64,000 bases of DNA from Candidatus Endomicrobiellum calonymphae (GTDB lineage Bacteria > Elusimicrobiota > Endomicrobiia > Endomicrobiales > Endomicrobiaceae), in NCBI GenBank assembly GCA_031269945.1, contig JAISYK010000007.1:62001-126000 (forward strand), written 5' to 3'. A program made the translations under genes and the position numbers. Under the pieces are notes generated by a model that was not told the DNA's origin, ran no database searches, and was given only the letters and a program-made list of their open reading frames with translations. Shown in pieces: positions 1 to 64,000 of the stretch (the first letter of the stretch is position 1; each line of letters opens with the position of its first letter).

Positions 1-149
1 AAAAAACAGGTCTTAATGGATCTCCAACGCAAGTTATGAAAGTCTTTGTGACTCAGCAGCAAAGAAATTATGGGAAGAAGTTTAGTGGTGATGTAAAAGA
101 GATTGCTGTTGCTTTAGTCAAAAGATTATCTAAGTTAGGAATAGTTTAG
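1..149 (+). CDS. etfB: Electron transfer flavoprotein beta subunit, 3' end (partial)
   Basis: Only the last 48 codons are in the window, in the frame that begins at base 3 and stops at 147-149. The visible C-terminus begins KTGLNGSPTQV, the conserved tail of EtfB, which lies against the FAD domain of EtfA and binds AMP or, in bifurcating forms, a second FAD. The next gene, 170 bases on, is etfA, the expected partner, so the two form an etfBA unit. The catalytic core is off the left edge, so whether it is a bifurcating EtfB cannot be judged here. The identification rests on the GSPT tail and on the neighbour. Confidence 0.85.
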   Translation, partial: KTGLNGSPTQVMKVFVTQQQRNYGKKFSGDVKEIAVALVKRLSKLGIV

Positions 150-319
150 AGATTACAAATTTAGTAGCAATTATTAATAAATTAATAAATGGTTGGGTTA
201 TAACATTTTTTTGTTTGTTAGCATGTTTTCTCGCTAGATTTTGAGCAAAAAAAAGTGTGGCTAACTTTATTTGCTTTTGAATATTTCGAATTCTAAATTT
301 TATTTTAGGGGTTATTTAA

Positions 320-1567
320 GTGGGAAATAGTATAAAAGTAATAGCTAATAAGTGCGTTGGTTGTAAGATGTGCGAGAATAAATGTCCTTTTGGTGCGATC
401 TCGGTACTCGAAAGACCAAAACATAATAAAAAATTTGGGCTTGCAGTTATAGATTTAGACAAATGCACATATTGCGGGTCGTGTGTCTGTACCTGTAAAT
501 TTGATGCAATAAAGTTGAAAAAATGTGAATTACAAACTAAGATTGACAAGATCAAGACTGATAAAAGCTTGTATAAAGGTGTATGGGTTTATGCGGAGCA
601 GAGGCATAGTAAGATACCAAATATTGTATATGAGCTTTTGAATGAAGGTCAAAAACTTGCGGAAAAGCTTGAAACGGTTTTAAGTGCTATTTTAATCGGT
701 AGTGGTATTAAGTCAAAAGCTCAAGAACTGATAAGTAGAGGGGCAAATAAGGTTTATGTTTGTGACGATCCTATTTTTTCTGAGTTTCAAGACGATCCTT
801 ATACTGATGTTTTAACTAAACTTATAGAAAAAGAAAAACCCGAAATTATTTTAATGGGTGCAACAAATATAGGGCGTTCATTTGCGTCACGAGTTGCATC
901 AAAGATTCGTACTGGGCTTACCGCAGATTGTGTTTCGTTAGAAGTGGATCCTGTAACGAAAAATCTTCAACAGACAAGACCGGCTTTTGGAGGAAATGTT
1001 ATGGCGACTATTTTAACTTCAAAGCATCGTCCACAAATGGCTACTGTTAGACATAGGGTTTTTAAGGAAGCTAAAGCAGAAGCAAGGAGAAATGGGGAGA
1101 TTGTTGAGTGTGAAGTGGATGCGCAAACTTTGTTAAATAGAACAAGATTTTTAGGTTTTGTCGAAGATACTGTTAATACTGCTGTCAATCTTAGCGATGC
1201 AAATGTTGTTGTATCTGGCGGAAGGGGGTTGGGTAAGCCAGAAGGCCTTAAGCTCATTAATGAGCTTGCTGAATGTTTGGGTGGGGCTGTAGGTGCTTCA
1301 AGAGTGGCCGTTGATTTTGGTTGGATACCGAATATGTGTCAAGTGGGGCAAACAGGTAGGACTGTATCTCCAAGAGTTTACATTGCCTGTGGAATATCTG
1401 GACAAATTCAGCATATGGTGGGTATGAACTCATCTGATATTATTATTGCAATAAATAAAGATGCGACTTGTCCTATGATGCAAGCTGCATCCTATGCTTT
1501 TGAGGGTGATTTGTATGAAATTATTCCAAACGTAATAAAGGAGATAAAGTTGTTTAGGTCTATTTAA
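320..1567 (+). CDS. etfA: Electron transfer flavoprotein alpha subunit with N-terminal 2[4Fe-4S] ferredoxin domain
   Basis: The 415-residue protein starts at GTG with an AGGGG ribosome-binding site 8 bases upstream. Residues about 7-70 are a bacterial ferredoxin domain with two CxxCxxCxxxC sets (C12, 15, 18, 22 and C49, 52, 55, 59). The rest is EtfA, with a C-terminal FAD domain carrying the GWIPN, VGQTGRTVSP and GISGQIQH motifs. EtfA with such a ferredoxin extension is known from electron-bifurcating acyl-CoA or lactate dehydrogenase complexes such as CarE and LctC of acetogens. It would pass electrons between NADH, ferredoxin and an acyl-CoA or hydroxyacid dehydrogenase. The partner dehydrogenase is not in the window. 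The downstream adhE, 90 bases on, fits fermentative redox balancing. The family assignment is firm; bifurcation is inference. Confidence 0.93.
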   Translation: MGNSIKVIANKCVGCKMCENKCPFGAISVLERPKHNKKFGLAVIDLDKCTYCGSCVCTCKFDAIKLKKCELQTKIDKIKTDKSLYKGVWVYAEQRHSKIPNIVYELLNEGQKLAEKLETVLSAILIGSGIKSKAQELISRGANKVYVCDDPIFSEFQDDPYTDVLTKLIEKEKPEIILMGATNIGRSFASRVASKIRTGLTADCVSLEVDPVTKNLQQTRPAFGGNVMATILTSKHRPQMATVRHRVFKEAKAEARRNGEIVECEVDAQTLLNRTRFLGFVEDTVNTAVNLSDANVVVSGGRGLGKPEGLKLINELAECLGGAVGASRVAVDFGWIPNMCQVGQTGRTVSPRVYIACGISGQIQHMVGMNSSDIIIAINKDATCPMMQAASYAFEGDLYEIIPNVIKEIKLFRSI

Positions 1568-1657
1568 AATTTATAGATAAGTACGGGTTTGGGTTGTATT
1601 GTGGAATTGTAGGGAATAAATATTTATTAATTAAAAAGGGAATGTAGATAGTTAAAA

Positions 1658-4276
1658 ATGAATAATAGAAATGATTTAGATGTGAATGTTGAAGTTGTAG
1701 ATACCTCGGAGATTTTAAAAGTACTTATTCGACGTGTTAAAGAGTCTCAGAAGATATATTCTAATTTTAATCAAGTGCAAGTAGATAAAATTTTTAAGGC
1801 TGCGGCAATGGCTGCTAATCACGAGAGAATTTCTCTTGCTAAGATGGCTGTTGAAGAAACTGAGATGGGAATTGTCGAAGATAAAGTTATTAAGAATCAT
1901 TTTGCTTCTGAATATATTTATAATAAACATAAGAATACTAAAACATGTGGAATTATTAGTGAAAATAAATCGAATGGAATTAAAATTGTTGCTGAATCTA
2001 TAGGTGTTATTGCTGGGATTGTTCCTATTACAAATCCAACTTCTACGGCTATTTTTAAATCTTTAATTTCTCTGAAAACAAGGAATGCTATAATTTTTTC
2101 ACCTCATCCAAGAGCTAAAAAATCTACTATAGCAGCAGCTAAAATAGTGCTTGATGCTGCAATTAAAGCTGGTGCCCCTAGCGATATAATAAGTTGGATT
2201 GATGATCCGTCTTTGGAGTTGACTAGTTTACTTATCACGAATAAATGTATTGATATGATACTAGCTACGGGAGGTTCTGGAATGGTTGAGGCGGCTTATT
2301 CTTCTGGTAAGCCTGCCCTCGGTGTAGGTTCAGGTAATACTCCTGCGATAATTGACGAAACTGCCGATATACGCATGGCTGTTTCATCAATTATTATGTC
2401 AAAGGTTTTTGATAATGGTATGATATGTGCATCTGAACAGTCAATTATAGTCGTTAAAGATGTTTACGATGAGGTTATCAAAGAGTTAAAGCTTCGAGGT
2501 GTATACATTTTAAATAGGCAGGAAAAAGAAAAATTAGCGAGAATTATGCTCATAAAAGGAAAGCTAAACCCTGGTATTGTCGGTCAATCTGCCTGTAAAA
2601 TTGCAGATATTGCTGGGATTGAGGTTCCTTTGGATGTAAAAGTTCTTGCAGGTGAGGTCTCACAGATTAGTTTAGAAGAACAATTTGCACATGAAAAATT
2701 GTCGCCAGTGATAGCAATTTATAAAGCAGAAAATTTCGAAGATTCTGTTAGTAAGGCCTGTAGACTTGTGGAGCTATGTGGTGCAGGACATACATCTTCT
2801 CTTTACACTGACGAAAAAAAAGAGGATAGAATAAATGTATTTGCGAGTAAATTGCAAACAGGAAGGATTTTAATTAATACACCATCTTCTCAGGGAGGAA
2901 TTGGCGATCTATACAATTTCAAATTGGAACCTTCGTTAACGCTTGGATGTGGTTCGTGGGGAGGGAATGCTGTGAGTGAAAATATTGGTGTAAAGCATTT
3001 ATTAAACTATAAGACAGTTGCTGAAAGACGTGAGAATATGTTATGGTTCAAGATTCCGTCGAAAATCTATTTCAAGAGAGGGGCTACGGGTCTAGCATTG
3101 AGCGAACTTAAAGGTAAAAAACGTGCATTTATAGTGACAGATAGATTTCTTTTTAACTCTGGTACAATTTGTAATGTTACGGAAATATTGAAAGAAATTA
3201 ATATTGATTATCAAATGTTTTTTGATGTTGAACCTGATCCAACAATTTCTACATTAAATAAAGCTTTGGCTATGATAAAAATTTATGATCCCGATGTAAT
3301 TATTGCATTTGGTGGAGGATCTCCGATTGACGTAGCAAAGATTGTGTGGTTGATGTATGAACATCCTGAAACTAATTTTAAAAATATTGTCATGCGATTT
3401 ATGGATATTAGAAAAAGAATTTGTGAAATCCCTGAATTAGGAAAAAAAGCACAAATGGTTGTAATTCCTACCACATCGGGTACAGGCTCTGAAGTGACGC
3501 CGTTTGCAGTAATTCAAGATGATGAGACTCACGTTAAGTATACTATTGCAGATTATGCACTTACTCCTAATATGGCAATTATTGATCCAAATTTTGTTGA
3601 TTCTATGCCAAAGAACCTGTGTGCGGCATCTGGTATTGATGCCTTGACACATGCAGTTGAGGCTTACGCATCTGTGCTTGCTACGAACTTCACAAATTCT
3701 CCAGCTTTAGAAGCATTAAAATTAATATTTAGATATCTTCCTCGTTCTTATATGTGGGGAAAAGATGATCCAATTGCAAGAGAAAAAGTTCATTATGCAT
3801 CGACTCTTGCAGGTATGGCATTTGCGAATGCGTTTCTTGGTTTGTGTCATTCAATAGCTCATAAGCTTGGAACGATATTTGGGTTTCCTCATGGAATTGC
3901 AAATGCTTTGGTTATCAACCAGGTTATACGTTATAACGCGACTGACTGTCCTAGAAAGCAGACTATATTCCCTCAGTATAAGTTTCCAAATGCTAAAGCA
4001 AGGTATGGGCAAATCGCAGATGAATTGAATCTCGGTGGTAAAAATGACGATGAAAAAGTTGATTTGTTAATCAATGCTGTGGTACAGCTTAAAAATGATA
4101 TGCAAATTCCACCTTCTATAAAAGATACTGGTATATCAGAAAAAAGTTTTAACGATAAACTGGATGATATTGTTGATTTAGCTTTTGATGATCAATGTAC
4201 CGGAGCCAATCCTGTTTATCCGTTGATGGGCGATATTAAAAATATTCTCATAAAAGCTTATAATGGGGAAGTTTAA
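1658..4276 (+). CDS. adhE: Bifunctional acetaldehyde-CoA/alcohol dehydrogenase AdhE
   Basis: At 872 residues this is about the usual AdhE length (E. coli 891). The N-terminal half is a CoA-acylating aldehyde dehydrogenase with the catalytic cysteine in the DNGMICASEQS motif near residue 257. The C-terminal half, from about residue 455, is an iron-dependent alcohol dehydrogenase with GGGSPIDVAK, TTSGTGSEVTPF and the metal ligands in GIDALTHAVEAY and CHSIAHKLG...FPHG. It reduces acetyl-CoA to ethanol through acetaldehyde and oxidises two NADH, the standard ethanol branch of anaerobic fermentation. The protein forms cytoplasmic filaments (spirosomes) in known cases. All active-site residues I can check are present, so it looks functional. 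It sits alone between etfA and decayed DNA. Confidence 0.96.
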   Translation: MNNRNDLDVNVEVVDTSEILKVLIRRVKESQKIYSNFNQVQVDKIFKAAAMAANHERISLAKMAVEETEMGIVEDKVIKNHFASEYIYNKHKNTKTCGIISENKSNGIKIVAESIGVIAGIVPITNPTSTAIFKSLISLKTRNAIIFSPHPRAKKSTIAAAKIVLDAAIKAGAPSDIISWIDDPSLELTSLLITNKCIDMILATGGSGMVEAAYSSGKPALGVGSGNTPAIIDETADIRMAVSSIIMSKVFDNGMICASEQSIIVVKDVYDEVIKELKLRGVYILNRQEKEKLARIMLIKGKLNPGIVGQSACKIADIAGIEVPLDVKVLAGEVSQISLEEQFAHEKLSPVIAIYKAENFEDSVSKACRLVELCGAGHTSSLYTDEKKEDRINVFASKLQTGRILINTPSSQGGIGDLYNFKLEPSLTLGCGSWGGNAVSENIGVKHLLNYKTVAERRENMLWFKIPSKIYFKRGATGLALSELKGKKRAFIVTDRFLFNSGTICNVTEILKEINIDYQMFFDVEPDPTISTLNKALAMIKIYDPDVIIAFGGGSPIDVAKIVWLMYEHPETNFKNIVMRFMDIRKRICEIPELGKKAQMVVIPTTSGTGSEVTPFAVIQDDETHVKYTIADYALTPNMAIIDPNFVDSMPKNLCAASGIDALTHAVEAYASVLATNFTNSPALEALKLIFRYLPRSYMWGKDDPIAREKVHYASTLAGMAFANAFLGLCHSIAHKLGTIFGFPHGIANALVINQVIRYNATDCPRKQTIFPQYKFPNAKARYGQIADELNLGGKNDDEKVDLLINAVVQLKNDMQIPPSIKDTGISEKSFNDKLDDIVDLAFDDQCTGANPVYPLMGDIKNILIKAYNGEV

Positions 4277-5630
4277 ATGTGTTTTGAAAATAAAAAAGTT
4301 TAGAGTCCTGAAGAAAAACAAATAATAATGATTAAAAGATTACATTTGAAAAAATTCAAGAAAATGGTGAATATATTGTTGTATCTCTTAGGGAACGTGT
4401 GATTCTAAAAGATCGTGTGATGATGGGTTTGGCTTTCACTATAAAAAATGATGGTTGAATGATTAATTTCCAGAATATAAAAAAATCTCTTAAAAGCAGA
4501 AGACCAAATGGAAGTTTGCTTTTAAGTTATAGAAGAGAAGCTGTCCATGAGAGAAGAAGATATGCGTCACATGATAGAATTTTATGTGATGACATATGTA
4601 TGTGATATGTCAAGGGTGTTTGCAGCCTCATATGAACTATATATGAACTGTATGTAAATTAATTTAATGCGATATAAATATAAAAAAAAGGGTCACAATA
4701 GAATAGAATTGGAGGAAAGTGATTAATAGCGTAAAGTTGCAAGGGTTGTAAAATATGTATTACAGAATGTCAATACGGTGTACTATTGTAAAGATGATTG
4801 TTCATTGAGGGAGATAAGATGTGTTTTGTTTGATTGATGTGTGATTAAGAAAAATTGAAATGATCGCAATGAAAATAGGTTATAATTGTTGTACATGCTG
4901 CGAAAAATGTATTGTGAGTTGTGACCTTTTGGTGTTATTCATAAAAAAGTCAAATAGTTGATGTTTAAAGAGGAGTATTATTTTCAGTAAAATAATTATT
5001 GCACTGGTTGCTTTTTTAATTTCTGGACAATTTTGGGAGGACATGTATGAAGCCCGTGTTGTTTGTTGGTAGGGGTTGTTTTTTTTTGATGCGTATTATA
5101 ACAATTCCGTGCTGTGTGGGTTATGTTCGGTTTATAAAAATATTTATCTGAAATAGAGAACTATTTGTATTATATACAAAAATGCCAATTTAATATATAT
5201 TTTATGCAAAAAAAATAAAATTTGAAGTCGTGTCACACAAAGAATGGGAAAGTGTATGGGAACAATGCTAGATTGACTGTGTTGTGAAATAAACTATAAA
5301 GAATTGAGAGTGTTGTTTACTCTAGAAAATATGGATTCAGCGAAGAAACAGTTAAGTAAGATAGTTAGAAATCAGAAATGTACATAAGGGAATTTGATTG
5401 AAGTGGTGAATCGTTAGGGGATATGTGTGATGTGGATGGTAATATGAGGATTTTTATCTTGAATGCTTTGCGAAAAGCTGTAAAAAACTTGTTAGAGTAA
5501 GGATGTATAATTGAAGATGGAGAACAATTTTGAAGTTTGTAGTATGTGGATAATTCAGCGATAGCTTAGTTCATTTTCGATTATTCATATTATGATGAAA
5601 TAAATAACATATCAAAATAGGCAGAGTTGT
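4277..5630 (+). other. Decayed intergenic region of about 1.35 kb
   Basis: No open reading frame of useful length is present on either strand. Short in-frame peptides broken by stops suggest former coding DNA in + orientation. One is near 4370-4460 (fragment ending KDRVMMGLAFTIKNDG before a stop). Another lies near 4490-4640 with a charged helix-like stretch that I could not assign. The only recognisable remnant is the ferredoxin-like part listed separately. From about 4960 to 5630 I see nothing identifiable. The position after etfBA and adhE makes a former redox enzyme plausible. Confidence 0.6.
4725..4950 (+). pseudogene. Remnant of an iron-sulfur (ferredoxin-domain) protein
   Basis: Two ferredoxin-type cysteine clusters can be read. 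At 4738-4782 the translation is CKGCKICITECQYG. At about 4887-4922 it is CCTCCEKCIVSC, and after a one-base frameshift it continues as PFGVIHKK, the normal end of a CxxCxxCxxxCP motif. Between them are several stops. The ancestor was probably a 2[4Fe-4S] ferredoxin or the ferredoxin domain of a larger complex, for example an RnfB-like protein or a hydrogenase subunit. The parent cannot be named from this fragment. Confidence 0.6.
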
Positions 5631-6611
5631 ATGATGAGGGTTTTAGTTACAGGTGCAAATGGTTTCGTCGGAAGTCACATTGTTGAAGCGTTGCTTGAAG
5701 AAAAACACCATGTTATATGTTCCTTAAGAGAGGTTTCGAGCTTAAAATGGATAAGAAATCTATCTCTAGATTATAGATATGGCGATTTAAGGGACAAAAA
5801 TTTTTTAAAAAAAATTGTTAAAGATGTAGACGTTATTATTCATTGTGCTGCTGTTGCCCGTGCGATGATTAAAGATGAGTATTTTAAAACAAATGTAGGA
5901 ATTACTAAAAACTTGTGTGAGGCAATTTTAAAAGTAAATTTCAAATTAAAAAAGTTTATATTTATTTCTTCGCAGGCTGCTATGGGGCCGTCGAAGTCAA
6001 TCGGCTTGAGGAGGCTTACAGATAAAGAAGAACCAGTTTCAGATTATGGGTTAAGTAAGTTTACAGCTGAAAAGGAGATTAAAAAAAAATTGCATGGGAA
6101 GGTATTGTATACTATACTGAGGCCTGCTGCTGTTTATGGACCAAGAGACAAAGATGTATTTGTGTTCTTTAAATTGGTGAATAAACACTTAAGACCTGTA
6201 ACGTTAGTGAAAAGGTTGTTGCAGCTTGTTTATGTAAAGGATGTGGCAAATTCTGTTGTAGCTTGCCTAAAAAATGAAAAAACTAATAATAACTGCTATT
6301 ATCTCGCAGATACTGTTGTATATACGTGGTCTGATGTGGGTAAGATTATATCTCTTTCTGCTGACGTAAAAACAGTTCCTATTCTTATCCCTGATTTTGT
6401 TTTTAAGTTTGTTGGGACGGCAGTGGAACTTTTATCTTATTTTACACAAAAACCTACATTATTAAATAGACAGAAAATCAATGAAATGCTTGAAGGGTAT
6501 TGGATAGCAGATACTGAATCTTCAAAAAGGGATTTGGGTGTTGCTTCTACTTCTCTTGAAGTTGGTTCTAAAATAACATATAATTGGTACTCGAGTAATG
6601 GATTTTTTTAA
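5631..6611 (+). CDS. cerR: NAD(P)-dependent extended SDR, probable 3-ketoceramide (or 3-ketosphinganine) reductase
   Basis: The 326-residue protein has an N-terminal Rossmann fold with TGANGFVG (residues 7-14) and the SDR catalytic set: a Ser in FISSQAAMGP near 113-114 and YGLSK at 139-143. Generic annotation would be NAD-dependent epimerase/dehydratase. It is called CerR here because the next two genes encode serine palmitoyltransferase and a bacterial ceramide synthase-type GNAT protein. In Caulobacter those two act with an extended SDR called CerR to make ceramide. There CerR reduces the 3-keto group after N-acylation. The start is one of two adjacent ATGs (5631 or 5634). The family is certain; the substrate is inferred from context. 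Confidence 0.72.
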   Translation: MMRVLVTGANGFVGSHIVEALLEEKHHVICSLREVSSLKWIRNLSLDYRYGDLRDKNFLKKIVKDVDVIIHCAAVARAMIKDEYFKTNVGITKNLCEAILKVNFKLKKFIFISSQAAMGPSKSIGLRRLTDKEEPVSDYGLSKFTAEKEIKKKLHGKVLYTILRPAAVYGPRDKDVFVFFKLVNKHLRPVTLVKRLLQLVYVKDVANSVVACLKNEKTNNNCYYLADTVVYTWSDVGKIISLSADVKTVPILIPDFVFKFVGTAVELLSYFTQKPTLLNRQKINEMLEGYWIADTESSKRDLGVASTSLEVGSKITYNWYSSNGFF

Positions 6612-6653
6612 GGATTTTATATTGTGTTGGAGTGAAAGAGGGAAAAACGAAAA

Positions 6654-7841
6654 ATGGGCTCTGATATTTTTGAGAAGTGTTTTAATTTTGATGTTGTAGG
6701 CGATCTTAAGATGAAAGGTTTTTATCCTTATTTTCACAAGATTGAATCTGTGCAGGGACCGGAAGTTATAGTTGATGGCGAAAAAAAAGTGGTCGTCTGT
6801 TCTAATAATTATCTGGGACTTGCTAATCATCCTAAAGTTGTTGAAGCTTCTATAGCTGCTATTAAGAAGTACGGTACTTCTTGCACGGGTTCTAGGTTTC
6901 TCAATGGCACTAATGATTTACATGAAAAAGTTGAAAAGAAATTTGCGAGATTTATAGGCAAAGAAGAAGCTATCCTTTTTACAACTGGACATCATTCAAA
7001 CTTAGGAGCTCTCTCAAGTTTAGTAGGAAAAAATGAGGTTTTGATTACGGATAAATTAGATCATGCTTCAATTATAGATGGTTGTCGTTTATCTTTTGGT
7101 GAAATGGTAAGATTTAGGCACAACGATATGTTAGATCTTGAAAGGCAGATTATTAGGTATAAAGGAAGGGGTATGTTAATTGTAGTTGATGGAATTTTTA
7201 GTATGGAAGGTGACATTGCAAATTTACCAGAAATTTTAAGACTTGCAAAAAAATATGCAGCAAGAGTATTTGTTGATGAAGCTCATTCTTTGGGCGTGCT
7301 GGGCGAGAATGGTAGAGGAACCGAGGAATACTTTAATATGGAAGATGATATTGATGTGTTGATGGCTACGGCTTCTAAATCTTTAGCTTCCATTGGTGGC
7401 TTTATTGCTAGCAAAGCTGAAGTTATTAACTACATTAGACATAACGCGAGAACAATGATTTTTACGGCAAGTCTTCCTCCGGCTTGCGTGGGAGCTATAG
7501 ATATGACTTTAGATCTACTTGCTACTGAACCTGAGCGAAGAGTAAGGCTTGTGGAAACTTCTGAGAAAATGAGATCAGCTTTTAAATCTATGGGATATGA
7601 TACAGGGCATTCGCAATCTCCTATTATACCTTTAGTTGTTGGAAGTGATTTAGTTGCTTTTAAAATGTGGAAAATGCTTTTTGACGAAGGAATTTTTGCT
7701 TCGCCTGTTGTTACCCCTGCAGTACAGGAAGGACGTTCTATAATTAGGACAAGTTATATGGCCACTCACTCTGATGATAATTTAAATTTTATTCTTGAAA
7801 GATTTGAAAAAGTTGGTAAGCAGCTTAATGTATTGACTTGA
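6654..7841 (+). CDS. spt: Serine palmitoyltransferase (alpha-oxoamine synthase)
   Basis: This 395-residue protein is a PLP fold-type I alpha-oxoamine synthase. Visible motifs are CSNNYLGLANHP, GSRFLNGT (about 79-86), DHASIIDGCRLSFG, VDGIFSMEGD, VDEAHSLGVLG (Asp208, His211) and the PLP lysine K242 in SKSLASIGGF. A conserved Arg lies in IRTSYMATH. The sequences RFRHNDM, SKSLASIGG and RTSYMATH resemble soluble bacterial serine palmitoyltransferases more than Kbl or BioF as I recall them. It would condense L-serine with an acyl thioester to give 3-ketosphinganine. It lies 42 bases after cerR and 55 bases before the ceramide synthase gene, so co-transcription is likely. The main alternative is glycine C-acetyltransferase, but no threonine dehydrogenase is nearby. 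Confidence 0.82.
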   Translation: MGSDIFEKCFNFDVVGDLKMKGFYPYFHKIESVQGPEVIVDGEKKVVVCSNNYLGLANHPKVVEASIAAIKKYGTSCTGSRFLNGTNDLHEKVEKKFARFIGKEEAILFTTGHHSNLGALSSLVGKNEVLITDKLDHASIIDGCRLSFGEMVRFRHNDMLDLERQIIRYKGRGMLIVVDGIFSMEGDIANLPEILRLAKKYAARVFVDEAHSLGVLGENGRGTEEYFNMEDDIDVLMATASKSLASIGGFIASKAEVINYIRHNARTMIFTASLPPACVGAIDMTLDLLATEPERRVRLVETSEKMRSAFKSMGYDTGHSQSPIIPLVVGSDLVAFKMWKMLFDEGIFASPVVTPAVQEGRSIIRTSYMATHSDDNLNFILERFEKVGKQLNVLT

Positions 7842-7873
7842 AGATGTGTATAGAAAACTATTGTTTAGTAAGA

Positions 7874-7882
7874 GGGGGGGGG
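7874..7882 (+). repeat. Run of nine G within the ribosome-binding site of the ceramide synthase gene
   Basis: Nine consecutive G bases are followed by AG, ending 12 bases before the ATG at 7897. In such AT-rich DNA this is exceptional, and it forms the Shine-Dalgarno element of the downstream gene. Homopolymer runs of this length can slip during replication and change spacing or strength of the ribosome-binding site. Whether this one varies is not visible from a single sequence. Confidence 0.7.
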
Positions 7883-7896
7883 AGTTAGTATATAAA

Positions 7897-9012
7897 ATGA
7901 AAGTGGTAAAAGTAAGTACTAAGAAACAGTTTAAAGAATTTGTTCGCCTACCTTGGAAAATTTATTCAAAAAATAGTTTATGGGTACCGCCGTTGATTTC
8001 GAGTCTTGAAGATGTTTTTTCGAAGGCGAGGAGTCCTTTTTGGTCGCATGCAAAAAACCGACTTTTTTTAGCTTATGATGACAGTGGTAATGTTATTGGG
8101 AGAATTGTAGGTATAGTAGACTATAATTATATAAAGTTTCAAAATGATGAGTGTGGTTTTTTCGGTTTTTTCGAATGTTTTAATAATCCTAAAGCGGCAG
8201 AAGCACTTTTTTTTAATGTAAGGGATTGGCTTAGAGAACAAAATGTGCATAAAATGATGGGACCTATGAATCCGTCGACAAATGATGAATGTGGGTTTTT
8301 GTTAGAAGGATTTGACGTACCGCCGAGTTTTATGATGCCTTATACTCCTCAATATTATTTGCAACTTGCCGAAAAATGTGGTCTTAGAAAAATAAAAGAA
8401 CTTTATGCTTACGATATGGATGTTGCAGAAGATTCTAGAGTTTACAGACTTGAAAGAGCGGTAACGATAGTGAAAAGGAAGCTCCCAACGTTAAAAGTAA
8501 AAACTATGCAAAGAAAAGGGTCGCTTGGAAAATATTTATATGATGTGGTATCAATATATAATCGTGCGTGGGAAAAAAATTGGGGTTTTGTCCCGTGGAG
8601 TAACGAAGAATTTATTGAGCTTGCCTCGAAATTAAAGGTGCTCATGGATCCAGAAATGGTAATAATGGCTACGGTGGCAAGTTCTCCTGTTGGAGTGCTT
8701 ATTTCTTTGCCTGATTATAATCAAGTTCTAAAGAAACTTAATGGCAAGCTTTTCCCTTTTGGAATCTTAAAATTTTTGTATTATAGAAAGAAGATAAATA
8801 GCTTGAGACTTATGGTCATGGGAGTTTTAAAAGAGTATAGGCACAAGGGTATCGAAGCCGTTATGTATGAAAAAGGTCTTAAAAATGCAATTCGGAATGG
8901 TTATAAACATTGTGAACTTTCGTGGGTGCTTGATGATAATGTAATGACACAACGTGCTATTGAGATGATGAATGGCAAAATATGTAAAAAATATGCTGTA
9001 TATGGCGATTGA
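7897..9012 (+). CDS. cerS: GNAT-fold N-acyltransferase, probable bacterial ceramide synthase (bCerS)
   Basis: The protein is 371 residues from the ATG at 7897, chosen because a G-rich ribosome-binding site lies just upstream. An in-frame GTG at 7846 would add 17 residues and leave only 4 bases after spt. Conserved blocks are SLWVPPLI, GFFGFFEC, GPMNPSTNDECG and MMPYTPQYY in the N-terminal half. A GNAT acyl-CoA-binding segment with RHKGIEAVMYEKGL lies near the C-terminus. This is the acyltransferase family shown in Caulobacter to N-acylate the sphingoid base, unrelated to eukaryotic ceramide synthases. The neighbouring spt and cerR support that role. No acyl carrier protein or glycosyl/phospho-head-group enzyme is seen nearby. 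Confidence 0.75.
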   Translation: MKVVKVSTKKQFKEFVRLPWKIYSKNSLWVPPLISSLEDVFSKARSPFWSHAKNRLFLAYDDSGNVIGRIVGIVDYNYIKFQNDECGFFGFFECFNNPKAAEALFFNVRDWLREQNVHKMMGPMNPSTNDECGFLLEGFDVPPSFMMPYTPQYYLQLAEKCGLRKIKELYAYDMDVAEDSRVYRLERAVTIVKRKLPTLKVKTMQRKGSLGKYLYDVVSIYNRAWEKNWGFVPWSNEEFIELASKLKVLMDPEMVIMATVASSPVGVLISLPDYNQVLKKLNGKLFPFGILKFLYYRKKINSLRLMVMGVLKEYRHKGIEAVMYEKGLKNAIRNGYKHCELSWVLDDNVMTQRAIEMMNGKICKKYAVYGD

Positions 9013-9410
9013 AGTTTTAAATGTTTTTTATCAATTCAAATTTTAAATTCCAACGATTTTGTTACTATGAATAGTTAGTTATTCTCGTCTTTTGTTATTA
9101 AAAGGAATAATGAAGCATTAGGATGCTAAAAGAGAAAAGCTTTTTATGTGGAGTTTGGTAGGTAATTTTTTTATTTTCTGCAATTGTTTATTCAATTTTT
9201 ATCCTTATTATAACTTTTTTTATCGTGGTGGAAAATTATCATAAATGTCAAGAAAAGTTGGGGTGAACTTGTTGAGGACTTTCATCTTGGCGATTGACTG
9301 TTTATCGATAAGGTGCGCAAACTCAAAAAAAAATAAAGTTAAAGTCAAGATTTTTCGCTATTTAAAAAATGAATCTGATTTGTTTTAAAGGTAGTAATAA
9401 GCTAAGCAAT
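9013..9410 (+). other. Non-coding gap of about 400 bases, possible remnant of a small membrane protein
   Basis: No open frame is present. From about 9111 a broken frame can be read that includes a very hydrophobic stretch (fragment SIFILIITFFIVVE near 9193-9230), followed by stops. It may be a decayed single-span membrane protein, but I cannot name it. The remainder up to the smc remnant shows nothing recognisable. Confidence 0.35.
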
Positions 9411-11937
9411 ATGTACTTAAAAAATAGGAATAAATGGCTTTAAGTCATTTGCTGAAAAGACGGTACTAAAATTTAAATTTGAAATTTCATGTACTATAGG
9501 CCATAATGGACGTGAAAAATTCAATATAGTTGACTCTATACGTTGATGTCTTGGAGGTCAAAAATTGAAATCAATGAAAAGTTCTAATATGCAACGCAAC
9601 GTGCGAGAGACTTTTAGATAAGGTCAGAGCAAGAAGTGTTTGAAAAAGAGTCTTCAGTGAGTCGTGATAAAAAATTGTTGACATGAAGTCAAGACTTAAA
9701 GAATTAAATATTGACTGTGGTTCTTTTTCAATTGAAATACAGCGTTTAGAATGTATTTATAGAAAAAAAAATGAGCAACGATGTAACTCTGTAAAATTAA
9801 AACCGTTTGAAATTGAATCAAAGAAAAATTCAATTCAATTACAAATTTTAGAGTTCAAATCTAAAAAAAAAGAACATATTAATTTAAAAGAAGAGTTTAC
9901 AAAAGAAAAAAAAAGCATTCAGATGCAAAAATATAGCTTCTTCGCGAAAGATGGTAACAAGATTTGAGAGTATTATTGATTCTATGAGTCAGGAAATTGC
10001 AAAGATTGAAGCAAAAGTTATCAATAATGACAAGTCACTACAATTACTTAAAATTAAACAAAAAGAAATAAATGAAGCTATTGTGAGAGGTAATGAGGAA
10101 GTGAAAATTTTTAATAGTGATTTTGCAAGAGGTCCCATAAGTAATTTAATTATTATTGATAAAAGTAAACATGAACTTATCGCGTCCACTTTAGGAGAAA
10201 AATTAAATTATCTTGTATGTGAAACCTTAGAAAAAGCTGAAGATGAAAAAAAATAATACGCTTCTCGTATGTTCAAATACTTTTATTTCAGTTGGTAGAG
10301 TTTATGGAAATGTTTTAGTTCATGGTGGAGGAAAAGTATTTTTTGAAAAATCGATGTTGATTGATGATTAAGTGAAAAAACTTAACGATGAATCTTTAGG
10401 AAGTATGAAAAAATATATTTCTGATGTACAGCTTAAGATACGGCAGTTAGATAGAGATCGAGAGAATCTTTTAATTAAAAAAGGAAGTATAAGTTTTGAT
10501 GTGATAAAAATTAAGACACAGATTGATGAAAAACAAGTTTATATCAAGTTTATATTAAAAAAAGAAATGAGGTGAAAAATGTTATTAATGAAATAGAAAA
10601 ACATAAAGAAGAAATGATTAGTAAAAATTTAGAATCTAAATCATTTAATGAGAAAGTGTCTATTTTTGAAACAAAAATTTTAGATTGGGGAACAAAATCA
10701 CTTAAATTTTTTGATGAGTTGAAAGCTATTTAAAGCAGTGTATTTTTAATAAGAAAAGAAGAAGGAGCTATTGCTTCTGTTACGATAGATGCGAGAAATA
10801 ATTGGGAGAAAGGGATTTTTGAACTTGAAAATAAAAATAAGGAGCGTCGATGCCTTACTAAAGATATCGCCGATTTCAAGAGTCAAACAAGAGTCAAATA
10901 AAAAATTCAGAGTTTAAAGTTGCATAGAATAGCAAAAAGATTTTGGAATTAGTTACGTCTCGGGGAAAGGAGTGTGAAAAAGTGCATCAATTGTTAAAAA
11001 AAACAATCTAAAAGAGAATTTAAAATGCAAATTTCATTGACGGATAAACAAATGTTTCAAACAGATCCGGACACAAAAATAGGCAAATTGCGTGATTTGC
11101 AAAATAAAATAGATAATATAAACGGTGAAATAAATACTTTGCAAATTGATTTAAAGGCCCTTGAATATCAGAAAAAACGATTCGATAAGAAAACTCTTAT
11201 GGGATATTTATGTGGAAAATTACGAAGAAATAAAAAATAATTTTGATAATAATGTTAAAGTAGATATAGAAGAAGTTAAAAAGATAAGGAATAAAATTGA
11301 ATCTTTATGATCCGTGAATTTTGTTGCAGCATAAGAAAAATATGAAGTTATAGAGCAAAAATATAGCTCTTTTTTGGGGCAACAATAGGATTTGTTAAGT
11401 GCCAAGAGTGATTTGCATGAAGTTATAAAAAAATTAATCGGTCCATTGATGAGAATTTTTGAAAAAACTTTTAATTTTGTAAATGAGAACTTTAAAAAGC
11501 TTTATGTTAAACTTTTTTGGTGGAGGAGAAGCGGATATAGTACTTAATAATTAAAATGATTTGTTTGAAAGTGGAATTGACATTCTTATTCAACTGCTAG
11601 AAAAAAAAATTACAAAATATCTCTTCTTTGTTCAGGCAGCGGAAAAAGCTTTGGCACCTATTGCTTTAATTTTTGCCTTTTTTTGCAAAACCTTCTCATT
11701 TTTATATTTTAGATGAAGTAAATGTTTCGTTAGATGATGCTAATGTTGGTAGGTACAAATGCTATAACCAAAGAATTTTCTAGTGAGATACAGTTTATAA
11801 CGCACAATAAACGTACGATGGGAATGTCAAATATTCTTTATGGTGTGACTATAGAAGAATGTGATATCCCAAAAATAATGTCTGTAAAAATCAATAAACA
11901 AGAATTACGTAATTGCGTAGTATGTGTTTGGTAATTT
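9411..11937 (+). pseudogene. smc: Degraded chromosome partition protein SMC
   Basis: Pieces of SMC appear in the right order but in different frames with many stops. At 9411 the start reads MYLKN, then after a frameshift INGFKSFAEKT and GHNGREKFNIVDSIR, the Walker A region (normally GPNGSGKSNIVDAIRW) with its P-loop destroyed. From 9683 to 11240 there are broken coiled-coil frames rich in K, E, I and L. A hinge-like piece lies near 10270-10340. The C-terminal head follows: a damaged signature near 11632-11660, LDEVNVSLDDANVGRY at about 11709-11757 and ITHNKRTMGMSNILYGVT near 11800-11850. The full extent of about 2.5 kb shows disruption by point changes and small indels rather than a large deletion. 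The short frames here are not independent genes. Confidence 0.9.
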
Positions 11938-11971
11938 ATTTTTAAAAATAGATTATTATTTATATGAGTGT

Positions 11972-11999
11972 TTGACAAAAAATAAAATTTTAGTACAAT
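11972..11999 (+). promoter_or_regulatory. Sigma70-type promoter for tRNA-fMet
   Basis: TTGACA at 11972-11977 and TACAAT at 11994-11999 are separated by 16 bases, close to the ideal housekeeping promoter. The tRNA begins 19 bases after the -10 box. Confidence 0.8.
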
Positions 12000-12017
12000 G
12001 GTGGAGGTATGGGGAGT

Positions 12018-12091
<74 letters not shown>

Positions 12092-12259
12092 GTTTTTTTT
12101 GCTGGTGTTGTGGATTCCCAATATCTTCCGTACTTTAAATTCGAAGAATGTGGATTGTGTTTTTTGACCTTCGGTATGCTTTTGTAAAGTAAATATTGAT
12201 TTGAGTTTGGTATTTGTCATAAAAATTGTTGTTTTTTTAGAGTTTATATGGAAGGTTGA

Positions 12260-12823
12260 ATGATAGTTGGCTTAACGGGTTTTTGTTGCTCAGGCAAAGA
12301 TACAGTTGCAAATTATATTTCTAAAAAATACGGGTACACTCATTATTCTTTGTCGGATATTATTAGGAGAATGATGAGGGAGGATGGGGTTGATCTCGTA
12401 AGGGAAAATTTTATAGCGTTTGGAACTAGATTGAGAGAACAAAATGGGAATGGAGTCCTTGCAAAAAAAGTTTTAGAAAAAGTTGCTCTAGACGGCAGAT
12501 ATTGTATAACTTCCATAAGACATCCAGATGAAGTTAAGGAATTGAGAATAAGAAAAGATTTTGTTTTAGTAAGTATTAATTCTCCGCAATTTTTGCGTTT
12601 TAAAAGAATGCAAAATAGAAAAAGGTTGGGAGATCCAAATACACTGGAGAAATTCATTGAACTTGAGGATAAAGAGTCGCAAGAAGAGGGTTCGGGACAG
12701 CAGTTGAAGAAAACGGCTGGTATGGCTGACGTTAACTTTGTTAACGATTCAAATGATGTAGTGACTCTTGAAATTGCAATTGAAAGGTTGTTGATAAAAT
12801 ATTTGATAGTGAAGAATATCTAG
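12260..12823 (+). CDS. P-loop nucleotide kinase-like protein (dephospho-CoA/deoxynucleotide kinase fold)
   Basis: The 187-residue protein opens with MIVGLTGFCCSGKDT, a Walker A motif with GKD instead of GKS/T, followed by a substrate-binding-like YSLSDIIRR. A lid-like basic region (RFKRMQNRKR) lies around residues 112-121 and an acidic patch follows. This is the AAA-type nucleotide kinase fold of dephospho-CoA kinase or deoxynucleotide kinases. Similar P-loop domains occur fused to dCMP deaminases in some organisms, and a free-standing dCMP deaminase lies at 19604-20101. The substrate cannot be assigned from sequence. It is a single gene between tRNA-fMet and tRNA-Cys with no partner, and its reading frame is undisturbed. 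Confidence 0.6.
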   Translation: MIVGLTGFCCSGKDTVANYISKKYGYTHYSLSDIIRRMMREDGVDLVRENFIAFGTRLREQNGNGVLAKKVLEKVALDGRYCITSIRHPDEVKELRIRKDFVLVSINSPQFLRFKRMQNRKRLGDPNTLEKFIELEDKESQEEGSGQQLKKTAGMADVNFVNDSNDVVTLEIAIERLLIKYLIVKNI

Positions 12824-13180
12824 CATTTTGTTCCTTATGAATGTGGTTTTTTGCGAATTTGAGAAGAAAAATTTTAGTGCAGAGTGTGGTGGCCGTTTTG
12901 ATGTATAGATTGCATAATCCTAAAAGCAATATAAGAGAAAATTTATTGTTTTTGGTGGTTGTTTTGTTTACTGTGTAATTGGTGCGCGATTCGTGAAATG
13001 TTTTATACAACTAATATGTTGTTGCTCGTATTTTAAAAATCATGTGATTTTAAGTAGTAAAGGTTTGAGTAAATAATTTATGGTGTAGTTGGAAAATTTA
13101 TGGATGTCCCCATCTTGCTCGGTTTATATAACGTTGTTTTTGTTACTGTGGCGTAAGATGTTGGTGTGGTTGATGGTAAT
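12824..13180 (+). other. Non-coding spacer upstream of tRNA-Cys
   Basis: I see no supported gene in these 357 bases. A minus-strand frame covering part of it has no recognisable motif and no ribosome-binding site. Confidence 0.5.
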
Positions 13181-13252
13181 GGTGCGGTACCCAAATGGTA
13201 AGGGAGCAGTCTGCAAAACTGTTATTCGTCGGTTCAATTCCGGCCCGCACCT
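13181..13252 (+). tRNA. tRNA-Cys (GCA)
   Basis: Acceptor strands GGTGCGG and CCGCACC pair fully, with discriminator T73 as expected for tRNA-Cys. The anticodon loop CTGCAAA gives GCA. The T-loop is GTTCAATTC. CCA is not encoded. tRNA-Val follows 18 bases later and the two probably share a transcript. Confidence 0.95.
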
Positions 13253-13270
13253 ATTTTGTGTTTAAGTAAT

Positions 13271-13344
13271 GCCCGGTTAGCTCAGTTGGTTAGAGTACTT
13301 CCTTGACATGGAAGGGGTCAGAGGTTCAAATCTTCTACCGGGCA
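13271..13344 (+). tRNA. tRNA-Val (GAC)
   Basis: Acceptor strands GCCCGGT and ACCGGGC pair fully with discriminator A. The anticodon stem CTTCC/GGAAG encloses TTGACAT, anticodon GAC. The T-arm AGAGG TTCAAAT CTTCT is normal. CCA is not encoded. Confidence 0.95.
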
Positions 13345-13362
13345 TTTATTTAAGAGTTAATA

Positions 13363-14847
13363 ATGGTGAGAAAGGCGTCAAAATCATTTATGGCGAGACA
13401 GTTAAAGGCTCCTTTGTATGATGCTCTTTGGGCTCATGCAAAAAGGAATGTCGTTTCATTTCATTGTCCTGGGCATAAAAATGGTAGAAGTATAGATAAA
13501 GAACTAAAAAATTATACTGGCGAAGAAATTTACAAATTTGATGTAACTGTTTTTGATGAAGTTGATTCTTTGCATGACCCGGTGGGGCCTATAAAAAAAG
13601 CTCAAGAGCTTATGGCTCAAGCGTATGGGGTAAAATATTCTTTCTTTTTGGTTAACGGTACCTCTGTTGGAAATATGGCCATGTTTCTTGCTGCATGTAA
13701 TCCAGGTGATTCCATAATAATTTCAAGGAGTTCGCATAAGTCGATTATGGCAGGAATAATTATGTCTGGTGTATGGCCTATTTGGATTCAGCCCAAAATT
13801 GACCAAAATCTTGATTTAATATTTAACTCAACTTATGATCAAATCAAAGATGCTTTGGATAGGTATCCAGAGACCAAGGCTGTGTTTGTGACAAGTCCAA
13901 CATATAACGGAGTGGTTACCGAATTAAGTAAAATTGTTGGATTGTGTCACAGAAGAGGAAAAATAGTTTTAGTTGACGAAGCTCACGGTGCACACTTAGT
14001 CTTTAACAAATGTTTGCCAGAATCTGCAGTCACTGCAGGAGCGGATTTGTGTGTTCAATCTACACATAAAGTTTTATCTGCGATGTCGCAAGGTTCAGTA
14101 TTACATTTTAATTCTAATCTTATTGATTGCAATAGAGTAAAGAAGATAGTTTCAATGCTTCAAACTACAAGTCCCAATTATCTAATTCTTGCAAGCCTTG
14201 ATTTAGCTAGGAGACAAGCGGTTTTATATGGAGAAAAAAAATTTAATAAGGTTATAGAGGCTGCGGAGGAAGGACGTTTATATATAAATAAAAATATTAA
14301 TTCAATGAAGTGTTTTACACGGCAAGAAATGCAAAAGTTAGGGGTTGATTTGGATGTAACAAAGCTTACAGTGAATGTTACAAAAACTGGTCTTTCAGGC
14401 TACGAAATTGAAAGTATTCTTGCAAAAGAATACAATATCCAACTTGATTATGCCGATTTATTTAATTTAGTTGCGATTATGGGCGAAGGTTCAACTAAAT
14501 CAGATGTGGAGATTTTTATTAATGCCCTTGAGGACATAAATAAGAAATATCATGGGAAGCAGAAAAATTGGATACTTAAAATTCCGTCTCTTGCTACTGA
14601 AATGGTTATGAGACCTAGAGAAGTATTTCTTTCAGGTGACACAAAAAAATTAGGTTTAAAGAAGGCAGTTGGTCATATTGCAGCTCAGACTCTTACTCCT
14701 TACCCTCCTGGTATTCCAGTTGTGATCCCAGGGGAAAGGATTACAAAAGAAATATGTGATTATCTTATAGATATGTCTTCTAAAGATATAAGGATAAGTG
14801 GACAAGAAACGGAAATGCTAAAAACAGTAAAGGTTTTTACAAATTAA
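13363..14847 (+). CDS. Orn/Lys/Arg decarboxylase family protein (probable arginine decarboxylase)
   Basis: The 494-residue protein is a PLP fold-type I basic amino acid decarboxylase of the short type found in Gram-positives and many anaerobes. Motifs are FHCPGHKNG (34-41), LVNGTSVGN (96-104), VDEAHGAH (204-211) and the PLP lysine K236 in STHKVLSAMSQGS. The C-terminal PYPPGIPVV...GE motif is present. It decarboxylates arginine, lysine or ornithine as the first step of polyamine synthesis. The carboxynorspermidine genes at 62453-64000 show that polyamines are made here, so arginine to agmatine is the likely reaction. The start at 13363 is 18 bases after tRNA-Val. A second ATG at 13390 is possible because conservation begins near it. 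Substrate choice cannot be read from sequence. Confidence 0.85.
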   Translation: MVRKASKSFMARQLKAPLYDALWAHAKRNVVSFHCPGHKNGRSIDKELKNYTGEEIYKFDVTVFDEVDSLHDPVGPIKKAQELMAQAYGVKYSFFLVNGTSVGNMAMFLAACNPGDSIIISRSSHKSIMAGIIMSGVWPIWIQPKIDQNLDLIFNSTYDQIKDALDRYPETKAVFVTSPTYNGVVTELSKIVGLCHRRGKIVLVDEAHGAHLVFNKCLPESAVTAGADLCVQSTHKVLSAMSQGSVLHFNSNLIDCNRVKKIVSMLQTTSPNYLILASLDLARRQAVLYGEKKFNKVIEAAEEGRLYINKNINSMKCFTRQEMQKLGVDLDVTKLTVNVTKTGLSGYEIESILAKEYNIQLDYADLFNLVAIMGEGSTKSDVEIFINALEDINKKYHGKQKNWILKIPSLATEMVMRPREVFLSGDTKKLGLKKAVGHIAAQTLTPYPPGIPVVIPGERITKEICDYLIDMSSKDIRISGQETEMLKTVKVFTN

Positions 14848-14855
14848 CGGAGGGA

Positions 14856-15218
14856 ATGATGAATAAAAAAGATATAATCAGTCTTGAAAAGATATTAATA
14901 CAGAGAAGAACAGAACTTTTAAGTAAATCAAATAGTAATACTAATAGAAGAAAGGGTATTGATTTAGATGGTGGTAATGTTGGAGATGAGATAGATGCTG
15001 CGAGTCAGAATAGCGAAAAGGAAATGTACTTTGAACTTGTTTCAAATGATAAAATGGCATTGAGTGCTGTGAATGATGCTCTTAGTAAAGTAGAAAGAGG
15101 CATTTATGGTAAATGTGAATATTGTGAAGGTGTTATTCCGTTAGGGAGATTAAAAGCGATTCCGTGGACTAAGTATTGTATTAAGTGTCAAGAAGAGGTT
15201 GAAAATCCTAAAAAATAA
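14856..15218 (+). CDS. DksA/TraR-family zinc-finger regulator
   Basis: This is a 120-residue protein with the C-terminal C4 zinc finger CEYC...CIKC. Upstream lies DEIDAAS, which fits the DxxDxA coiled-coil-tip motif by which DksA reaches the RNA polymerase active site. DksA-type factors act with ppGpp to adjust rRNA, tRNA and amino-acid promoters. It is shorter than E. coli DksA (151), closer to the short YteA/DksA-like group. Ribosome-binding site GGAGG lies just before two ATGs (14856, 14859). The gene is 8 bases after the decarboxylase and 5 bases before mscS, forming a compact operon. The family is certain; its regulon is unknown. Confidence 0.85.
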   Translation: MMNKKDIISLEKILIQRRTELLSKSNSNTNRRKGIDLDGGNVGDEIDAASQNSEKEMYFELVSNDKMALSAVNDALSKVERGIYGKCEYCEGVIPLGRLKAIPWTKYCIKCQEEVENPKK

Positions 15219-15223
15219 AAAAA

Positions 15224-16252
15224 ATGATATTATCTCTGCTCAATCAAGCTTTTTCAGAAACTTTTTCGTCTTGGATAAGAAGTATAGTTTTGTTTGTGGT
15301 GTTGTCTTCTACTGGGTTCATTTTTAGGAAGTATGTTGTCAAAATTATTCAAAATATTTTTTCAAAAATTGGATTTGTGTTAAGTGGTGAAATAATTGGG
15401 ATATCGAGGAATTATATTTCTTTTTGGTTTTTTCTAATAGCCCTATACATTGCTTTTTTAACAGCTCCTTTAAATAGCATAGGTGCAATTATTCATAAAT
15501 TGTTTTACGGACTATTTGTTTTTTCTGTGGTTACTTTAGTTGCCTCAATTCTTTCTAAATTTCTGTCAAAATTTATCCTTGAAAAAATCGGAATAAATAT
15601 AATTAGATTAGCTATAATTCTCATAGGGTTAGTGTTAATATTAAACCAGCTTGGCGTTAAACTAACGCCAGTGCTGGCTGCCTTTGGAGTAGGATCTTTA
15701 CCAGTGGTTCTTGGTCTACAAGATACCCTCGCAAATTTTTTTGCTGGTGTGAGCATAGTTGCGAGTAAACAAATTGTGAGGGGAAGTTATATTAAAATTA
15801 ATTCAACAGGTGTTGAGGGTACGATAGTTGAAGTAAACTGGAGATCAACGCTTATAAAAGAAATATCAAATTCTATCATTAGCATACCGAATAACAAATT
15901 ATTATCCTCAATAGTAACAAGTTTTCATTTGAATAAATCTGGAGTTAATGCATTAGTAAGATGTGGGGTGGCATATGGCAGTGATTTGGAGCATGTAGAA
16001 AGAATAGCGATGCTAGCAGCACAAGAAGTAATAGATAAATATGATGATTCCGTAAAAACTTTTATTCCTATAGTGCAATTTACAAATTTTTCTGATTTTT
16101 CAATAGATTTTATTTTAATTTTTAAAGTAAAAAATATGTATAAGAAAGATTTTTTGCAGAGCGAGACTTTAAAAAATCTTTATAAAAAATTTAACGATGA
16201 AAAAATAGAGATCCCTTATCCTCGTAGGACTATTACGCTTCATAGTGAATAA
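15224..16252 (+). CDS. MscS-family small-conductance mechanosensitive channel
   Basis: The 342-residue protein has four predicted hydrophobic segments in the first 190 residues. The pore helix follows with the Gly/Ala-rich pattern FGVGSLPVVLGLQDTLANFFAG (split here as FGVGSLPVVLG and LQDTLANFFAG). Next is the beta domain with GSYIKI and EGTIVEVNWRSTLI. It opens under membrane tension to release solutes during hypo-osmotic shock and sits in the inner membrane as a heptamer. Length is between E. coli MscS (286) and larger homologues, with one extra N-terminal helix. It begins 5 bases after the DksA-like gene. The C-terminal cytoplasmic cage is complete. Confidence 0.88.
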   Translation: MILSLLNQAFSETFSSWIRSIVLFVVLSSTGFIFRKYVVKIIQNIFSKIGFVLSGEIIGISRNYISFWFFLIALYIAFLTAPLNSIGAIIHKLFYGLFVFSVVTLVASILSKFLSKFILEKIGINIIRLAIILIGLVLILNQLGVKLTPVLAAFGVGSLPVVLGLQDTLANFFAGVSIVASKQIVRGSYIKINSTGVEGTIVEVNWRSTLIKEISNSIISIPNNKLLSSIVTSFHLNKSGVNALVRCGVAYGSDLEHVERIAMLAAQEVIDKYDDSVKTFIPIVQFTNFSDFSIDFILIFKVKNMYKKDFLQSETLKNLYKKFNDEKIEIPYPRRTITLHSE

Positions 16253-16305
16253 TGTGTAAATAATACGTTAAAAATTTATAGGGGTTGGAGATATATATAA
16301 AAATA

Positions 16306-16647
16306 ATGAAGTTTATTTTAAGTTCAAAGATATTTAAAGCTACGGTGACGCAAGCCAATGTAAATTACGAAGGAAGTATAACTATAGATACTGATCTTTG
16401 TGATAAAGCCGGTTTTTGGATTGGAGAAAAAGTTCTTGTTGTTTCAAATACGAGTGGGAATCGTTTGGAAACTTATGTAATTCCTGGCGAATTTGGATCT
16501 GGTATAATTTGTATGAATGGAGCGGCAGCTCGTCTTATAAGAAAGAATGAAGAAGTGATTATAATGGGGTTTGTACTTTCTGACAAATTAATTAAACCAA
16601 AAATTGTTTTTGTAGACAAAAATAATAAAATTATAAAAATGAAATAG
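16306..16647 (+). CDS. panD: Aspartate 1-decarboxylase PanD
   Basis: From the ATG at 16306 the product is 113 residues. Family alignment supports this start (MKFILSSKIFKATVTQA). An in-frame TTG at 16285 would add seven residues but overlaps the G-rich sequence GGGGTTGGAG that could serve as ribosome-binding site. The self-cleavage site is seen in NYEGSITID, where Gly-Ser is processed to create the pyruvoyl cofactor. ETYVIPGE, GSG and NGAAARL are also present. It converts aspartate to beta-alanine for pantothenate and CoA. No other pantothenate gene is in the window. The gene looks intact and follows mscS by 53 bases. Confidence 0.93.
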   Translation: MKFILSSKIFKATVTQANVNYEGSITIDTDLCDKAGFWIGEKVLVVSNTSGNRLETYVIPGEFGSGIICMNGAAARLIRKNEEVIIMGFVLSDKLIKPKIVFVDKNNKIIKMK

Positions 16648-16743
16648 TTATATCTAATACGGTCTAAAATACGGTTGGTTGAAGTTAAAGTCTTGTCAAT
16701 GATTTAAAGTGAGGATCTGACCGCGATTTGTGTAGAAATTAAG

Positions 16744-16818
16744 CGGGGCGTGGCTCAGTCGGCTAAGAGTGCTCGGTTCGGGACCGTGAGGTCACTGGTT
16801 CAAATCCAGTCGCCCCGA
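16744..16818 (+). tRNA. tRNA-Pro (CGG)
   Basis: Acceptor strands CGGGGCG and CGCCCCG pair fully with discriminator A. The anticodon loop TTCGGGA gives CGG. The anticodon stem CTCGG/CCGTG contains one T-T mismatch. The T-arm ACTGG TTCAAAT CCAGT is perfect. CCA is not encoded. Confidence 0.92.
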
Positions 16819-17183
16819 TTTGTAAGTCTGTTGGGATGGGAAGAGATGAGCATAGTTGAGTTATAACGCCAAAATCAAGGCGAGAAAAATGCGGTTTGAA
16901 TTTTTTTGTTCTTTCCCATACAGACGTGAATAGTCAAAATTATGATTTTAATAGATGCTGAAGGGGTTACAAACTTTTCTTCTATGGTAGTGCTTCTCTC
17001 TTTTTTAATATAAGGAGATGTAATTATCTAGCTTTGTTGTAAAATGCTCTATATAATGTGCTGTTTGTTGTGATTGTTTTTATCATGATTTTTTAGAAAA
17101 ATAAAATAAAAAAATTGATATTTACATACGTGTTCTGTTTACGATGACAATGTTGCTATTGTAATTCAATATAGGAGTGCTGA
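16819..17183 (+). other. Spacer between tRNA-Pro and tRNA-Arg with a possible structured RNA
   Basis: There is no gene of supported length. The first 110 bases hold an imperfect inverted repeat listed separately. From 16926 to 17183 I see no structure. TTGATA at 17115 and TACGAT at 17140, 19 bases apart, could be a weak promoter for tRNA-Arg. Confidence 0.4.
16826..16925 (+). ncRNA. Possible structured RNA or long hairpin after tRNA-Pro
   Basis: The 5' arm GTCTGTTGGGATGGGAAGA (16826-16844) can pair with the 3' arm TTCTTTCCCATACAGAC (16909-16925) apart from one internal loop. Inside, CGCC at 16867-16870 pairs with GGCG at 16879-16882 around an 8-base loop. A run of T (16901-16907) sits inside rather than at the end. 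I could not match it to SRP RNA, 6S RNA or tmRNA. It may be an RNA processed with the tRNA transcript, or chance. Confidence 0.3.
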
Positions 17184-17257
17184 GCCCTGATAGCTCAATT
17201 GGATAGAGCAGATCCGTCCTAAGGATAAGGTTAGAGGTTCAATTCCTCTTCAGGGTA
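17184..17257 (+). tRNA. tRNA-Arg (CCT)
   Basis: Acceptor strands GCCCTGA and TCAGGGT pair, with a G-T first pair, and discriminator A. The anticodon loop GTCCTAA gives CCT, reading AGG. The T-arm AGAGG TTCAATT CCTCT is perfect. The anticodon stem has one weak outer pair. CCA is not encoded. Confidence 0.9.
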
Positions 17258-17368
17258 GATTTTGTTGTTTTAAGTTTGGATTCGTATTTGAAGTGCTTTT
17301 AAAAATGTATAATGGTCGCAGTGTGTGATGTTGGTTGAGATTAAATATGAAAAGAACATGGAGGGTAA

Positions 17369-18664
17369 ATGATGATGTCTGCGTTGCCTAAGAATAGTGT
17401 TATAGCCAAGAAATTTAAATATTGGCAAATTCGTACAATGGTGGCGACATGGGTGGGCTATGCTATGTTTTTTGCAATACGCAAGAATTTAGGTATGGCT
17501 ATGCCTGGAATCCAATTGGAATTGGGTATAACGAAAGAGCAACTTGGTATTTTCATAAGTTTAAATGGAATAATGTACGGAATATCTAGGTTCACAAATG
17601 GTTTTATTGTTCATAAATTTACAGCTCGCAGTTTTATATCATGTGGTCTATTTTTATGTGCTATATGTAATATTGCTTTTGGTTTTAGTTCTACATTGAT
17701 TATCATGGGTATTATATGGATTCTTCATGGCTGGGTACAAGGTATGGGTTGGGCTCCAAATGCGAGACTACTTCCGCATTGGATCCCACCTAAAGAGCTT
17801 GCAACAAAAATGGCTCGTTGGACAACTTCTAATTGTGTGGGAGCGGTTGTGTCTATTATTACTTGTAGCTACCTTGCTACATGGAGTTGGAGAAGTGTTT
17901 TTTATATACCTGGATCTGTTGCTATATTAGTGGCTGCTGGGATATGGCTTATAATACGTGATACACCTAGCTCTGTGGGCTTACCAGAGCTGTCAGCAGG
18001 CGAAAATTATAAAAAAAGTGATGACAAAAAAAAAGAATCTGCTGAATACAAACAATTCATAAATAGAATGGTATTTAAAAATCCTTATGTTTGGATCATT
18101 TCGATTGCTAATTTTTTTGTTTATATTTTAAGGTTTGCAATTTTAGATTGGGGTCCAATGTTGTTAAAGGAATGGAAAGGTATGGCTTTGAAAGATGCAG
18201 GCCTAATGCTTGCTTCTTTTGAGATATCTGGTGCTGTAGGCATATTGTTATGCGGATGGATTACGGATAAATATTTTGGTGGTAGGGGGCTGCGTGTTTG
18301 CCTCATTACTATGATGGTTGCCTCATTTTTTATGTTTTTATTTTGGCGTACAATTGCTGCACCTGCGTGGATATCTTCAATATGCTTGATATGCTCAGGG
18401 TTTTGTATTTATGGCACACAGTCGCTTATTCTTAGTACTGCATCTAATATAGCCACTAAGCGTGCCTCAGCAGCAGCGAATGGTCTTGTGGGAATTTGGG
18501 GGTATGCAAGTACAGTGGTGACAGGTTGGTTGTTTGGTTTGTTGACGGATATTTATGGTTGGCAGATTTCTTTTAAGTTTATTATGCTAGCTGGATTTAT
18601 CGGAGCAATTGTTCTTGCTTTCGCTTGGAGGTGCAAAGCTACAGGATATGATAAAATAAGTTAA
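17369..18664 (+). CDS. Organophosphate:phosphate antiporter family MFS transporter (sugar-phosphate uptake, UhpC/GlpT type)
   Basis: The 431-residue membrane protein has about 12 hydrophobic segments. It shows the OPA-family signatures GYAMFFAIRKNLGMAMPG near the start and GWVQGMGWAPNARLLPHW around residues 120-137, close to the GlpT/UhpT/UhpC core. Such proteins exchange inorganic phosphate for glycerol-3-phosphate or hexose-6-phosphate in the inner membrane. For a symbiont living inside a host cell this would let it take already phosphorylated sugars from host cytoplasm. Ribosome-binding site GGAGGG precedes three tandem ATGs (17369, 17372, 17375). There is no adjacent sensor or regulator. 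UhpC can be a sensor rather than a transporter, but with no UhpAB here transport is more likely. Confidence 0.82.
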   Translation: MMMSALPKNSVIAKKFKYWQIRTMVATWVGYAMFFAIRKNLGMAMPGIQLELGITKEQLGIFISLNGIMYGISRFTNGFIVHKFTARSFISCGLFLCAICNIAFGFSSTLIIMGIIWILHGWVQGMGWAPNARLLPHWIPPKELATKMARWTTSNCVGAVVSIITCSYLATWSWRSVFYIPGSVAILVAAGIWLIIRDTPSSVGLPELSAGENYKKSDDKKKESAEYKQFINRMVFKNPYVWIISIANFFVYILRFAILDWGPMLLKEWKGMALKDAGLMLASFEISGAVGILLCGWITDKYFGGRGLRVCLITMMVASFFMFLFWRTIAAPAWISSICLICSGFCIYGTQSLILSTASNIATKRASAAANGLVGIWGYASTVVTGWLFGLLTDIYGWQISFKFIMLAGFIGAIVLAFAWRCKATGYDKIS

Positions 18665-18782
18665 ATTGCCTTAGGTTTAAAATGTCGTAATATATATATA
18701 TATTGTATATATAATCTCTTACGTTGTTGTTTTGAGAAATTTTGAATTTTTGTTTTTTATTTTTGGTTTTATATGGGGTTTT

Positions 18783-19427
18783 ATGGGTTTTAGTTTTTTA
18801 ATTTTTGATTTAGATGGAACTCTTATCAATTCTCAAATAGATATAGCTTCGGCTGTTAACTCAGTTAGGTGGAAATATGGTTTTGAGCGTTTATCGGTAA
18901 AACGAATACGCTCTTACTTGGGGAGTGGCATCGATAGGCTTTTAGATAAAGCTATTCCGAAAAAAAAGGGAATAGATAAATCGGAAGTCGTTGAGTTGTT
19001 TGAATTTTATTATGGTGAATGCTTAGTTAATGCTACAGTTATATATGATGGTGTTGTGGAGATGCTTGAAGCTTTAAAAAATAAAGATAAAGCGATTTTG
19101 TCAAATAAGACTGAAAAATTTTCGTGTGAAATTGTGAAACGATTGAAAATTTCTAATTATTTTATTAAGGTTTGGGGAGGAGATAGTGTGATTGGGGCAA
19201 GAAAGCCTGACCCTAGGCCTGTTGTAAATTTGATAAAAGTTACGAATTCTGATATTTCAGAAACTGTGATGATAGGTGATGGTGCAAATGACTTCTTAGC
19301 TGCTAAGGCCGCTGGCATACCATCTATAGCCGTATCATACGGTTACTCAGATGTAAGACTGATAAATCGGTACAACCCTGATTTTATAGTCAAAACCCCT
19401 AAAGACATTATTGATATAGTTTTTTAA
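18783..19427 (+). CDS. HAD-superfamily phosphatase (phosphoglycolate phosphatase-like)
   Basis: From the ATG at 18783 the protein is 214 residues. This start puts FLIFDLDGT at the N-terminus as is usual, and GGGG lies just upstream. The longer in-frame TTG at 18732 would add an unlikely hydrophobic tail. HAD motifs are DLDGT (I), LSNK (II), KPDP (III) and GDGANDFLAAKAAG (IV), with an alpha-helical cap in between. Likely substrates are phosphoglycolate, sugar phosphates or nucleotides; the exact one cannot be read. It follows the sugar-phosphate antiporter by 118 bases, which may or may not be meaningful. Confidence 0.82.
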   Translation: MGFSFLIFDLDGTLINSQIDIASAVNSVRWKYGFERLSVKRIRSYLGSGIDRLLDKAIPKKKGIDKSEVVELFEFYYGECLVNATVIYDGVVEMLEALKNKDKAILSNKTEKFSCEIVKRLKISNYFIKVWGGDSVIGARKPDPRPVVNLIKVTNSDISETVMIGDGANDFLAAKAAGIPSIAVSYGYSDVRLINRYNPDFIVKTPKDIIDIVF

Positions 19428-19603
19428 TTAAGCAGGTAGATCTTTTTTATGATTATAATATAAAAGAATGGACGCTCTCTTCTGTGTTTTTAATCTTAAA
19501 AGAATATCGCGCGAGAGGGGCACTTTCTGTGTGTTTGTTTAAGGTTTGACATTATGGCCTGACATCTACACATCATACTTTTTTGAGCCTTAAATAATTA
19601 AAG

Positions 19604-20101
19604 TTATAACAGGCGGCTTATAGAAAAACTATTGAGCTGTAAAGTAAAAAATTCTATTCCCGAAGCAGAGAAGAGTTCTTTGAATGAGTTATCGGGATAT
19701 TCAACGGCCGTGATTACTTTTTTAATAGCTGCATTTATTATCATTTTAGCACATAATATGCATGGAGAGTGTGTGCAATAAAGCGTTGCCCATTTAGTGT
19801 TTGTGCCGTTATACCCACCTTGCATGATTGCGTTTTGCTCGGCATGAATTGCTCTGCATATTTCATGTCTTTGTCCAGAAGGAACATTAAATGTATTTCT
19901 TAAGCAACCGAAATGTGTGCAGTCCTGCAAACCTACTGCAGCCCCGTTATAACCTGTTGTTAAGATTCTTTTGTCTTTTACTATAACTGCTCCGACATGA
20001 TGGCGTACGCATGTAGACCTTTCAGCTACAAGCCAAGCAAGCTTCATGAAATACTCATCCCATGTTGGACGACTATGTTTTTTTATTTTCTCACTCTTCA
20101 C
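19604..20101 (-). CDS. comEB: Deoxycytidylate (dCMP) deaminase, ComEB type
   Basis: The 165-residue protein is one of only two intact genes on the minus strand. It has the zinc-dependent cytidine/deoxycytidylate deaminase motif: HAEQNAI (Zn-ligand His and catalytic Glu) and SPCILC (two Zn-ligand Cys). The N-terminus RPTWDEYFMKLAWLVAERSTC is typical of dCMP deaminases. It converts dCMP to dUMP, the substrate of thymidylate synthase. This matters because the dCTP deaminase homologue at 48953 has lost its catalytic Glu. It is divergent from glyQ, with about 110 bases between the starts. All catalytic residues are present. Confidence 0.93.
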   Translation of the reverse strand: MKSEKIKKHSRPTWDEYFMKLAWLVAERSTCVRHHVGAVIVKDKRILTTGYNGAAVGLQDCTHFGCLRNTFNVPSGQRHEICRAIHAEQNAIMQGGYNGTNTKWATLYCTHSPCILCAKMIINAAIKKVITAVEYPDNSFKELFSASGIEFFTLQLNSFSISRLL

Positions 20102-20213
20102 GTTAAGTATTGAATTAAAAAATTGAAATTATGTCAAATACATCTATGTTTTTTTTTGCTAAAATCGGAATAACCTACGATTGGGATGGATTGTAATATT
20201 TAGGGGACTCTAT

Positions 20214-21062
20214 ATGAATTTTCAAGGAATTATCATGTCCTTACAAAGATTTTGGTCTGAAAAGGGGTGTCTTCTATGGCAGCCTTATGATCTAGAAAAA
20301 GGAGCAGGAACATTTAATCCTGCTACATTTTTGCGTTGTTTGGGTCCAAAGCCATGGAATGTAGCTTATGTAGAAGCTTCTAGAAGACCTTCCGATGGTA
20401 GGTATGGCAAAAATCCTAATAGATTGCAACGCTATTACCAATTCCAAGTTGTTATGAAGCCTGCCCCTAAAGATGTGCAACAAATTTATTTGAAAAGTTT
20501 AGAAACCATAGGAATTAGCTCGAAAAAGCACGATGTTAGATTTGTTGAGGATGATTGGGAATCTCCGACCCTTGGTGCATGGGGGCTTGGCTGGGAAGTT
20601 TGGATTGATGCTATGGAAGTGACACAGTTTACGTATTTTCAGCAAATTGGGGATATTAATTTAAATCCAATTTCTGTTGAAATTACGTATGGCACTGAAA
20701 GACTTGCAATGTATGTTCAAAAAAAAAATAATGTTTATGATTTACAGTGGAACGATGATGTGACCTATGGAGATGTGTGTCTTGAAGAAGAAAAAGAATG
20801 GTCTCTCTATGGGTTCGAAGCATCCGATGTGAAGTTGTTAAAAAAACATTTTGATGATTGGGAAAAAGAAGTAAAAAGGCTTGTTGAAATAAAGCTTGTG
20901 TTTCCTGCTTACGACGCAGTCATGAAGTGTTCTCATTTATTTAATTTGCTTGAAGCGAGAGGAGCTATTGCAGTTTCTGAGAGAGTTGATTATATTTTAA
21001 GGGTACGTGCTATAGCTAAAATTGTTGCTGAAGAATATTTAAGATTTATTACAGGGGTGTGA
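20214..21062 (+). CDS. glyQ: Glycyl-tRNA synthetase alpha subunit
   Basis: From the ATG at 20214, preceded by AGGGG, the protein is 282 residues. An in-frame TTG at 20181 is less likely because GlyQ normally starts near [13 protein letters not shown]. Conserved stretches [33 protein letters not shown] and YFQQIG mark the catalytic subunit of the bacterial alpha2-beta2 (class IIc) enzyme, which charges tRNA-Gly. The stop overlaps the GTG start of glyS by 4 bases, giving translational coupling. Confidence 0.97.
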
Positions 21063-23179
21063 AGTTGATTAAAGAAAACAAGAAAAATGTTTTACTAGAA
21101 ATAGGTACGGAAGAAATTCCATTCTCTTATATTGAACCTGCTTTAAAACAAATTGAAAGGTTTGCATTAAAAGCTTTTAGTTCTTTGGGATTAAGATATG
21201 AAACTCTTAAAACTTATGCTACCCCTAGAAGACTTGTTTTGATAGTTGAAAATCTTGCGAAGGAAAGTGATGATAAGATTGAGTATATTTTAGGACCATC
21301 CTTAAAAGTTGCTAAAAACGATAATGGTGAATATACGCAAGCAGCTAAAGGATTTGCTTTAAAAAATGGAGTAACTCCAGAAGAACTTATTCCTAAGAGC
21401 ACTGATAAAGGGGATTATCTTTTTTTTTTAAAAAACACTAAAAGTAAAAAAACAGAGAAACTTTTAGGCAAATTTTTTTCAGAACTAATAAATAAAATAT
21501 CTTTTCCAAAAACTATGTTATGGGAAGAAAGTGGATTTAAATTTGCAAGACCTATAAGAAATATAGTTGCACTTTATGGAAGTGAGATAATTGAATTTAA
21601 AATTGCGGATGTGACTTCGTCAAATTGGACTATAGGACTTCATACTTGTAGTGATGAGAAAATAAAAATAGATTTTCCAGAGAATTATTTTTTGACAATG
21701 AGAAACAGATTTGTGATTGTTGAGCAAAAAAAAAGACGTAAAGTAATGAAAAAATCAATGAAATTTGCTGTTAGAAATGTTGGAAATGTAGTTGTTGACG
21801 AATCTCTTATTGACGAAGTGAACTATCTTGTTGAATATCCATCTGCGTTATTGTGTTCTTTTGATAAAAAATATCTTAATTTGCCTTCGGAAGTCCTCAC
21901 TGTATGTATAAAAAAAAATCAAAAATGCTTTTTAGTAAGCGATAAAGATAATAATTTTTCGAATTATTTTGTAGGTGTTAGAAATGGCGTTTCAAAATAT
22001 CAAGAGATCGTAAAAGAAGGATACGAAAAAGTTCTTTCAGCGAGACTTGCTGATGCTAAATTCTTTTATGATAACGATTTGAAAAACGGACTTAAATGCA
22101 ATATAGAAAAATTAAAAGGTATTGTTTTCCATAATGGAATTGGAACACTTTATGAAAAAGTTGAACGTATTAAACGTATAGCGTTTCTTTTTAATAAAGA
22201 GTTTAATATGCATATTAGTGAGAATACTCTAGAGAGAGCAATAATGTTTTCAAAAACTGATTTAGTAAGCGAGATGGTTTTTGAATATCCTGAGCTTCAA
22301 GGTGTAATCGGAAGGATTTACGCATTTAAATTGGGAGAGAGTGCGGATGTCGCTTTATCTATAGAACAGCATTATTGGCCGTTAGTTGCTTCAGGGGAAC
22401 TACCATCAAATGATGTCGCGTTTTTAGTATCTTTATCAGATAAAATAGATACGTTAGTGACAGGTTTTTCAATAGGTCTTTATTCTTCAGGTTCGGCAGA
22501 TCCATATGGATTAAGAAGAGCAGGGATAGGCTTTATAAGGATGATAATGGAAAAATTGCCGAATTGTGATTTAGAATATGTTATGAGGAAAATTTTTGAA
22601 TTTTTGCCTAAAAATGTAACAAATGATATAAAGTTAGAAAATGTTTACAAAAAACTTGTTAATTTTTTGTGCCAAAGAATAGAAAATACTTTTGATGTAG
22701 AAGGATATAATCCATGTGAAATAAAAGCCGTTATAAATATATTAAAATTTAATAGTAAACTTAAAAATCTTGGTACTTTAAGACTAAAACTTAACGCTTT
22801 GCGAGATACCAAATTAGTGTGTGATTTTTCGTCTGTTACAATGTTATTTAAAAGGATAAACAATATTTTAAATCAGGCAAAAAAACAAAATGTTGACATT
22901 TCCGGTACAATAAGAGAGGATCTCATTGTCTCAGATACTGAGAGGATGGTTTATGATGTTGCTAGGAAACTAAAAATGGAAGTCAAAGATCATGTGATAA
23001 ATGGTGAATACGGTGAGATTTTTAATAAAGTAATAAAAATAAAGCCATTGATTGATAGTTTTTTTGAGAAAGTTGTGATAATGACAGAAGATGAAATGAT
23101 AAAATTAAATAGAATTTTTCTTATAAATTACATAAAAGATATATTTGTTGAATTTGTTGATTTTTCATCTCTATACTGA
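21059..23179 (+). CDS. glyS: Glycyl-tRNA synthetase beta subunit
   Basis: The 706-residue protein (E. coli 689) starts at GTG 21059 inside the end of glyQ. Landmarks are [11 protein letters not shown] at the start, the TPRRL motif near residue 55 and the HD-domain-like core around [31 protein letters not shown] lies in the middle and a DALR-like anticodon-binding domain at the C-terminus. It works with GlyQ to recognise and bind tRNA-Gly. The reading frame is complete with no missing region. Confidence 0.96.
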
Positions 23180-23283
23180 TAAGTTTTCAATTTTTAAATT
23201 TTATTTTAGTGTTTAAAAAGAACTAAATTGAATAAATTGTGTAATTAGACTCTAAATGCGTTTGTGTTATGTGTATGTCATTG

Positions 23284-23312
23284 TTGATTTTTTGATTGTA
23301 GTTTGTTAGAAT
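23284..23312 (+). promoter_or_regulatory. Putative sigma70 promoter upstream of tRNA-Lys
   Basis: TTGATT (23284-23289) and TAGAAT (23307-23312) are spaced by 17 bases. The tRNA-Lys starts 48 bases after the -10 box. It could also drive tRNA-Leu and the tig gene, since no other promoter is obvious between them. Confidence 0.5.
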
Positions 23313-23359
23313 TTCCCCTTCTGAATAGAAGTTTAGAGACTGTTTAAGAAAGATAAGTT

Positions 23360-23432
23360 GCGCTGCTAGCTCAATTGGTAGAGCAAACGACTCTTAATCG
23401 TTAGGTTATAGGTTCAATTCCTATGCGGCGCA
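23360..23432 (+). tRNA. tRNA-Lys (CTT)
   Basis: Acceptor strands GCGCTGC and GCGGCGC pair with one T-G. Anticodon stem AACGA/TCGTT encloses CTCTTAA, anticodon CTT. The T-arm ATAGG TTCAATT CCTAT is perfect. CCA is not encoded. Confidence 0.94.
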
Positions 23433-23491
23433 GGTTTTTGCTGTGTGTCTATTATATATAAGTTGGTTGTTATAAGCTTTTGCATAAAATT

Positions 23492-23573
23492 GCGGATGTG
23501 GCGGAATTGGCATACGCGTATGGCTTAGGACCATATACTGAGAAGTGTGGGGGTTCAAGTCCCTCCGTCCGCA
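23492..23573 (+). tRNA. tRNA-Leu (TAG)
   Basis: This is an 82-base class II tRNA. Acceptor strands GCGGATG and CGTCCGC pair with one T-G. Anticodon stem TATGG/CCATA encloses CTTAGGA, anticodon TAG. A long variable arm is present. CCA is not encoded. Confidence 0.94.
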
Positions 23574-23651
23574 GTGTTGAGATTTTTTATGTTTTATGTT
23601 ATGGGGTTTATAAAACAATAATCATTTTGGAGTTAGAAAGGAAAAGTTGAG

Positions 23652-24971
23652 GTGTTTTTTATAAACAAGCAGATTGATTTTAAACATAGGATTATTAATA
23701 AAAGGTTGTGCTCTGTAAGTGTAGAAGTTGAAGTTTCTGGAGATACTATAGCAAATGAGGTTAGTTCTGTTTTTTCTCAAATACAGCGACAAACAAAAAT
23801 TAATGGATTTAGACAGGGAAAAATTCCTAGAAATATTGTTGAAAAAAAATTTGCTGATAAAAGTAAGAACAAAGCAATAAATAACGTTATCAACAAAACT
23901 ATTTTAAGCATTATTGAAAAAGAAAAATTTGATATGCTCGGATTCCCTATGATTGATGAATTAAATTGCGATTTTGAAAGAAATTTAAAATATCGCTTCA
24001 CTATAGAATGTCATCCTAAAATTGACGTAGAAAATTATAAGAATATTCCGATAAAAAAAGAAATTTTTGAAATTAGTGATGAAAGTTTAAATAGAAGTAT
24101 TGATATTTTAAGAGAAAAAAATGCGAGGCTTGTCCCGTCTAAATCTGGTGAGGTCGATAGATCTAGTTTCGTTTTTGTTAGTTATGATGCTTTTAATCCT
24201 GATGGCAAAATTATTCCTGAAATTGCGACTAAAAGTTATATGCTTGACTTAAGCTCTGAGAGCACGCATGAAGAATTTAAAAAAGTTTTAGAAAATTCAA
24301 AAATTGGAGATGAAAGAAGTGCAAAAATTGAATACCGTGAGGATTATCCTAACAAAACTTTGGCAGGTAAAACTATAGTTTTTAAAATAAAAATAATTGA
24401 AGTAAAGGAAAAGGAGCTTCCGGAACTCAATGATGATTTTGCGAAGGATTTGGGATCTGAAGATATTAAAGATTTAAAAATGAAAGTAAAAAAATATATA
24501 GAATCCGAAAAAAAAATTCGTCAAAATGCGGATGTAAAAAAACAAATCGTTGAATATTTACTTAACAATAAATTTGAAGTTCCACAATCATTGGTCGCAA
24601 GTCAGAAAAAATCTTTGATTGAAAAAATGAAAAAAAATCTAGAAAGTCAAGGTATTTATAAAGAATATGTTCAAAAACAAATCAAGTTTGAAAATGGGAA
24701 ATTAAAAGAAGAAGCAGAGAAAAATGTAAGGCTTTTTTATATTTTAAATGTGATATGTAAAAATGAGAATCTTGCTGTTACAGATTCTGATTTTGAAGTG
24801 GAAAAGAACAGAATAAAGGATTTGAATCCTGGGAGAAAAAGTGTTATTGATAAGTATTTTTTGGAGAAAAAAGATAATATACTACTTTCGCTTAAGGAGA
24901 AAAAGCTATTTAATTTTTTAATTAGTAATGCAAAGATTGAAATAGTAGAAAAGCGTATGCCATTATCCTAA
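23652..24971 (+). CDS. tig: Trigger factor, ribosome-bound chaperone and peptidyl-prolyl isomerase
   Basis: The protein is 439 residues from GTG 23652, with a GA-rich ribosome-binding site upstream. The N-terminal ribosome-binding domain carries GFRQGKIPRNIVEKKF, equivalent to the GFRxGxxP signature. A central FKBP-like PPIase domain (about 165-255) is divergent but recognisable from the GDERSAKIEYREDYPN segment. The rest is the helical C-terminal chaperone domain. It catches nascent chains at the ribosome exit. It is followed by clpP, the classic tig-clpP-clpX-lon order, here interrupted by a decayed gap. Confidence 0.92.
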   Translation: MFFINKQIDFKHRIINKRLCSVSVEVEVSGDTIANEVSSVFSQIQRQTKINGFRQGKIPRNIVEKKFADKSKNKAINNVINKTILSIIEKEKFDMLGFPMIDELNCDFERNLKYRFTIECHPKIDVENYKNIPIKKEIFEISDESLNRSIDILREKNARLVPSKSGEVDRSSFVFVSYDAFNPDGKIIPEIATKSYMLDLSSESTHEEFKKVLENSKIGDERSAKIEYREDYPNKTLAGKTIVFKIKIIEVKEKELPELNDDFAKDLGSEDIKDLKMKVKKYIESEKKIRQNADVKKQIVEYLLNNKFEVPQSLVASQKKSLIEKMKKNLESQGIYKEYVQKQIKFENGKLKEEAEKNVRLFYILNVICKNENLAVTDSDFEVEKNRIKDLNPGRKSVIDKYFLEKKDNILLSLKEKKLFNFLISNAKIEIVEKRMPLS

Positions 24972-25030
24972 AAAATGGACCAAGGTTTAAGGCGATGTGG
25001 TTGTAAGCATTGAGTTGTTATAAGGAGGCA

Positions 25031-25636
25031 ATGATGTCATCATTAATACCTACAGTGATAGAAAAATGGAATCAAGGCTCCGCCGTAACGTATGATTTGT
25101 ATTCGAAACTTCTCAAAGAGAGAATTGTTTTTGTCGGGGATGGAGAGGGCTATGTTACTACTGATTCTGCAAATACTTTAATAGCACAGCTTCTATATTT
25201 GGACTCTGAGGAATCAGATAAAAATATAAGTTTATATGTAAATTCTCCTGGAGGTATGGTTACAGCAGGGTTTGCTGTTTATGATACTATGCAGTTTATA
25301 AAGAGCCCAATAAGCACGATTTGTATGGGAATGGCGATGTCTTTTGGAGCCGTTTTACTTGCTGCTGGGGTAAAAGGCAAAAGGTTTGCCTTGATGCACT
25401 CTCGTATAATGATACATCAACCGTTAATTTATGGCTTATCTGGTACAGTTTCTGATATTGATATAGAAGCAAAGGAACTTATTTATACTAAACGGAAACT
25501 TTCCGAGATAATCTCAAAACATACTGGAAAAAATGTTAAACAAGTGCTAAAAGATACTGATAGAAATTATTATATGTCCGCATATGAAGCAAAGGAGTAC
25601 GGCTTGATAGATGAAGTTGTAGAAAGTCTTAAATAA
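25031..25636 (+). CDS. clpP: ATP-dependent Clp protease proteolytic subunit
   Basis: The start at 25031 is fixed by a perfect AAGGAGG at 25022-25028. An in-frame TTG at 25010 lies upstream of that site and is not used. The product is 201 residues. The catalytic triad is visible: Ser in GMAMSFGAVLLAAG, His in MHSRIMIHQP and Asp in KDTDRNYYMSA. ClpP forms the barrel-shaped protease that degrades unfolded proteins delivered by ClpX, encoded 1.7 kb downstream. The reading frame is full length. Confidence 0.96.
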   Translation: MMSSLIPTVIEKWNQGSAVTYDLYSKLLKERIVFVGDGEGYVTTDSANTLIAQLLYLDSEESDKNISLYVNSPGGMVTAGFAVYDTMQFIKSPISTICMGMAMSFGAVLLAAGVKGKRFALMHSRIMIHQPLIYGLSGTVSDIDIEAKELIYTKRKLSEIISKHTGKNVKQVLKDTDRNYYMSAYEAKEYGLIDEVVESLK

Positions 25637-27338
25637 ATTAATTTATATACGACTTCTTGTGAAATACAGTAATTTTAAAAAGTGTCCTTTGTAATGTGTA
25701 ATGTAGAAATTGTAATATGTTACGAGATAAGAGTTTTATAGTGAAAGTTATGCGTGAATAGGTAGTTCGAATATTGTGCTTCAGAATTAATTTGGAAAGC
25801 GTCAGTGCGTTTAATTATTTCAAAAACTAATGATAATTAATGAAGATGCTAGAGATATCTTGGTTATTTTGAAATAGAGGTGGTATGGGCGTATATTATT
25901 ATAGAGTTGAAAGCTAGAATTAAATGGATCTAGACTACTATATAATGATGTATATAATTGTGGATTGTAAAAGGCGTAAAGAGAGGGAATTTTAGTTTAT
26001 TGTGTCTGGGGATCATGGTGTTAAAGGTAGTTGAGAAAGGCATGAGTATTAGAATCTCTCTGTAGTGAGGATGTAAAAAGTATCTCAATAGTTGTTGTGG
26101 AGAATTTTCATATAATAAGACATTGTTATAAAAAATAGATAAATTAGGAGAGGTGGGGATAATACGAAATATTTGGTCACTGAATTTGCCTCATTTGGAT
26201 CGTGTTAATGGTTCGAGTAATTTTGTAGAAAAGAGACTGAATGGAGAATCTTTATTGGATTTGATTAAATGAACCTGAGGATTGCGTAGAAAATTTGTTG
26301 GGGAATAAGTTAAATTTTTTTTGAATATGGGAACAAAAGAAGAAAATGGGAGATTATGTAGCAGCGGTTGCTTGTAAAAAATCTACATGATGAGGTGGAG
26401 GTTGTTAAGCTTTTAAATTTATTAAAATAAATGTAAATTTAAGAAGAGCTGGAGCGTCGTTTCCTAGAAGTTTTAAAAAAGTTGGACATGATTTATTGTT
26501 TTTACAATAGTAATTATGAAGTAAGATTTTAAAGTGATGAAATAGATGGGCGTTGTGAATTCGTTTTTAATAGTAAAAATTAATAAGATTTGTTGTAAAT
26601 CAAATTAAATAGATTGAATAAGTGTTAAAAGATAAAAGGTCTTCCTTGAAAACAGTGTCTGTCTTGTTGTGACGTCTTCTTCGTGTGATGCTAAAAATAA
26701 GTACGATAATGCGATCTTTCTTTGAGTAAAAATATATAGAAGGTTACTTGGAAATGTGTGTTCACTAAAACGTGTGAAAATTTATTGATGATGAAAGGGT
26801 TTGTGTTTATGTTGTAAATATTGGTAAAAAACCATTTCGTTACGCTTTTGTTTGGTGTGAATATATGATAAAACTAGGTTGAAATCCGGTATGTTGTTAT
26901 ATGGGAGATAGTTTATAGTAAAGTGCAAATATTGAGGGGTAAAGAGCATGTGATAGTTGGAGATCAATGAGTATATCTTAATTTTTTAAATAGACTTTTT
27001 CTAAAAATATAGGGAATAATAGAAATGATAAGGGTGCAATCTATAAGGGTGAGTGTTTGTTATGTACAAAAAATATTTGGACTTTCAGAACTTGTCTCGT
27101 ACCTTCGAGAAGTTTGAGACATATTGCTACTTCTCAATATGAATCATCTGAGAAGTTGTTTGCTTTTTAAAGTGATGCGGATTTAGATTTATTTTGTAAA
27201 GGTGGGGTTGCGTATGTTGCATCTATAATGAGTGAAAGATTGAGTTATACGAGTTTATGAATGATGTCAGAAGTGTGCAGATCTCACAAATAAAGATCAG
27301 CGTAGTAAATAAATGTTAAAATTAGAATAAAGATTATA
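25637..27338 (+). other. Decayed region of 1.7 kb between clpP and clpX
   Basis: No open frame of supported length is found on either strand. Broken + strand frames of coding character remain. Near 26161-26272 one reads NLPHLDRVNGSSNFVEKRL before stops, near 26345-26400 DYVAAVACKKS and near 26440-26500 EELERRFLEVLKKLDMIY. A later piece around 27060-27110 reads KIFGLSELVSYLREV. The remnants could belong to one or two former genes in + orientation. I could not name any of them. The region interrupts what is a contiguous clpP-clpX-lon order in many bacteria. Confidence 0.6.
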
Positions 27339-28583
27339 ATGAAAAATAGTTTTAGTGGAAAGTTTTGTATTTTTTGTAATAAAGAGTATCCTCGTAAGTT
27401 GTTGGGGGTAAATGGTGTCTATATTTGTGAGGAATGTGCGAGAAGTTCATTGGAGACTTTTGAGGCTTTAAATAAGGAAGAGTCAAAAGAAATTATTTTG
27501 AAATTGCCAAAACCAAGTGAAATAAAAAGGTTTCTTGATGATTATGTTGTAGGGCAGGAATATGCGAAAAAAGTTTTATCCGTATCCGTGTATAATCACT
27601 ACAAGAGAATGAAAGCTTCATTCCCTAAATCAAAGAAAGATGATGTTGAGATTCAAAAGGCCAATATTTTACTTATAGGTCCCACTGGTACGGGAAAAAC
27701 TCTTTTAGCACAGACTTTGGCGAAGATGCTTGATGTTCCATTTGCTATTTCCGATGCAACTACCTTAACTGAAGCTGGGTATGTTGGAGAAGATGTTGAA
27801 AACATACTTTTAAGACTTATGCAAAATGCAAATTTCGATATAAAAAGAGCGGAAAAAGGCGTGATTTATATTGATGAAATAGATAAAATTTCGAAAAAAT
27901 CTGACAATGTTTCTATAACAAGAGATGTTTCTGGTGAGGGTGTTCAGCAAGCTCTTCTGAAAATTTTGGAAGGAACCATTGCAAGCGTTTCTCCACAAGG
28001 TGGTAGGAAACATCCGCAACAAGAATATATTAACATAGATACTACGAATATTCTTTTTGTTTGTGGAGGTACTTTTAATGGTCTTGAAGATTTGGTAGAG
28101 AAACGTTTATCAAGAAAAACTTTAGGTTTTATAAAAGATGTTGATAGTAAAAGTAGTTTTAAGAATAGTGATTATGTGCTTTCTAAAGTTGAAGGCGAAG
28201 ATTTAGTAAAATTCGGACTTATACCAGAATTTATAGGAAGACTTCCTATAGTTGCGACATTGAAATGTTTAACAGTGGATGATTTGGTTTATATCTTAAC
28301 AAGGCCTAAAAATGCTTTAATAAAGCAGTATCAAAAAATGTTTAAATTTGAAAATGTCGAGCTTGAGTTTGAGAAAGAGGCACTAAAAAAAATAGCGGAT
28401 GAGGCATTAAAAAGAGGATCTGGTGCGAGAGGGTTGAGGTCAATTATAGAGAATTTACTATTAGACACAATGTTTAGTATTCCGGATGATATTTCAATTG
28501 TAAAAAGTACGGTCACAGCTGAAACTGTGATGAAAAAAGAGAATCCTAAATTTGTATATAAAAAGACAAGGGAGCCTGCATGA
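27339..28583 (+). CDS. clpX: ATP-dependent Clp protease ATP-binding subunit
   Basis: The protein is 414 residues from ATG 27339. The N-terminal zinc-binding domain has the C4 pattern CIFC...CEEC. The AAA+ core has Walker A GPTGTGKT, Walker B VIYIDEID, pore loop GYVGEDVE and a sensor 2 region GARGLR. The IGF loop that docks to ClpP appears as LGF. ClpX unfolds tagged proteins and threads them into ClpP. Its stop overlaps the start of lon by 4 bases (ATGA), so the two are translationally coupled. Confidence 0.96.
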
Positions 28584-30928
28584 ATATGTTAGATAAATTT
28601 TCTAATGGTAAAAATGAAGTATCTAAAGTTCCTGAGGTACTTCCTCTTCTTCCCGTGAGGGAAATGGTTTTGTATCCTACGATGGTACTTCCAATTAGTG
28701 TAGGTAGAGAAAAATCTATTAAAGCTTTAGAAGAAGCTATGGCGACAAATAGGCTTATTTTTATCGTTACACAAAAAAATATTCAGGTTGAAGACCCTGC
28801 ACCTAGCGATATTTATAATGTAGGTACTGTTTGCGAAGTACTTCAAATATTGAAAATGACGGATGGGATGAAAGTCCTCGTTGAGGGTGTATTTAGAGCT
28901 CAGTGGACAGATTTTAAACTGAGCGATAAAGGTTATGTTGAGGTAGGGTTTAAGGTTTTTGATGAAAAAGTTGAAAAAACTCCTGAGACCGAAGCAATTA
29001 TGAGGCAATCTGTTATTCTTTTTGAACAGTATGTGAAATTAAATTCGAGAATGGCGATAGAAATTTTTGTTTCTGTAAGTAATATCACTGATCCTTCAAA
29101 ACTTGCGGATACAATAGCGTCGCATCTTGCTATAAAAAATAACGATAAGCAGGCAATTCTTGAATTGATAAACCCAGTTGAACGTTTAGAAAAGATAATT
29201 CGAATACTGGATTCGGAGATAGAAATATTAAATATTGAAAGACGAATCCAAAGCAGAGTAAGGAATCAGATAGAGAAAACTCAAAAAGAGTATTATCTTA
29301 CTGAGCAAATGAAGGCTATCCAGAAAGAACTTAAACAAAAAGATGATGCACAAAAAGATATTGACGAATTGAAGGATAAATTAAAAAAAATAAAAATGTC
29401 ACGAGTTGCGGAAGATGCTGCGGATAAAGAGGTAGCAAGGCTTGAGAAAATGATGCCGATGTCTCCCGAAGCTGTTGTTATAAGAACATATCTTGAGTGG
29501 CTTTTGGATTTACCTTGGGAAAAGTCAACTCCGGATAATTTGGATTTAAAAAGAGCTGAAGAAATTTTAGATCAAGATCATTACGGACTTAAAAAGATTA
29601 AAGAAAGAATTTTAGAGTATCTTGCGGTTTTATCTAGAGTGCAGAAGACAAAAGGGTCTGTTTTATGTTTTATTGGTCCTCCTGGTGTTGGTAAAACTTC
29701 TATTGCAAAATCTGTCGCTAGAAGTCTTGGAAGAAATTTTGTGAGAATTTCTTTGGGGGGAGTTACAGATGAAGCCGAAATAAGAGGTCATCGACGTACT
29801 TATATAGGCTCTATGCCGGGGAAGATTATCCAGTCAATGAAAAAAGCGGGTTCTAATAATCCGGTTTTTATTCTCGACGAAATAGATAAAATGGGTTCTG
29901 ATTGGAGAGGTAGTCCATCATCGGCGTTGCTTGAAGTTTTGGACCCTGAACAAAACTATGCTTTTAATGACCATTATCTCGATGTGGATTTTGATTTGTC
30001 AAATGTTATGTTTATAACTACAGCGAATACATTAAATAATATTCCAAACACTCTACTTGATAGATTAGAAGTTATAAGATTTTCTAGCTATACTGATAGC
30101 GAAAAGTATCATATAGCAGAAAATTTTATAATTCCTAAGCAATTGAAAGAGCACGGATTAAAACCTGAAGAGCTTACCCTTTGTGATGGTGTAATTAGTG
30201 CTATAATCAAAAATTATACTCATGAAGCTGGGGTTCGTAATCTTACAAGAGAAATTGCAAATATTTGTAGGAAAGTAATAAAGGAATTAGAATTCAATAA
30301 AGAGTTGAAAGTAGTAAAGATTGCAAGTAGAAATTTAGATGATTATTTAGGCGTAGCTCATTACGAGAGAGAGAGGATACCTGAGAATGGTGTTGGAGTG
30401 GTAACTGGCCTTGCGTGGAGTGATGTTGGTGGAGAAGTGCTTACGATAGAAGTAAATAAAATGAAAGGGAAAGGTTCTTTGGTTCTTACGGGAAAACTTG
30501 GCGATGTTATGAAGGAATCTGCACAGGCTGCCTTGACTTATATTCGTTCAGCTTCGCAGAAGTTGTCAATAGATGAAGATGTGTTTTCAAAAACTGACTT
30601 TCATGTACATGTACCTGAAGGAGCAGTGCCAAAAGACGGACCGAGTGCGGGAATTGCGCTAGCGACTGCTTTGGCTTCAGTATGCATGGATAAGTCTGTA
30701 AGAAAGAAAATTGCAATGACAGGAGAAGTCACATTAAGAGGTAGAGTCCTCGGCATTGGAGGACTTAAAGAGAAGGTTCTTGCTGCTCACAACGAAGGGA
30801 TAACTACTGTACTATTCCCTGAAAGTAATAAAAAGGATTTAGTTGATATACCTGAGGACGTAACAAAAAAGCTTAAGATGATACCTGTCTCTCATATGGA
30901 TGAAGTAATTTCGTTAGTTGTAGAGTAG
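28580..30928 (+). CDS. lon: ATP-dependent protease Lon
   Basis: The 782-residue protein is full length (E. coli 784). The N-terminal substrate-binding domain starts with [14 protein letters not shown] coiled-coil ([12 protein letters not shown]) leads into the AAA+ domain with Walker A GPPGVGKT and Walker [10 protein letters not shown]. The C-terminal protease has the catalytic Ser in PKDGPSAG and the catalytic Lys in [12 protein letters not shown]. It degrades misfolded and some regulatory proteins in the cytoplasm. It overlaps clpX by 4 bases and is followed by an aminotransferase pseudogene. Confidence 0.97.
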
Positions 30929-30985
30929 TAAGTAGTATCATAAATAAACTATCTGAAGCAAAGTAAACAAAAAAAAATAGAAGAA

Positions 30986-31835
30986 GTGAAAAAACTACGA
31001 GGTATTATTATATTTTAACTTCAGCCCCATTACTCTTCCTGTTCCGCCAGAAGTTGCTCTTGAAAGAGGCCATTGCATATAGAATTAATTATATAGGTAA
31101 GTAGGATAAAGATGAATTCGCAGCGGTTTATAGAAATGTTGTAGAGTGTTTAAAAGAATATATTTCTGACTAAAATGAAGAGGTGTGTGTTTTGGCCGTT
31201 TCTGAAATAGGAGTTATGGAGGTAGTTGTTGCAAATCTTTTAAGTTCTGAAGATGAAGTTGTAGTTGAAAGTTGTGGTAGTAATTTCGACAACAAGATGA
31301 ATGAGAATTGTACAAGGATATGGATTAAAAGTTGTTTCTGTTTGTGTTGAATGGGAAAAGTAGTAAGGTCTGCTGAAATAGAAAAAAAAACTTCTAAAGG
31401 CAATCCAGTCAATCCTAAGCCTGGAGCTTTTTATGCTGCATTTACTGAAACCTTAACAGGTATTGCGAATAAATGATTATTAAAGTTATTGGTGAAATAA
31501 TTTTAAAAACAGTTGCTGTCTTAATTGTTGACGCAATTTCTGGACTTGTAGATCAGAAGAATTTATGACTGCCGAATGGAAGAAAATAGTTGATGTAACA
31601 ATTTTTGGTTTATAAAAATGTTTTATATTTGCTCCTCTAGACTTGCTTTTATAAAAATTTAAGCGATAAAGCGTGGAAGTTTGTTGAACTTTCCAAGCTG
31701 CCGAAGTTTTATTTTATGTTGAAAAAATACAGAGAATCTTGAAATGAGCGAAGTTGTTATAGATTTCTTTACAAAGAATACTATAAGAAATGCGATAAAT
31801 ATTTCAAATAAATGTCAATGGATAAAATATATGTA
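30986..31835 (+). pseudogene. Degraded class V aminotransferase (serine/alanine-glyoxylate type)
   Basis: The sequence retains a recognisable class V aminotransferase in several frames. The start FNFSPITLPVPPEVALE at about 31014-31064 corresponds to the family's FNPGPTPVPPEV. LAVSEIGVMEVVVANLL is at about 31191-31240. A segment with SKGNPVNPKPGAFYAAFTET is near 31390-31450, and LIVDAISGL is near 31523-31550, the PLP Asp strand. SDKAWKF- and KLPKFYF-like pieces lie near 31660-31715. Stops and frameshifts occur throughout, and the PLP lysine region is disrupted. Relatives make serine or glycine from glyoxylate or hydroxypyruvate, so loss may mean reliance on host amino acids. Confidence 0.82.
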
Positions 31836-31912
31836 AAAGGGAGAGCATTATTATAGTTACAAGGTTATTACAATAAAAATCGTAAAAAATAATAATTTGA
31901 AAGTTAGTGGAA

Positions 31913-31942
31913 GGGAGAGACATGTTATCTCTCTCTTTTTTT
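31913..31942 (+). terminator. Rho-independent terminator
   Basis: GAGAGA (31915-31920) pairs with TCTCTC (31928-31933) around a 7-base loop and is followed by seven T (31936-31942). It lies between the aminotransferase remnant and miaB, so it probably ended the former lon-side operon. Confidence 0.75.
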
Positions 31943-32033
31943 GCGTTGATGTTGAATTGACTTAAAGTATTAAATTAAGATATAAGTTAGAGTCATTGGT
32001 CTTTTAAAAAAAGAATGTTTTAGGATAAATTTA

Positions 32034-33299
32034 TTGAATTATTTAATTAAAACATTAGGTTGCCAGGTAAATATGTGTGATTCTGATAGGCTTAATTCTG
32101 TTTTTTTGGATTATGGAGCTTCTAAAGTAGACAATTTTTGGGATGCAGATGTATTTATACTTAATACTTGCTCAGTAAGAATGCAGTCTGAACAGAAAGC
32201 TTTTTCTTATCTTGGAAGAATAGAAGAATTTAAACGACAAAATTCAAATATGAAAATAGTTGTCATGGGTTGTATGGCCGAAAGACTTGGTTATAGTATT
32301 AAGAAGCGCTTTAAAAGCGTTGATTTAGTTATAGGTACGAAAGATATCGATAGTAGTGTTTCTAAAATTATAGATTTATGTTATTTAAAAAAACCTTTTA
32401 AAAAAATGAATTTCAATGTTAACTTTAGATCTGAAATTGTAAAGCATATTACTATTATGAAAGGTTGTAATAATTATTGTTCTTATTGTGTAGTTCCATT
32501 TGTAAGAGGAATTGAGAAAAGTTTTAATTCCAGTACAATAATAAAAAAATGTTCTTTGGTTGTGAAAAATGGTGTTAGAGAAATAATATTTTTTGGTCAA
32601 AATGTAAATTCGTATAAATACGGAAATGTAGATTTCTCTTTATTGCTAAGAAATGTTGCATCAATAAAAGATCTTGAAAGAATTAGGTTTATGACAAATC
32701 ATCCTAAGGATTTAAGCGATAACTTAATAAATGTCATATCTGAAAGTTCAAAAATATGTTCACATATTCATCTACCTATGCAGTCTGCATCTAATAAGAT
32801 TCTTCAAGCGATGGATAGGAAGTATACTTATGAATATTATTTAAATTTAATTGAAAAATTAAGATTTGCTGTTCCCAATATAAGTATAACGACTGATATT
32901 ATAGTGGGTTTCCCTGGGGAAACTGATAAAGATTTTGAGTACACTTTGAATGCAGTGAAAAATATAAGATTTAGTGGATTGTATGTTTTTAAGTATTCGC
33001 CGCGTCCTAATACGAAAGCATTTAAAATGATTGACAATGTGTCTAAAACAGAAAAAAAGAAACGACATACTATTATACTTAAAGAATCGAACAAAATTTC
33101 TGCTGAAATTGTTTTGAAAATGTTGGGGAATAAATATCAAGTTTTAATTGAAAAAATTGATGGTGGTTTTATGGAGGCAAAAACAAAGAGTGGACATAAA
33201 ATTTTTTTAAAAATTAATAAAAAATATTATGGTAAGATTCTCAATGTTGTTATAAAAGAAGTAAAGGGGAATTCGTTGTTTGGTGATGTGATAGATTAG
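32034..33299 (+). CDS. miaB: tRNA-2-methylthio-N6-dimethylallyladenosine synthase MiaB
   Basis: The 421-residue protein starts at TTG 32034; no in-frame ATG exists between the previous stop and this point. The N-terminal UPF0004 domain holds the three cysteines of the auxiliary cluster (GCQVN, NTCSVR, MGCMAE). The radical SAM core has GCNNYCSYC, and a C-terminal TRAM domain follows. MiaB adds a methylthio group to i6A37 in tRNAs that read codons starting with U, after MiaA has prenylated the base. miaA is at 38597. Both enzymes look intact, so the full ms2i6A pathway is present in this window. Confidence 0.93.
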   Translation: MNYLIKTLGCQVNMCDSDRLNSVFLDYGASKVDNFWDADVFILNTCSVRMQSEQKAFSYLGRIEEFKRQNSNMKIVVMGCMAERLGYSIKKRFKSVDLVIGTKDIDSSVSKIIDLCYLKKPFKKMNFNVNFRSEIVKHITIMKGCNNYCSYCVVPFVRGIEKSFNSSTIIKKCSLVVKNGVREIIFFGQNVNSYKYGNVDFSLLLRNVASIKDLERIRFMTNHPKDLSDNLINVISESSKICSHIHLPMQSASNKILQAMDRKYTYEYYLNLIEKLRFAVPNISITTDIIVGFPGETDKDFEYTLNAVKNIRFSGLYVFKYSPRPNTKAFKMIDNVSKTEKKKRHTIILKESNKISAEIVLKMLGNKYQVLIEKIDGGFMEAKTKSGHKIFLKINKKYYGKILNVVIKEVKGNSLFGDVID

Positions 33300-33329
33300 T
33301 TGGTGAGTAAGTGTAGTTAATTGTTATAT

Positions 33330-33947
33330 ATGAAAGGGCTTATTACAGTTACAATTATGGGTTTGATGTTATTTGTTCTTTTTAAGTTTGAGAGTAAAGT
33401 TAGATTGTTTACCGAAATATTTAATAGAAATCCATACGAAGATTATATTGTTAAATATTCTGATTATTTCGGTGTTGATTCTTTGCTCGTTAAAGTTGTC
33501 ATAAAAAAGGAATCTAACTCGTCTCATAGTGTTGTTTCAAATAAAGGTGCGGTGGGGCTCATGCAAATAATGCCTAAAACAGCTTTAGAGATTGCGAAAC
33601 GATTAAATATTATGGACTACTCATATAGTAAGCTCAAAGAAGCTGAAATAAATATAATGTTTGGAACATATTATTTACGAAGACTTTTAAGCTATTACAA
33701 TAATAATTTAATTTTAGCTTTAGCTGCGTATAACGCGGGATTAGGGAACGTTGAAAATTGGTACAGTAAAAATTATAAACTTGCTGAAAAAGTATGCGAA
33801 ATACCTTTTAAAGAAACAAGGAATTACGTTCAATCTGTAATATTTACCTACAAGTTGTATAAATTTTTGTATGCTTTTAAGAATAGAGTATGTTTTGAAA
33901 AATATAAGAGTAAATTTAGCTTGCAAAATAATAATTTTTCTAATTGA
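33330..33947 (+). CDS. Membrane-anchored lytic transglycosylase (SLT family)
   Basis: From ATG 33330 the protein is 205 residues; an in-frame TTG at 33321 adds three. A hydrophobic N-terminal segment (about residues 2-18) is a signal anchor. The SLT domain has the catalytic Glu in VIKKESNSS, GAVGLMQIMP and AYNAGLGNV. It cleaves peptidoglycan between MurNAc and GlcNAc, forming 1,6-anhydro ends, and acts in the periplasm. This and murJ show that peptidoglycan is still made. The gene lies 30 bases after miaB. Confidence 0.9.
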   Translation: MKGLITVTIMGLMLFVLFKFESKVRLFTEIFNRNPYEDYIVKYSDYFGVDSLLVKVVIKKESNSSHSVVSNKGAVGLMQIMPKTALEIAKRLNIMDYSYSKLKEAEINIMFGTYYLRRLLSYYNNNLILALAAYNAGLGNVENWYSKNYKLAEKVCEIPFKETRNYVQSVIFTYKLYKFLYAFKNRVCFEKYKSKFSLQNNNFSN

Positions 33948-34088
33948 ATGATGAATGAAAATTTAATGAACTCTAGCGTTTTTAGTAGTTTTTATTTTCT
34001 ATAAAGAAAATTATTTAAGGTTATTGAAAAAGATTTAAACTAGGAGAGTAAAAGAATCAAAAAATCTTTTGGGAAGTTAACGCCTTTA

Positions 34089-36611
34089 ATGGAGCAATAT
34101 TGGGATATTAAAGTTAGATACTCCAATATGGTGCTTTTTTTTCGCTTAGGTGATTTTTATGAGATGTTTAGTGACGATGCAGTAAAAGTGGCACCTATTC
34201 TTGAAATTGTACTTACACAAAGGAATGGGGTTCCAATGTGCGGGGTACCTTATCATTCAGCAAACTCATATATAATAAAACTTATAACAAAAGGATTTAA
34301 AGTTGCTATTTGTGAACAACTTGAAATACCTGGAAATATAAAGGGCATTGTAAAACGAGGGGTTACGAAGGTCATAACTCCTGGGACAATTTTGGATGAT
34401 GTTCTTTTAGAGTCAAAAGAAAATAATTTTTTGATGTCGCTATTTATTGATGATGATTTATTGCCTACTGCATTTGCTGTAGCTGACATATCAACTGGTG
34501 TTTTTTTTACCTCAGAAATAACGTTAAAATCTATCGAAACCGAGATATCAAAGTATAATCCAGGAGAGCTTATTGTATCTTCAGTTAGTATGCGAAATAA
34601 GTCAACTTCGGATTTTTTAGCGAAGTTTAAAATACCTGTTTCTGATGTAAGTGACTCATTTTTTAGTGTTGAAAATGCTAAAAGAGTAATATGCGATGTT
34701 TTTGGTTATGGGGCATTAGAAAAGTTTAACCTTGATCTTGATAAGGAAGAAATGGTTTGTGCATGTGGTGCTTTACTTGCTTATATAAAAGAAGTGCGAC
34801 CTAGAGGTGTTTCTATTTTTTTAAATATAAAATATATAAACAATTCTAATTTTATGTATTTAGACAGCGTTGCGATAAAAAATCTCGAACTTTTTAATTC
34901 CATATTGAATAAGAAAACTGCAAACTCATTGCTTTCTGTAGTGGATTCTACAAAAACACCTATGGGAGCAAGAACTATACGACAGTGGCTTATAAGACCA
35001 CTTTTAGATATTTTAAAAATCGAAGCTCGCCAGAGTGTTGTAAAATTTTTCATGGATAATTCAGGCTTAAGGAAAAAGATAATTGAAAAATTAGAGCTCG
35101 TCTCTGACGTTGAAAGAATAATTGCAAGAATTACTTCTGGTAATACAAATCCTAAGGATATGATAGCGTTAAAATATTCTTTAAAAGTGTTTAGCGATAT
35201 TTCTGAGATTATAAAATGTGGAAATTTATTGGATTTTTATATTCCCGATAATACTCAAGTGATAGATAAAATTTCGTTGTGTTTATCTGAAGATCCTTCG
35301 GTGTCTTTAAAAGTGGGGAATGTAATTAAAAGTGGTTTTGATGATGAACTCGATGAATTGAGAAGAATATCTGCTGACACAAAGTTTTATATGTCTAATT
35401 TAGAGATTAAAGAAAGATCTTTGACTGGAATAAGTAATCTTAAAATAGGTTATACCTCAGTATTTGGGTATTACATAGAAATTAGCAAATCAAATATTGT
35501 GTCGGTACCTAAGCATTATATTCGAAAACAAACTGTTACAGCTGGCGAAAGATATATAACGGAGGAATTGAAAACTCTTGAGGAAAAAATATTATCTGCA
35601 CAAGAAAAGATCTTAAGACTTGAAAGTAATATATTTAATACTTTAAGATTGGAGATATCTGTTTTTAGTTCTAGTATTTTAAAAGCTTCTCAAATTATTT
35701 CAGAGATTGATATTTTTTGCGGATTTGCTTCGAGTGCACTAGAATATAATTATTCTTGTCCTAAAATTTCATGTGATATGGATCTTTCTATCGAAGGTGG
35801 CAGACATCCTGTATTAGAAAGAGTGTTGAAAAGTGGTGAATTTACAGCGAATGATATTTCATTTAAAGATGGTTCAAGTATAATGATACTTACTGGGCCA
35901 AATATGTCTGGAAAATCTACTTATTTAAGACAAACTGCGCTTATTGTAATAATGGCACAGATTGGATCATTTGTTCCAGCTTATAGTGCTAAAATAGGAC
36001 TTGTTGACAGAATATTTACAAGAATAGGTGCGGGAGATAATCTCGCGGGTGGTGAATCGACTTTTATGGTAGAGATGACAGAAACAGCAAATATTTTAAA
36101 TCAATACACGGAAAGGAGTCTTATTATTCTCGATGAAGTTGGTAGGGGAACATCTACTTATGATGGAATAGCTATTGCTTGGGCGATTATAGAGTTTTTT
36201 GCAGAAGATAAAAAGGAATCAAAAGTACTTTTTGCGACACACTATTTTGAACTTACTGGGCTTTCTAATGTTTTTAAGGGAGTAGTAAATTATAATGTTA
36301 GTATTGAAGAGTGGGATGGCAAAGTTGTATTTTTACACAAAATAGTGCAAGGTAGTGCGGATAAATCTTACGGAATATATGTTGCAAAAATTGCGGGAAT
36401 ACCTCGCCAAATTATTGAAAAAGCTTATAAGATTTTGAAAAAACTTGAAATAAATTCTATCAATCAAAAATCTGGTGATAACCTGAAATTTAAATTTTTT
36501 TCTACTAGTAAATATCAAATTTTAGAAGAATTAAAAAATGTTAACATTAAAACTTTGAATCCTATGAAAGCGTTAAATTTGTTATATGCTTGGAAAAAGC
36601 GATGTGAGTAA
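34089..36611 (+). CDS. mutS: DNA mismatch repair protein MutS
   Basis: The protein is 840 residues from the first ATG (E. coli 853). The mismatch-recognition Phe is in GDFYE near residue 24. The clamp and lever domains follow. The ATPase has Walker A TGPNMSGKST, Walker B LIILDEVGRGTST and FATHYFELT. The MutS-typical residues KLTPL lie in frame just before this ATG. A GGAGAG ribosome-binding site at 34043-34048 is 7 bases before an ATC codon at 34056, so translation may begin at a non-standard codon 33 bases upstream. MutS recognises mismatches and recruits MutL, encoded next at 36755. The frame is otherwise intact. Confidence 0.95.
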   Translation: MEQYWDIKVRYSNMVLFFRLGDFYEMFSDDAVKVAPILEIVLTQRNGVPMCGVPYHSANSYIIKLITKGFKVAICEQLEIPGNIKGIVKRGVTKVITPGTILDDVLLESKENNFLMSLFIDDDLLPTAFAVADISTGVFFTSEITLKSIETEISKYNPGELIVSSVSMRNKSTSDFLAKFKIPVSDVSDSFFSVENAKRVICDVFGYGALEKFNLDLDKEEMVCACGALLAYIKEVRPRGVSIFLNIKYINNSNFMYLDSVAIKNLELFNSILNKKTANSLLSVVDSTKTPMGARTIRQWLIRPLLDILKIEARQSVVKFFMDNSGLRKKIIEKLELVSDVERIIARITSGNTNPKDMIALKYSLKVFSDISEIIKCGNLLDFYIPDNTQVIDKISLCLSEDPSVSLKVGNVIKSGFDDELDELRRISADTKFYMSNLEIKERSLTGISNLKIGYTSVFGYYIEISKSNIVSVPKHYIRKQTVTAGERYITEELKTLEEKILSAQEKILRLESNIFNTLRLEISVFSSSILKASQIISEIDIFCGFASSALEYNYSCPKISCDMDLSIEGGRHPVLERVLKSGEFTANDISFKDGSSIMILTGPNMSGKSTYLRQTALIVIMAQIGSFVPAYSAKIGLVDRIFTRIGAGDNLAGGESTFMVEMTETANILNQYTERSLIILDEVGRGTSTYDGIAIAWAIIEFFAEDKKESKVLFATHYFELTGLSNVFKGVVNYNVSIEEWDGKVVFLHKIVQGSADKSYGIYVAKIAGIPRQIIEKAYKILKKLEINSINQKSGDNLKFKFFSTSKYQILEELKNVNIKTLNPMKALNLLYAWKKRCE

Positions 36612-36754
36612 GTGTGTGCGTTTAGTTCATGAGTAAAATTTGTCATTAATTAAAATATAATTTACTAAATAAAATGGAATAGAAAGAACAAGAATGCAAA
36701 AAAATAATGTAAGAGAATTGTGATCGATAAACTAGTGAAAAAAGAAACTCTAAG

Positions 36755-38578
36755 ATGTCAATAAATATTTTATCGCACGAAACGATCAATAAGATAGCTG
36801 CAGGTGAAGTTATAGAACGTCCATTAAATGTTGTTAAAGAGCTCGTAGAAAACTCTTTAGATGCCTTTGCCTCTTCTGTTATTGCTGAAATATTAGGAGC
36901 TGGAAAAAAATTCATAAGGGTTTCTGATAATGGCCTTGGGATGAATAGGAAAGATTTAGAGCTTTCTATACTGAGGCATGCCACAAGTAAAATTAAAGAT
37001 TTTAGTGACTTGTCACAAGTTCGTTCGTTGGGATTTAGAGGAGAAGCTCTTGCTTCTATAGTTACTATTTCGAATTTCAGAATGAAAACTAAAAAGAAAG
37101 GTGAATTTTCTGGTTGGGAACTTTTGTCAAATGGTGGAAAAAACGTTGAAGTTGCTCCATGGTCAGGATCAGAAGGAACTATATCAGAGGTGGGAGATTT
37201 ATTTTTTAATACTCCAGCTAGGCAAAAATTTTTAAAAAGCGATTCTACAGAGCGTTCAAGGATTATAAGTTTACTTGAGGAGATGGCTCTTGCAAATCAG
37301 TGTATAACTTTTAAGATGCTTTCCGAAAATAAAATGATTTTTTTTGCTCCTAAAACAGATAACAAAACGGAAAGGATTTTAGATGTTTTAGGTAAAGACT
37401 TTTCGAAAGCGATTAGAAATGTAAAATTTAATCATTCTAAGATTTCATTGGATATTTATTTTACAGGAAAAGATTATTCATTATCTAGTAGAAGATATCA
37501 ATATCTTTTTGTAAATTCTAGGCCGATCAATTATCCTAAGTGGCTTATACATTGTGTTTATCAGGTTTATGGAGAATTAATTCATCGTGATAAACATCCT
37601 GGGATATTGATTTATATTGACATAAATCCGTCTGAAATTGACGTGAATATACACCCAACAAAAAGGGAAGTGAAGTTTGCGAATGAGAACAGCATGTATA
37701 ATATGTTTTTGAGATTGTTGAAAAATGCTATCATTTCGCATGAGTATTCTAAAATGCCTATAAATTTTTCAACTAATGATAACGTTTATAGTAGCTTTGA
37801 CAACAGATATCATTGTGGTGGACATACTTCTTCAAGTCCTTTTTTGACGAATGGATCTATATTTGGAGCACATCACTCTGCTAATACCTGTTATACTAAT
37901 GAATCTAGTTTTAATTATACTATCCATAAAAAAGTTTGTGATGTAGGAAAATACGTTGCTGATGCTGTTGTAAAAGAAGAACTTTCACAAAAGAAATTTT
38001 TCGATAATAGTATGAGAATTGTCGGGCAAGTTTTTGGCACTTATATTATTGTCGAAAGTAAAGGTGATCTGTGTATTTTTGATCAACATGCTGTTGCGGA
38101 GAGAATTAAATATGAACTTTATCTTTCTCAAGTAGAAATTCAAGCTATTAAAGTTCAGCAAGTGCTTGTACCTGTAAGTTTTGACTTGCCAACGAGTTTT
38201 TCTGAGCTTCTTAAGGCGAATATAGCTTTTTTTAATGAGATTGGGATAATAATTGAAGAATTTGGTCAAAATTCTTTTAGAATTACAGCATATCCGATAT
38301 TGCTTGGCAATGTATCAATAGAACGTGTGGTTAGGACGATAATCTTAGATATTGAAAATGATAAAACCGTAAAAAAAATAGAACAAGTTAAAGATAAAAT
38401 TATCCGTTCAGCATGTCGTACAAGCGTAAGAGCTGGTGATAGTATTGCGTTTTCTGAAGCTGAGAATTTGATAAAAGATCTTTTTAAGTGCAAGCTTCCT
38501 TTTACGTGTCCTCATGGTAGACCTGTGGTATATAAAATATCTTTAAAAGAATTAGAAAAATTCTTTAAAAGAAGATAG
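36755..38578 (+). CDS. mutL: DNA mismatch repair protein MutL with endonuclease motif
   Basis: The 607-residue protein has an N-terminal GHKL ATPase domain (IAAGEVIERPLNVVKELVENSLDA, DNGLGM, GFRGEAL). After a linker rich in Ser, Asn and His it has a C-terminal dimerisation domain. The latter carries DQHAVAERIKYE, which fits the endonuclease motif DQHA(x)2E(x)4E, plus ACRTSVRAGD and CPHGRP. MutL of this type nicks the strand itself and does not need MutH, as in most bacteria outside the gamma-proteobacteria. It cooperates with MutS, 143 bases upstream. Confidence 0.95.
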   Translation: MSINILSHETINKIAAGEVIERPLNVVKELVENSLDAFASSVIAEILGAGKKFIRVSDNGLGMNRKDLELSILRHATSKIKDFSDLSQVRSLGFRGEALASIVTISNFRMKTKKKGEFSGWELLSNGGKNVEVAPWSGSEGTISEVGDLFFNTPARQKFLKSDSTERSRIISLLEEMALANQCITFKMLSENKMIFFAPKTDNKTERILDVLGKDFSKAIRNVKFNHSKISLDIYFTGKDYSLSSRRYQYLFVNSRPINYPKWLIHCVYQVYGELIHRDKHPGILIYIDINPSEIDVNIHPTKREVKFANENSMYNMFLRLLKNAIISHEYSKMPINFSTNDNVYSSFDNRYHCGGHTSSSPFLTNGSIFGAHHSANTCYTNESSFNYTIHKKVCDVGKYVADAVVKEELSQKKFFDNSMRIVGQVFGTYIIVESKGDLCIFDQHAVAERIKYELYLSQVEIQAIKVQQVLVPVSFDLPTSFSELLKANIAFFNEIGIIIEEFGQNSFRITAYPILLGNVSIERVVRTIILDIENDKTVKKIEQVKDKIIRSACRTSVRAGDSIAFSEAENLIKDLFKCKLPFTCPHGRPVVYKISLKELEKFFKRR

Positions 38579-38596
38579 TTGTTTTTATCGTTAAAT

Positions 38597-39469
38597 ATGG
38601 ATAAAAATATAGAAATAATAATCATTTCTGGACCGACTGCAAGCGGAAAGACAAAAAAAGCTGTTGAAATTTGCAAAGAGAAAAATGGTGAGATAATTTC
38701 ATGTGATTCAAGACAGGTTTATAAATATTTAGATGTTGGTTTGAATAAAGAGGGTGTTCTTTTAGAGAGCGGACTTCGTGAAATTGATGGGGTTTTGCAA
38801 CATCTAACCGATATTATAAGTCCTGATCAAAGCTATAATGTTGCAAATTTTATAGAAGATGCTGATTTAAAAATTATTGAAATTATTAACAAGGGGAAGA
38901 TTCCGGTCATAACAGGTGGAACAGGGTTATACATTAAATCTTTGCTTTATGGGCTTGACAAAATGCCTAAAGCTGATGAAAGTTTGAGATATGAATTAAA
39001 GGATAAATCTCGTGTTGAGCTATATAATAGATTGCTGAAATTGGATCCAGAATCTGCTGAAAAGAATAAAAAAAATCCACAGAGATTGCTAAGAGCTGTT
39101 GAAGTTAATATGCTTTCTGGAAAAACCATGCGAGAACATTTTAAAATTAAAAGGCCAAGATATAAATTTAATCATTACAGTGTTTTTATTGAAAAAAAAA
39201 CTCTTTATAATAAAATTAATGAAAGATGTAAGTATATGATTGAAAATGGAATGATTGAAGAGACACAAAAAGTTTTAGATATGGGTTTTAATGAAGATTG
39301 TTTTGCATTAAGTGGCATAGGGTATAAGTATGCTGTACGATATCTTACTGGAAAAACTTCATTAGAAGATTTAATTTTAGAATTTTCAAAAAATACGAGG
39401 AATTATGCTAAACAGCAGATAACGTGGTTTAAAGCACAACCTGACATAAAATTCATAAATGGAAAATAA
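38597..39469 (+). CDS. miaA: tRNA dimethylallyltransferase MiaA
   Basis: From ATG 38597 the protein is 290 residues; an in-frame TTG at 38579 adds six. Walker A is GPTASGKT, followed by DSRQVYKYLDVG. TGGTGLYIKSLLYG, FALSGIGYKYAVRYL and the C-terminal KNTRNYAKQQITWF complete the family pattern. It transfers dimethylallyl from DMAPP to A37 of tRNAs, before MiaB acts. It begins 19 bases after mutL and overlaps murJ by 11 bases. Confidence 0.95.
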   Translation: MDKNIEIIIISGPTASGKTKKAVEICKEKNGEIISCDSRQVYKYLDVGLNKEGVLLESGLREIDGVLQHLTDIISPDQSYNVANFIEDADLKIIEIINKGKIPVITGGTGLYIKSLLYGLDKMPKADESLRYELKDKSRVELYNRLLKLDPESAEKNKKNPQRLLRAVEVNMLSGKTMREHFKIKRPRYKFNHYSVFIEKKTLYNKINERCKYMIENGMIEETQKVLDMGFNEDCFALSGIGYKYAVRYLTGKTSLEDLILEFSKNTRNYAKQQITWFKAQPDIKFINGK

Positions 39470-41000
39470 AACGTTAACAAAATACGCTGGGAAAGTGGCG
39501 TTAGGAACCATGCTTTCTAGGATTTTAGGTTATATAAGGGATATGCTTGTGGCTGATTTATTTGGCATAGGTATGTTTGCCGATGCTTTTTATGCAGCGT
39601 TTAGAATCCCTAATTTTTTTAGACGCATGTTGGGAGAGGGTTCTTTTTCTGCGGCATTTGTGCCAGTGTTTAATGAGTATTTGAATAGTGAGAAAAAAAC
39701 ATTAACTCAAGATTTTTTAAATACAGTGTTTTCAGCTTTATTTTCATTGCTTGTTGTTATATCTATTTTAGGCATATTTTTTGCCCCTTTTTTTACAAAA
39801 GTATTTGCAGGAGGATTTTCAGATAGTCCTTTAAAAATGCGACTTACTATAGAAATTGTAAGACTAATGTTCCCATTTATTTTTTTTATGTGCCTTGCTT
39901 CTTTTCTACTTGCTATACTCAATACTTTACATTCATTTTTTTTACCAGCAGTTGCACCAGCGTCGCTAAGTTTTTCAGAAGTTTTTTATATTCTTCTTAT
40001 TGCTCCTGCAATTGCTCCTGATAATCAAATTAAAGGACTTGCTGTGAGTGTCATCGTAGGGGGATTGTTGCATTTTATTGTACAGTACCCAAAGCTGAAA
40101 AGTCTAGGTTGGAATTTAAAATTTAAACTTAATTTAAGGCATCCTGGTGTAAAAAAAATTATATTTCTTATGATACCTTCAATTATTGGGTTATCTGCGG
40201 ATCAGGTAAATGCACTAGTTGATAGTAGATGTGCCTCTTCTTTAGGGCAAGGGCCAGTGTCAGCACTTTATTATTCTAATAGGCTTATGCAAATGCCACT
40301 TGGAGTTTTTGGACTTGCTTTTGCAACAGTATCACTTTATATAATGTCAAATGCTTGTTCTAAGAATGACATGGTAACTCTTAAAAAATCTCTTGATTAT
40401 TCTGTAAAATTTACAATTTTTACTTTGCTTCCTGCAGCAACAGGATTGATAGTTATCGGGTTGCCTATAATTAAACTTTTATTTGAGCGTGGAGAATTCA
40501 ACTCTTTAGGCTCAGTTATGACAAACAACGCTTTATTTTATTATTCTTTGGGACTTCCAGCTTATGCTTTAGTAAAAATTTTTGCAAATGCATTTTATTC
40601 ACTTCGAGATACAAAAACTCCAGTTAAAACAGCAATATTGACTGTAATTTTGCACATCGCATTATGTTTCATATTAATGTATCAAATGGGTGTAGGTGGG
40701 CTTGCACTTGCAACGTCTTTATCAGCTTATTTTAATTTATTATTGCTTATTGTGTATCTTGGGAGACGAATAGGCAAACTTAATTTTAAACAAATATTGT
40801 TTTCATTTTTGAAAACTCTATTGGCATCTGTTGTTACTGGTATTGTTTCTTATAATATATGTAAGATTTCTGGAAAATTATTTGTATCAGTTCCTATTTC
40901 AATAGTTTTAGGTGTAATGACATTTATTTTAGTTTCATATATTTTAAAATCTGAAGAGTTAAAGATAGTCCTTTTCAATATCGTTTCTAGCAAAATATGA
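39459..41000 (+). CDS. murJ: Lipid II flippase MurJ
   Basis: The 513-residue membrane protein of the MOP/MviN family has about 14 hydrophobic segments. The start shows GTMLSRILGYIRDMLVADLFG and ADAFYAAFRIPNFFRRMLGEG, the MurJ signature with its conserved arginines. PLGVFGLAFATVSLY and LLFERGEF follow later. It flips the peptidoglycan precursor lipid II across the inner membrane. The start overlaps miaA by 11 bases and the end overlaps uvrC by 4 bases, making a tight miaA-murJ-uvrC operon. Confidence 0.94.
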   Translation: MENKTLTKYAGKVALGTMLSRILGYIRDMLVADLFGIGMFADAFYAAFRIPNFFRRMLGEGSFSAAFVPVFNEYLNSEKKTLTQDFLNTVFSALFSLLVVISILGIFFAPFFTKVFAGGFSDSPLKMRLTIEIVRLMFPFIFFMCLASFLLAILNTLHSFFLPAVAPASLSFSEVFYILLIAPAIAPDNQIKGLAVSVIVGGLLHFIVQYPKLKSLGWNLKFKLNLRHPGVKKIIFLMIPSIIGLSADQVNALVDSRCASSLGQGPVSALYYSNRLMQMPLGVFGLAFATVSLYIMSNACSKNDMVTLKKSLDYSVKFTIFTLLPAATGLIVIGLPIIKLLFERGEFNSLGSVMTNNALFYYSLGLPAYALVKIFANAFYSLRDTKTPVKTAILTVILHIALCFILMYQMGVGGLALATSLSAYFNLLLLIVYLGRRIGKLNFKQILFSFLKTLLASVVTGIVSYNICKISGKLFVSVPISIVLGVMTFILVSYILKSEELKIVLFNIVSSKI

Positions 41001-42292
41001 AGAATAATAAATTTATGCAAATTCCTAAACTCCCTGGAGTTTATTTAATGTATGATGGTGTTGGTAATGTTATATACATAGGTAAAGCGAAAAATTTGAA
41101 AAGCAGAATTTCATCGTATTTTAGTGCTGATATAAATTCAAAAGCCACAACCATTATTACGTCTATGCGAAAGATAGACTATATTTTATGTGCTTCTGAA
41201 AGGGAAGCATTGATAATTGAAAGACAACTAATAGGAAAAATTAACCCACATTTTAATTCTATGTGGAAGGATGATAAATCTTATCCTTATATTAAATTTT
41301 CAATAAATGAAGACTTCCCGCGGCTGGTATTTACAAGGAGAAAAATTAAAGATTCAGCTTTATATTTTGGTCCTTATCCGCAACTTTTTTATATAAAAAA
41401 GCTTATTCAATGGCTTAAGAGGCTTTTTAAAATTAGACCATGTAAAATAGATTTGTTTGAAGGGTCTCTTCCTAAAGAGAAAAATGTTAAATCCTGTCTT
41501 TATTATCATACGGAATTATGCTACGGCCCGTGTCTTGGTAATATTACATCAGAAGAATATAAGCAAAAAATTAGAGGTATTGAGTTGTTTTTAAATGGGA
41601 AATTTAAAAAACTGAAAAATGAGTGGGAAAAACAAATGTTTAATTTAAGTACAAATATGTTTTATGAAGACGCAAAAGAAATTAGAGATAGACTTTATGC
41701 ATTACAGAGCATGTCTGAGAGAGTTATGATAAGTGAGATTGATCAAGAGGAAGTAAATCAATCTATTAAAAGGGCAGATAGCATAAATGAATTAAAGAAT
41801 TTTCTAGGATTAAAATGTCAACCCGCAATAATAGAGGGATTTGATAATTCAAATATACATGGTATGGATGCCGTAGCTTCTATGGTTAGATTTCAAAATG
41901 GAATTGCTGATAAAGGCAATTATAGAAGATTTAAAATTAAGACAGTTCACAGTGTAGATGATTTTGCAAGCATGAAAGAGGTTGTCTTTAGGAGGTATTC
42001 ATCATTAATAAGAAAAAATGGAAAGATGCCAAATTTAATTTTAGTTGATGGTGGAAAAGGACAACTTAAATCTGCGTTAAGTGCACTGAATAAACTTATG
42101 TTACATATTCCTGTAATTTCACTTGCAAAAGGTAATGAGGAGATTTTTTTACAAAACAAAGATGAACCATTAATTTTAAATAAACATTCAGAAAGTTTAA
42201 AACTTTTGCAATCCATTAGGGATGAGGCTCATAGATTTGCTGTAAGTTATCATAGAAAGCTTAGGATGAAAAACTTTTTTGATTCCCTCTAA
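40997..42292 (+). CDS. uvrC: Excinuclease ABC subunit C, compact form without C-terminal HhH domain
   Basis: The protein is only 431 residues; UvrC is normally about 600. The N-terminal GIY-YIG nuclease (PGVYLMYD, VIYIGKAKNLKSR) is present. A UVR motif (YEDAKEIRDRL) lies near residues 219-229. The RNase H-like endonuclease core keeps its acidic and His residues (EGFDNSN, LVDGGKGQL, RDEAHRFA). About 110 residues normally found between the UVR motif and this core are missing. The protein ends where the tandem helix-hairpin-helix DNA-binding domain should start. A terminator hairpin overlaps the stop and no HhH remnant lies downstream. It would nick DNA on both sides of a lesion with UvrAB, which are not in this window. 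Both catalytic sites look sound. Confidence 0.88.
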   Translation: MKNNKFMQIPKLPGVYLMYDGVGNVIYIGKAKNLKSRISSYFSADINSKATTIITSMRKIDYILCASEREALIIERQLIGKINPHFNSMWKDDKSYPYIKFSINEDFPRLVFTRRKIKDSALYFGPYPQLFYIKKLIQWLKRLFKIRPCKIDLFEGSLPKEKNVKSCLYYHTELCYGPCLGNITSEEYKQKIRGIELFLNGKFKKLKNEWEKQMFNLSTNMFYEDAKEIRDRLYALQSMSERVMISEIDQEEVNQSIKRADSINELKNFLGLKCQPAIIEGFDNSNIHGMDAVASMVRFQNGIADKGNYRRFKIKTVHSVDDFASMKEVVFRRYSSLIRKNGKMPNLILVDGGKGQLKSALSALNKLMLHIPVISLAKGNEEIFLQNKDEPLILNKHSESLKLLQSIRDEAHRFAVSYHRKLRMKNFFDSL

Positions 42293-42316
42293 CTTACTTA
42301 ACAATGTAAGTTAGAG
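42287..42316 (+). terminator. Stem-loop terminator at the end of uvrC
   Basis: CTCTAACTTAC (42287-42297) pairs perfectly with GTAAGTTAGAG (42306-42316) around an 8-base loop, followed by a T-rich stretch. The stem overlaps the uvrC stop codon. It could close the miaA-murJ-uvrC operon, although the T run is interrupted. Confidence 0.7.
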
Positions 42317-42583
42317 TTATTTAGTTATTTGTAGAAAATGTAAGGTTCCCATATTTCCTTATGTGTAAAAATTTAGAGGGTTTGTTTTGAAAAAATAACC
42401 TACAGAGGAGAAGTTTTGACTTGTTTACATCTCTTAGAGATGAGAGAGTGGTAGGTGTATGGTGGGGGCTTTATTAAGTGAAATTCTTTTTTGCTGCGAT
42501 TAACCATTGGAATAGAGTTATAAGAAGTATTGAAGAACAAATAGGTGTTCTCTGATATAGATTGAGTAAAAAGGAGAATGAAA

Positions 42584-43273
42584 ATGCTTAAATATGAAAA
42601 GGAAACCGTGAAACCGATGCTTCAATGGATTGATGATATTCCAAGAAGTGCTGCGATGAACATGGCACTTGATGAAGTGCTTTTTAATAGATATGACGAT
42701 AAGCCGACATTAAGGGTTTATTATTGGGATAGTTCATATACTACGATAGGATATTTTCAAAAAGCAAAAAGTGTTGCTGAAGTTGAGTTTGTAAGAAGAT
42801 TTACCGGTGGGCTTACTGCAAATCATCATAATGATATATCCTATAGTTTTATTGTGTCATTAGAGTTTTTGGATATTTATAATCAGAAAAAAACTTATAG
42901 AAATATCCATTTAGTGATACAAGAAGTTTTGAGATCATTTGGCGTTAATTCAATAATTTTGGGTGATAAAATGGGGAATGTAAACAATATGTGCGTTCAA
43001 ACTTTTTATGAAAATGATTTGATTTCAGAGGGGAGGAAAATTGTAGGTTCGTGTTCTCGCAAGCGTGGGAGCAAACTCATGGTACAAGGTGCAATTAATG
43101 TAAATTTAAATTGTAGGTCCAAAAAAATTTTTTCACATAATTTCGCAAAGAATTTAGCAGAACTGCTAAAGATTGAAGTAAAAAAGGAAAACTTTATTGA
43201 TAATGATATTGAATCTGCCAAAAAGATTGCTAATGAAAAATATTTGAGTCCGCGATGGAATAATATGTTTTAA
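42584..43273 (+). CDS. Lipoate-protein ligase/octanoyltransferase family protein (LplA/LipM-like)
   Basis: The start at 42584 is chosen because AAGGAG at 42571-42576 is 7 bases away, while the ATG at 42578 is too close. The 229-residue protein belongs to the BPL/LplA/LipB fold. It shows RRFTGGLTANHHNDISYSF (the RRxTGG site) and the catalytic lysine region EGRKIVGSCSRKRGS. A Cys precedes it in NNMCVQTFYENDL, where LipM has its nucleophile. It would attach octanoyl or lipoyl groups to 2-oxoacid dehydrogenases or GcvH. It is shorter than typical LplA and has no C-terminal accessory domain. LipM, LipL or a scavenging ligase are all possible. No lipoyl synthase or substrate protein is in the window. 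Confidence 0.78.
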   Translation: MLKYEKETVKPMLQWIDDIPRSAAMNMALDEVLFNRYDDKPTLRVYYWDSSYTTIGYFQKAKSVAEVEFVRRFTGGLTANHHNDISYSFIVSLEFLDIYNQKKTYRNIHLVIQEVLRSFGVNSIILGDKMGNVNNMCVQTFYENDLISEGRKIVGSCSRKRGSKLMVQGAINVNLNCRSKKIFSHNFAKNLAELLKIEVKKENFIDNDIESAKKIANEKYLSPRWNNMF

Positions 43274-43818
43274 TGACATCGTATATAAAAATGATGTTAG
43301 TATTTTTTTGTATGTTAAATTTTATTTTTGATTTTTATTGTTTCTTTTGAATTTTACTTCACCTTTTGGGCAGATTTAAAAGTAACTAAAATTATATCTG
43401 AAATGATAGCTAGATCATTGAGTTATTATTTTAAGTTACAGGTATAAGGATTTTAAATATATTTTTAAAGAATAATTGATATTGAACTGCGTATTTATAG
43501 GAATAAAGTAAGGCCTGTAGATAACAATATTATAGCCTAAAAAGGAGTTTAAATATATATCCTTCGCGGTTTCTATAGAAACTTTTATTTTTTGCATCTG
43601 TAATTTACATACAATAACTGTATTGAAATTTTGAGTGTCCTATTTTTATACATACGCAAGGTGTGTGTAGTATTTTGTAGGTTGGATGGCCATTAAATAA
43701 AGGAAGTGGGGCTTACGGATAAAAATTTTGGACTTATATACAAAAGTTTAAGAAAAACGGTAAAAAAAATGATTAATAATTACACTTCTATGATTAATTG
43801 ACTACGATCGACAGAAAC
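43274..43818 (+). other. Non-coding gap upstream of the GGDEF genes
   Basis: No gene is evident in about 540 bases. A weak hairpin ACATC/GATGT at 43276-43297 followed by T-rich DNA may terminate the lipoate gene. A 14-base palindrome GTTTCTATAGAAAC lies near 43570 and could be an operator. I see no c-di-GMP riboswitch consensus in front of the cyclase genes. Confidence 0.4.
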
Positions 43819-45192
43819 ATGAGTAAGAAAAATATTTTGAATATCTTTCGAATTGTGAGTTATTTCACTTTTGTAATTGTTTTTTTTATTGCATTAGCTG
43901 TAAATATATATCTGCATTCTCTTGTTAATCTCTTATTAGTTATAACTTTAGTAATTGTATTTTACTATTTTTCAGAAAATGCGTGTGGTGGTATTTTAAT
44001 AATTTTTACCATTGCTACGTTTGTTTTTGATATTATTTTTGTAAAACAAAAATACGAAATTTATGTTGTAATACTTGAATACATATCAATAGTGTGTTTG
44101 TGTCTAATTCTTGAGATGTATAAAATTAAATATATTTCAATAAAAAAGTGTTTTTCTGAAAAATACAATGTGATTAGTAAGGAAATTATATTGATAAATT
44201 ATGAAATATCGGAAAACAAAAAAATGATTGTAGATTTGACGCAGCGTATAAGAGATTTTAAGGAAATAGGTAAAATTTTTCAGTCACTTCAAGCTTCATC
44301 TGTCGAAAGGAAGATTATAGAGAAATCAGAAGATATTGCATATAAATTCATAGGGAAAGGTTCTTGGAAATTAAAAAAATATGAAGATAATGATGTTCTT
44401 GCTTCTTATATAAAAAGCACATCTTTGCCGTTAATGATTAGAGACGCAACTAATGATAACCGATTCTTGTTCTTAAGGCAACAAAATAGTAGTAATAAAA
44501 TGTCATTTATTGCTACTTCTATTAAATTTAATGAGGTTTTTTGGGGAATACTTCAGGGTAGTTCTAACATAAAAAATTTTTTTTCTGAACATGATTTGCG
44601 TCAATTATCTTTGTTATCGGGTATAGTAAGCACCGTTCTGGATAATTTTTATCTTTGTAAACAGCTTCAAACTCTTGCGATTACAGATGGATTAACTGGA
44701 CTTTATAATCAGACTTATTTTAAGGAAATACTTAGAGAAGAGATTGATCGCTCTAGGAGTAATAGATTTCCGTTGTCTTTAGGAATATTGGATGTGGATT
44801 TTTTCAAAAACATTAATGATAGATATGGTCATCAATCAGGCGATTCAATTTTACGCCAGGTTTCTTCAATCTTACGCTCAAGATTTAGGAGAACTGACTT
44901 TGTTGCTAGATATGGCGGCGAGGAATTTGCTTTTGTGATGTTACGTACTAACTCAAGAGAAGCAGTGAAAATTTTGGAGCACATACGGTTAAAAATAGAA
45001 AAACAGAGCTTTTTTCTGCCTATAGAGAGCTTATATCCTATTCAAATAAAAATAACCGTAAGTATAGGTTTCGCCTCATTAACTGGCAATTCTCATATTT
45101 CAGAAGAAAAATTTATAAAAAATGTTGATTCGGCTTTATATAAGGCAAAGCAATTGGGAAGAAATAGAGTAGAATGTTTTTCGTATGAATAG
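43819..45192 (+). CDS. Membrane-bound diguanylate cyclase with intact GGEEF and I-site
   Basis: From ATG 43819 the protein is 457 residues (an in-frame TTG at 43798 adds seven). The first about 100 residues form several membrane helices. A middle region of about 200 residues with weak GAF-like character follows, then a GGDEF domain. The active site reads RYGGEEF (GGEEF at 366-370). FFKNINDRYGHQSGD supplies the substrate-binding Asn and Asp, which points to c-di-GMP rather than cGAMP. The RRTD motif five residues upstream is a proper RxxD inhibitory site. No EAL, HD-GYP or PilZ protein is in the window. The next gene encodes a second cyclase overlapping by 8 bases. Confidence 0.88.
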   Translation: MSKKNILNIFRIVSYFTFVIVFFIALAVNIYLHSLVNLLLVITLVIVFYYFSENACGGILIIFTIATFVFDIIFVKQKYEIYVVILEYISIVCLCLILEMYKIKYISIKKCFSEKYNVISKEIILINYEISENKKMIVDLTQRIRDFKEIGKIFQSLQASSVERKIIEKSEDIAYKFIGKGSWKLKKYEDNDVLASYIKSTSLPLMIRDATNDNRFLFLRQQNSSNKMSFIATSIKFNEVFWGILQGSSNIKNFFSEHDLRQLSLLSGIVSTVLDNFYLCKQLQTLAITDGLTGLYNQTYFKEILREEIDRSRSNRFPLSLGILDVDFFKNINDRYGHQSGDSILRQVSSILRSRFRRTDFVARYGGEEFAFVMLRTNSREAVKILEHIRLKIEKQSFFLPIESLYPIQIKITVSIGFASLTGNSHISEEKFIKNVDSALYKAKQLGRNRVECFSYE

Positions 45193-46525
45193 AAAAATAT
45201 TAATTTTAATATTTATTTTTTCTGCGATTGTAAGTATATTATTTGTGATATCTAAACCAAATGGCATTATCAATATTACTGTTTTGTCATTTTTCATTGT
45301 CTTAATTGGATTATATTGTTCGTATTGGTTTAAGAAAGTAATTTTGATTTGTGTGATTATATCGTGTATTATAGTTATTTTTTCAGCGAAAAAATATTCC
45401 TTTTCTGTATTGAATATGTGTTTAGTTTTTACAGTAATTGTTCCGCTACCTTATTATTTTTATTTGAAATTAAAAAATCTAAAAAAAGAGCTTTTCAAGC
45501 AAAACTTATTTCTTAAAACTAAACTAAAAAAGATTATTTTAGAGTATAAAGAATGTTTAGCTGAAAGGCAAAGATGTGAAAGTAATGCGAAAAAAATAAG
45601 TCAACTTTATGTTATAAGAGAAAAATTATTTAAATGTGTTTCAAAAGATGAATATTCACGAGTTGTTTTGAACTTTATTGAAAAAAAGTTGAGAACTGTA
45701 GGCTGTAGTATTTTCGAGAGAGTTAAATCTAGCTGGGGAATGCTTGTATCTTCAGGTGTTTTACAGAATAAAAATGTGAACCCGTTAAAATTTTTGAGAG
45801 ATTCTAAAAAGTGCAGTATTGTAGATAGTGAAGAGTTTGGAAATTATAATTTCAAGGTGGTTTATTGGCCTTTAAAAGTAGGAGATGAGCTTATAGGTTG
45901 TATCTTAATAGTAACAAGGATAGAGTATGCAAATGTATGTGTTGAAGAAAGTTCAATTTTTTCTCCTCAAATTTCTTTGGGGTTAGAAAGAGTAAATTTT
46001 TTTAGTGAAATTTCTAAAAGAGCAAGGAGTGATGGGCTTACAGGGTTATATCTAAAGCGATATTTTTTGCAACGATTAGATTTAGAAATGGAAAGAAAAA
46101 AACGATACAATGCCGAATTTTATATTTTAATGTTAGATTTGGATTATTTTAAAAATGTAAATGACAAATATGGTCACTTAGTTGGAGATAAAGTGCTTGT
46201 AAATGTCGCAAAACTTATTCTGTCTGCTGTAAAACCTGGAGATTTAGTGTGTAGATATGGTGGGGAAGAGTTCATAATATTGACATATACGATTGGTGAG
46301 GAAGGAGTAAAAATTGTGGCAAATAAAATAAAAGATTTTGTGATAAATATGATATTTCAAGAAAATGGTGACAAATTTAATGTAACAATAAGCATTGGTA
46401 TAAGTTGTAATTCAAAAGATATTAACGACTCGAAGTTTATAATTAGTACTGCAGATAAAGCTTTGTATAAAGCAAAAAATAATGGGAGGAATCAAGTTGT
46501 TTTATACGATGACAGTATAAAATAA
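45185..46525 (+). CDS. Second membrane-bound diguanylate cyclase, I-site degenerate
   Basis: This is a 446-residue protein with the same plan as its neighbour: membrane helices in the first about 95 residues, a coiled-coil, a sensory middle part and a C-terminal GGDEF domain. The active site is RYGGEEF (GGEEF at 359-363) with DYFKNVNDKYGHLVGD before it, so synthesis of c-di-GMP is expected. The I-site position reads KPGD, without the Arg, so feedback inhibition may be weak. Overlap of 8 bases with the first cyclase gene suggests coupled expression and a tandem duplication. The sensory regions differ strongly. Confidence 0.87.
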   Translation: MNRKILILIFIFSAIVSILFVISKPNGIINITVLSFFIVLIGLYCSYWFKKVILICVIISCIIVIFSAKKYSFSVLNMCLVFTVIVPLPYYFYLKLKNLKKELFKQNLFLKTKLKKIILEYKECLAERQRCESNAKKISQLYVIREKLFKCVSKDEYSRVVLNFIEKKLRTVGCSIFERVKSSWGMLVSSGVLQNKNVNPLKFLRDSKKCSIVDSEEFGNYNFKVVYWPLKVGDELIGCILIVTRIEYANVCVEESSIFSPQISLGLERVNFFSEISKRARSDGLTGLYLKRYFLQRLDLEMERKKRYNAEFYILMLDLDYFKNVNDKYGHLVGDKVLVNVAKLILSAVKPGDLVCRYGGEEFIILTYTIGEEGVKIVANKIKDFVINMIFQENGDKFNVTISIGISCNSKDINDSKFIISTADKALYKAKNNGRNQVVLYDDSIK

Positions 46526-46601
46526 ATATTATCTTTTAAGCTTTACCTATTTTTTAAATGCTGTTAAAATATGTATTAATTTATTGTCTGGGGGTGATAA
46601 T

Positions 46602-48884
46602 GTGTGTAATGAGAAAAGAGAAAGGTTAATTTCAAAAAATAAAGTTGAATTGAGAAAAAATGCTCTTAATGTTCTTGAGAAAAGATATTTGAAAAAAGAC
46701 AAAAATGGCAATGTTGTTGAAAGTCCTGAAGATTTGTTCTATAGAGTTGCTGAAAATATTGCACAAGCAGATAAGATTTATGATGAACATGCGAATATAG
46801 ATGTATTAATAAGAAAATTTTATATCAGTATGTCATCCCTCGATTTTTTGCCAAATTCTCCTACTTTAATGAATGCAGGTAGGCAATTGCAGCAGCTTTC
46901 TGCTTGCTTCGTATTACCAATAGATGACTCAATGGATTCGATTTTTGAAACATTGAAAAATACTGCTCTAATACATAAATCTGGAGGGGGAACTGGGTTT
47001 TCATTTTCAAGACTACGTCCTAAAAGAGATACAGTTAAAACTACGAGTGGTGTATCTTCGGGACCTATATCTTTTATGCAAGTTTTTAATGCGGCAACGG
47101 AAGCTATCAAACAAGGTGGTACGAGGCGTGGGGCAAATATGGGGATATTGAGAGTTGATCATCCAGATATTCTTGATTTTATAGTTTGTAAAGATAAAAA
47201 TGACAGCCTAAATAATTTTAATATATCAGTTGCAATTACAAAAGAGTTTATGCTTGCATTAGAAAGCAATAGAGATTATGAACTTTACAATCCACGTAAC
47301 GGTACAGTAATAAGAAAATTGAATGCAGCAAAAGTTTTTGATAAGATAGTCCATCAGGCATGGAAGAATGGTGAGCCTGGTATAGTTTTTATAGATAGAA
47401 TAAACAATTATAATCCTACTCCTGAGGTAGCTTCAATAGAATCTACAAATCCTTGTGGAGAACAGCCGCTTGTGCCATATGAGTCTTGTAATTTGGGTTC
47501 AATAAATCTTAGCAATTTTATAAAAGATGGTAGTATAAGTTGGAAAAAGCTTGAAGAGACAGTTAAAACGGCTATTCATTTTCTTGACAACGTTATAGAT
47601 ATGAATAATTATCCTGTTCAAAAAATTCAGGAAATTACTCGTTCTAACAGAAAAGTGGGACTCGGAGTAATGGGTTGGGCGGATATGCTTTTTTGTTTAG
47701 GTATACCTTATGGGTCTCAAAATTCCATAACTCTTGCTGAAAAACTTATGGGTTTTATTCAATCTAAGTCTCATAGTGCTTCTGAAGAGCTTGCGACTAA
47801 GAGAGGAGCTTTCCCGAATTTCAAGCAAAGTATTTATGCGAATGGGAAGCCTGTGAGGAATGCAACGACAACTACAATTGCACCAACAGGGACAATTGGT
47901 ATGATTGCGTCTGCTTCTGGCGGGATTGAACCGGTTTTTGGTCTCGTTTATAAAAGGGCACATTGTCTTGACAATATGGAAATGTACGAGGTGAATTCTC
48001 ATTTTGAGAAACTTGCAAAAGAAAAAGGATTTTATTCAGTTGAACTTATGAATGAGGTAGCAGATAAAGGGAGTATCTGTAAATGCAAGAGAATTCCTAA
48101 TGAAATAAAAAAGGTTTTTGTTACTTCACATGACATTTTTCCGGAAGATCACATAAGAATGCAGGCAGCTTTTCAGAAATTTACGGATAATGCAGTATCG
48201 AAAACTGTTAATTTTCCAAATTCGGCCACGGAAGAAGATGTAAAAAAAGTTTATGTTCTTTCTTATAAGATGGGATGTAAAGGAGTGACTGTTTATCGAG
48301 ATGGGAGCAGAAATGAACAAGTTCTGAACATTGCGAATATGAAAGAAAAAAGGATTCAAGATATAATTCCAAGAACTCGTCCTAAAAAAACAACAGGAGT
48401 TACGTTTCTTATGCGCACTGGATGCGGTAAAATGTATGTTACAGTGAATGAAGATGATATGGGAGTATGTGAGGTGTTTACACAACTTGGTAAGTCTGGA
48501 GGATGTACTTCATCTCAGGCTGAGGCGGTAGGTCGATTAATTTCGCTATCTTTGCGTTCCGGGGTTGATCAGCAAGAAATTATTGATCAATTGAAAGGTA
48601 TAAGATGTCCTTCGTCAATTATTTTTGATGGGGGGGCGGTTTTATCATGTGCTGATGCTATTGCTAAAGCTTTGGAGACATATGGTGGAGAGAAAGCGAA
48701 TCAAACTCTTTTTAAATCCGAGATTTTTGTTTCAGAATCTAAAAATAAAGAAAAATTTTATACTTCTGATTTAACTGATAATTTGCTTGGCACGTGCCCT
48801 CAGTGTCCCGAGTGTGGTGAAATGTTGAGTTTTTTGGAAAATTGCCCTACTTGTTATAACTGTGGTTATTCTAAATGTTTTTAA
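46602..48884 (+). CDS. nrdJ: Adenosylcobalamin-dependent (class II) ribonucleotide reductase
   Basis: The start is taken at GTG 46602, preceded by GGGGGTGATAAT; an in-frame TTG at 46584 is possible. The product is 760 residues. The core has the redox Cys in LSACFVLPIDDSMDSIF, the GGTGFSFS loop and the thiyl-radical Cys with catalytic Glu in NPCGEQPLVPYESCNLGSIN. PTGTIGMIA and the class II-specific stretch YKMGCKGVTVYRDGSR follow. The C-terminus ends in a zinc ribbon, CPQCPECG...CPTCYNCG. There is no N-terminal ATP-cone. It makes deoxynucleotides and needs coenzyme B12, linking it to cobA and btuFCD at 57728-60904. It works without oxygen, fitting an anaerobe. No nrdAB or nrdDG genes are seen here. 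Confidence 0.95.
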   Translation: MCNEKRERLISKNKVELRKNALNVLEKRYLKKDKNGNVVESPEDLFYRVAENIAQADKIYDEHANIDVLIRKFYISMSSLDFLPNSPTLMNAGRQLQQLSACFVLPIDDSMDSIFETLKNTALIHKSGGGTGFSFSRLRPKRDTVKTTSGVSSGPISFMQVFNAATEAIKQGGTRRGANMGILRVDHPDILDFIVCKDKNDSLNNFNISVAITKEFMLALESNRDYELYNPRNGTVIRKLNAAKVFDKIVHQAWKNGEPGIVFIDRINNYNPTPEVASIESTNPCGEQPLVPYESCNLGSINLSNFIKDGSISWKKLEETVKTAIHFLDNVIDMNNYPVQKIQEITRSNRKVGLGVMGWADMLFCLGIPYGSQNSITLAEKLMGFIQSKSHSASEELATKRGAFPNFKQSIYANGKPVRNATTTTIAPTGTIGMIASASGGIEPVFGLVYKRAHCLDNMEMYEVNSHFEKLAKEKGFYSVELMNEVADKGSICKCKRIPNEIKKVFVTSHDIFPEDHIRMQAAFQKFTDNAVSKTVNFPNSATEEDVKKVYVLSYKMGCKGVTVYRDGSRNEQVLNIANMKEKRIQDIIPRTRPKKTTGVTFLMRTGCGKMYVTVNEDDMGVCEVFTQLGKSGGCTSSQAEAVGRLISLSLRSGVDQQEIIDQLKGIRCPSSIIFDGGAVLSCADAIAKALETYGGEKANQTLFKSEIFVSESKNKEKFYTSDLTDNLLGTCPQCPECGEMLSFLENCPTCYNCGYSKCF

Positions 48885-48952
48885 TTTATTATATCACTAA
48901 TATTTAATTTTGATTTTGTTCTATTTTATATAAAAGGAAGGATTTAGAGTTG

Positions 48953-49510
48953 ATGGTTAAAAGCGATAAGTGGATAAAGCAGATGTCATTTGAATACAAA
49001 ATGATAGAGCCATTTGAGGAAAGACAGATGAGGGATGGTAAAATTTCTTTTGGTACTTCTTCATATGGTTATGATATGCGACTTTCAAATGAATTTATGG
49101 TTATAGATAAAGTAACAAAGGAAGAAGTGGTTGATCCTAAAAAAATGCCTGAAAAATTATTTGAGAATATAAAAGTGAAAGATTGTATAGTAATTCCCCC
49201 AAATTCTATAGTTTTAGGTAAGACAATAGAATATTTTAGAATCCCTAAAAACATTTTAACAATTACATTTGGGAAATCTACATATGCAAGATGTGGAATC
49301 TTTGTAAATGTTACTCCGTTTGAGCCTGAATGGGAGGGGAAGGCAACTATTCCGATAGTGAATACAGTTTCAGTTCCTGTAAAAGTTTACGTGAATGAAG
49401 GTATAGCACAAGTTCTGTTTTTGGAAACAGGAAATATTTGTGATATTTCTTATGCTGATAGAGGAGGAAAATATCAGAAGCAAAAAACTATAACTCCCGC
49501 AAAAATTTGA
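48953..49510 (+). CDS. dcd: dCTP deaminase homologue with catalytic Glu replaced by Pro
   Basis: The 185-residue protein (ATG 48953; ribosome-binding site AAGGAAGGA) is a clear dCTP deaminase: SSYGYDMRLSNEF, FGKSTYARCGIFVNVTPFEPEWEG, NEGIAQVLFLE and GKYQKQ. The Ser and Arg of the active-site loop (SxxAR) are present. The catalytic base, Glu138 of the E. coli enzyme in the motif (V/T)(L/I)E(F/I), is Pro134 here (ATIPIVNT, codon CCG at 49352-49354). The fold and trimer core appear intact. Loss of this Glu should abolish hydrolytic deamination of dCTP. It may be in early decay, or keep only nucleotide binding. The dCMP deaminase at 19604 could cover dUMP supply. It is between nrdJ and guaA. Confidence 0.9.
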   Translation: MVKSDKWIKQMSFEYKMIEPFEERQMRDGKISFGTSSYGYDMRLSNEFMVIDKVTKEEVVDPKKMPEKLFENIKVKDCIVIPPNSIVLGKTIEYFRIPKNILTITFGKSTYARCGIFVNVTPFEPEWEGKATIPIVNTVSVPVKVYVNEGIAQVLFLETGNICDISYADRGGKYQKQKTITPAKI

Positions 49511-49613
49511 TAGAATGAAAATGGAGATTGGTAAGATATTACTTAATTTAATAAAGAGTGTTTCAGTAATTTTAATACTTTAAACAGGACTAAAAAAGGT
49601 AAGAGTAGAGTAA

Positions 49614-51146
49614 ATGATTTTAATATTAGATTTTGGTTCTCAGTATACTCAGCTGATTGCAAGATGTGTAAGAGAAGAAAAAGTGTATTGCGAGATATAT
49701 CCTGGAAATAGACAAATTGAATCCTTTTCTGAATTTAAAGATTTAAAGGGTATAATCCTTTCAGGAAGTTATTGTAGTGTTTATTCAAAAGATGCTCCTT
49801 GGCCTGATGATATGATATGGAAGCTTGGCATTCCTATTTTAGGAATATGTTATGGCATGCAACTTATAGCAAAACATTTTGGCGGGAAAGTCGTCGCTTC
49901 GTCAGCACATAGAGAATTTGGCCTTGCAAATATTAATACAAAAGGCAATTGCTCTTTATTTGATGGGCTTAGTTTTAATGAGACGGTATGGATGAGTCAT
50001 GGGGATAAGCTTTCGAGGATTCCAAAAGATTTTAAGATAACAGCTGAATCTGATAATTCTTCTTATGCAGCAATAGAGAATATAGAAAAGAATATTTATG
50101 GAGTTCAGTTCCATCCTGAAGTGAAACATTCAGTTAACGGAAGAAAAATTTTGAAAAATTTTGTGTTTAAGATTTGCAATTCTAAACCTGACTGGACTAT
50201 GAAATCTTATATTGTTGACGAAGTTAAAAGAATTAGAGAACAAGTTGGAGATGGCAAAGTTTTATGTGCTATGTCAGGTGGAGTAGATTCTTTTGTTGCA
50301 GCCGTGATGTTATATAGGGCTATAGGGGAACAACTTATATGTGTTCATGTAGATCATGGACTTCAAAAACTTGGAGAAAGTGAGAGAGTACATGAAGTGT
50401 TTGGTAAAGTGTTTGGAGAAGGTCTTGTTATTGTTAATGCAAAAAAAATATTTTTATCAAGGCTTAAAGGTGTGGTCGATCCTGAAGAAAAGAGAAAAAT
50501 TATAGGTTGTACCTTTATAGAAGTTTTTGAGAAGGAGTCTAAGAAATTAGGGGATGTGGATTTTCTTTTGCAGGGGACGATATATCCCGACATTATAGAA
50601 AGTTTTTCCATAAAAGGTTCTAAAGTACCAATTAAAAGTCACCATAATGTAGGGGGACTTCCTGAAAAGATGAAAATGAAGCTTGTTGAACCTTTAAAAT
50701 TTTTATTTAAAGATGAAGTGAGAATTTTAGGGAGAGAGTTTGGAATTCCTGAGGAAATTATAAATAGGCAGCCATTCCCTGGGCCTGGTCTTGCAGTAAG
50801 AACATTGGGTGAAGTGACTGATGAGAAATTACATATCTTGAAAAATGCTGATTATATAGTAACTGAGGAAATAAGAAAAGCAGGGTTATATGAAAAAATA
50901 TGGCAATCTTTTGCCGTAATATTGCCTGTCAAAACGGTGGGTGTTATGGGTGATGCTAGGACTTATGAGTACGTGATAGCTATAAGAGCTGTAAATTCTG
51001 ATGATGCAATGACTGCGGATTGGGTAAAATTACCTCATGAATTACTTGGGAAGATATCTTCGCGGATTATAAATGAAGTTAAAGGTGCCAATAGAGTGGT
51101 TTATGATATTTCTAATAAGCCTCCTGCAACTATTGAGTGGGAATGA
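49614..51146 (+). CDS. guaA: GMP synthase (glutamine-hydrolysing)
   Basis: The 510-residue protein has the class I glutamine amidotransferase domain first: Cys in GICYGMQL, then FHPEVKHS with His and Glu. The ATP pyrophosphatase domain follows with the P-loop AMSGGVDSFVA. The C-terminal dimerisation domain ends in DISNKPPATIEWE, the expected GuaA tail. It converts XMP to GMP with ammonia from glutamine. guaB is not seen here. The gene is 103 bases after dcd. Confidence 0.97.
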   Translation: MILILDFGSQYTQLIARCVREEKVYCEIYPGNRQIESFSEFKDLKGIILSGSYCSVYSKDAPWPDDMIWKLGIPILGICYGMQLIAKHFGGKVVASSAHREFGLANINTKGNCSLFDGLSFNETVWMSHGDKLSRIPKDFKITAESDNSSYAAIENIEKNIYGVQFHPEVKHSVNGRKILKNFVFKICNSKPDWTMKSYIVDEVKRIREQVGDGKVLCAMSGGVDSFVAAVMLYRAIGEQLICVHVDHGLQKLGESERVHEVFGKVFGEGLVIVNAKKIFLSRLKGVVDPEEKRKIIGCTFIEVFEKESKKLGDVDFLLQGTIYPDIIESFSIKGSKVPIKSHHNVGGLPEKMKMKLVEPLKFLFKDEVRILGREFGIPEEIINRQPFPGPGLAVRTLGEVTDEKLHILKNADYIVTEEIRKAGLYEKIWQSFAVILPVKTVGVMGDARTYEYVIAIRAVNSDDAMTADWVKLPHELLGKISSRIINEVKGANRVVYDISNKPPATIEWE

Positions 51147-51257
51147 TAAATTTTTTGTTAATAGAGTATAAAAAGAATAGGTAAAAAATATTAATATTGT
51201 ATTTTTTATATATATATTTAAATGAGTTTTGTTCCATCTAGGAAGAAAAGTGTGTAG

Positions 51258-52205
51258 ATGTATCATAAGTTGAAAGGTGTAGGAATGTGTTTTAATAGTC
51301 ACGTCAGGTATTGTTTTAAAAAAGTTATACTCTTTTTTTTAGTGTTTTTGTTTTTCTGTTCTTGTTCAAAGTCGCAAAGCAAAAGGGATAAATATTTTTC
51401 TTCTATACAAATAAAGGGTTCTGACACTGTTGTAAATCTTATTCAAGAATTATCTGAAGAATTTAGTAAGCGATATCCGCTGTTTAACATAGGGATTACT
51501 GGTGGTGGTTCGGGGACTGGGTTTGTGTCCTTAATAAATAAAACGTGCGATATTGCGATGTCTTCTCGAAAAATAGAAGAAAAAGAATCTGCATTAGCTA
51601 AAAGCAAAAATATAGAGCTTGATGAGTTTAAAATTGGACTTGATGGTATTGTGGTAATTGTGAATAAAAATAATTCTGTAGACAAATTGACTTTAGAGCA
51701 ACTGCGAGATATTTTTACGGCAAGAATTACGAATTGGAAAGAAGTTGGAGGTGAAGATAGGAAAGTAGTGGTTCTTTCAAGAGAAAGCAATTCAGGAACA
51801 CATATATTTTTCAAAGAGCGTGTCTTGGGACGTGATGATGGAGTCACAGAGAATGAATTTGCTGTTCAATCGCTTATTATGCCGTCTTCACAGGCCATAT
51901 ACAATGAAGTTTTTCAAAATCCTAATGCTTTGGGATATGTTGGGATAGGTTTTCAGAACGATGGAGTAAAAGCTATTTCGATAGCGGTGAGTGCGAATAG
52001 TGGTGAATATATTTGTCCAACGTTAGAAAATGTAATGAATTGTACTTATCCAATATCAAGACCACTGTACCTTTACACAAATAGAAACCCACACAAAGTT
52101 GTTAAAATGTTTGTTGACTATGTTTTATCTGAATCTGGGCAGAAGATTGTCCTAAAAACTAGCTTTGTGCCAATTAAAATGGCAAAACAGAGAATAAAGA
52201 ATTAG
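51258..52205 (+). CDS. pstS: Phosphate ABC transporter substrate-binding protein PstS
   Basis: The 315-residue protein has a long hydrophobic signal region (about residues 21-36) ending in CSCS, so it is probably a lipoprotein or signal-cleaved periplasmic protein. The mature part has the PstS phosphate-binding motifs: IKGSDTVVNLIQELSEEF, GGGSGTGF and SRESNSGTH. TARITNWKEVGG also fits. It captures inorganic phosphate and delivers it to PstCA. First gene of pstS-pstC-pstA-pstB1-pstB2-phoU, it is 48 bases from pstC. I see no clear Pho box in the 111-base gap upstream. Confidence 0.93.
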   Translation: MYHKLKGVGMCFNSHVRYCFKKVILFFLVFLFFCSCSKSQSKRDKYFSSIQIKGSDTVVNLIQELSEEFSKRYPLFNIGITGGGSGTGFVSLINKTCDIAMSSRKIEEKESALAKSKNIELDEFKIGLDGIVVIVNKNNSVDKLTLEQLRDIFTARITNWKEVGGEDRKVVVLSRESNSGTHIFFKERVLGRDDGVTENEFAVQSLIMPSSQAIYNEVFQNPNALGYVGIGFQNDGVKAISIAVSANSGEYICPTLENVMNCTYPISRPLYLYTNRNPHKVVKMFVDYVLSESGQKIVLKTSFVPIKMAKQRIKN

Positions 52206-52252
52206 AAATGTTGTTTTGGTTTTATTTGTTGTAATTAAGAAAGTACAATAAA

Positions 52253-53122
52253 ATGGGAAAAATTGTAGATACTGTTGTTGAAAAAATAGTTTTTTTATGT
52301 GGAATATTATCTGTCATTTTTGTTATTTTAATTTTTGGTTTTTTGTTCATAGAAAGTTTTGCTTTTTTTAAAAATTTTGGCATTCTTAAATTTATCTTTG
52401 GACGGTATTGGTGTCCAAATTCAGAACCTGTGTTATTTGGAATTTTTTCTTTGCTTATGGGTTCTTTTTTTGTGACTCTAGGGGCGTGTTTAATAGCGGT
52501 GCCGGTTGGTGTTATGACTGCACTTTATATTTCAGAGGTTGTTAACAAGAGCGTCAGAGATATTTTAAAGTTTCTAGTTGAGCTTATGGCCGCAATTCCA
52601 AGTGTAGTTATAGGTTTTATTGGAATGATTATACTTGTTCCTTGTGTCAGAAAACTGTTCAATATCCCTACAGGACTTACTGCTTTTTCAGGATCAGTAA
52701 TGCTTGCTTTTATGGCTATGCCCACGATAGTAACAATATCGGAAGATGCTATACGCTCTGTTCCTTGGCAGTACAGGGAGGGGGCACTTGCCTTAGGAGC
52801 AACTAAGTGGCAAACTGTAAGAAGGATTGTGTTGAAAACTGCAAGGCCTGCAATAATAGCTGCAATAATGCTCGGTATAGGTAGAGTAATAGGCGAAACT
52901 ATGACCGTCATGATGATAACAGGAAATTCTTCTCGTATACCTCACTCAATTTTTGAGCCAGTGAGAACTATGACAGCTGTAATAGCTGCTGAAATGGGAG
53001 AAACTGTTAATGGGAGTATGCATTACAGGGCGTTATTTTCTATAGGGCTTATGCTTTTTTTAATAACCTTTACAATAAATTTTGTTGCAGATTTATTTCT
53101 TGGAAAAAATAAAAATAAATAA
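52253..53122 (+). CDS. pstC: Phosphate ABC transporter permease PstC
   Basis: The 289-residue protein has six hydrophobic segments and the permease EAA-loop (REGALALGATKWQTVRRIVLKTARPAI). AAIPSVVIGFIGM is typical of PstC. It forms the inner-membrane channel with PstA. Only 2 bases separate it from pstA. Nothing appears missing. Confidence 0.94.
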   Translation: MGKIVDTVVEKIVFLCGILSVIFVILIFGFLFIESFAFFKNFGILKFIFGRYWCPNSEPVLFGIFSLLMGSFFVTLGACLIAVPVGVMTALYISEVVNKSVRDILKFLVELMAAIPSVVIGFIGMIILVPCVRKLFNIPTGLTAFSGSVMLAFMAMPTIVTISEDAIRSVPWQYREGALALGATKWQTVRRIVLKTARPAIIAAIMLGIGRVIGETMTVMMITGNSSRIPHSIFEPVRTMTAVIAAEMGETVNGSMHYRALFSIGLMLFLITFTINFVADLFLGKNKNK

Positions 53123-53124
53123 AA

Positions 53125-53979
53125 ATGATAAAGTTAACCCCTAAATTATCACAAAAACTTTCATATTTGATTTTGTTTTTAGCTACTGTTTTGGTTATTA
53201 TGCCGATTATCGTGATGATTTTTATAATTGTAAAAAATGGGATATCAGTTATAAATTGGGAATTTTTATCATCTATGCCTAGAAATGGAATGCGTGAAGG
53301 AGGGATTCTTCCTGCTATAGTAGGTACATTTGCAATAGTTATGTGTACTACCATGTTAACTCTTCCAACAGGTGTTTGTGCGGCAATATATTTAAATGAG
53401 TACGCAAGAGATAATACGCTTACTAGATTGATTAAGCTTGGTATTGTAAATTTGGCAGGTGTTCCATCCGTAGTTTATGGTTTATTTGGATTTGGTATTT
53501 TTGTTATGTTTCTGAAGCTAGGAGTTTCTATTATTGCCGGAGCTTTAACTTTGTCTATAATGGAACTTCCTGTTATTATAACTACGTCACGTAATGCGTT
53601 AAACAGTGTCCCTTATTCATTTAGAGAAGCGAGTTGGGCACTTGGAGTAAGTCGTTGGCAGACTATAAGATGTATAGTTCTTCCTAATGCTCTTTCCGGT
53701 ATTATGACAGGGGCGGTACTTAGCATTGCAAGAATATCAGGCGAAACAGCACCAATATTATTCACTGCTGCAGCCTTTTATGTACCACATTTACCACATT
53801 CTATATTTGATCAAGTAATGACTTTACCTTATCATTTATATATTATTTCAACTCAAATTCCGAACATGCCTAGTAACGTTATATTTGGTACAGCTCTTGT
53901 ACTTTTATTTATGGTTTTAACAATGAGTTTTGTTGCAATTTTTATCAGAATTTATTTTAGGAAACATAGAAAATGGTAG
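53125..53979 (+). CDS. pstA: Phosphate ABC transporter permease PstA
   Basis: The 284-residue protein has six hydrophobic segments. AGVPSVVYGLFGFGIFV and the EAA-loop FREASWALGVSRWQTIRCIVLPNA mark it as PstA. SGETAPILFTAAAFY fits the family too. It pairs with PstC; the two EAA-loops of PstC and PstA would contact the two different PstB subunits. The end overlaps pstB1 by 7 bases. Confidence 0.94.
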   Translation: MIKLTPKLSQKLSYLILFLATVLVIMPIIVMIFIIVKNGISVINWEFLSSMPRNGMREGGILPAIVGTFAIVMCTTMLTLPTGVCAAIYLNEYARDNTLTRLIKLGIVNLAGVPSVVYGLFGFGIFVMFLKLGVSIIAGALTLSIMELPVIITTSRNALNSVPYSFREASWALGVSRWQTIRCIVLPNALSGIMTGAVLSIARISGETAPILFTAAAFYVPHLPHSIFDQVMTLPYHLYIISTQIPNMPSNVIFGTALVLLFMVLTMSFVAIFIRIYFRKHRKW

Positions 53980-54725
53980 ATAAAATTAAAGTTGAGAATT
54001 TAAGTTGCTATTATAATAAAAAGTGTGTTTTAGGATCATTAAGTATTAGCGTTATTCAAAATGAAATTTTAGCTATTATAGGTCCAGCAAACAGTGGTAA
54101 GACAACATTTTTAAGAACTTTGAATAGGATGAACGATTTAAATTTAACGTATTCGCACAGAGGCGAAATTTATCTTGATAATAACAGTATTTTTGATATG
54201 AATAGAGAAAATTTAAGGAAACGCGTAGGTATGCTTTTTGCAATGCCTACACCTCTTCCTATGACTATATATGAAAATGTTGTCTACGCTCCCAAACACC
54301 TCGGACTTATTTCTAAAAAATTTGAACAAGATGTTTTAGTTGAACAAGCCTTAAGAGATGCTTCTTTGTGGAATGAAGTTAAAGATAGATTAAAATCATC
54401 TGCTATGAAAATATCTGGAGGGCAACAACAAAGACTTTGTATTGCTAGAATCCTTGCGATTAATCCTGAGGTTATACTGTTTGATGAACCGTGTTCTGGA
54501 CTTGATCCTATATCTACAACAAAAGTTGAAGAATTGATGATCGAACTAAAACGAAAATATACTATAGTACTTGTAACAAATAATGTTAAACAGGCATCTC
54601 GTGTTAGTGATAGAACAGCATTTTTTCTCATGGGCAAAATTATTGAAATTGATACAACTGATAAATTATTTGTATCTCCTAAAGAAAAACAAACAGAAGA
54701 TTACATAACAGGTCGATTTGGATGA
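53973..54725 (+). CDS. pstB1: Phosphate ABC transporter ATPase PstB1, Q-loop and H-loop degenerate
   Basis: This is a 250-residue PstB. Walker A is GPANSGKT (37-44), the signature is ISGGQQQR (from 147), Walker B is EVILFDEP with Glu172, and the D-loop is SGLDP. Two key residues are lost. The Q-loop Gln is Ala90 (GMLFAMPTPLP; normal GMVFQKPTPFP). The switch His is Asn203 (LVTNNVKQ; normal VTHNMQQ). On its own such an ATPase should hydrolyse poorly. The neighbouring PstB2 has both residues but lacks a proper signature, so the two subunits complement each other. The reading frame and the rest of the protein are undamaged, arguing against simple decay. It overlaps pstA. Confidence 0.95.
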   Translation: MVDKIKVENLSCYYNKKCVLGSLSISVIQNEILAIIGPANSGKTTFLRTLNRMNDLNLTYSHRGEIYLDNNSIFDMNRENLRKRVGMLFAMPTPLPMTIYENVVYAPKHLGLISKKFEQDVLVEQALRDASLWNEVKDRLKSSAMKISGGQQQRLCIARILAINPEVILFDEPCSGLDPISTTKVEELMIELKRKYTIVLVTNNVKQASRVSDRTAFFLMGKIIEIDTTDKLFVSPKEKQTEDYITGRFG

Positions 54726-54772
54726 GAAATTAATGTAAAACAATTTAAATTATAAAGTTGTGATATGTTGGT

Positions 54773-54794
54773 ATAGCAGGAACTGCTATCTTTT
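54773..54794 (+). terminator. Hairpin between pstB1 and pstB2
   Basis: ATAGCAG (54773-54779) pairs with CTGCTAT (54783-54789) around GAA, followed by C and TTTTA. It may act as a partial terminator or a stability element that sets the PstB2:PstB1 ratio, since both subunits are likely to be needed. A TATAAT at 54895-54900 could belong to a promoter for pstB2, but no good -35 box is at the right distance. Confidence 0.5.
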
Positions 54795-54984
54795 ACTTGT
54801 ATAATTTTGTACATTTATATAGATGATGATTGGTTGTGTGAGTATTGAAAATTATGTGTATTTTGTGAACAAGAATGCTGGGATGTTTTTAATTTATAAT
54901 TTTTCTGTTACTTCTTAGTTTTGAAGCATTGAATTCGTAACTTTAGTTTGTGGTTGTTTGATTATGTTAATTTCGGTAAAACTG

Positions 54985-55740
54985 ATGTCTAAGATAGAAA
55001 TAAAAAATTTTAATTTGTATTACACAAATTTTCATGCTCTTAAAGATATAAACATTAATATTGAAGATAGAAGAATCACCACCATAATAGGCCCATCTGG
55101 TTGTGGAAAATCCACGCTTTTAAGGTCAATAAATAGAATAAATGATATAACAGAGGGGGTACGCACTAGTGGTGAGATTAATATTTATGGCGAAAATATT
55201 TATGACAATAGGACTAATGTGGATACTTTGAGGAGAAATGTGGGAATGGTTTTTCAAAGACCAAATCCTTTTCCGATATCAATTTATGAAAATGTTGCGT
55301 TTGGTTTGCGAGTAAATAGAATAAGTTCAAATAAAAATGTTATTAATGAGATTATAGAAAAAAGTTTGAAAGCTGTTTTATTGTGGGACAGTATAAAAGA
55401 TAAATTACGCAAATCGGCATTAAGTTTGACCTTAGAAGAACAGCAAAGGCTTTGTATTGCGAGAGTTATTGCCGTAGCTCCTCATATTATTCTTCTTGAC
55501 GAGCCTTGTTCTTCCCTTGACCCGGTTGCAATTCGAAAAATTGAAGAACTCATGATTCAATTAAAAGACAGGTATACTATAATAATTGTCACGCATAATA
55601 TGCAACAAGCTGCAAGAGTTTCTAATGATACTGCTTTTATGCTTTTTGGAGAACTTATTGAATTTGACAGAACTGAAAAGATATTTACAAATCCATCAAA
55701 AAAAGAAACAGAAGATTATGTAAGTGGCAGATTTGGCTAA
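54985..55740 (+). CDS. pstB2: Phosphate ABC transporter ATPase PstB2, signature motif degenerate
   Basis: From ATG 54985 the protein is 251 residues; in-frame ATG 54964 and TTG 54958 would add 7-9 residues without homology. Walker A GPSGCGKS, Q-loop Gln91 (GMVFQRPNPFP), Walker B IILLDEP with Glu173, D-loop SSLDP and H-loop His204 (VTHNMQQ) are all canonical. The ABC signature, normally LSGGQQQR, is LTLEEQQR (Thr149, Leu150, Glu151, Glu152), so the motif that grips ATP of the opposite subunit is gone. PstB1 has exactly the opposite defects. A heterodimer would have one normal site (PstB2 Walker and Q/H with PstB1 signature) and one degenerate site. The surrounding residues are well conserved. 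phoU follows 101 bases later. Confidence 0.95.
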   Translation: MSKIEIKNFNLYYTNFHALKDININIEDRRITTIIGPSGCGKSTLLRSINRINDITEGVRTSGEINIYGENIYDNRTNVDTLRRNVGMVFQRPNPFPISIYENVAFGLRVNRISSNKNVINEIIEKSLKAVLLWDSIKDKLRKSALSLTLEEQQRLCIARVIAVAPHIILLDEPCSSLDPVAIRKIEELMIQLKDRYTIIIVTHNMQQAARVSNDTAFMLFGELIEFDRTEKIFTNPSKKETEDYVSGRFG

Positions 55741-55841
55741 AAGCTATAATAAAAACAAGTATAGATAATGAATAAAAAATGTAATATCGATTGAGTATTT
55801 TTTTTCCTGCTTTTTTTGCCTTTTAGCGAGGACATAATAAT

Positions 55842-56519
55842 ATGCGGCACTTTGATGTTGAAATTAATGATTTGCAAAATCGTCTTGTTGATATGGCTGC
55901 ACTTGTTCAAAAGATGATAAGAGCTGCAACGCAAAAACTTGTCGGTGAAGAATCTAAAAAGCAATCTGATTTCGTGTTTCATTTAGAAAAGAAAGTTAAT
56001 ATTCAAGAGATAATTATTGACGACAAGTGTCTAAAGCTTATAGCTTTAAACCAACCTGTAGGTATCGATTTAAGATTCATAACTTCAGCAATGCGTATCA
56101 ATAGTGACTTAGAGAGAATGGGAGATGAAGCTGTAAATATAAGTAGAATGACTTCATGTTTAATAGAATATCCAGAGTTTATTCCTCCTATTGATATTTC
56201 TAAAATGATAGAAATTGTACAGAATATGGTAATGGATTGTATAAAATCTTTTAATACGAATAATGCTGAACTTGCATTGTCAGTACTTACAAAAGATGGT
56301 GAAGTTGATAGGTTAAGAGATGGAGTCCTAGATAATATTAAAAATTTAATGATTGAATTTCCAGACATTAATGCGATTCGAAAAGCTGTTGATTTAATTT
56401 TTATAACAAAAAGCATAGAGAGACTTGGAGATCATGCCACAAATATCAGTGAAGATATCATTTTTATGATCTACGGCAAAGATGTTCGTCATCTAAGATC
56501 TGAACAACAAATACATTGA
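55842..56519 (+). CDS. phoU: Phosphate transport regulator PhoU
   Basis: The 225-residue all-helical protein begins MRHFDVEINDLQNRL. It contains both PhoU repeats with the E/DxxxD metal-binding patterns (RMGDEAVNISRM near 104-115 and RLGDHATNISED near 198-209). PhoU damps the Pst transporter and the PhoR sensor when phosphate is plentiful. No phoR or phoB is in the window, so here it may act mainly on the transporter. A GAGGA ribosome-binding site is upstream. Confidence 0.95.
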   Translation: MRHFDVEINDLQNRLVDMAALVQKMIRAATQKLVGEESKKQSDFVFHLEKKVNIQEIIIDDKCLKLIALNQPVGIDLRFITSAMRINSDLERMGDEAVNISRMTSCLIEYPEFIPPIDISKMIEIVQNMVMDCIKSFNTNNAELALSVLTKDGEVDRLRDGVLDNIKNLMIEFPDINAIRKAVDLIFITKSIERLGDHATNISEDIIFMIYGKDVRHLRSEQQIH

Positions 56520-57727
56520 GTATAGTATAACTAAATGCTAAGCAAGAATGAATGTATGTAAAATGTCAATAAAAATCGTTGTTTTTGATGTAAGAAATGG
56601 AATGTTATGCTTAGGTTTGATTTGTCAAAATTTGTTAGATTATATTTAAGACGTGTCTCAAAAAAAGTGACTTTAATTGGTTCACATTAATACTTACTTA
56701 GATATTATGTTTTATATAGAAAAGAGCATATCTCATCTTTGAGTTTTTATAATGTGCTGGCGAAATGGTGTTTATAGTGGTTTTTCTTTTGAACGAAGTA
56801 ACATTTTTGAGTTTATAAATAAAATATATGTAAGAGACAATAGAAACTATTGTCTCTCTTGCGCAAAATTATGAGTTTGCTGTACTTTTTAAAATACGAG
56901 TGGGTTTGTTTTAGTTGTTTAAAGGAGAAATATTCTAGAATATTTTCAGTGTTTGATGAATTATTTTTCTTATATGAATTGCGTATGATTAAAAATTTGA
57001 ATCTGAAGTTTTCAGACAGGTGAGGTATGGTACGTCGTTATTCTGTTTTAGCTTCAAAAATATTTTGTACTGATGGGCCTGGAGGAAAATGTATATATTG
57101 AAAAAGGCAATAGAATAAGTGCTAATTTAGTTATAAGAGCTTTTAACCCTTGTTAAAGAACTAGAAAATTAAAATAGGGGAATTTAATAAATTTATAAAA
57201 TTTTCAGAAATGAATTACGCTAAAAGTAAAGGCAAGTTGCGGTTATTTAATGAGTAAAATGAGTAGAGTAAAATCAAAATTTCATTATCTAGTACGTAGG
57301 GAACGATTAAAGATAGGCGAGGGAGTTTATTTCTTTAGGGGGCTTAATAACATTTCTAATTATGAAGTATTAGGATTGATATTATAACGTATGTTTGGCC
57401 TAGAAAAGATGCAAAGATTTTGGCGAATGAGATTACATGTAAACTTATTAGTTTGAAACGGGTTTTAGGTGTAAATATAGGAGATTTAAAATAAATGAAA
57501 AATATTTATAATTATTCCGTGTGTTCCATGCGATATTTTAAGCGATGAAAAAGTGGAGAAATTTTATGCAACAATGTCAAACTCATATGGGTGTGGAGTT
57601 TGTTGATTGAATAGAAATCGAGAGTGAGGATGTCCGAAGTGACTTTTAGACTTTTTTTATAAGATTGGGTAAAAAATTTTTAAAATTAGTTTTTTTGTAT
57701 CGGGGTGTGGAGTATGGGAAACTAATT
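56520..57727 (+). other. Decayed region between phoU and cobA
   Basis: No intact gene is found in about 1.2 kb. A perfect 11-bp hairpin AGAGACAATAG/CTATTGTCTCT at 56833-56857 has only a short T run and may end the pst transcript. Beyond it, broken + strand frames persist. Around 57030-57120 fragments read TDGPGGK and EKGNRISANLVIRAFN in neighbouring frames. Near 57295-57380 one reads RERLKIGEGVYFFRGLNN. Near 57380-57470 another reads IITYVWPRKDAKILANEI. These look like one former gene I cannot name. No cobalamin riboswitch (GCCACTG box) is seen in front of cobA. Confidence 0.55.
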
Positions 57728-58246
57728 ATGTTGATGCTAAATATAGGCGATGGTAAGGGGAAGACGACTGCTTCTATAGGTCAAATAATTCGCTCTTTAG
57801 GGCATGGGTTTAAAGTTTGCCTTATACAATTGTTTAAAGACAACGATTTTTATGGTGAGCAGAATATCTTATTAAAATTAGAAAATTTAGATTTTTTTTC
57901 TTTTATAAAAAAACATCCTTGTTACTTAGATAACATAAGTTCTGAGAGACTTAAAAGTCTATGTGATCCGGCTGTTGATAAATTAAGAGAACTTAACAGT
58001 ATCAATTCTAAAAGGTATGATTTGGTTGTTTTAGATGAGTTTAATATTGCATTAAGAGATAGGCTTATAGATGAAAATGAATTTGTTGCTCTTGTGGAAA
58101 AATTATCACGAATGTCAAATGTAGTTGTGACCGGTAGAGGATATCCAAAAGCATTGATTGATATGGCAGATTTGGTGACTGAAATGAAGGAGATTAAACA
58201 TTATTATAGTAATGGAGTGCAAGCACAGAAAGGTATAGAATACTAA
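57728..58246 (+). CDS. cobA: Cob(I)yrinic acid a,c-diamide adenosyltransferase (CobA/BtuR type)
   Basis: From ATG 57728 the protein is 172 residues, placing the P-loop GDGKGKTTASIGQIIRSLGHG right at the N-terminus as in CobA. The in-frame TTG at 57665 would add an unrelated hydrophobic tail. LVVLDEFNIAL is the Walker B-like strand and VVTGRGYPKALIDMADLVTEM closes the family pattern. It transfers the adenosyl group from ATP to cob(I)alamin, producing coenzyme B12. Its stop is 12 bases before btuF. Together with the importer it would feed NrdJ. Confidence 0.93.
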   Translation: MLMLNIGDGKGKTTASIGQIIRSLGHGFKVCLIQLFKDNDFYGEQNILLKLENLDFFSFIKKHPCYLDNISSERLKSLCDPAVDKLRELNSINSKRYDLVVLDEFNIALRDRLIDENEFVALVEKLSRMSNVVVTGRGYPKALIDMADLVTEMKEIKHYYSNGVQAQKGIEY

Positions 58247-58258
58247 TAATTATTTGAA

Positions 58259-59122
58259 ATGAATTTTTTTAAAAAAAATATTGTTTATGTCTTTGCGTTA
58301 TTGTTTTTATTGACAGATGCGAATATTGTTTGGAGTAGAGAGTATAAGCGTATAGTTTCTTTAGCACCATCGGTTACATTAAGTTTATATGAATTGGGCA
58401 TTGAACGAGCTGTGATAGGGATAACGGTTTATTGTCCTAAAGGAATAGTTAGAAAAGAAATAGTAGGTACACTTCTAGAGCCTAATACAGAAAAAATAAT
58501 ACTTCTCAATCCTGATTTGATTATTTTAACAAAAGAAGGAAATACTAAAGCGACAGCTGAAAAATTTAAACATCTTGGTTTTGAAGTATATGTCATGGAT
58601 GTAGCTGAGAGCTTTAATGAAATGTGTGCGAACTATTTCAACTTAGCTAAAAAACTTAATAAAGAAAAAAATGGAGAGAAAGTAATAAATACTGCAAAAT
58701 ATTTATTGAAGAAAATACATGATAAGTTGAAAAGTTTTGGTGAATTAAAAGTATTTTGGGAGATTGGTGCAAGACCGCTTTTTACTTTAGGCAAACGAAG
58801 TTTTATAAATGACTATAACTACTATACAAGAATGATAAATGTATATGATAACTTTAATTCACGATATTTTATTGTTGATATTGAAGATGTCATTAAACGA
58901 AATCCTGACGTTATATTGCTGGCCAACATGGATGATATCAATAATAGTGAAGAGATAATAAGATGGAATAGGTATAAAATGATAAAAGCTGTAAAGAATA
59001 ATAAAGTTTTTATGATTAGTGTCGGGAATAGTTATATATTTAGTCCAACACCTCTAGAGTTTGTAAAAGGTGCGGCGATGCTTGTAAAAATTGTTCATGG
59101 AAATATTTTTAATGACAAATAA
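58259..59122 (+). CDS. btuF: Cobalamin ABC transporter substrate-binding protein BtuF
   Basis: The 287-residue protein has an N-terminal signal peptide (hydrophobic about 8-20, possible cleavage after VWS). RIVSLAPSVTLSLYELGI starts the class III periplasmic binding fold shared by BtuF and iron-siderophore binders. The long central helix is visible around residues 130-160. It delivers corrinoid to the BtuC channel. The B12 substrate is inferred from the adjacent adenosyltransferase; a siderophore or heme substrate is possible but less likely. The stop overlaps btuC by 11 bases. Confidence 0.82.
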   Translation: MNFFKKNIVYVFALLFLLTDANIVWSREYKRIVSLAPSVTLSLYELGIERAVIGITVYCPKGIVRKEIVGTLLEPNTEKIILLNPDLIILTKEGNTKATAEKFKHLGFEVYVMDVAESFNEMCANYFNLAKKLNKEKNGEKVINTAKYLLKKIHDKLKSFGELKVFWEIGARPLFTLGKRSFINDYNYYTRMINVYDNFNSRYFIVDIEDVIKRNPDVILLANMDDINNSEEIIRWNRYKMIKAVKNNKVFMISVGNSYIFSPTPLEFVKGAAMLVKIVHGNIFNDK

Positions 59123-60125
59123 AAAAAAAATATTTATTTATCTATTGATGTTGATTTTGCTCGTTATAGTAATGTTTCTTTTTTCTTTAATGTATGGTTC
59201 AAGCAAAATTTCATTTGTCGAAATACTAAAAATATTTTTTGGGAGCGTAGATAATAATAATGAGGATATAGTAGTAATAATAAAACAAATACGCTTGCCT
59301 AGAACTATCATGGCTTGTATTGTAGGATCTGGTCTAGCTGTAAGTGGTTGTGTGTTTCAAGCAATATTAAAAAATCCACTAGCCGATCCTTTTACTTTAG
59401 GTATATCAGGCGGTGCTGCTTTAGGAGTTGCCATAGCTTTTGTGTTCGGACTTTCATCTATAACAAATTTTTTTATTCCTTTTTGTGCTTTTGTAGGTAT
59501 GAATATTTCGGTGATAATTGTGTATTTAGTAAGTGTAAGAAAAAAGTTTGTCTCAAAAACAATGATTTTATCTGGTGTCGTTGTGAGTTATGTTTTTTCA
59601 TCTGCTGTAATGCTTCTATTTACGTTATCTCCTTCAAATAATGTACAGACTGCTTTTGTATGGCTTATGGGAGATTTTTCTAATTTTGATGAAAGGATGC
59701 TTCCATTTATTACGATAGTTGTATCTGTAGGTATAATAATTTTGTCTTTGTTGGGTAATGTAATCAATACTGTGTGTTTGAATGATGAGAAATCGAAAAC
59801 TTTTGGTATAAATATCGAAAAAAATATAACTTTTTTATTTTTTACAGCTTCAATTATTACAGCAGCAACCGTATCAGTTTGTGGTATCATAGGGTTTGTT
59901 GGATTGATAATACCGCATGCTATGCGAAAAATTGTTGGGACAAATAATATGTTTCTTATTCCAGCTTCGGCTTTTTTCGGTGCATTTTTTTTACCTCTTT
60001 GTGATACTTTAAGTAGAGTATTGTTTTCGCCAGTTTTAATACCTATAGGAGTTATAACAAATATAATAGGTGGGTTTTTCTTTGTTTGTTTATTGTTGAA
60101 ATCTGAAGGGATACATATAAAATGA
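59112..60125 (+). CDS. btuC: Cobalamin ABC transporter permease BtuC (FecCD family)
   Basis: From ATG 59112 the protein is 337 residues; an ATG at 59091 would add seven and lies within btuF. About ten hydrophobic segments are present. RLPRTIMACIVGSGLAVSG and LKNPLADPFTLGISGGAALG are the classical FecCD motifs, and GFVGLIIPHAMRKIVG is the loop that contacts the ATPase. It forms the inner-membrane channel as a dimer. The stop overlaps btuD by 4 bases. Confidence 0.9.
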   Translation: MTNKKKIFIYLLMLILLVIVMFLFSLMYGSSKISFVEILKIFFGSVDNNNEDIVVIIKQIRLPRTIMACIVGSGLAVSGCVFQAILKNPLADPFTLGISGGAALGVAIAFVFGLSSITNFFIPFCAFVGMNISVIIVYLVSVRKKFVSKTMILSGVVVSYVFSSAVMLLFTLSPSNNVQTAFVWLMGDFSNFDERMLPFITIVVSVGIIILSLLGNVINTVCLNDEKSKTFGINIEKNITFLFFTASIITAATVSVCGIIGFVGLIIPHAMRKIVGTNNMFLIPASAFFGAFFLPLCDTLSRVLFSPVLIPIGVITNIIGGFFFVCLLLKSEGIHIK

Positions 60126-60904
60126 TACATATAAATAATGTTTCTGTAAATTACTTAGGTAAGAAAATTTTAAAAAATATTTCATGTGATATAAATAAAA
60201 AAGATTTTCTCGGCGTAATTGGGAAAAGTGGTGTAGGTAAAAGCACTTTGTTGAAAGTTTTGTGCAAATTAATTAAACCGAACTCTGGAAGTATATTTAT
60301 AGATTGCAAGAATATAAATTGTTTTTCAAGAACAAATTTTGCAAAAATAGTTTCTTTTTTACCTCAATATGTAGATACTTCATTATCTTTCAATGTATTT
60401 GAGTTTATTATGTTTGGTAGATATCCTTATATGAACGCACTTAAAATTCCTTCGGGTGAAGATTGTGTTATAGTGAAAAAAATTATGGATTTTTTGCGAA
60501 TAACAAATTTATCTCAGAGAAAAATCAATGAACTTTCAGGCGGTGAAAAACAAAAAATTTTAATAGCCCAGGTTCTGGCTCAAGAAACTGAGGTTATTGT
60601 TTTCGATGAACCTAATTCGCATTTAGATATAGGTAGTCAAAATAATATTTTAGAGATATTAAGGGACTTGAATGAAAATTATAATAAAACAATAATTTTG
60701 ACTTTACATGATTTAAATATTGCAAGCGAGTTTTGTAATAGGTTAGTTCTACTAGAAAATGGTTCTATATGTAGCCAGGGGCATCCTAAAGAAGTTTTAA
60801 ATTATGTAAATATAGAGAGAGTTTATAATACAACAGTTATTATAAAGACAAATCCGATTTCTAATAAGCCCTATGTTATACCAGTAAGTAAGCAGCAGAA
60901 ATAA
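60122..60904 (+). CDS. btuD: Cobalamin ABC transporter ATPase BtuD
   Basis: The 260-residue ABC ATPase has Walker A GKSGVGKST, Q-loop FLPQYVD and signature LSGGEKQK. Walker B is VIVFDEPNSHLD, and the switch His lies in LTLHDLN. All canonical residues are present, in contrast to the PstB pair. It overlaps btuC by 4 bases. It ends 13 bases before the convergent PAP2 gene, with no obvious terminator between them. FhuC-type iron-siderophore ATPases are very similar, so the substrate rests on the cobA neighbour. Confidence 0.88.
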   Translation: MIHINNVSVNYLGKKILKNISCDINKKDFLGVIGKSGVGKSTLLKVLCKLIKPNSGSIFIDCKNINCFSRTNFAKIVSFLPQYVDTSLSFNVFEFIMFGRYPYMNALKIPSGEDCVIVKKIMDFLRITNLSQRKINELSGGEKQKILIAQVLAQETEVIVFDEPNSHLDIGSQNNILEILRDLNENYNKTIILTLHDLNIASEFCNRLVLLENGSICSQGHPKEVLNYVNIERVYNTTVIIKTNPISNKPYVIPVSKQQK

Positions 60905-60917
60905 AAGGAATAAAAAC

Positions 60918-62039
60918 TTATTTATTAATTGAATTTAAATATTTCAAAAATGGATGTTTGGAATTATTTTTTGAGAGGTTGATAATTATCAATGTAGTAA
61001 GTATTCCTATCACTGCTCCACACAAAACGTCGGACGGGAAATGACTCCCTGTATATATTCGTTCAAAAGCTACTCCTAAAGATAAAATTATGTACCAGTA
61101 CCAATATTTTTTCACCACCATAAACATAAATGTACATGTGCTAAATGCAACCTGTGCATGTCCTGATGGGAAAGAAAAAGAATGTAGTGTCTCAAACATT
61201 ATATTGACATTTTTATCTCCTAAAATTATTAAGGGGCGTGGACTTTTAAAATAGTATTTTAAAGTATACGTTAAAATAGTTCCAACCGCTAAAGAACTTG
61301 CAAGAAGAGCAAGTATGGGCCACAAATAATCCTTTTTGTTATCCCAAAGTATTCCAATGGATATTATTAATATGAGGATCACGCTTAAGTTAATTTTTTT
61401 AGAGTCGCAGTAAGATATCAACGATATATAAAAATCCAAATATTTACATTTTATATCTGAGTTTATATACTTGAAGGCTTTGTAATTTATTTTCATAAGT
61501 TTTTGATGCACGCTGGTTATATTAGATGGTTTACATGAAGCAAGTATAAAGTTTTTAGCTTTTTTATTATCTCTGTTTGAGTTCATGTAAGGCATGAGAA
61601 TTTTATTTTCATAGTTTCCCTTATTGTCTATATGTATGTGTTTTATTTCTTCGTTTTGCCCCTGAGATATTAATTTTTCTGTTTGAGCTATACATAAAAG
61701 AGTAGTAATAATTATAAGTAAGTAGCCACCACATATTACATAAGAACAAACTCTAAACCATTTTGTTGAGTGCCAGAATTTTAATATTAAGTGCGATATT
61801 ATTATGTAAATCGATAAAATCGAGTAACTAATTGCAGAACGATGTGGATAGAAAGTTGGTTCATTAAAAATTGTTAATATGCTAAGAAAAATAATGGCAA
61901 ATACCGAAAAGCATTTAATAAGTAAAATGGCTTTACTCTTTTGTGAATATGATGCTTTTACGCATAAAAGCACCGAAATGATGAAAACTATGAACAAAGT
62001 TGTTGACAATATATATGTTGTTGCCTGCATGTAAACCAT
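60918..62039 (-). CDS. PAP2-superfamily membrane phosphatase with large N-terminal membrane part
   Basis: The 373-residue protein starts at ATG 62039 on the minus strand. The C-terminal 150 residues are a PAP2 domain with all three motifs: KYYFKSPRP, FPSGHAQ and ERIYTGSHFPSD. Several hydrophobic segments precede it, with a hydrophilic loop of about 75 residues in the middle. PAP2 proteins dephosphorylate undecaprenyl diphosphate, lipid A or other lipid phosphates at the outer face of the inner membrane. The N-terminal half matches nothing I recognise. Related-looking membrane codons upstream of the start are interrupted by stops, so the N-terminus may be shortened. Substrate unknown. Confidence 0.82.
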   Translation of the reverse strand: MVYMQATTYILSTTLFIVFIISVLLCVKASYSQKSKAILLIKCFSVFAIIFLSILTIFNEPTFYPHRSAISYSILSIYIIISHLILKFWHSTKWFRVCSYVICGGYLLIIITTLLCIAQTEKLISQGQNEEIKHIHIDNKGNYENKILMPYMNSNRDNKKAKNFILASCKPSNITSVHQKLMKINYKAFKYINSDIKCKYLDFYISLISYCDSKKINLSVILILIISIGILWDNKKDYLWPILALLASSLAVGTILTYTLKYYFKSPRPLIILGDKNVNIMFETLHSFSFPSGHAQVAFSTCTFMFMVVKKYWYWYIILSLGVAFERIYTGSHFPSDVLCGAVIGILTTLIIINLSKNNSKHPFLKYLNSINK

Positions 62040-62452
62040 CTTTGCTGTAAGATTTGTGCGTGTAAGTAAGTGCCAAAATGCAAAAAGTATGAAAAATATA
62101 GGGGAAATTTACTGAAAATTTGTTTTTACCAAAAACAGTAATCGATATTTTAATCAAGTATCTTATGAATCTTATAATAGGTCGACTTATCATCATGCAT
62201 GCATGGCCGCATAAATCTTAAAATTATTAAAACAATACCTACAATCCAGAAATGTGTCATATTAAACAGAACTCTATCCACATCATTTTCTAAAATCTAG
62301 TGATTTTTTGTTAATACAACCACAGTCTACTATATTTTCAGCATATTTGTACATTGTGCATCGTATTGTAATTGTGGTACATGAAATGATAAAATAGGGC
62401 CGTCTTGTGGTTAATTTGTATTTGTGGTGAAAATGAAAATTATCAAAAGCGA
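62040..62452. other. Gap between the divergent PAP2 and nspC genes
   Basis: On the minus strand a frame from about 62260 reads MTHFWIVGIVLIILRFM and later, in another frame, FFILFAFWHLLTRTNLTAK leading into the PAP2 start, with stops between. This may be the eroded 5' part of the PAP2 gene or a former neighbour. Nothing recognisable is on the + strand. Confidence 0.35.
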
Positions 62453-63565
62453 ATGAAGATGGGAGCAAAAATCAAAACACCATACTATTTGATTGATGAG
62501 GAGAAACTGCTTAAAAATTTAAAAAGGATTGAGTATTTGCGAGATCATTCGGGAGTCAAATTAATTTTGGCTTTAAAGTGCTTTTCTGTGTGGGCGGTGT
62601 CTGATTTAGTGAATAAATATATGGATGGGACGACTAGTAGTTCTTTATATGAAACTAAGTTAGGTTATGAAAAATTTGGGAAAGAAACGCATGCTTTTAG
62701 TGTTGCTTATTCTGATGATGATGTAAGTGAAATTAAGGATATATGCGATAAAATTATATTTAATTCTGTGTCGCAGCTTAAAATGTTTTATAACAGAGTT
62801 AAACATATTAAAATTGGATTGAGAGTAAACCCAGGCATTAGTTACTCTAATTTTGATTTGGCTGATCCTGTGAGGAGGTATTCAAGACTTGGTGTTATTT
62901 CTCAAAAAGATATTATGCTGGTGTTAGATAATATTAGTGGTCTGATGTTTCACTATAATTGTGAAAATGATGATTTTGGAAGTTTTAGTAATATGCTTGA
63001 TAAAATATCTAAGAAGTATGAAAAAATTTTAAGTAAAGTTGAATGGGTTAGTCTTGGTGGAGGATTATATTTTACAAAGGATAACTATCCTTTAGATGAA
63101 TTCTGTGAAAAGCTGAAAAGTTTTGGTAAAAAATATAAGATTCAAGTTTATTTAGAGCCAGGAGAAGCTGTAGTTACGGAAAGTTGTGAACTTGTTACTA
63201 CAGTCTTGGATATTGTAAAAAATGTGAAAACTATAGCAATAGTTGACGCTTCTATCGAGGCTCATATGCTTGATTTGCTCACGTATAGGATTGCTGCTAA
63301 GATTAACGCTGAGGTGGGCGAGAATGAATATATTATAGCTGGTAGATCTTGCCTTGCAGGTGATATTTTTGGCGAATGCAAAATTAGAGATAAACTTGAA
63401 GTTGGTTCTGAAATACGTTTTGCCGATGCCGCAGGGTATACTATGGTAAAAAAAAATTGGTTTAATGGACTTAAGATGCCGTCTATTGTTATCAAAAGAC
63501 TTAGTGGAAATTTAGAAATTGTGAGGGAATTTTTATACAAAGACTTTTTGTGTAGTCTATCATAA
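62453..63565 (+). CDS. nspC: Carboxynorspermidine decarboxylase NspC
   Basis: The start is taken at ATG 62453 (ATG 62459 equally possible; an in-frame TTG at 62405 adds 16 residues). The protein is about 370 residues of the alanine racemase-fold PLP decarboxylases. It has TPYYLIDEEKL at the start and the PLP lysine in LILALKCFSVW. HYNCEND, SLGGGLYF and YLEPGEAVV follow, and AGRSCLAGD lies near the C-terminus. It decarboxylates carboxyspermidine or carboxynorspermidine, the last step of the alternative spermidine pathway. The next gene encodes the preceding enzyme. A Cys-loop and the dimer residues look normal. Confidence 0.93.
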   Translation: MKMGAKIKTPYYLIDEEKLLKNLKRIEYLRDHSGVKLILALKCFSVWAVSDLVNKYMDGTTSSSLYETKLGYEKFGKETHAFSVAYSDDDVSEIKDICDKIIFNSVSQLKMFYNRVKHIKIGLRVNPGISYSNFDLADPVRRYSRLGVISQKDIMLVLDNISGLMFHYNCENDDFGSFSNMLDKISKKYEKILSKVEWVSLGGGLYFTKDNYPLDEFCEKLKSFGKKYKIQVYLEPGEAVVTESCELVTTVLDIVKNVKTIAIVDASIEAHMLDLLTYRIAAKINAEVGENEYIIAGRSCLAGDIFGECKIRDKLEVGSEIRFADAAGYTMVKKNWFNGLKMPSIVIKRLSGNLEIVREFLYKDFLCSLS

Positions 63566-63592
63566 AAATTGAGAGATTTTTTATATAAGGAA

Positions 63593-64000
63593 ATGAAAAA
63601 GAAAAACTTACTTCTTATAGGTGCTGGAGGGGTGTCTCACGTTGCTGTACATAAACTTGCACAAAATAATGATTTGTTTGAGAATATTTATTTAGCTTCA
63701 CGTTCGATTGAAAGTTGCAAGAAAATACTGGAAAGTGTAGAACGCAAAGGGAATTACAAGGATACATTAAAGAAAATTCAAATTAAACAAATAAATGCTT
63801 TGAATGTGCTGGAAGTTATTAGATTGATAAAAGAATTTGAAGTCTCCATTACTGTGAATTTAGCATCAGCGTTTTGTAATATGTCAATATTGGAAGCTTG
63901 TATAGAAACTTATTCGGCATATATAGATACTGCAATACATGAAGAACCTTATAAAGTGTGTGAGGATCCTCCATGGTATGCAAATTACGAGTGGAAACGC
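63593..64000 (+). CDS. Carboxynorspermidine dehydrogenase (saccharopine dehydrogenase-like), 5' part
   Basis: The first 136 codons are in the window, cut by the right edge. AAGG just precedes ATG 63593. The N-terminus NLLLIGAGGVSHVAVHKLA is an NADP-binding Rossmann motif of the saccharopine dehydrogenase family, and YIDTAIHEEP follows as in carboxynorspermidine dehydrogenases. It would condense aspartate semialdehyde with putrescine or diaminopropane and reduce the imine, giving the NspC substrate. The 27-base gap to nspC implies one operon. Confidence 0.9.
   Translation, partial: MKKKNLLLIGAGGVSHVAVHKLAQNNDLFENIYLASRSIESCKKILESVERKGNYKDTLKKIQIKQINALNVLEVIRLIKEFEVSITVNLASAFCNMSILEACIETYSAYIDTAIHEEPYKVCEDPPWYANYEWKR

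Follow-up and report, generated by a model that had tools for sequence, protein, structure and literature searches.

A predicted ceramide operon retained amid gene decay in a Candidatus Endomicrobiellum genome

Why would a bacterial genome keep three intact genes predicted to make ceramide, a lipid more familiar from animals and plants, when the DNA on either side has decayed? This question arose from a 64,000-nucleotide stretch of Candidatus Endomicrobiellum calonymphae DNA (contig C4, positions 62001-126000; hereafter the window), whose source genome (label G000) is a 0.81-Mb assembly that is 83% complete. The genome belongs to Endomicrobiellum (Elusimicrobiota), a genus of endosymbionts of termite-gut flagellates (PMC11257099). 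An earlier note made from the window had called its source a probable endosymbiont, which fits this affiliation; the basis for that status is genus membership rather than direct evidence. For comparison within the genus, 42 Endomicrobiellum genomes were used, including those of Candidatus Endomicrobiellum devescovinae, Ca. E. mastotermitis and the Trichonympha symbiont Ca. E. agilis TA26 (G025).

Three intact genes between two gene remnants

The following features were identified in this part of the window:

4390..5429, + strand: remnant of a [FeFe] hydrogenase gene, monomeric type (pseudogene; tblastn, TIGR04105)
5631..6611, + strand: extended SDR (NDUFA9/CerR-like), predicted ketosphinganine or keto-ceramide reductase
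6654..7841, + strand: predicted serine palmitoyltransferase (SPT), a PLP alpha-oxoamine synthase (family score, structure match, residues)
7897..9012, + strand: predicted tandem-GNAT N-acyltransferase of the bacterial ceramide synthase (bCerS/Aca/YghO) family (homology, model, SPT neighbour)
9421..11904, + strand: remnant of smc, a chromosome segregation gene (pseudogene; tblastn, TIGR02168)

The earlier note had described three adjacent intact genes with decayed DNA on both sides, and both parts of this description held. All three open reading frames were present and uninterrupted, and dN/dS values of 0.10-0.21 (0.13-0.21 in comparisons with the nearest genomes) indicated purifying selection on the SDR, SPT and GNAT genes. 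Stop codons made up 8.3% of the triplets in the decayed flanking DNA, and the chance probability of stop-free runs of 326-395 codons was about 1e-12 to 1e-15. Furthermore, GC content by codon position was gene-like in each of the three genes and flat across the flanks. These three frames cannot be chance open frames. For the GNAT gene, GTG 7846 is a possible upstream start, while ATG 7897 was preferred as the most likely one because several relatives have stop codons ahead of it.

The decayed DNA on either side can now be named. When the intact 483-aa hydrogenase protein of TA26 was used as the tblastn query, the remnant upstream of the SDR gene was recovered in several pieces and frames (E=2e-16). 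Downstream of the GNAT gene, the intact SMC proteins of relatives matched a dead smc gene in pieces spread across several frames (E=1e-75). Both the [FeFe] hydrogenase gene and smc are intact in TA26.

Predicted enzymes of ceramide synthesis

In the NCBIfam search run for the 6654 protein, the best family was NF047600 SerpalmtaseCFB with 502 bits, and the next family reached 386 bits. The score falls short of the curated equivalog cut-off of NF047600 (640 bits), and the cut-off of no other NCBIfam family was reached either; the protein is therefore described as an SPT-like enzyme by its residues and context and not by NF047600. Among PDB entries, Sphingobacterium SPT (8guh, 3a2b) was the best match (E=9e-118, 46% identity, 397 bits), followed by one of 291 bits. 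When the PLP- and serine-binding residues of the solved Sphingobacterium SPT (PMC10196870) were compared, 11 of the 12 PLP- or substrate-contacting positions were identical, including the PLP lysine and the stacking histidine (N52, G80, S81, H138, S185, D210, A212, H213, T241, S243 and K244 in Sphingobacterium SPT numbering). The remaining position is Met271, a main-chain contact, where this protein and other SPTs have Ile. The PLP lysine is adjoined by Ser243, which is a serine in all aligned SPTs and a glycine in the Kbl and BioF of E. coli. In the tree, in which several deep nodes were weak, the protein grouped with Sphingobacterium SPT and further SPTs linked to a GNAT gene, and Kbl and BioF fell elsewhere. 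A best match to Kbl or BioF with SPT-specific residues missing, named in the earlier note as one result that would overturn its reading, did not occur: SPT came out ahead of both and the catalytic residues were present. The 6654 protein is thus predicted to be a serine palmitoyltransferase of the Bacteroidota (CFB) type.

Two other assignments were weighed. The enzyme might take another amino acid and give a lipid of a related kind, for example 1-deoxy-ceramide or a cysteate-derived sulfonolipid, since the alpha-oxoamine synthase fold is common to these enzymes, a cysteate acyltransferase structure (28eh) was among the PDB matches and (1-deoxy)ceramide backbones are under discussion for Spt-like producers (PMC11334938). 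However, the cysteate enzyme scored 246 bits against the 397 bits of Sphingobacterium SPT, and the listed substrate- and cofactor-contacting residues are all conserved save Met271; we consider a different amino acid substrate unlikely. A Kbl- or BioF-like enzyme in an operon without a sphingolipid role is highly improbable, because, although pairwise identity is 37% to E. coli Kbl and 39% to the E. coli cluster SPT, SPT is favoured by more than 100 bits in both family and structure scores, the tree placement agrees, the genus has separate BioF-like genes (about 33% identity) and the partner genes are a ceramide pair.

The GNAT protein gave only a sub-threshold Pfam match. It showed full-length homology to YghO of the E. 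coli spt cluster (30% identity across 375 positions), and a Sphingomonas spt-cluster gene was matched by tblastn with E=7e-48. Its homologues sit in the spt clusters of Sphingomonas, E. coli, Pseudomonas, Roseomonas and Diaphorobacter, and in the first three of these the YghO/bCerS-type genes adjoin spt, acp and an epimerase gene. The yghO gene and CC_1154 of Caulobacter have been given as equivalent acyltransferase genes needed for dihydroceramide (PMC9386255). No sequence relatives of the GNAT protein were found among solved structures in the PDB, and fold comparison was therefore needed; an AlphaFold2 model (pLDDT 93.6) had tandem-GNAT enzymes as its best PDB fold matches. Whole-length homology to YghO/bCerS-type genes beside spt bears out the family to which the earlier note had assigned this gene, and the product of 7897-9012 is predicted to be a ceramide synthase of the bCerS/Aca/YghO family.

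The SDR matched the Pfam families Epimerase and 3Beta_HSD. Its motifs TGxxGxxG, S113 and Y139xxxK143 were conserved in 22 homologues, including spt-cluster genes of Sphingomonas, E. coli and Roseomonas, and it was 28% identical to the epimerase of the E. coli plasmid cluster (pairwise E=1e-31). The protein has the sequence features of CerR, namely an extended SDR with NAD(P) and YxxxK motifs and linkage to spt. The hopanoid epimerase HpnA was the best-scoring NCBIfam family and was rejected as an identification, as its 110 bits fell below the cut-off of 368. In Caulobacter, CerR is located in the periplasm (PMC11087976); by eye, no signal sequence was apparent on the SDR of the window.

This linkage extends well beyond the genus. 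Of 46 related loci drawn from many phyla, each extending at least 2.8 kb to either side of the GNAT gene, 33 had an SPT gene nearby and 31 had SPT together with an SDR. All three genes are adjacent in Rubrobacter and Streptomyces, and nearly so in Aureispira.

Since the three proteins match known ceramide enzymes by homology, active-site residues and gene neighbourhood, the best reading is that the genes probably form one operon for a ceramide backbone, (keto-)dihydroceramide. In this scheme SPT would form 3-ketosphinganine from serine and a long-chain acyl thioester, the amine would receive a second acyl chain from the GNAT enzyme, and the SDR would reduce the keto group, before or after acylation, to give dihydroceramide. 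The acyl groups would come from the ordinary fatty-acid pathway, presumably as housekeeping acyl-ACP or acyl-CoA, as the search revealed no acyl carrier protein dedicated to this pathway. The lipid made would most likely be bound for the outer membrane. We infer the substrates, the order of steps, the product, its location and the function of the lipid from the genes.

Two absences that the earlier note had recorded within the window were confirmed and extended. The one acyl carrier protein (PP-binding) found in the 83% complete genome lies 4 kb upstream of the window, next to fatty-acid genes (C4:57883-58086). As for a head-group gene, a search for the ceramide-kinase type (DAGK_cat) found no match in this genome and none above the cut-off in the genus. 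A conserved neighbour in the role of head-group enzyme was likewise rejected, as the neighbours in relatives are the hydrogenase gene, smc and a gene for a small unassigned protein, with no lipid gene among them.

Inheritance of the gene set and decay of lipid A genes

SDR, SPT and GNAT genes were all present in 28 of the 42 genus genomes, nearly always in the order SDR-SPT-GNAT; in G015, G033 and G185, contig breaks fall inside or between the three genes. The operon is also present in G075, the likely genome of Endomicrobium proavitum, a cultured relative that lives freely (PMC4505116). Of 60 relatives sampled across the phylum, 49 carried a relative of the GNAT gene. An SPT match at E<=1e-60 was obtained in 226 of 248 phylum genomes, a count that overstates SPT, as 39 of them reach only 1e-64 to 1e-93, the BioF-like level, leaving about 187. 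The distribution is best read as an ancestral gene set with vertical inheritance and repeated loss. It is thus an old inheritance of the phylum and no acquisition for symbiosis. The earlier note had argued from retention under decay that the lipid matters; the purifying selection backs this, but several members of the genus have lost the gene set.

Loss has also been partial. In TA26 and G069, which are sisters among the compared genomes (support 100), eroded SPT remnants of 713 and 243 bases, respectively, lie between intact SDR and GNAT genes. Between these two genomes, dN/dS was 0.15 for the SDR and 0.17 for the GNAT gene at a dS near 0.75, values that match the constraint seen where SPT is present. 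If a single loss of SPT took place in the ancestor that the two share, SDR and GNAT have long been kept without it, which suggests that this lineage has another source of long-chain base, perhaps the protist host. Independent recent losses of SPT in the two genomes are also possible. The SPT remnants of G069 and G143 end alike, and in G143 the SDR and GNAT genes are broken as well.

A second pattern concerned lipid A synthesis. The syntenic region of G136, a close relative, carries bamA, lpxD, lpxC-fabZ, lpxA, lpxI, two sugar genes, lpxB, recG, msbA and, further on, kdsD (family models confirm msbA, kdsD and the lpx genes; the names of recG and of the sugar genes were given by eye). At the same place in the genome of the window, bamA is open, lpxD is a scrap of 22 residues, and the LpxC half of the LpxC-FabZ fusion is gone so that only the FabZ half is open. 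Neither lpxA nor lpxI gave a match there, and broken copies remain of lpxB, recG, msbA, kdsD and both sugar genes. Whole-genome searches of this 83% complete assembly found no LpxC, LpxB or WaaA, although a second lipid A locus in the missing part is conceivable. The LptF/LptG pair is intact. Two further genomes, G007 and G069, are alike: lpxC is dead and the FabZ half of the fusion open, neither lpxB nor waaA is intact, and LptF/LptG are present; G007 retains all three ceramide genes and G069 the SDR and GNAT. As a separate observation, a 726-aa protein (C4:46727-48904) has an LptD-type look by eye, but no Pfam match.

Of the two roles raised in the earlier note, envelope or interaction with a eukaryotic host, the first is favoured over host signalling by the decay of lipid A genes in this genome. 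Caulobacter cells that have lost lipid A need a sphingolipid to live, and Sphingomonas, which produces sphingolipids, lacks lipid A (PMC10964400, PMC10331486). By analogy with Sphingomonas, the sphingolipid may take over part of the role of lipid A, because lipid A synthesis has been lost while BamA and LptF/LptG have been kept; we regard this as plausible, at somewhat under an even chance. Strict compensation between lipid A and the operon throughout the genus had no statistical support: the association pointed the opposite way, towards joint loss (Fisher p=0.09, uncorrected for phylogeny), a direction driven by very small or incomplete genomes in which everything is missing.

The alternative that the operon makes dihydroceramide and is kept for reasons unrelated to lipid A, its product being an unremarkable ancestral membrane lipid that the phylum loses slowly, has close to an even chance of being right. 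Most lipid-A-positive relatives also carry the operon, G143, G010 and G032 lost it and kept lipid A, and the lack of genus-wide statistical support agrees. However, in the three lipid-A-decayed genomes (that of the window, G007 and G069) SDR and GNAT are intact in all three and SPT in two, and only one genome with LptF/LptG is without both lipid A and the operon, at a completeness of 34%. Partial replacement of lipid A can be extended to a more speculative and rather doubtful proposal, in which ceramide would supply the outer leaflet via LptF/LptG in Endomicrobiellum that lack lipid A, and the SDR and GNAT of TA26 and its sister would salvage long-chain base from the host.

If the predicted functions are right, lipid A has been lost and ceramide synthesis kept in a diderm symbiont that does not belong to the Proteobacteria. 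What permits the loss of lipid A could then be asked in close relatives with and without it, and the substitution of one membrane lipid for another could be put to the test. For bacterial dependence on a host sphingolipid precursor, the sister lineage without SPT would offer a clear example. Interest in the operon is raised by this lineage and by the joint pattern with lipid A decay.

Relation to known systems

A comparative study of the symbionts noted that lipopolysaccharide genes are missing in many members, and its main text is silent on sphingolipids (PMC11257099). In the literature searched, no paper describing sphingolipid synthesis in Elusimicrobia was found.

The Caulobacter/Rhodobacterial pathway (spt, acpR, aasR, cerR/epi, bcerS/aca) has the same three core enzymes by homology. 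In contrast to it, the gene set described here is compact in its order, has no dedicated ACP beside it (a single ACP was found in the genome), no head-group genes nearby and no ceramide kinase (DAGK-type) found, and its predicted SPT belongs with the Bacteroidota (CFB) type and not with the Rhodobacterial one. The same clustering of SPT, GNAT and SDR genes, likewise without a dedicated ACP alongside, can be detected in Rubrobacter, Streptomyces, Aureispira and many candidate phyla. In those sets, however, the order or orientation of the SDR differs, and the organisms that carry them are not known as intracellular symbionts. With Sphingomonas, whose glycosphingolipids replace lipopolysaccharide, the genome of the window shares the pattern of dead or missing lipid A genes beside intact sphingolipid genes. 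It differs in belonging to an unrelated phylum and in having lost lipid A recently within the genus, as its close relatives retain the lipid A genes. The pathway is known, and the setting is new.

SPT remnants in related genomes

An eroded remnant of the SPT gene, flanked by intact SDR and GNAT genes, was found in the related Endomicrobiellum genome G069 (positions 5895-6137 of locus L067) and also in its sister among the genomes compared, Ca. Endomicrobiellum agilis TA26 (positions 5876-6588 of locus L068).

Lipid A locus and a candidate outer-membrane protein

A decayed lipid A locus was located 5' of the window on the same contig (G000:C4:27054-44476, loci L093 and L094), where the FabZ half of the LpxC-FabZ fusion persists as a separate ORF at 27287-27820. 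The same decay with a surviving FabZ half was observed in the related genomes G007 and G069. An intact protein of 726 residues is encoded at G000:C4:46727-48904, with 57% identity to its homologue in G136, a close relative that has kept its lipid A genes. A Pfam search with this protein gave no match, and it is possibly an outer-membrane protein.

Other genes in the window

43798-46525, two sensor-like proteins side by side, the first with a GGDEF domain (Pfam), the second alike by eye
57665-60904, adjoining corrinoid adenosyltransferase, periplasmic binding protein, permease-like protein and ABC ATPase, named partly by eye
60918-62039, minus strand, PAP2-superfamily phosphatase with a membrane-like N-terminal part

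The sensor-like pair was retained in this reduced genome. The second group may constitute a B12-type uptake set in which every gene appears intact, and the PAP2-superfamily protein is a possible lipid phosphatase.

Decay of smc

At 9421-11904 of the window smc is a pseudogene, and no smc ORF was found at the corresponding place in G136 (locus L071). Both TA26 and G069 carry an undamaged copy of the gene. It is unusual for a bacterium to segregate its chromosome without SMC.
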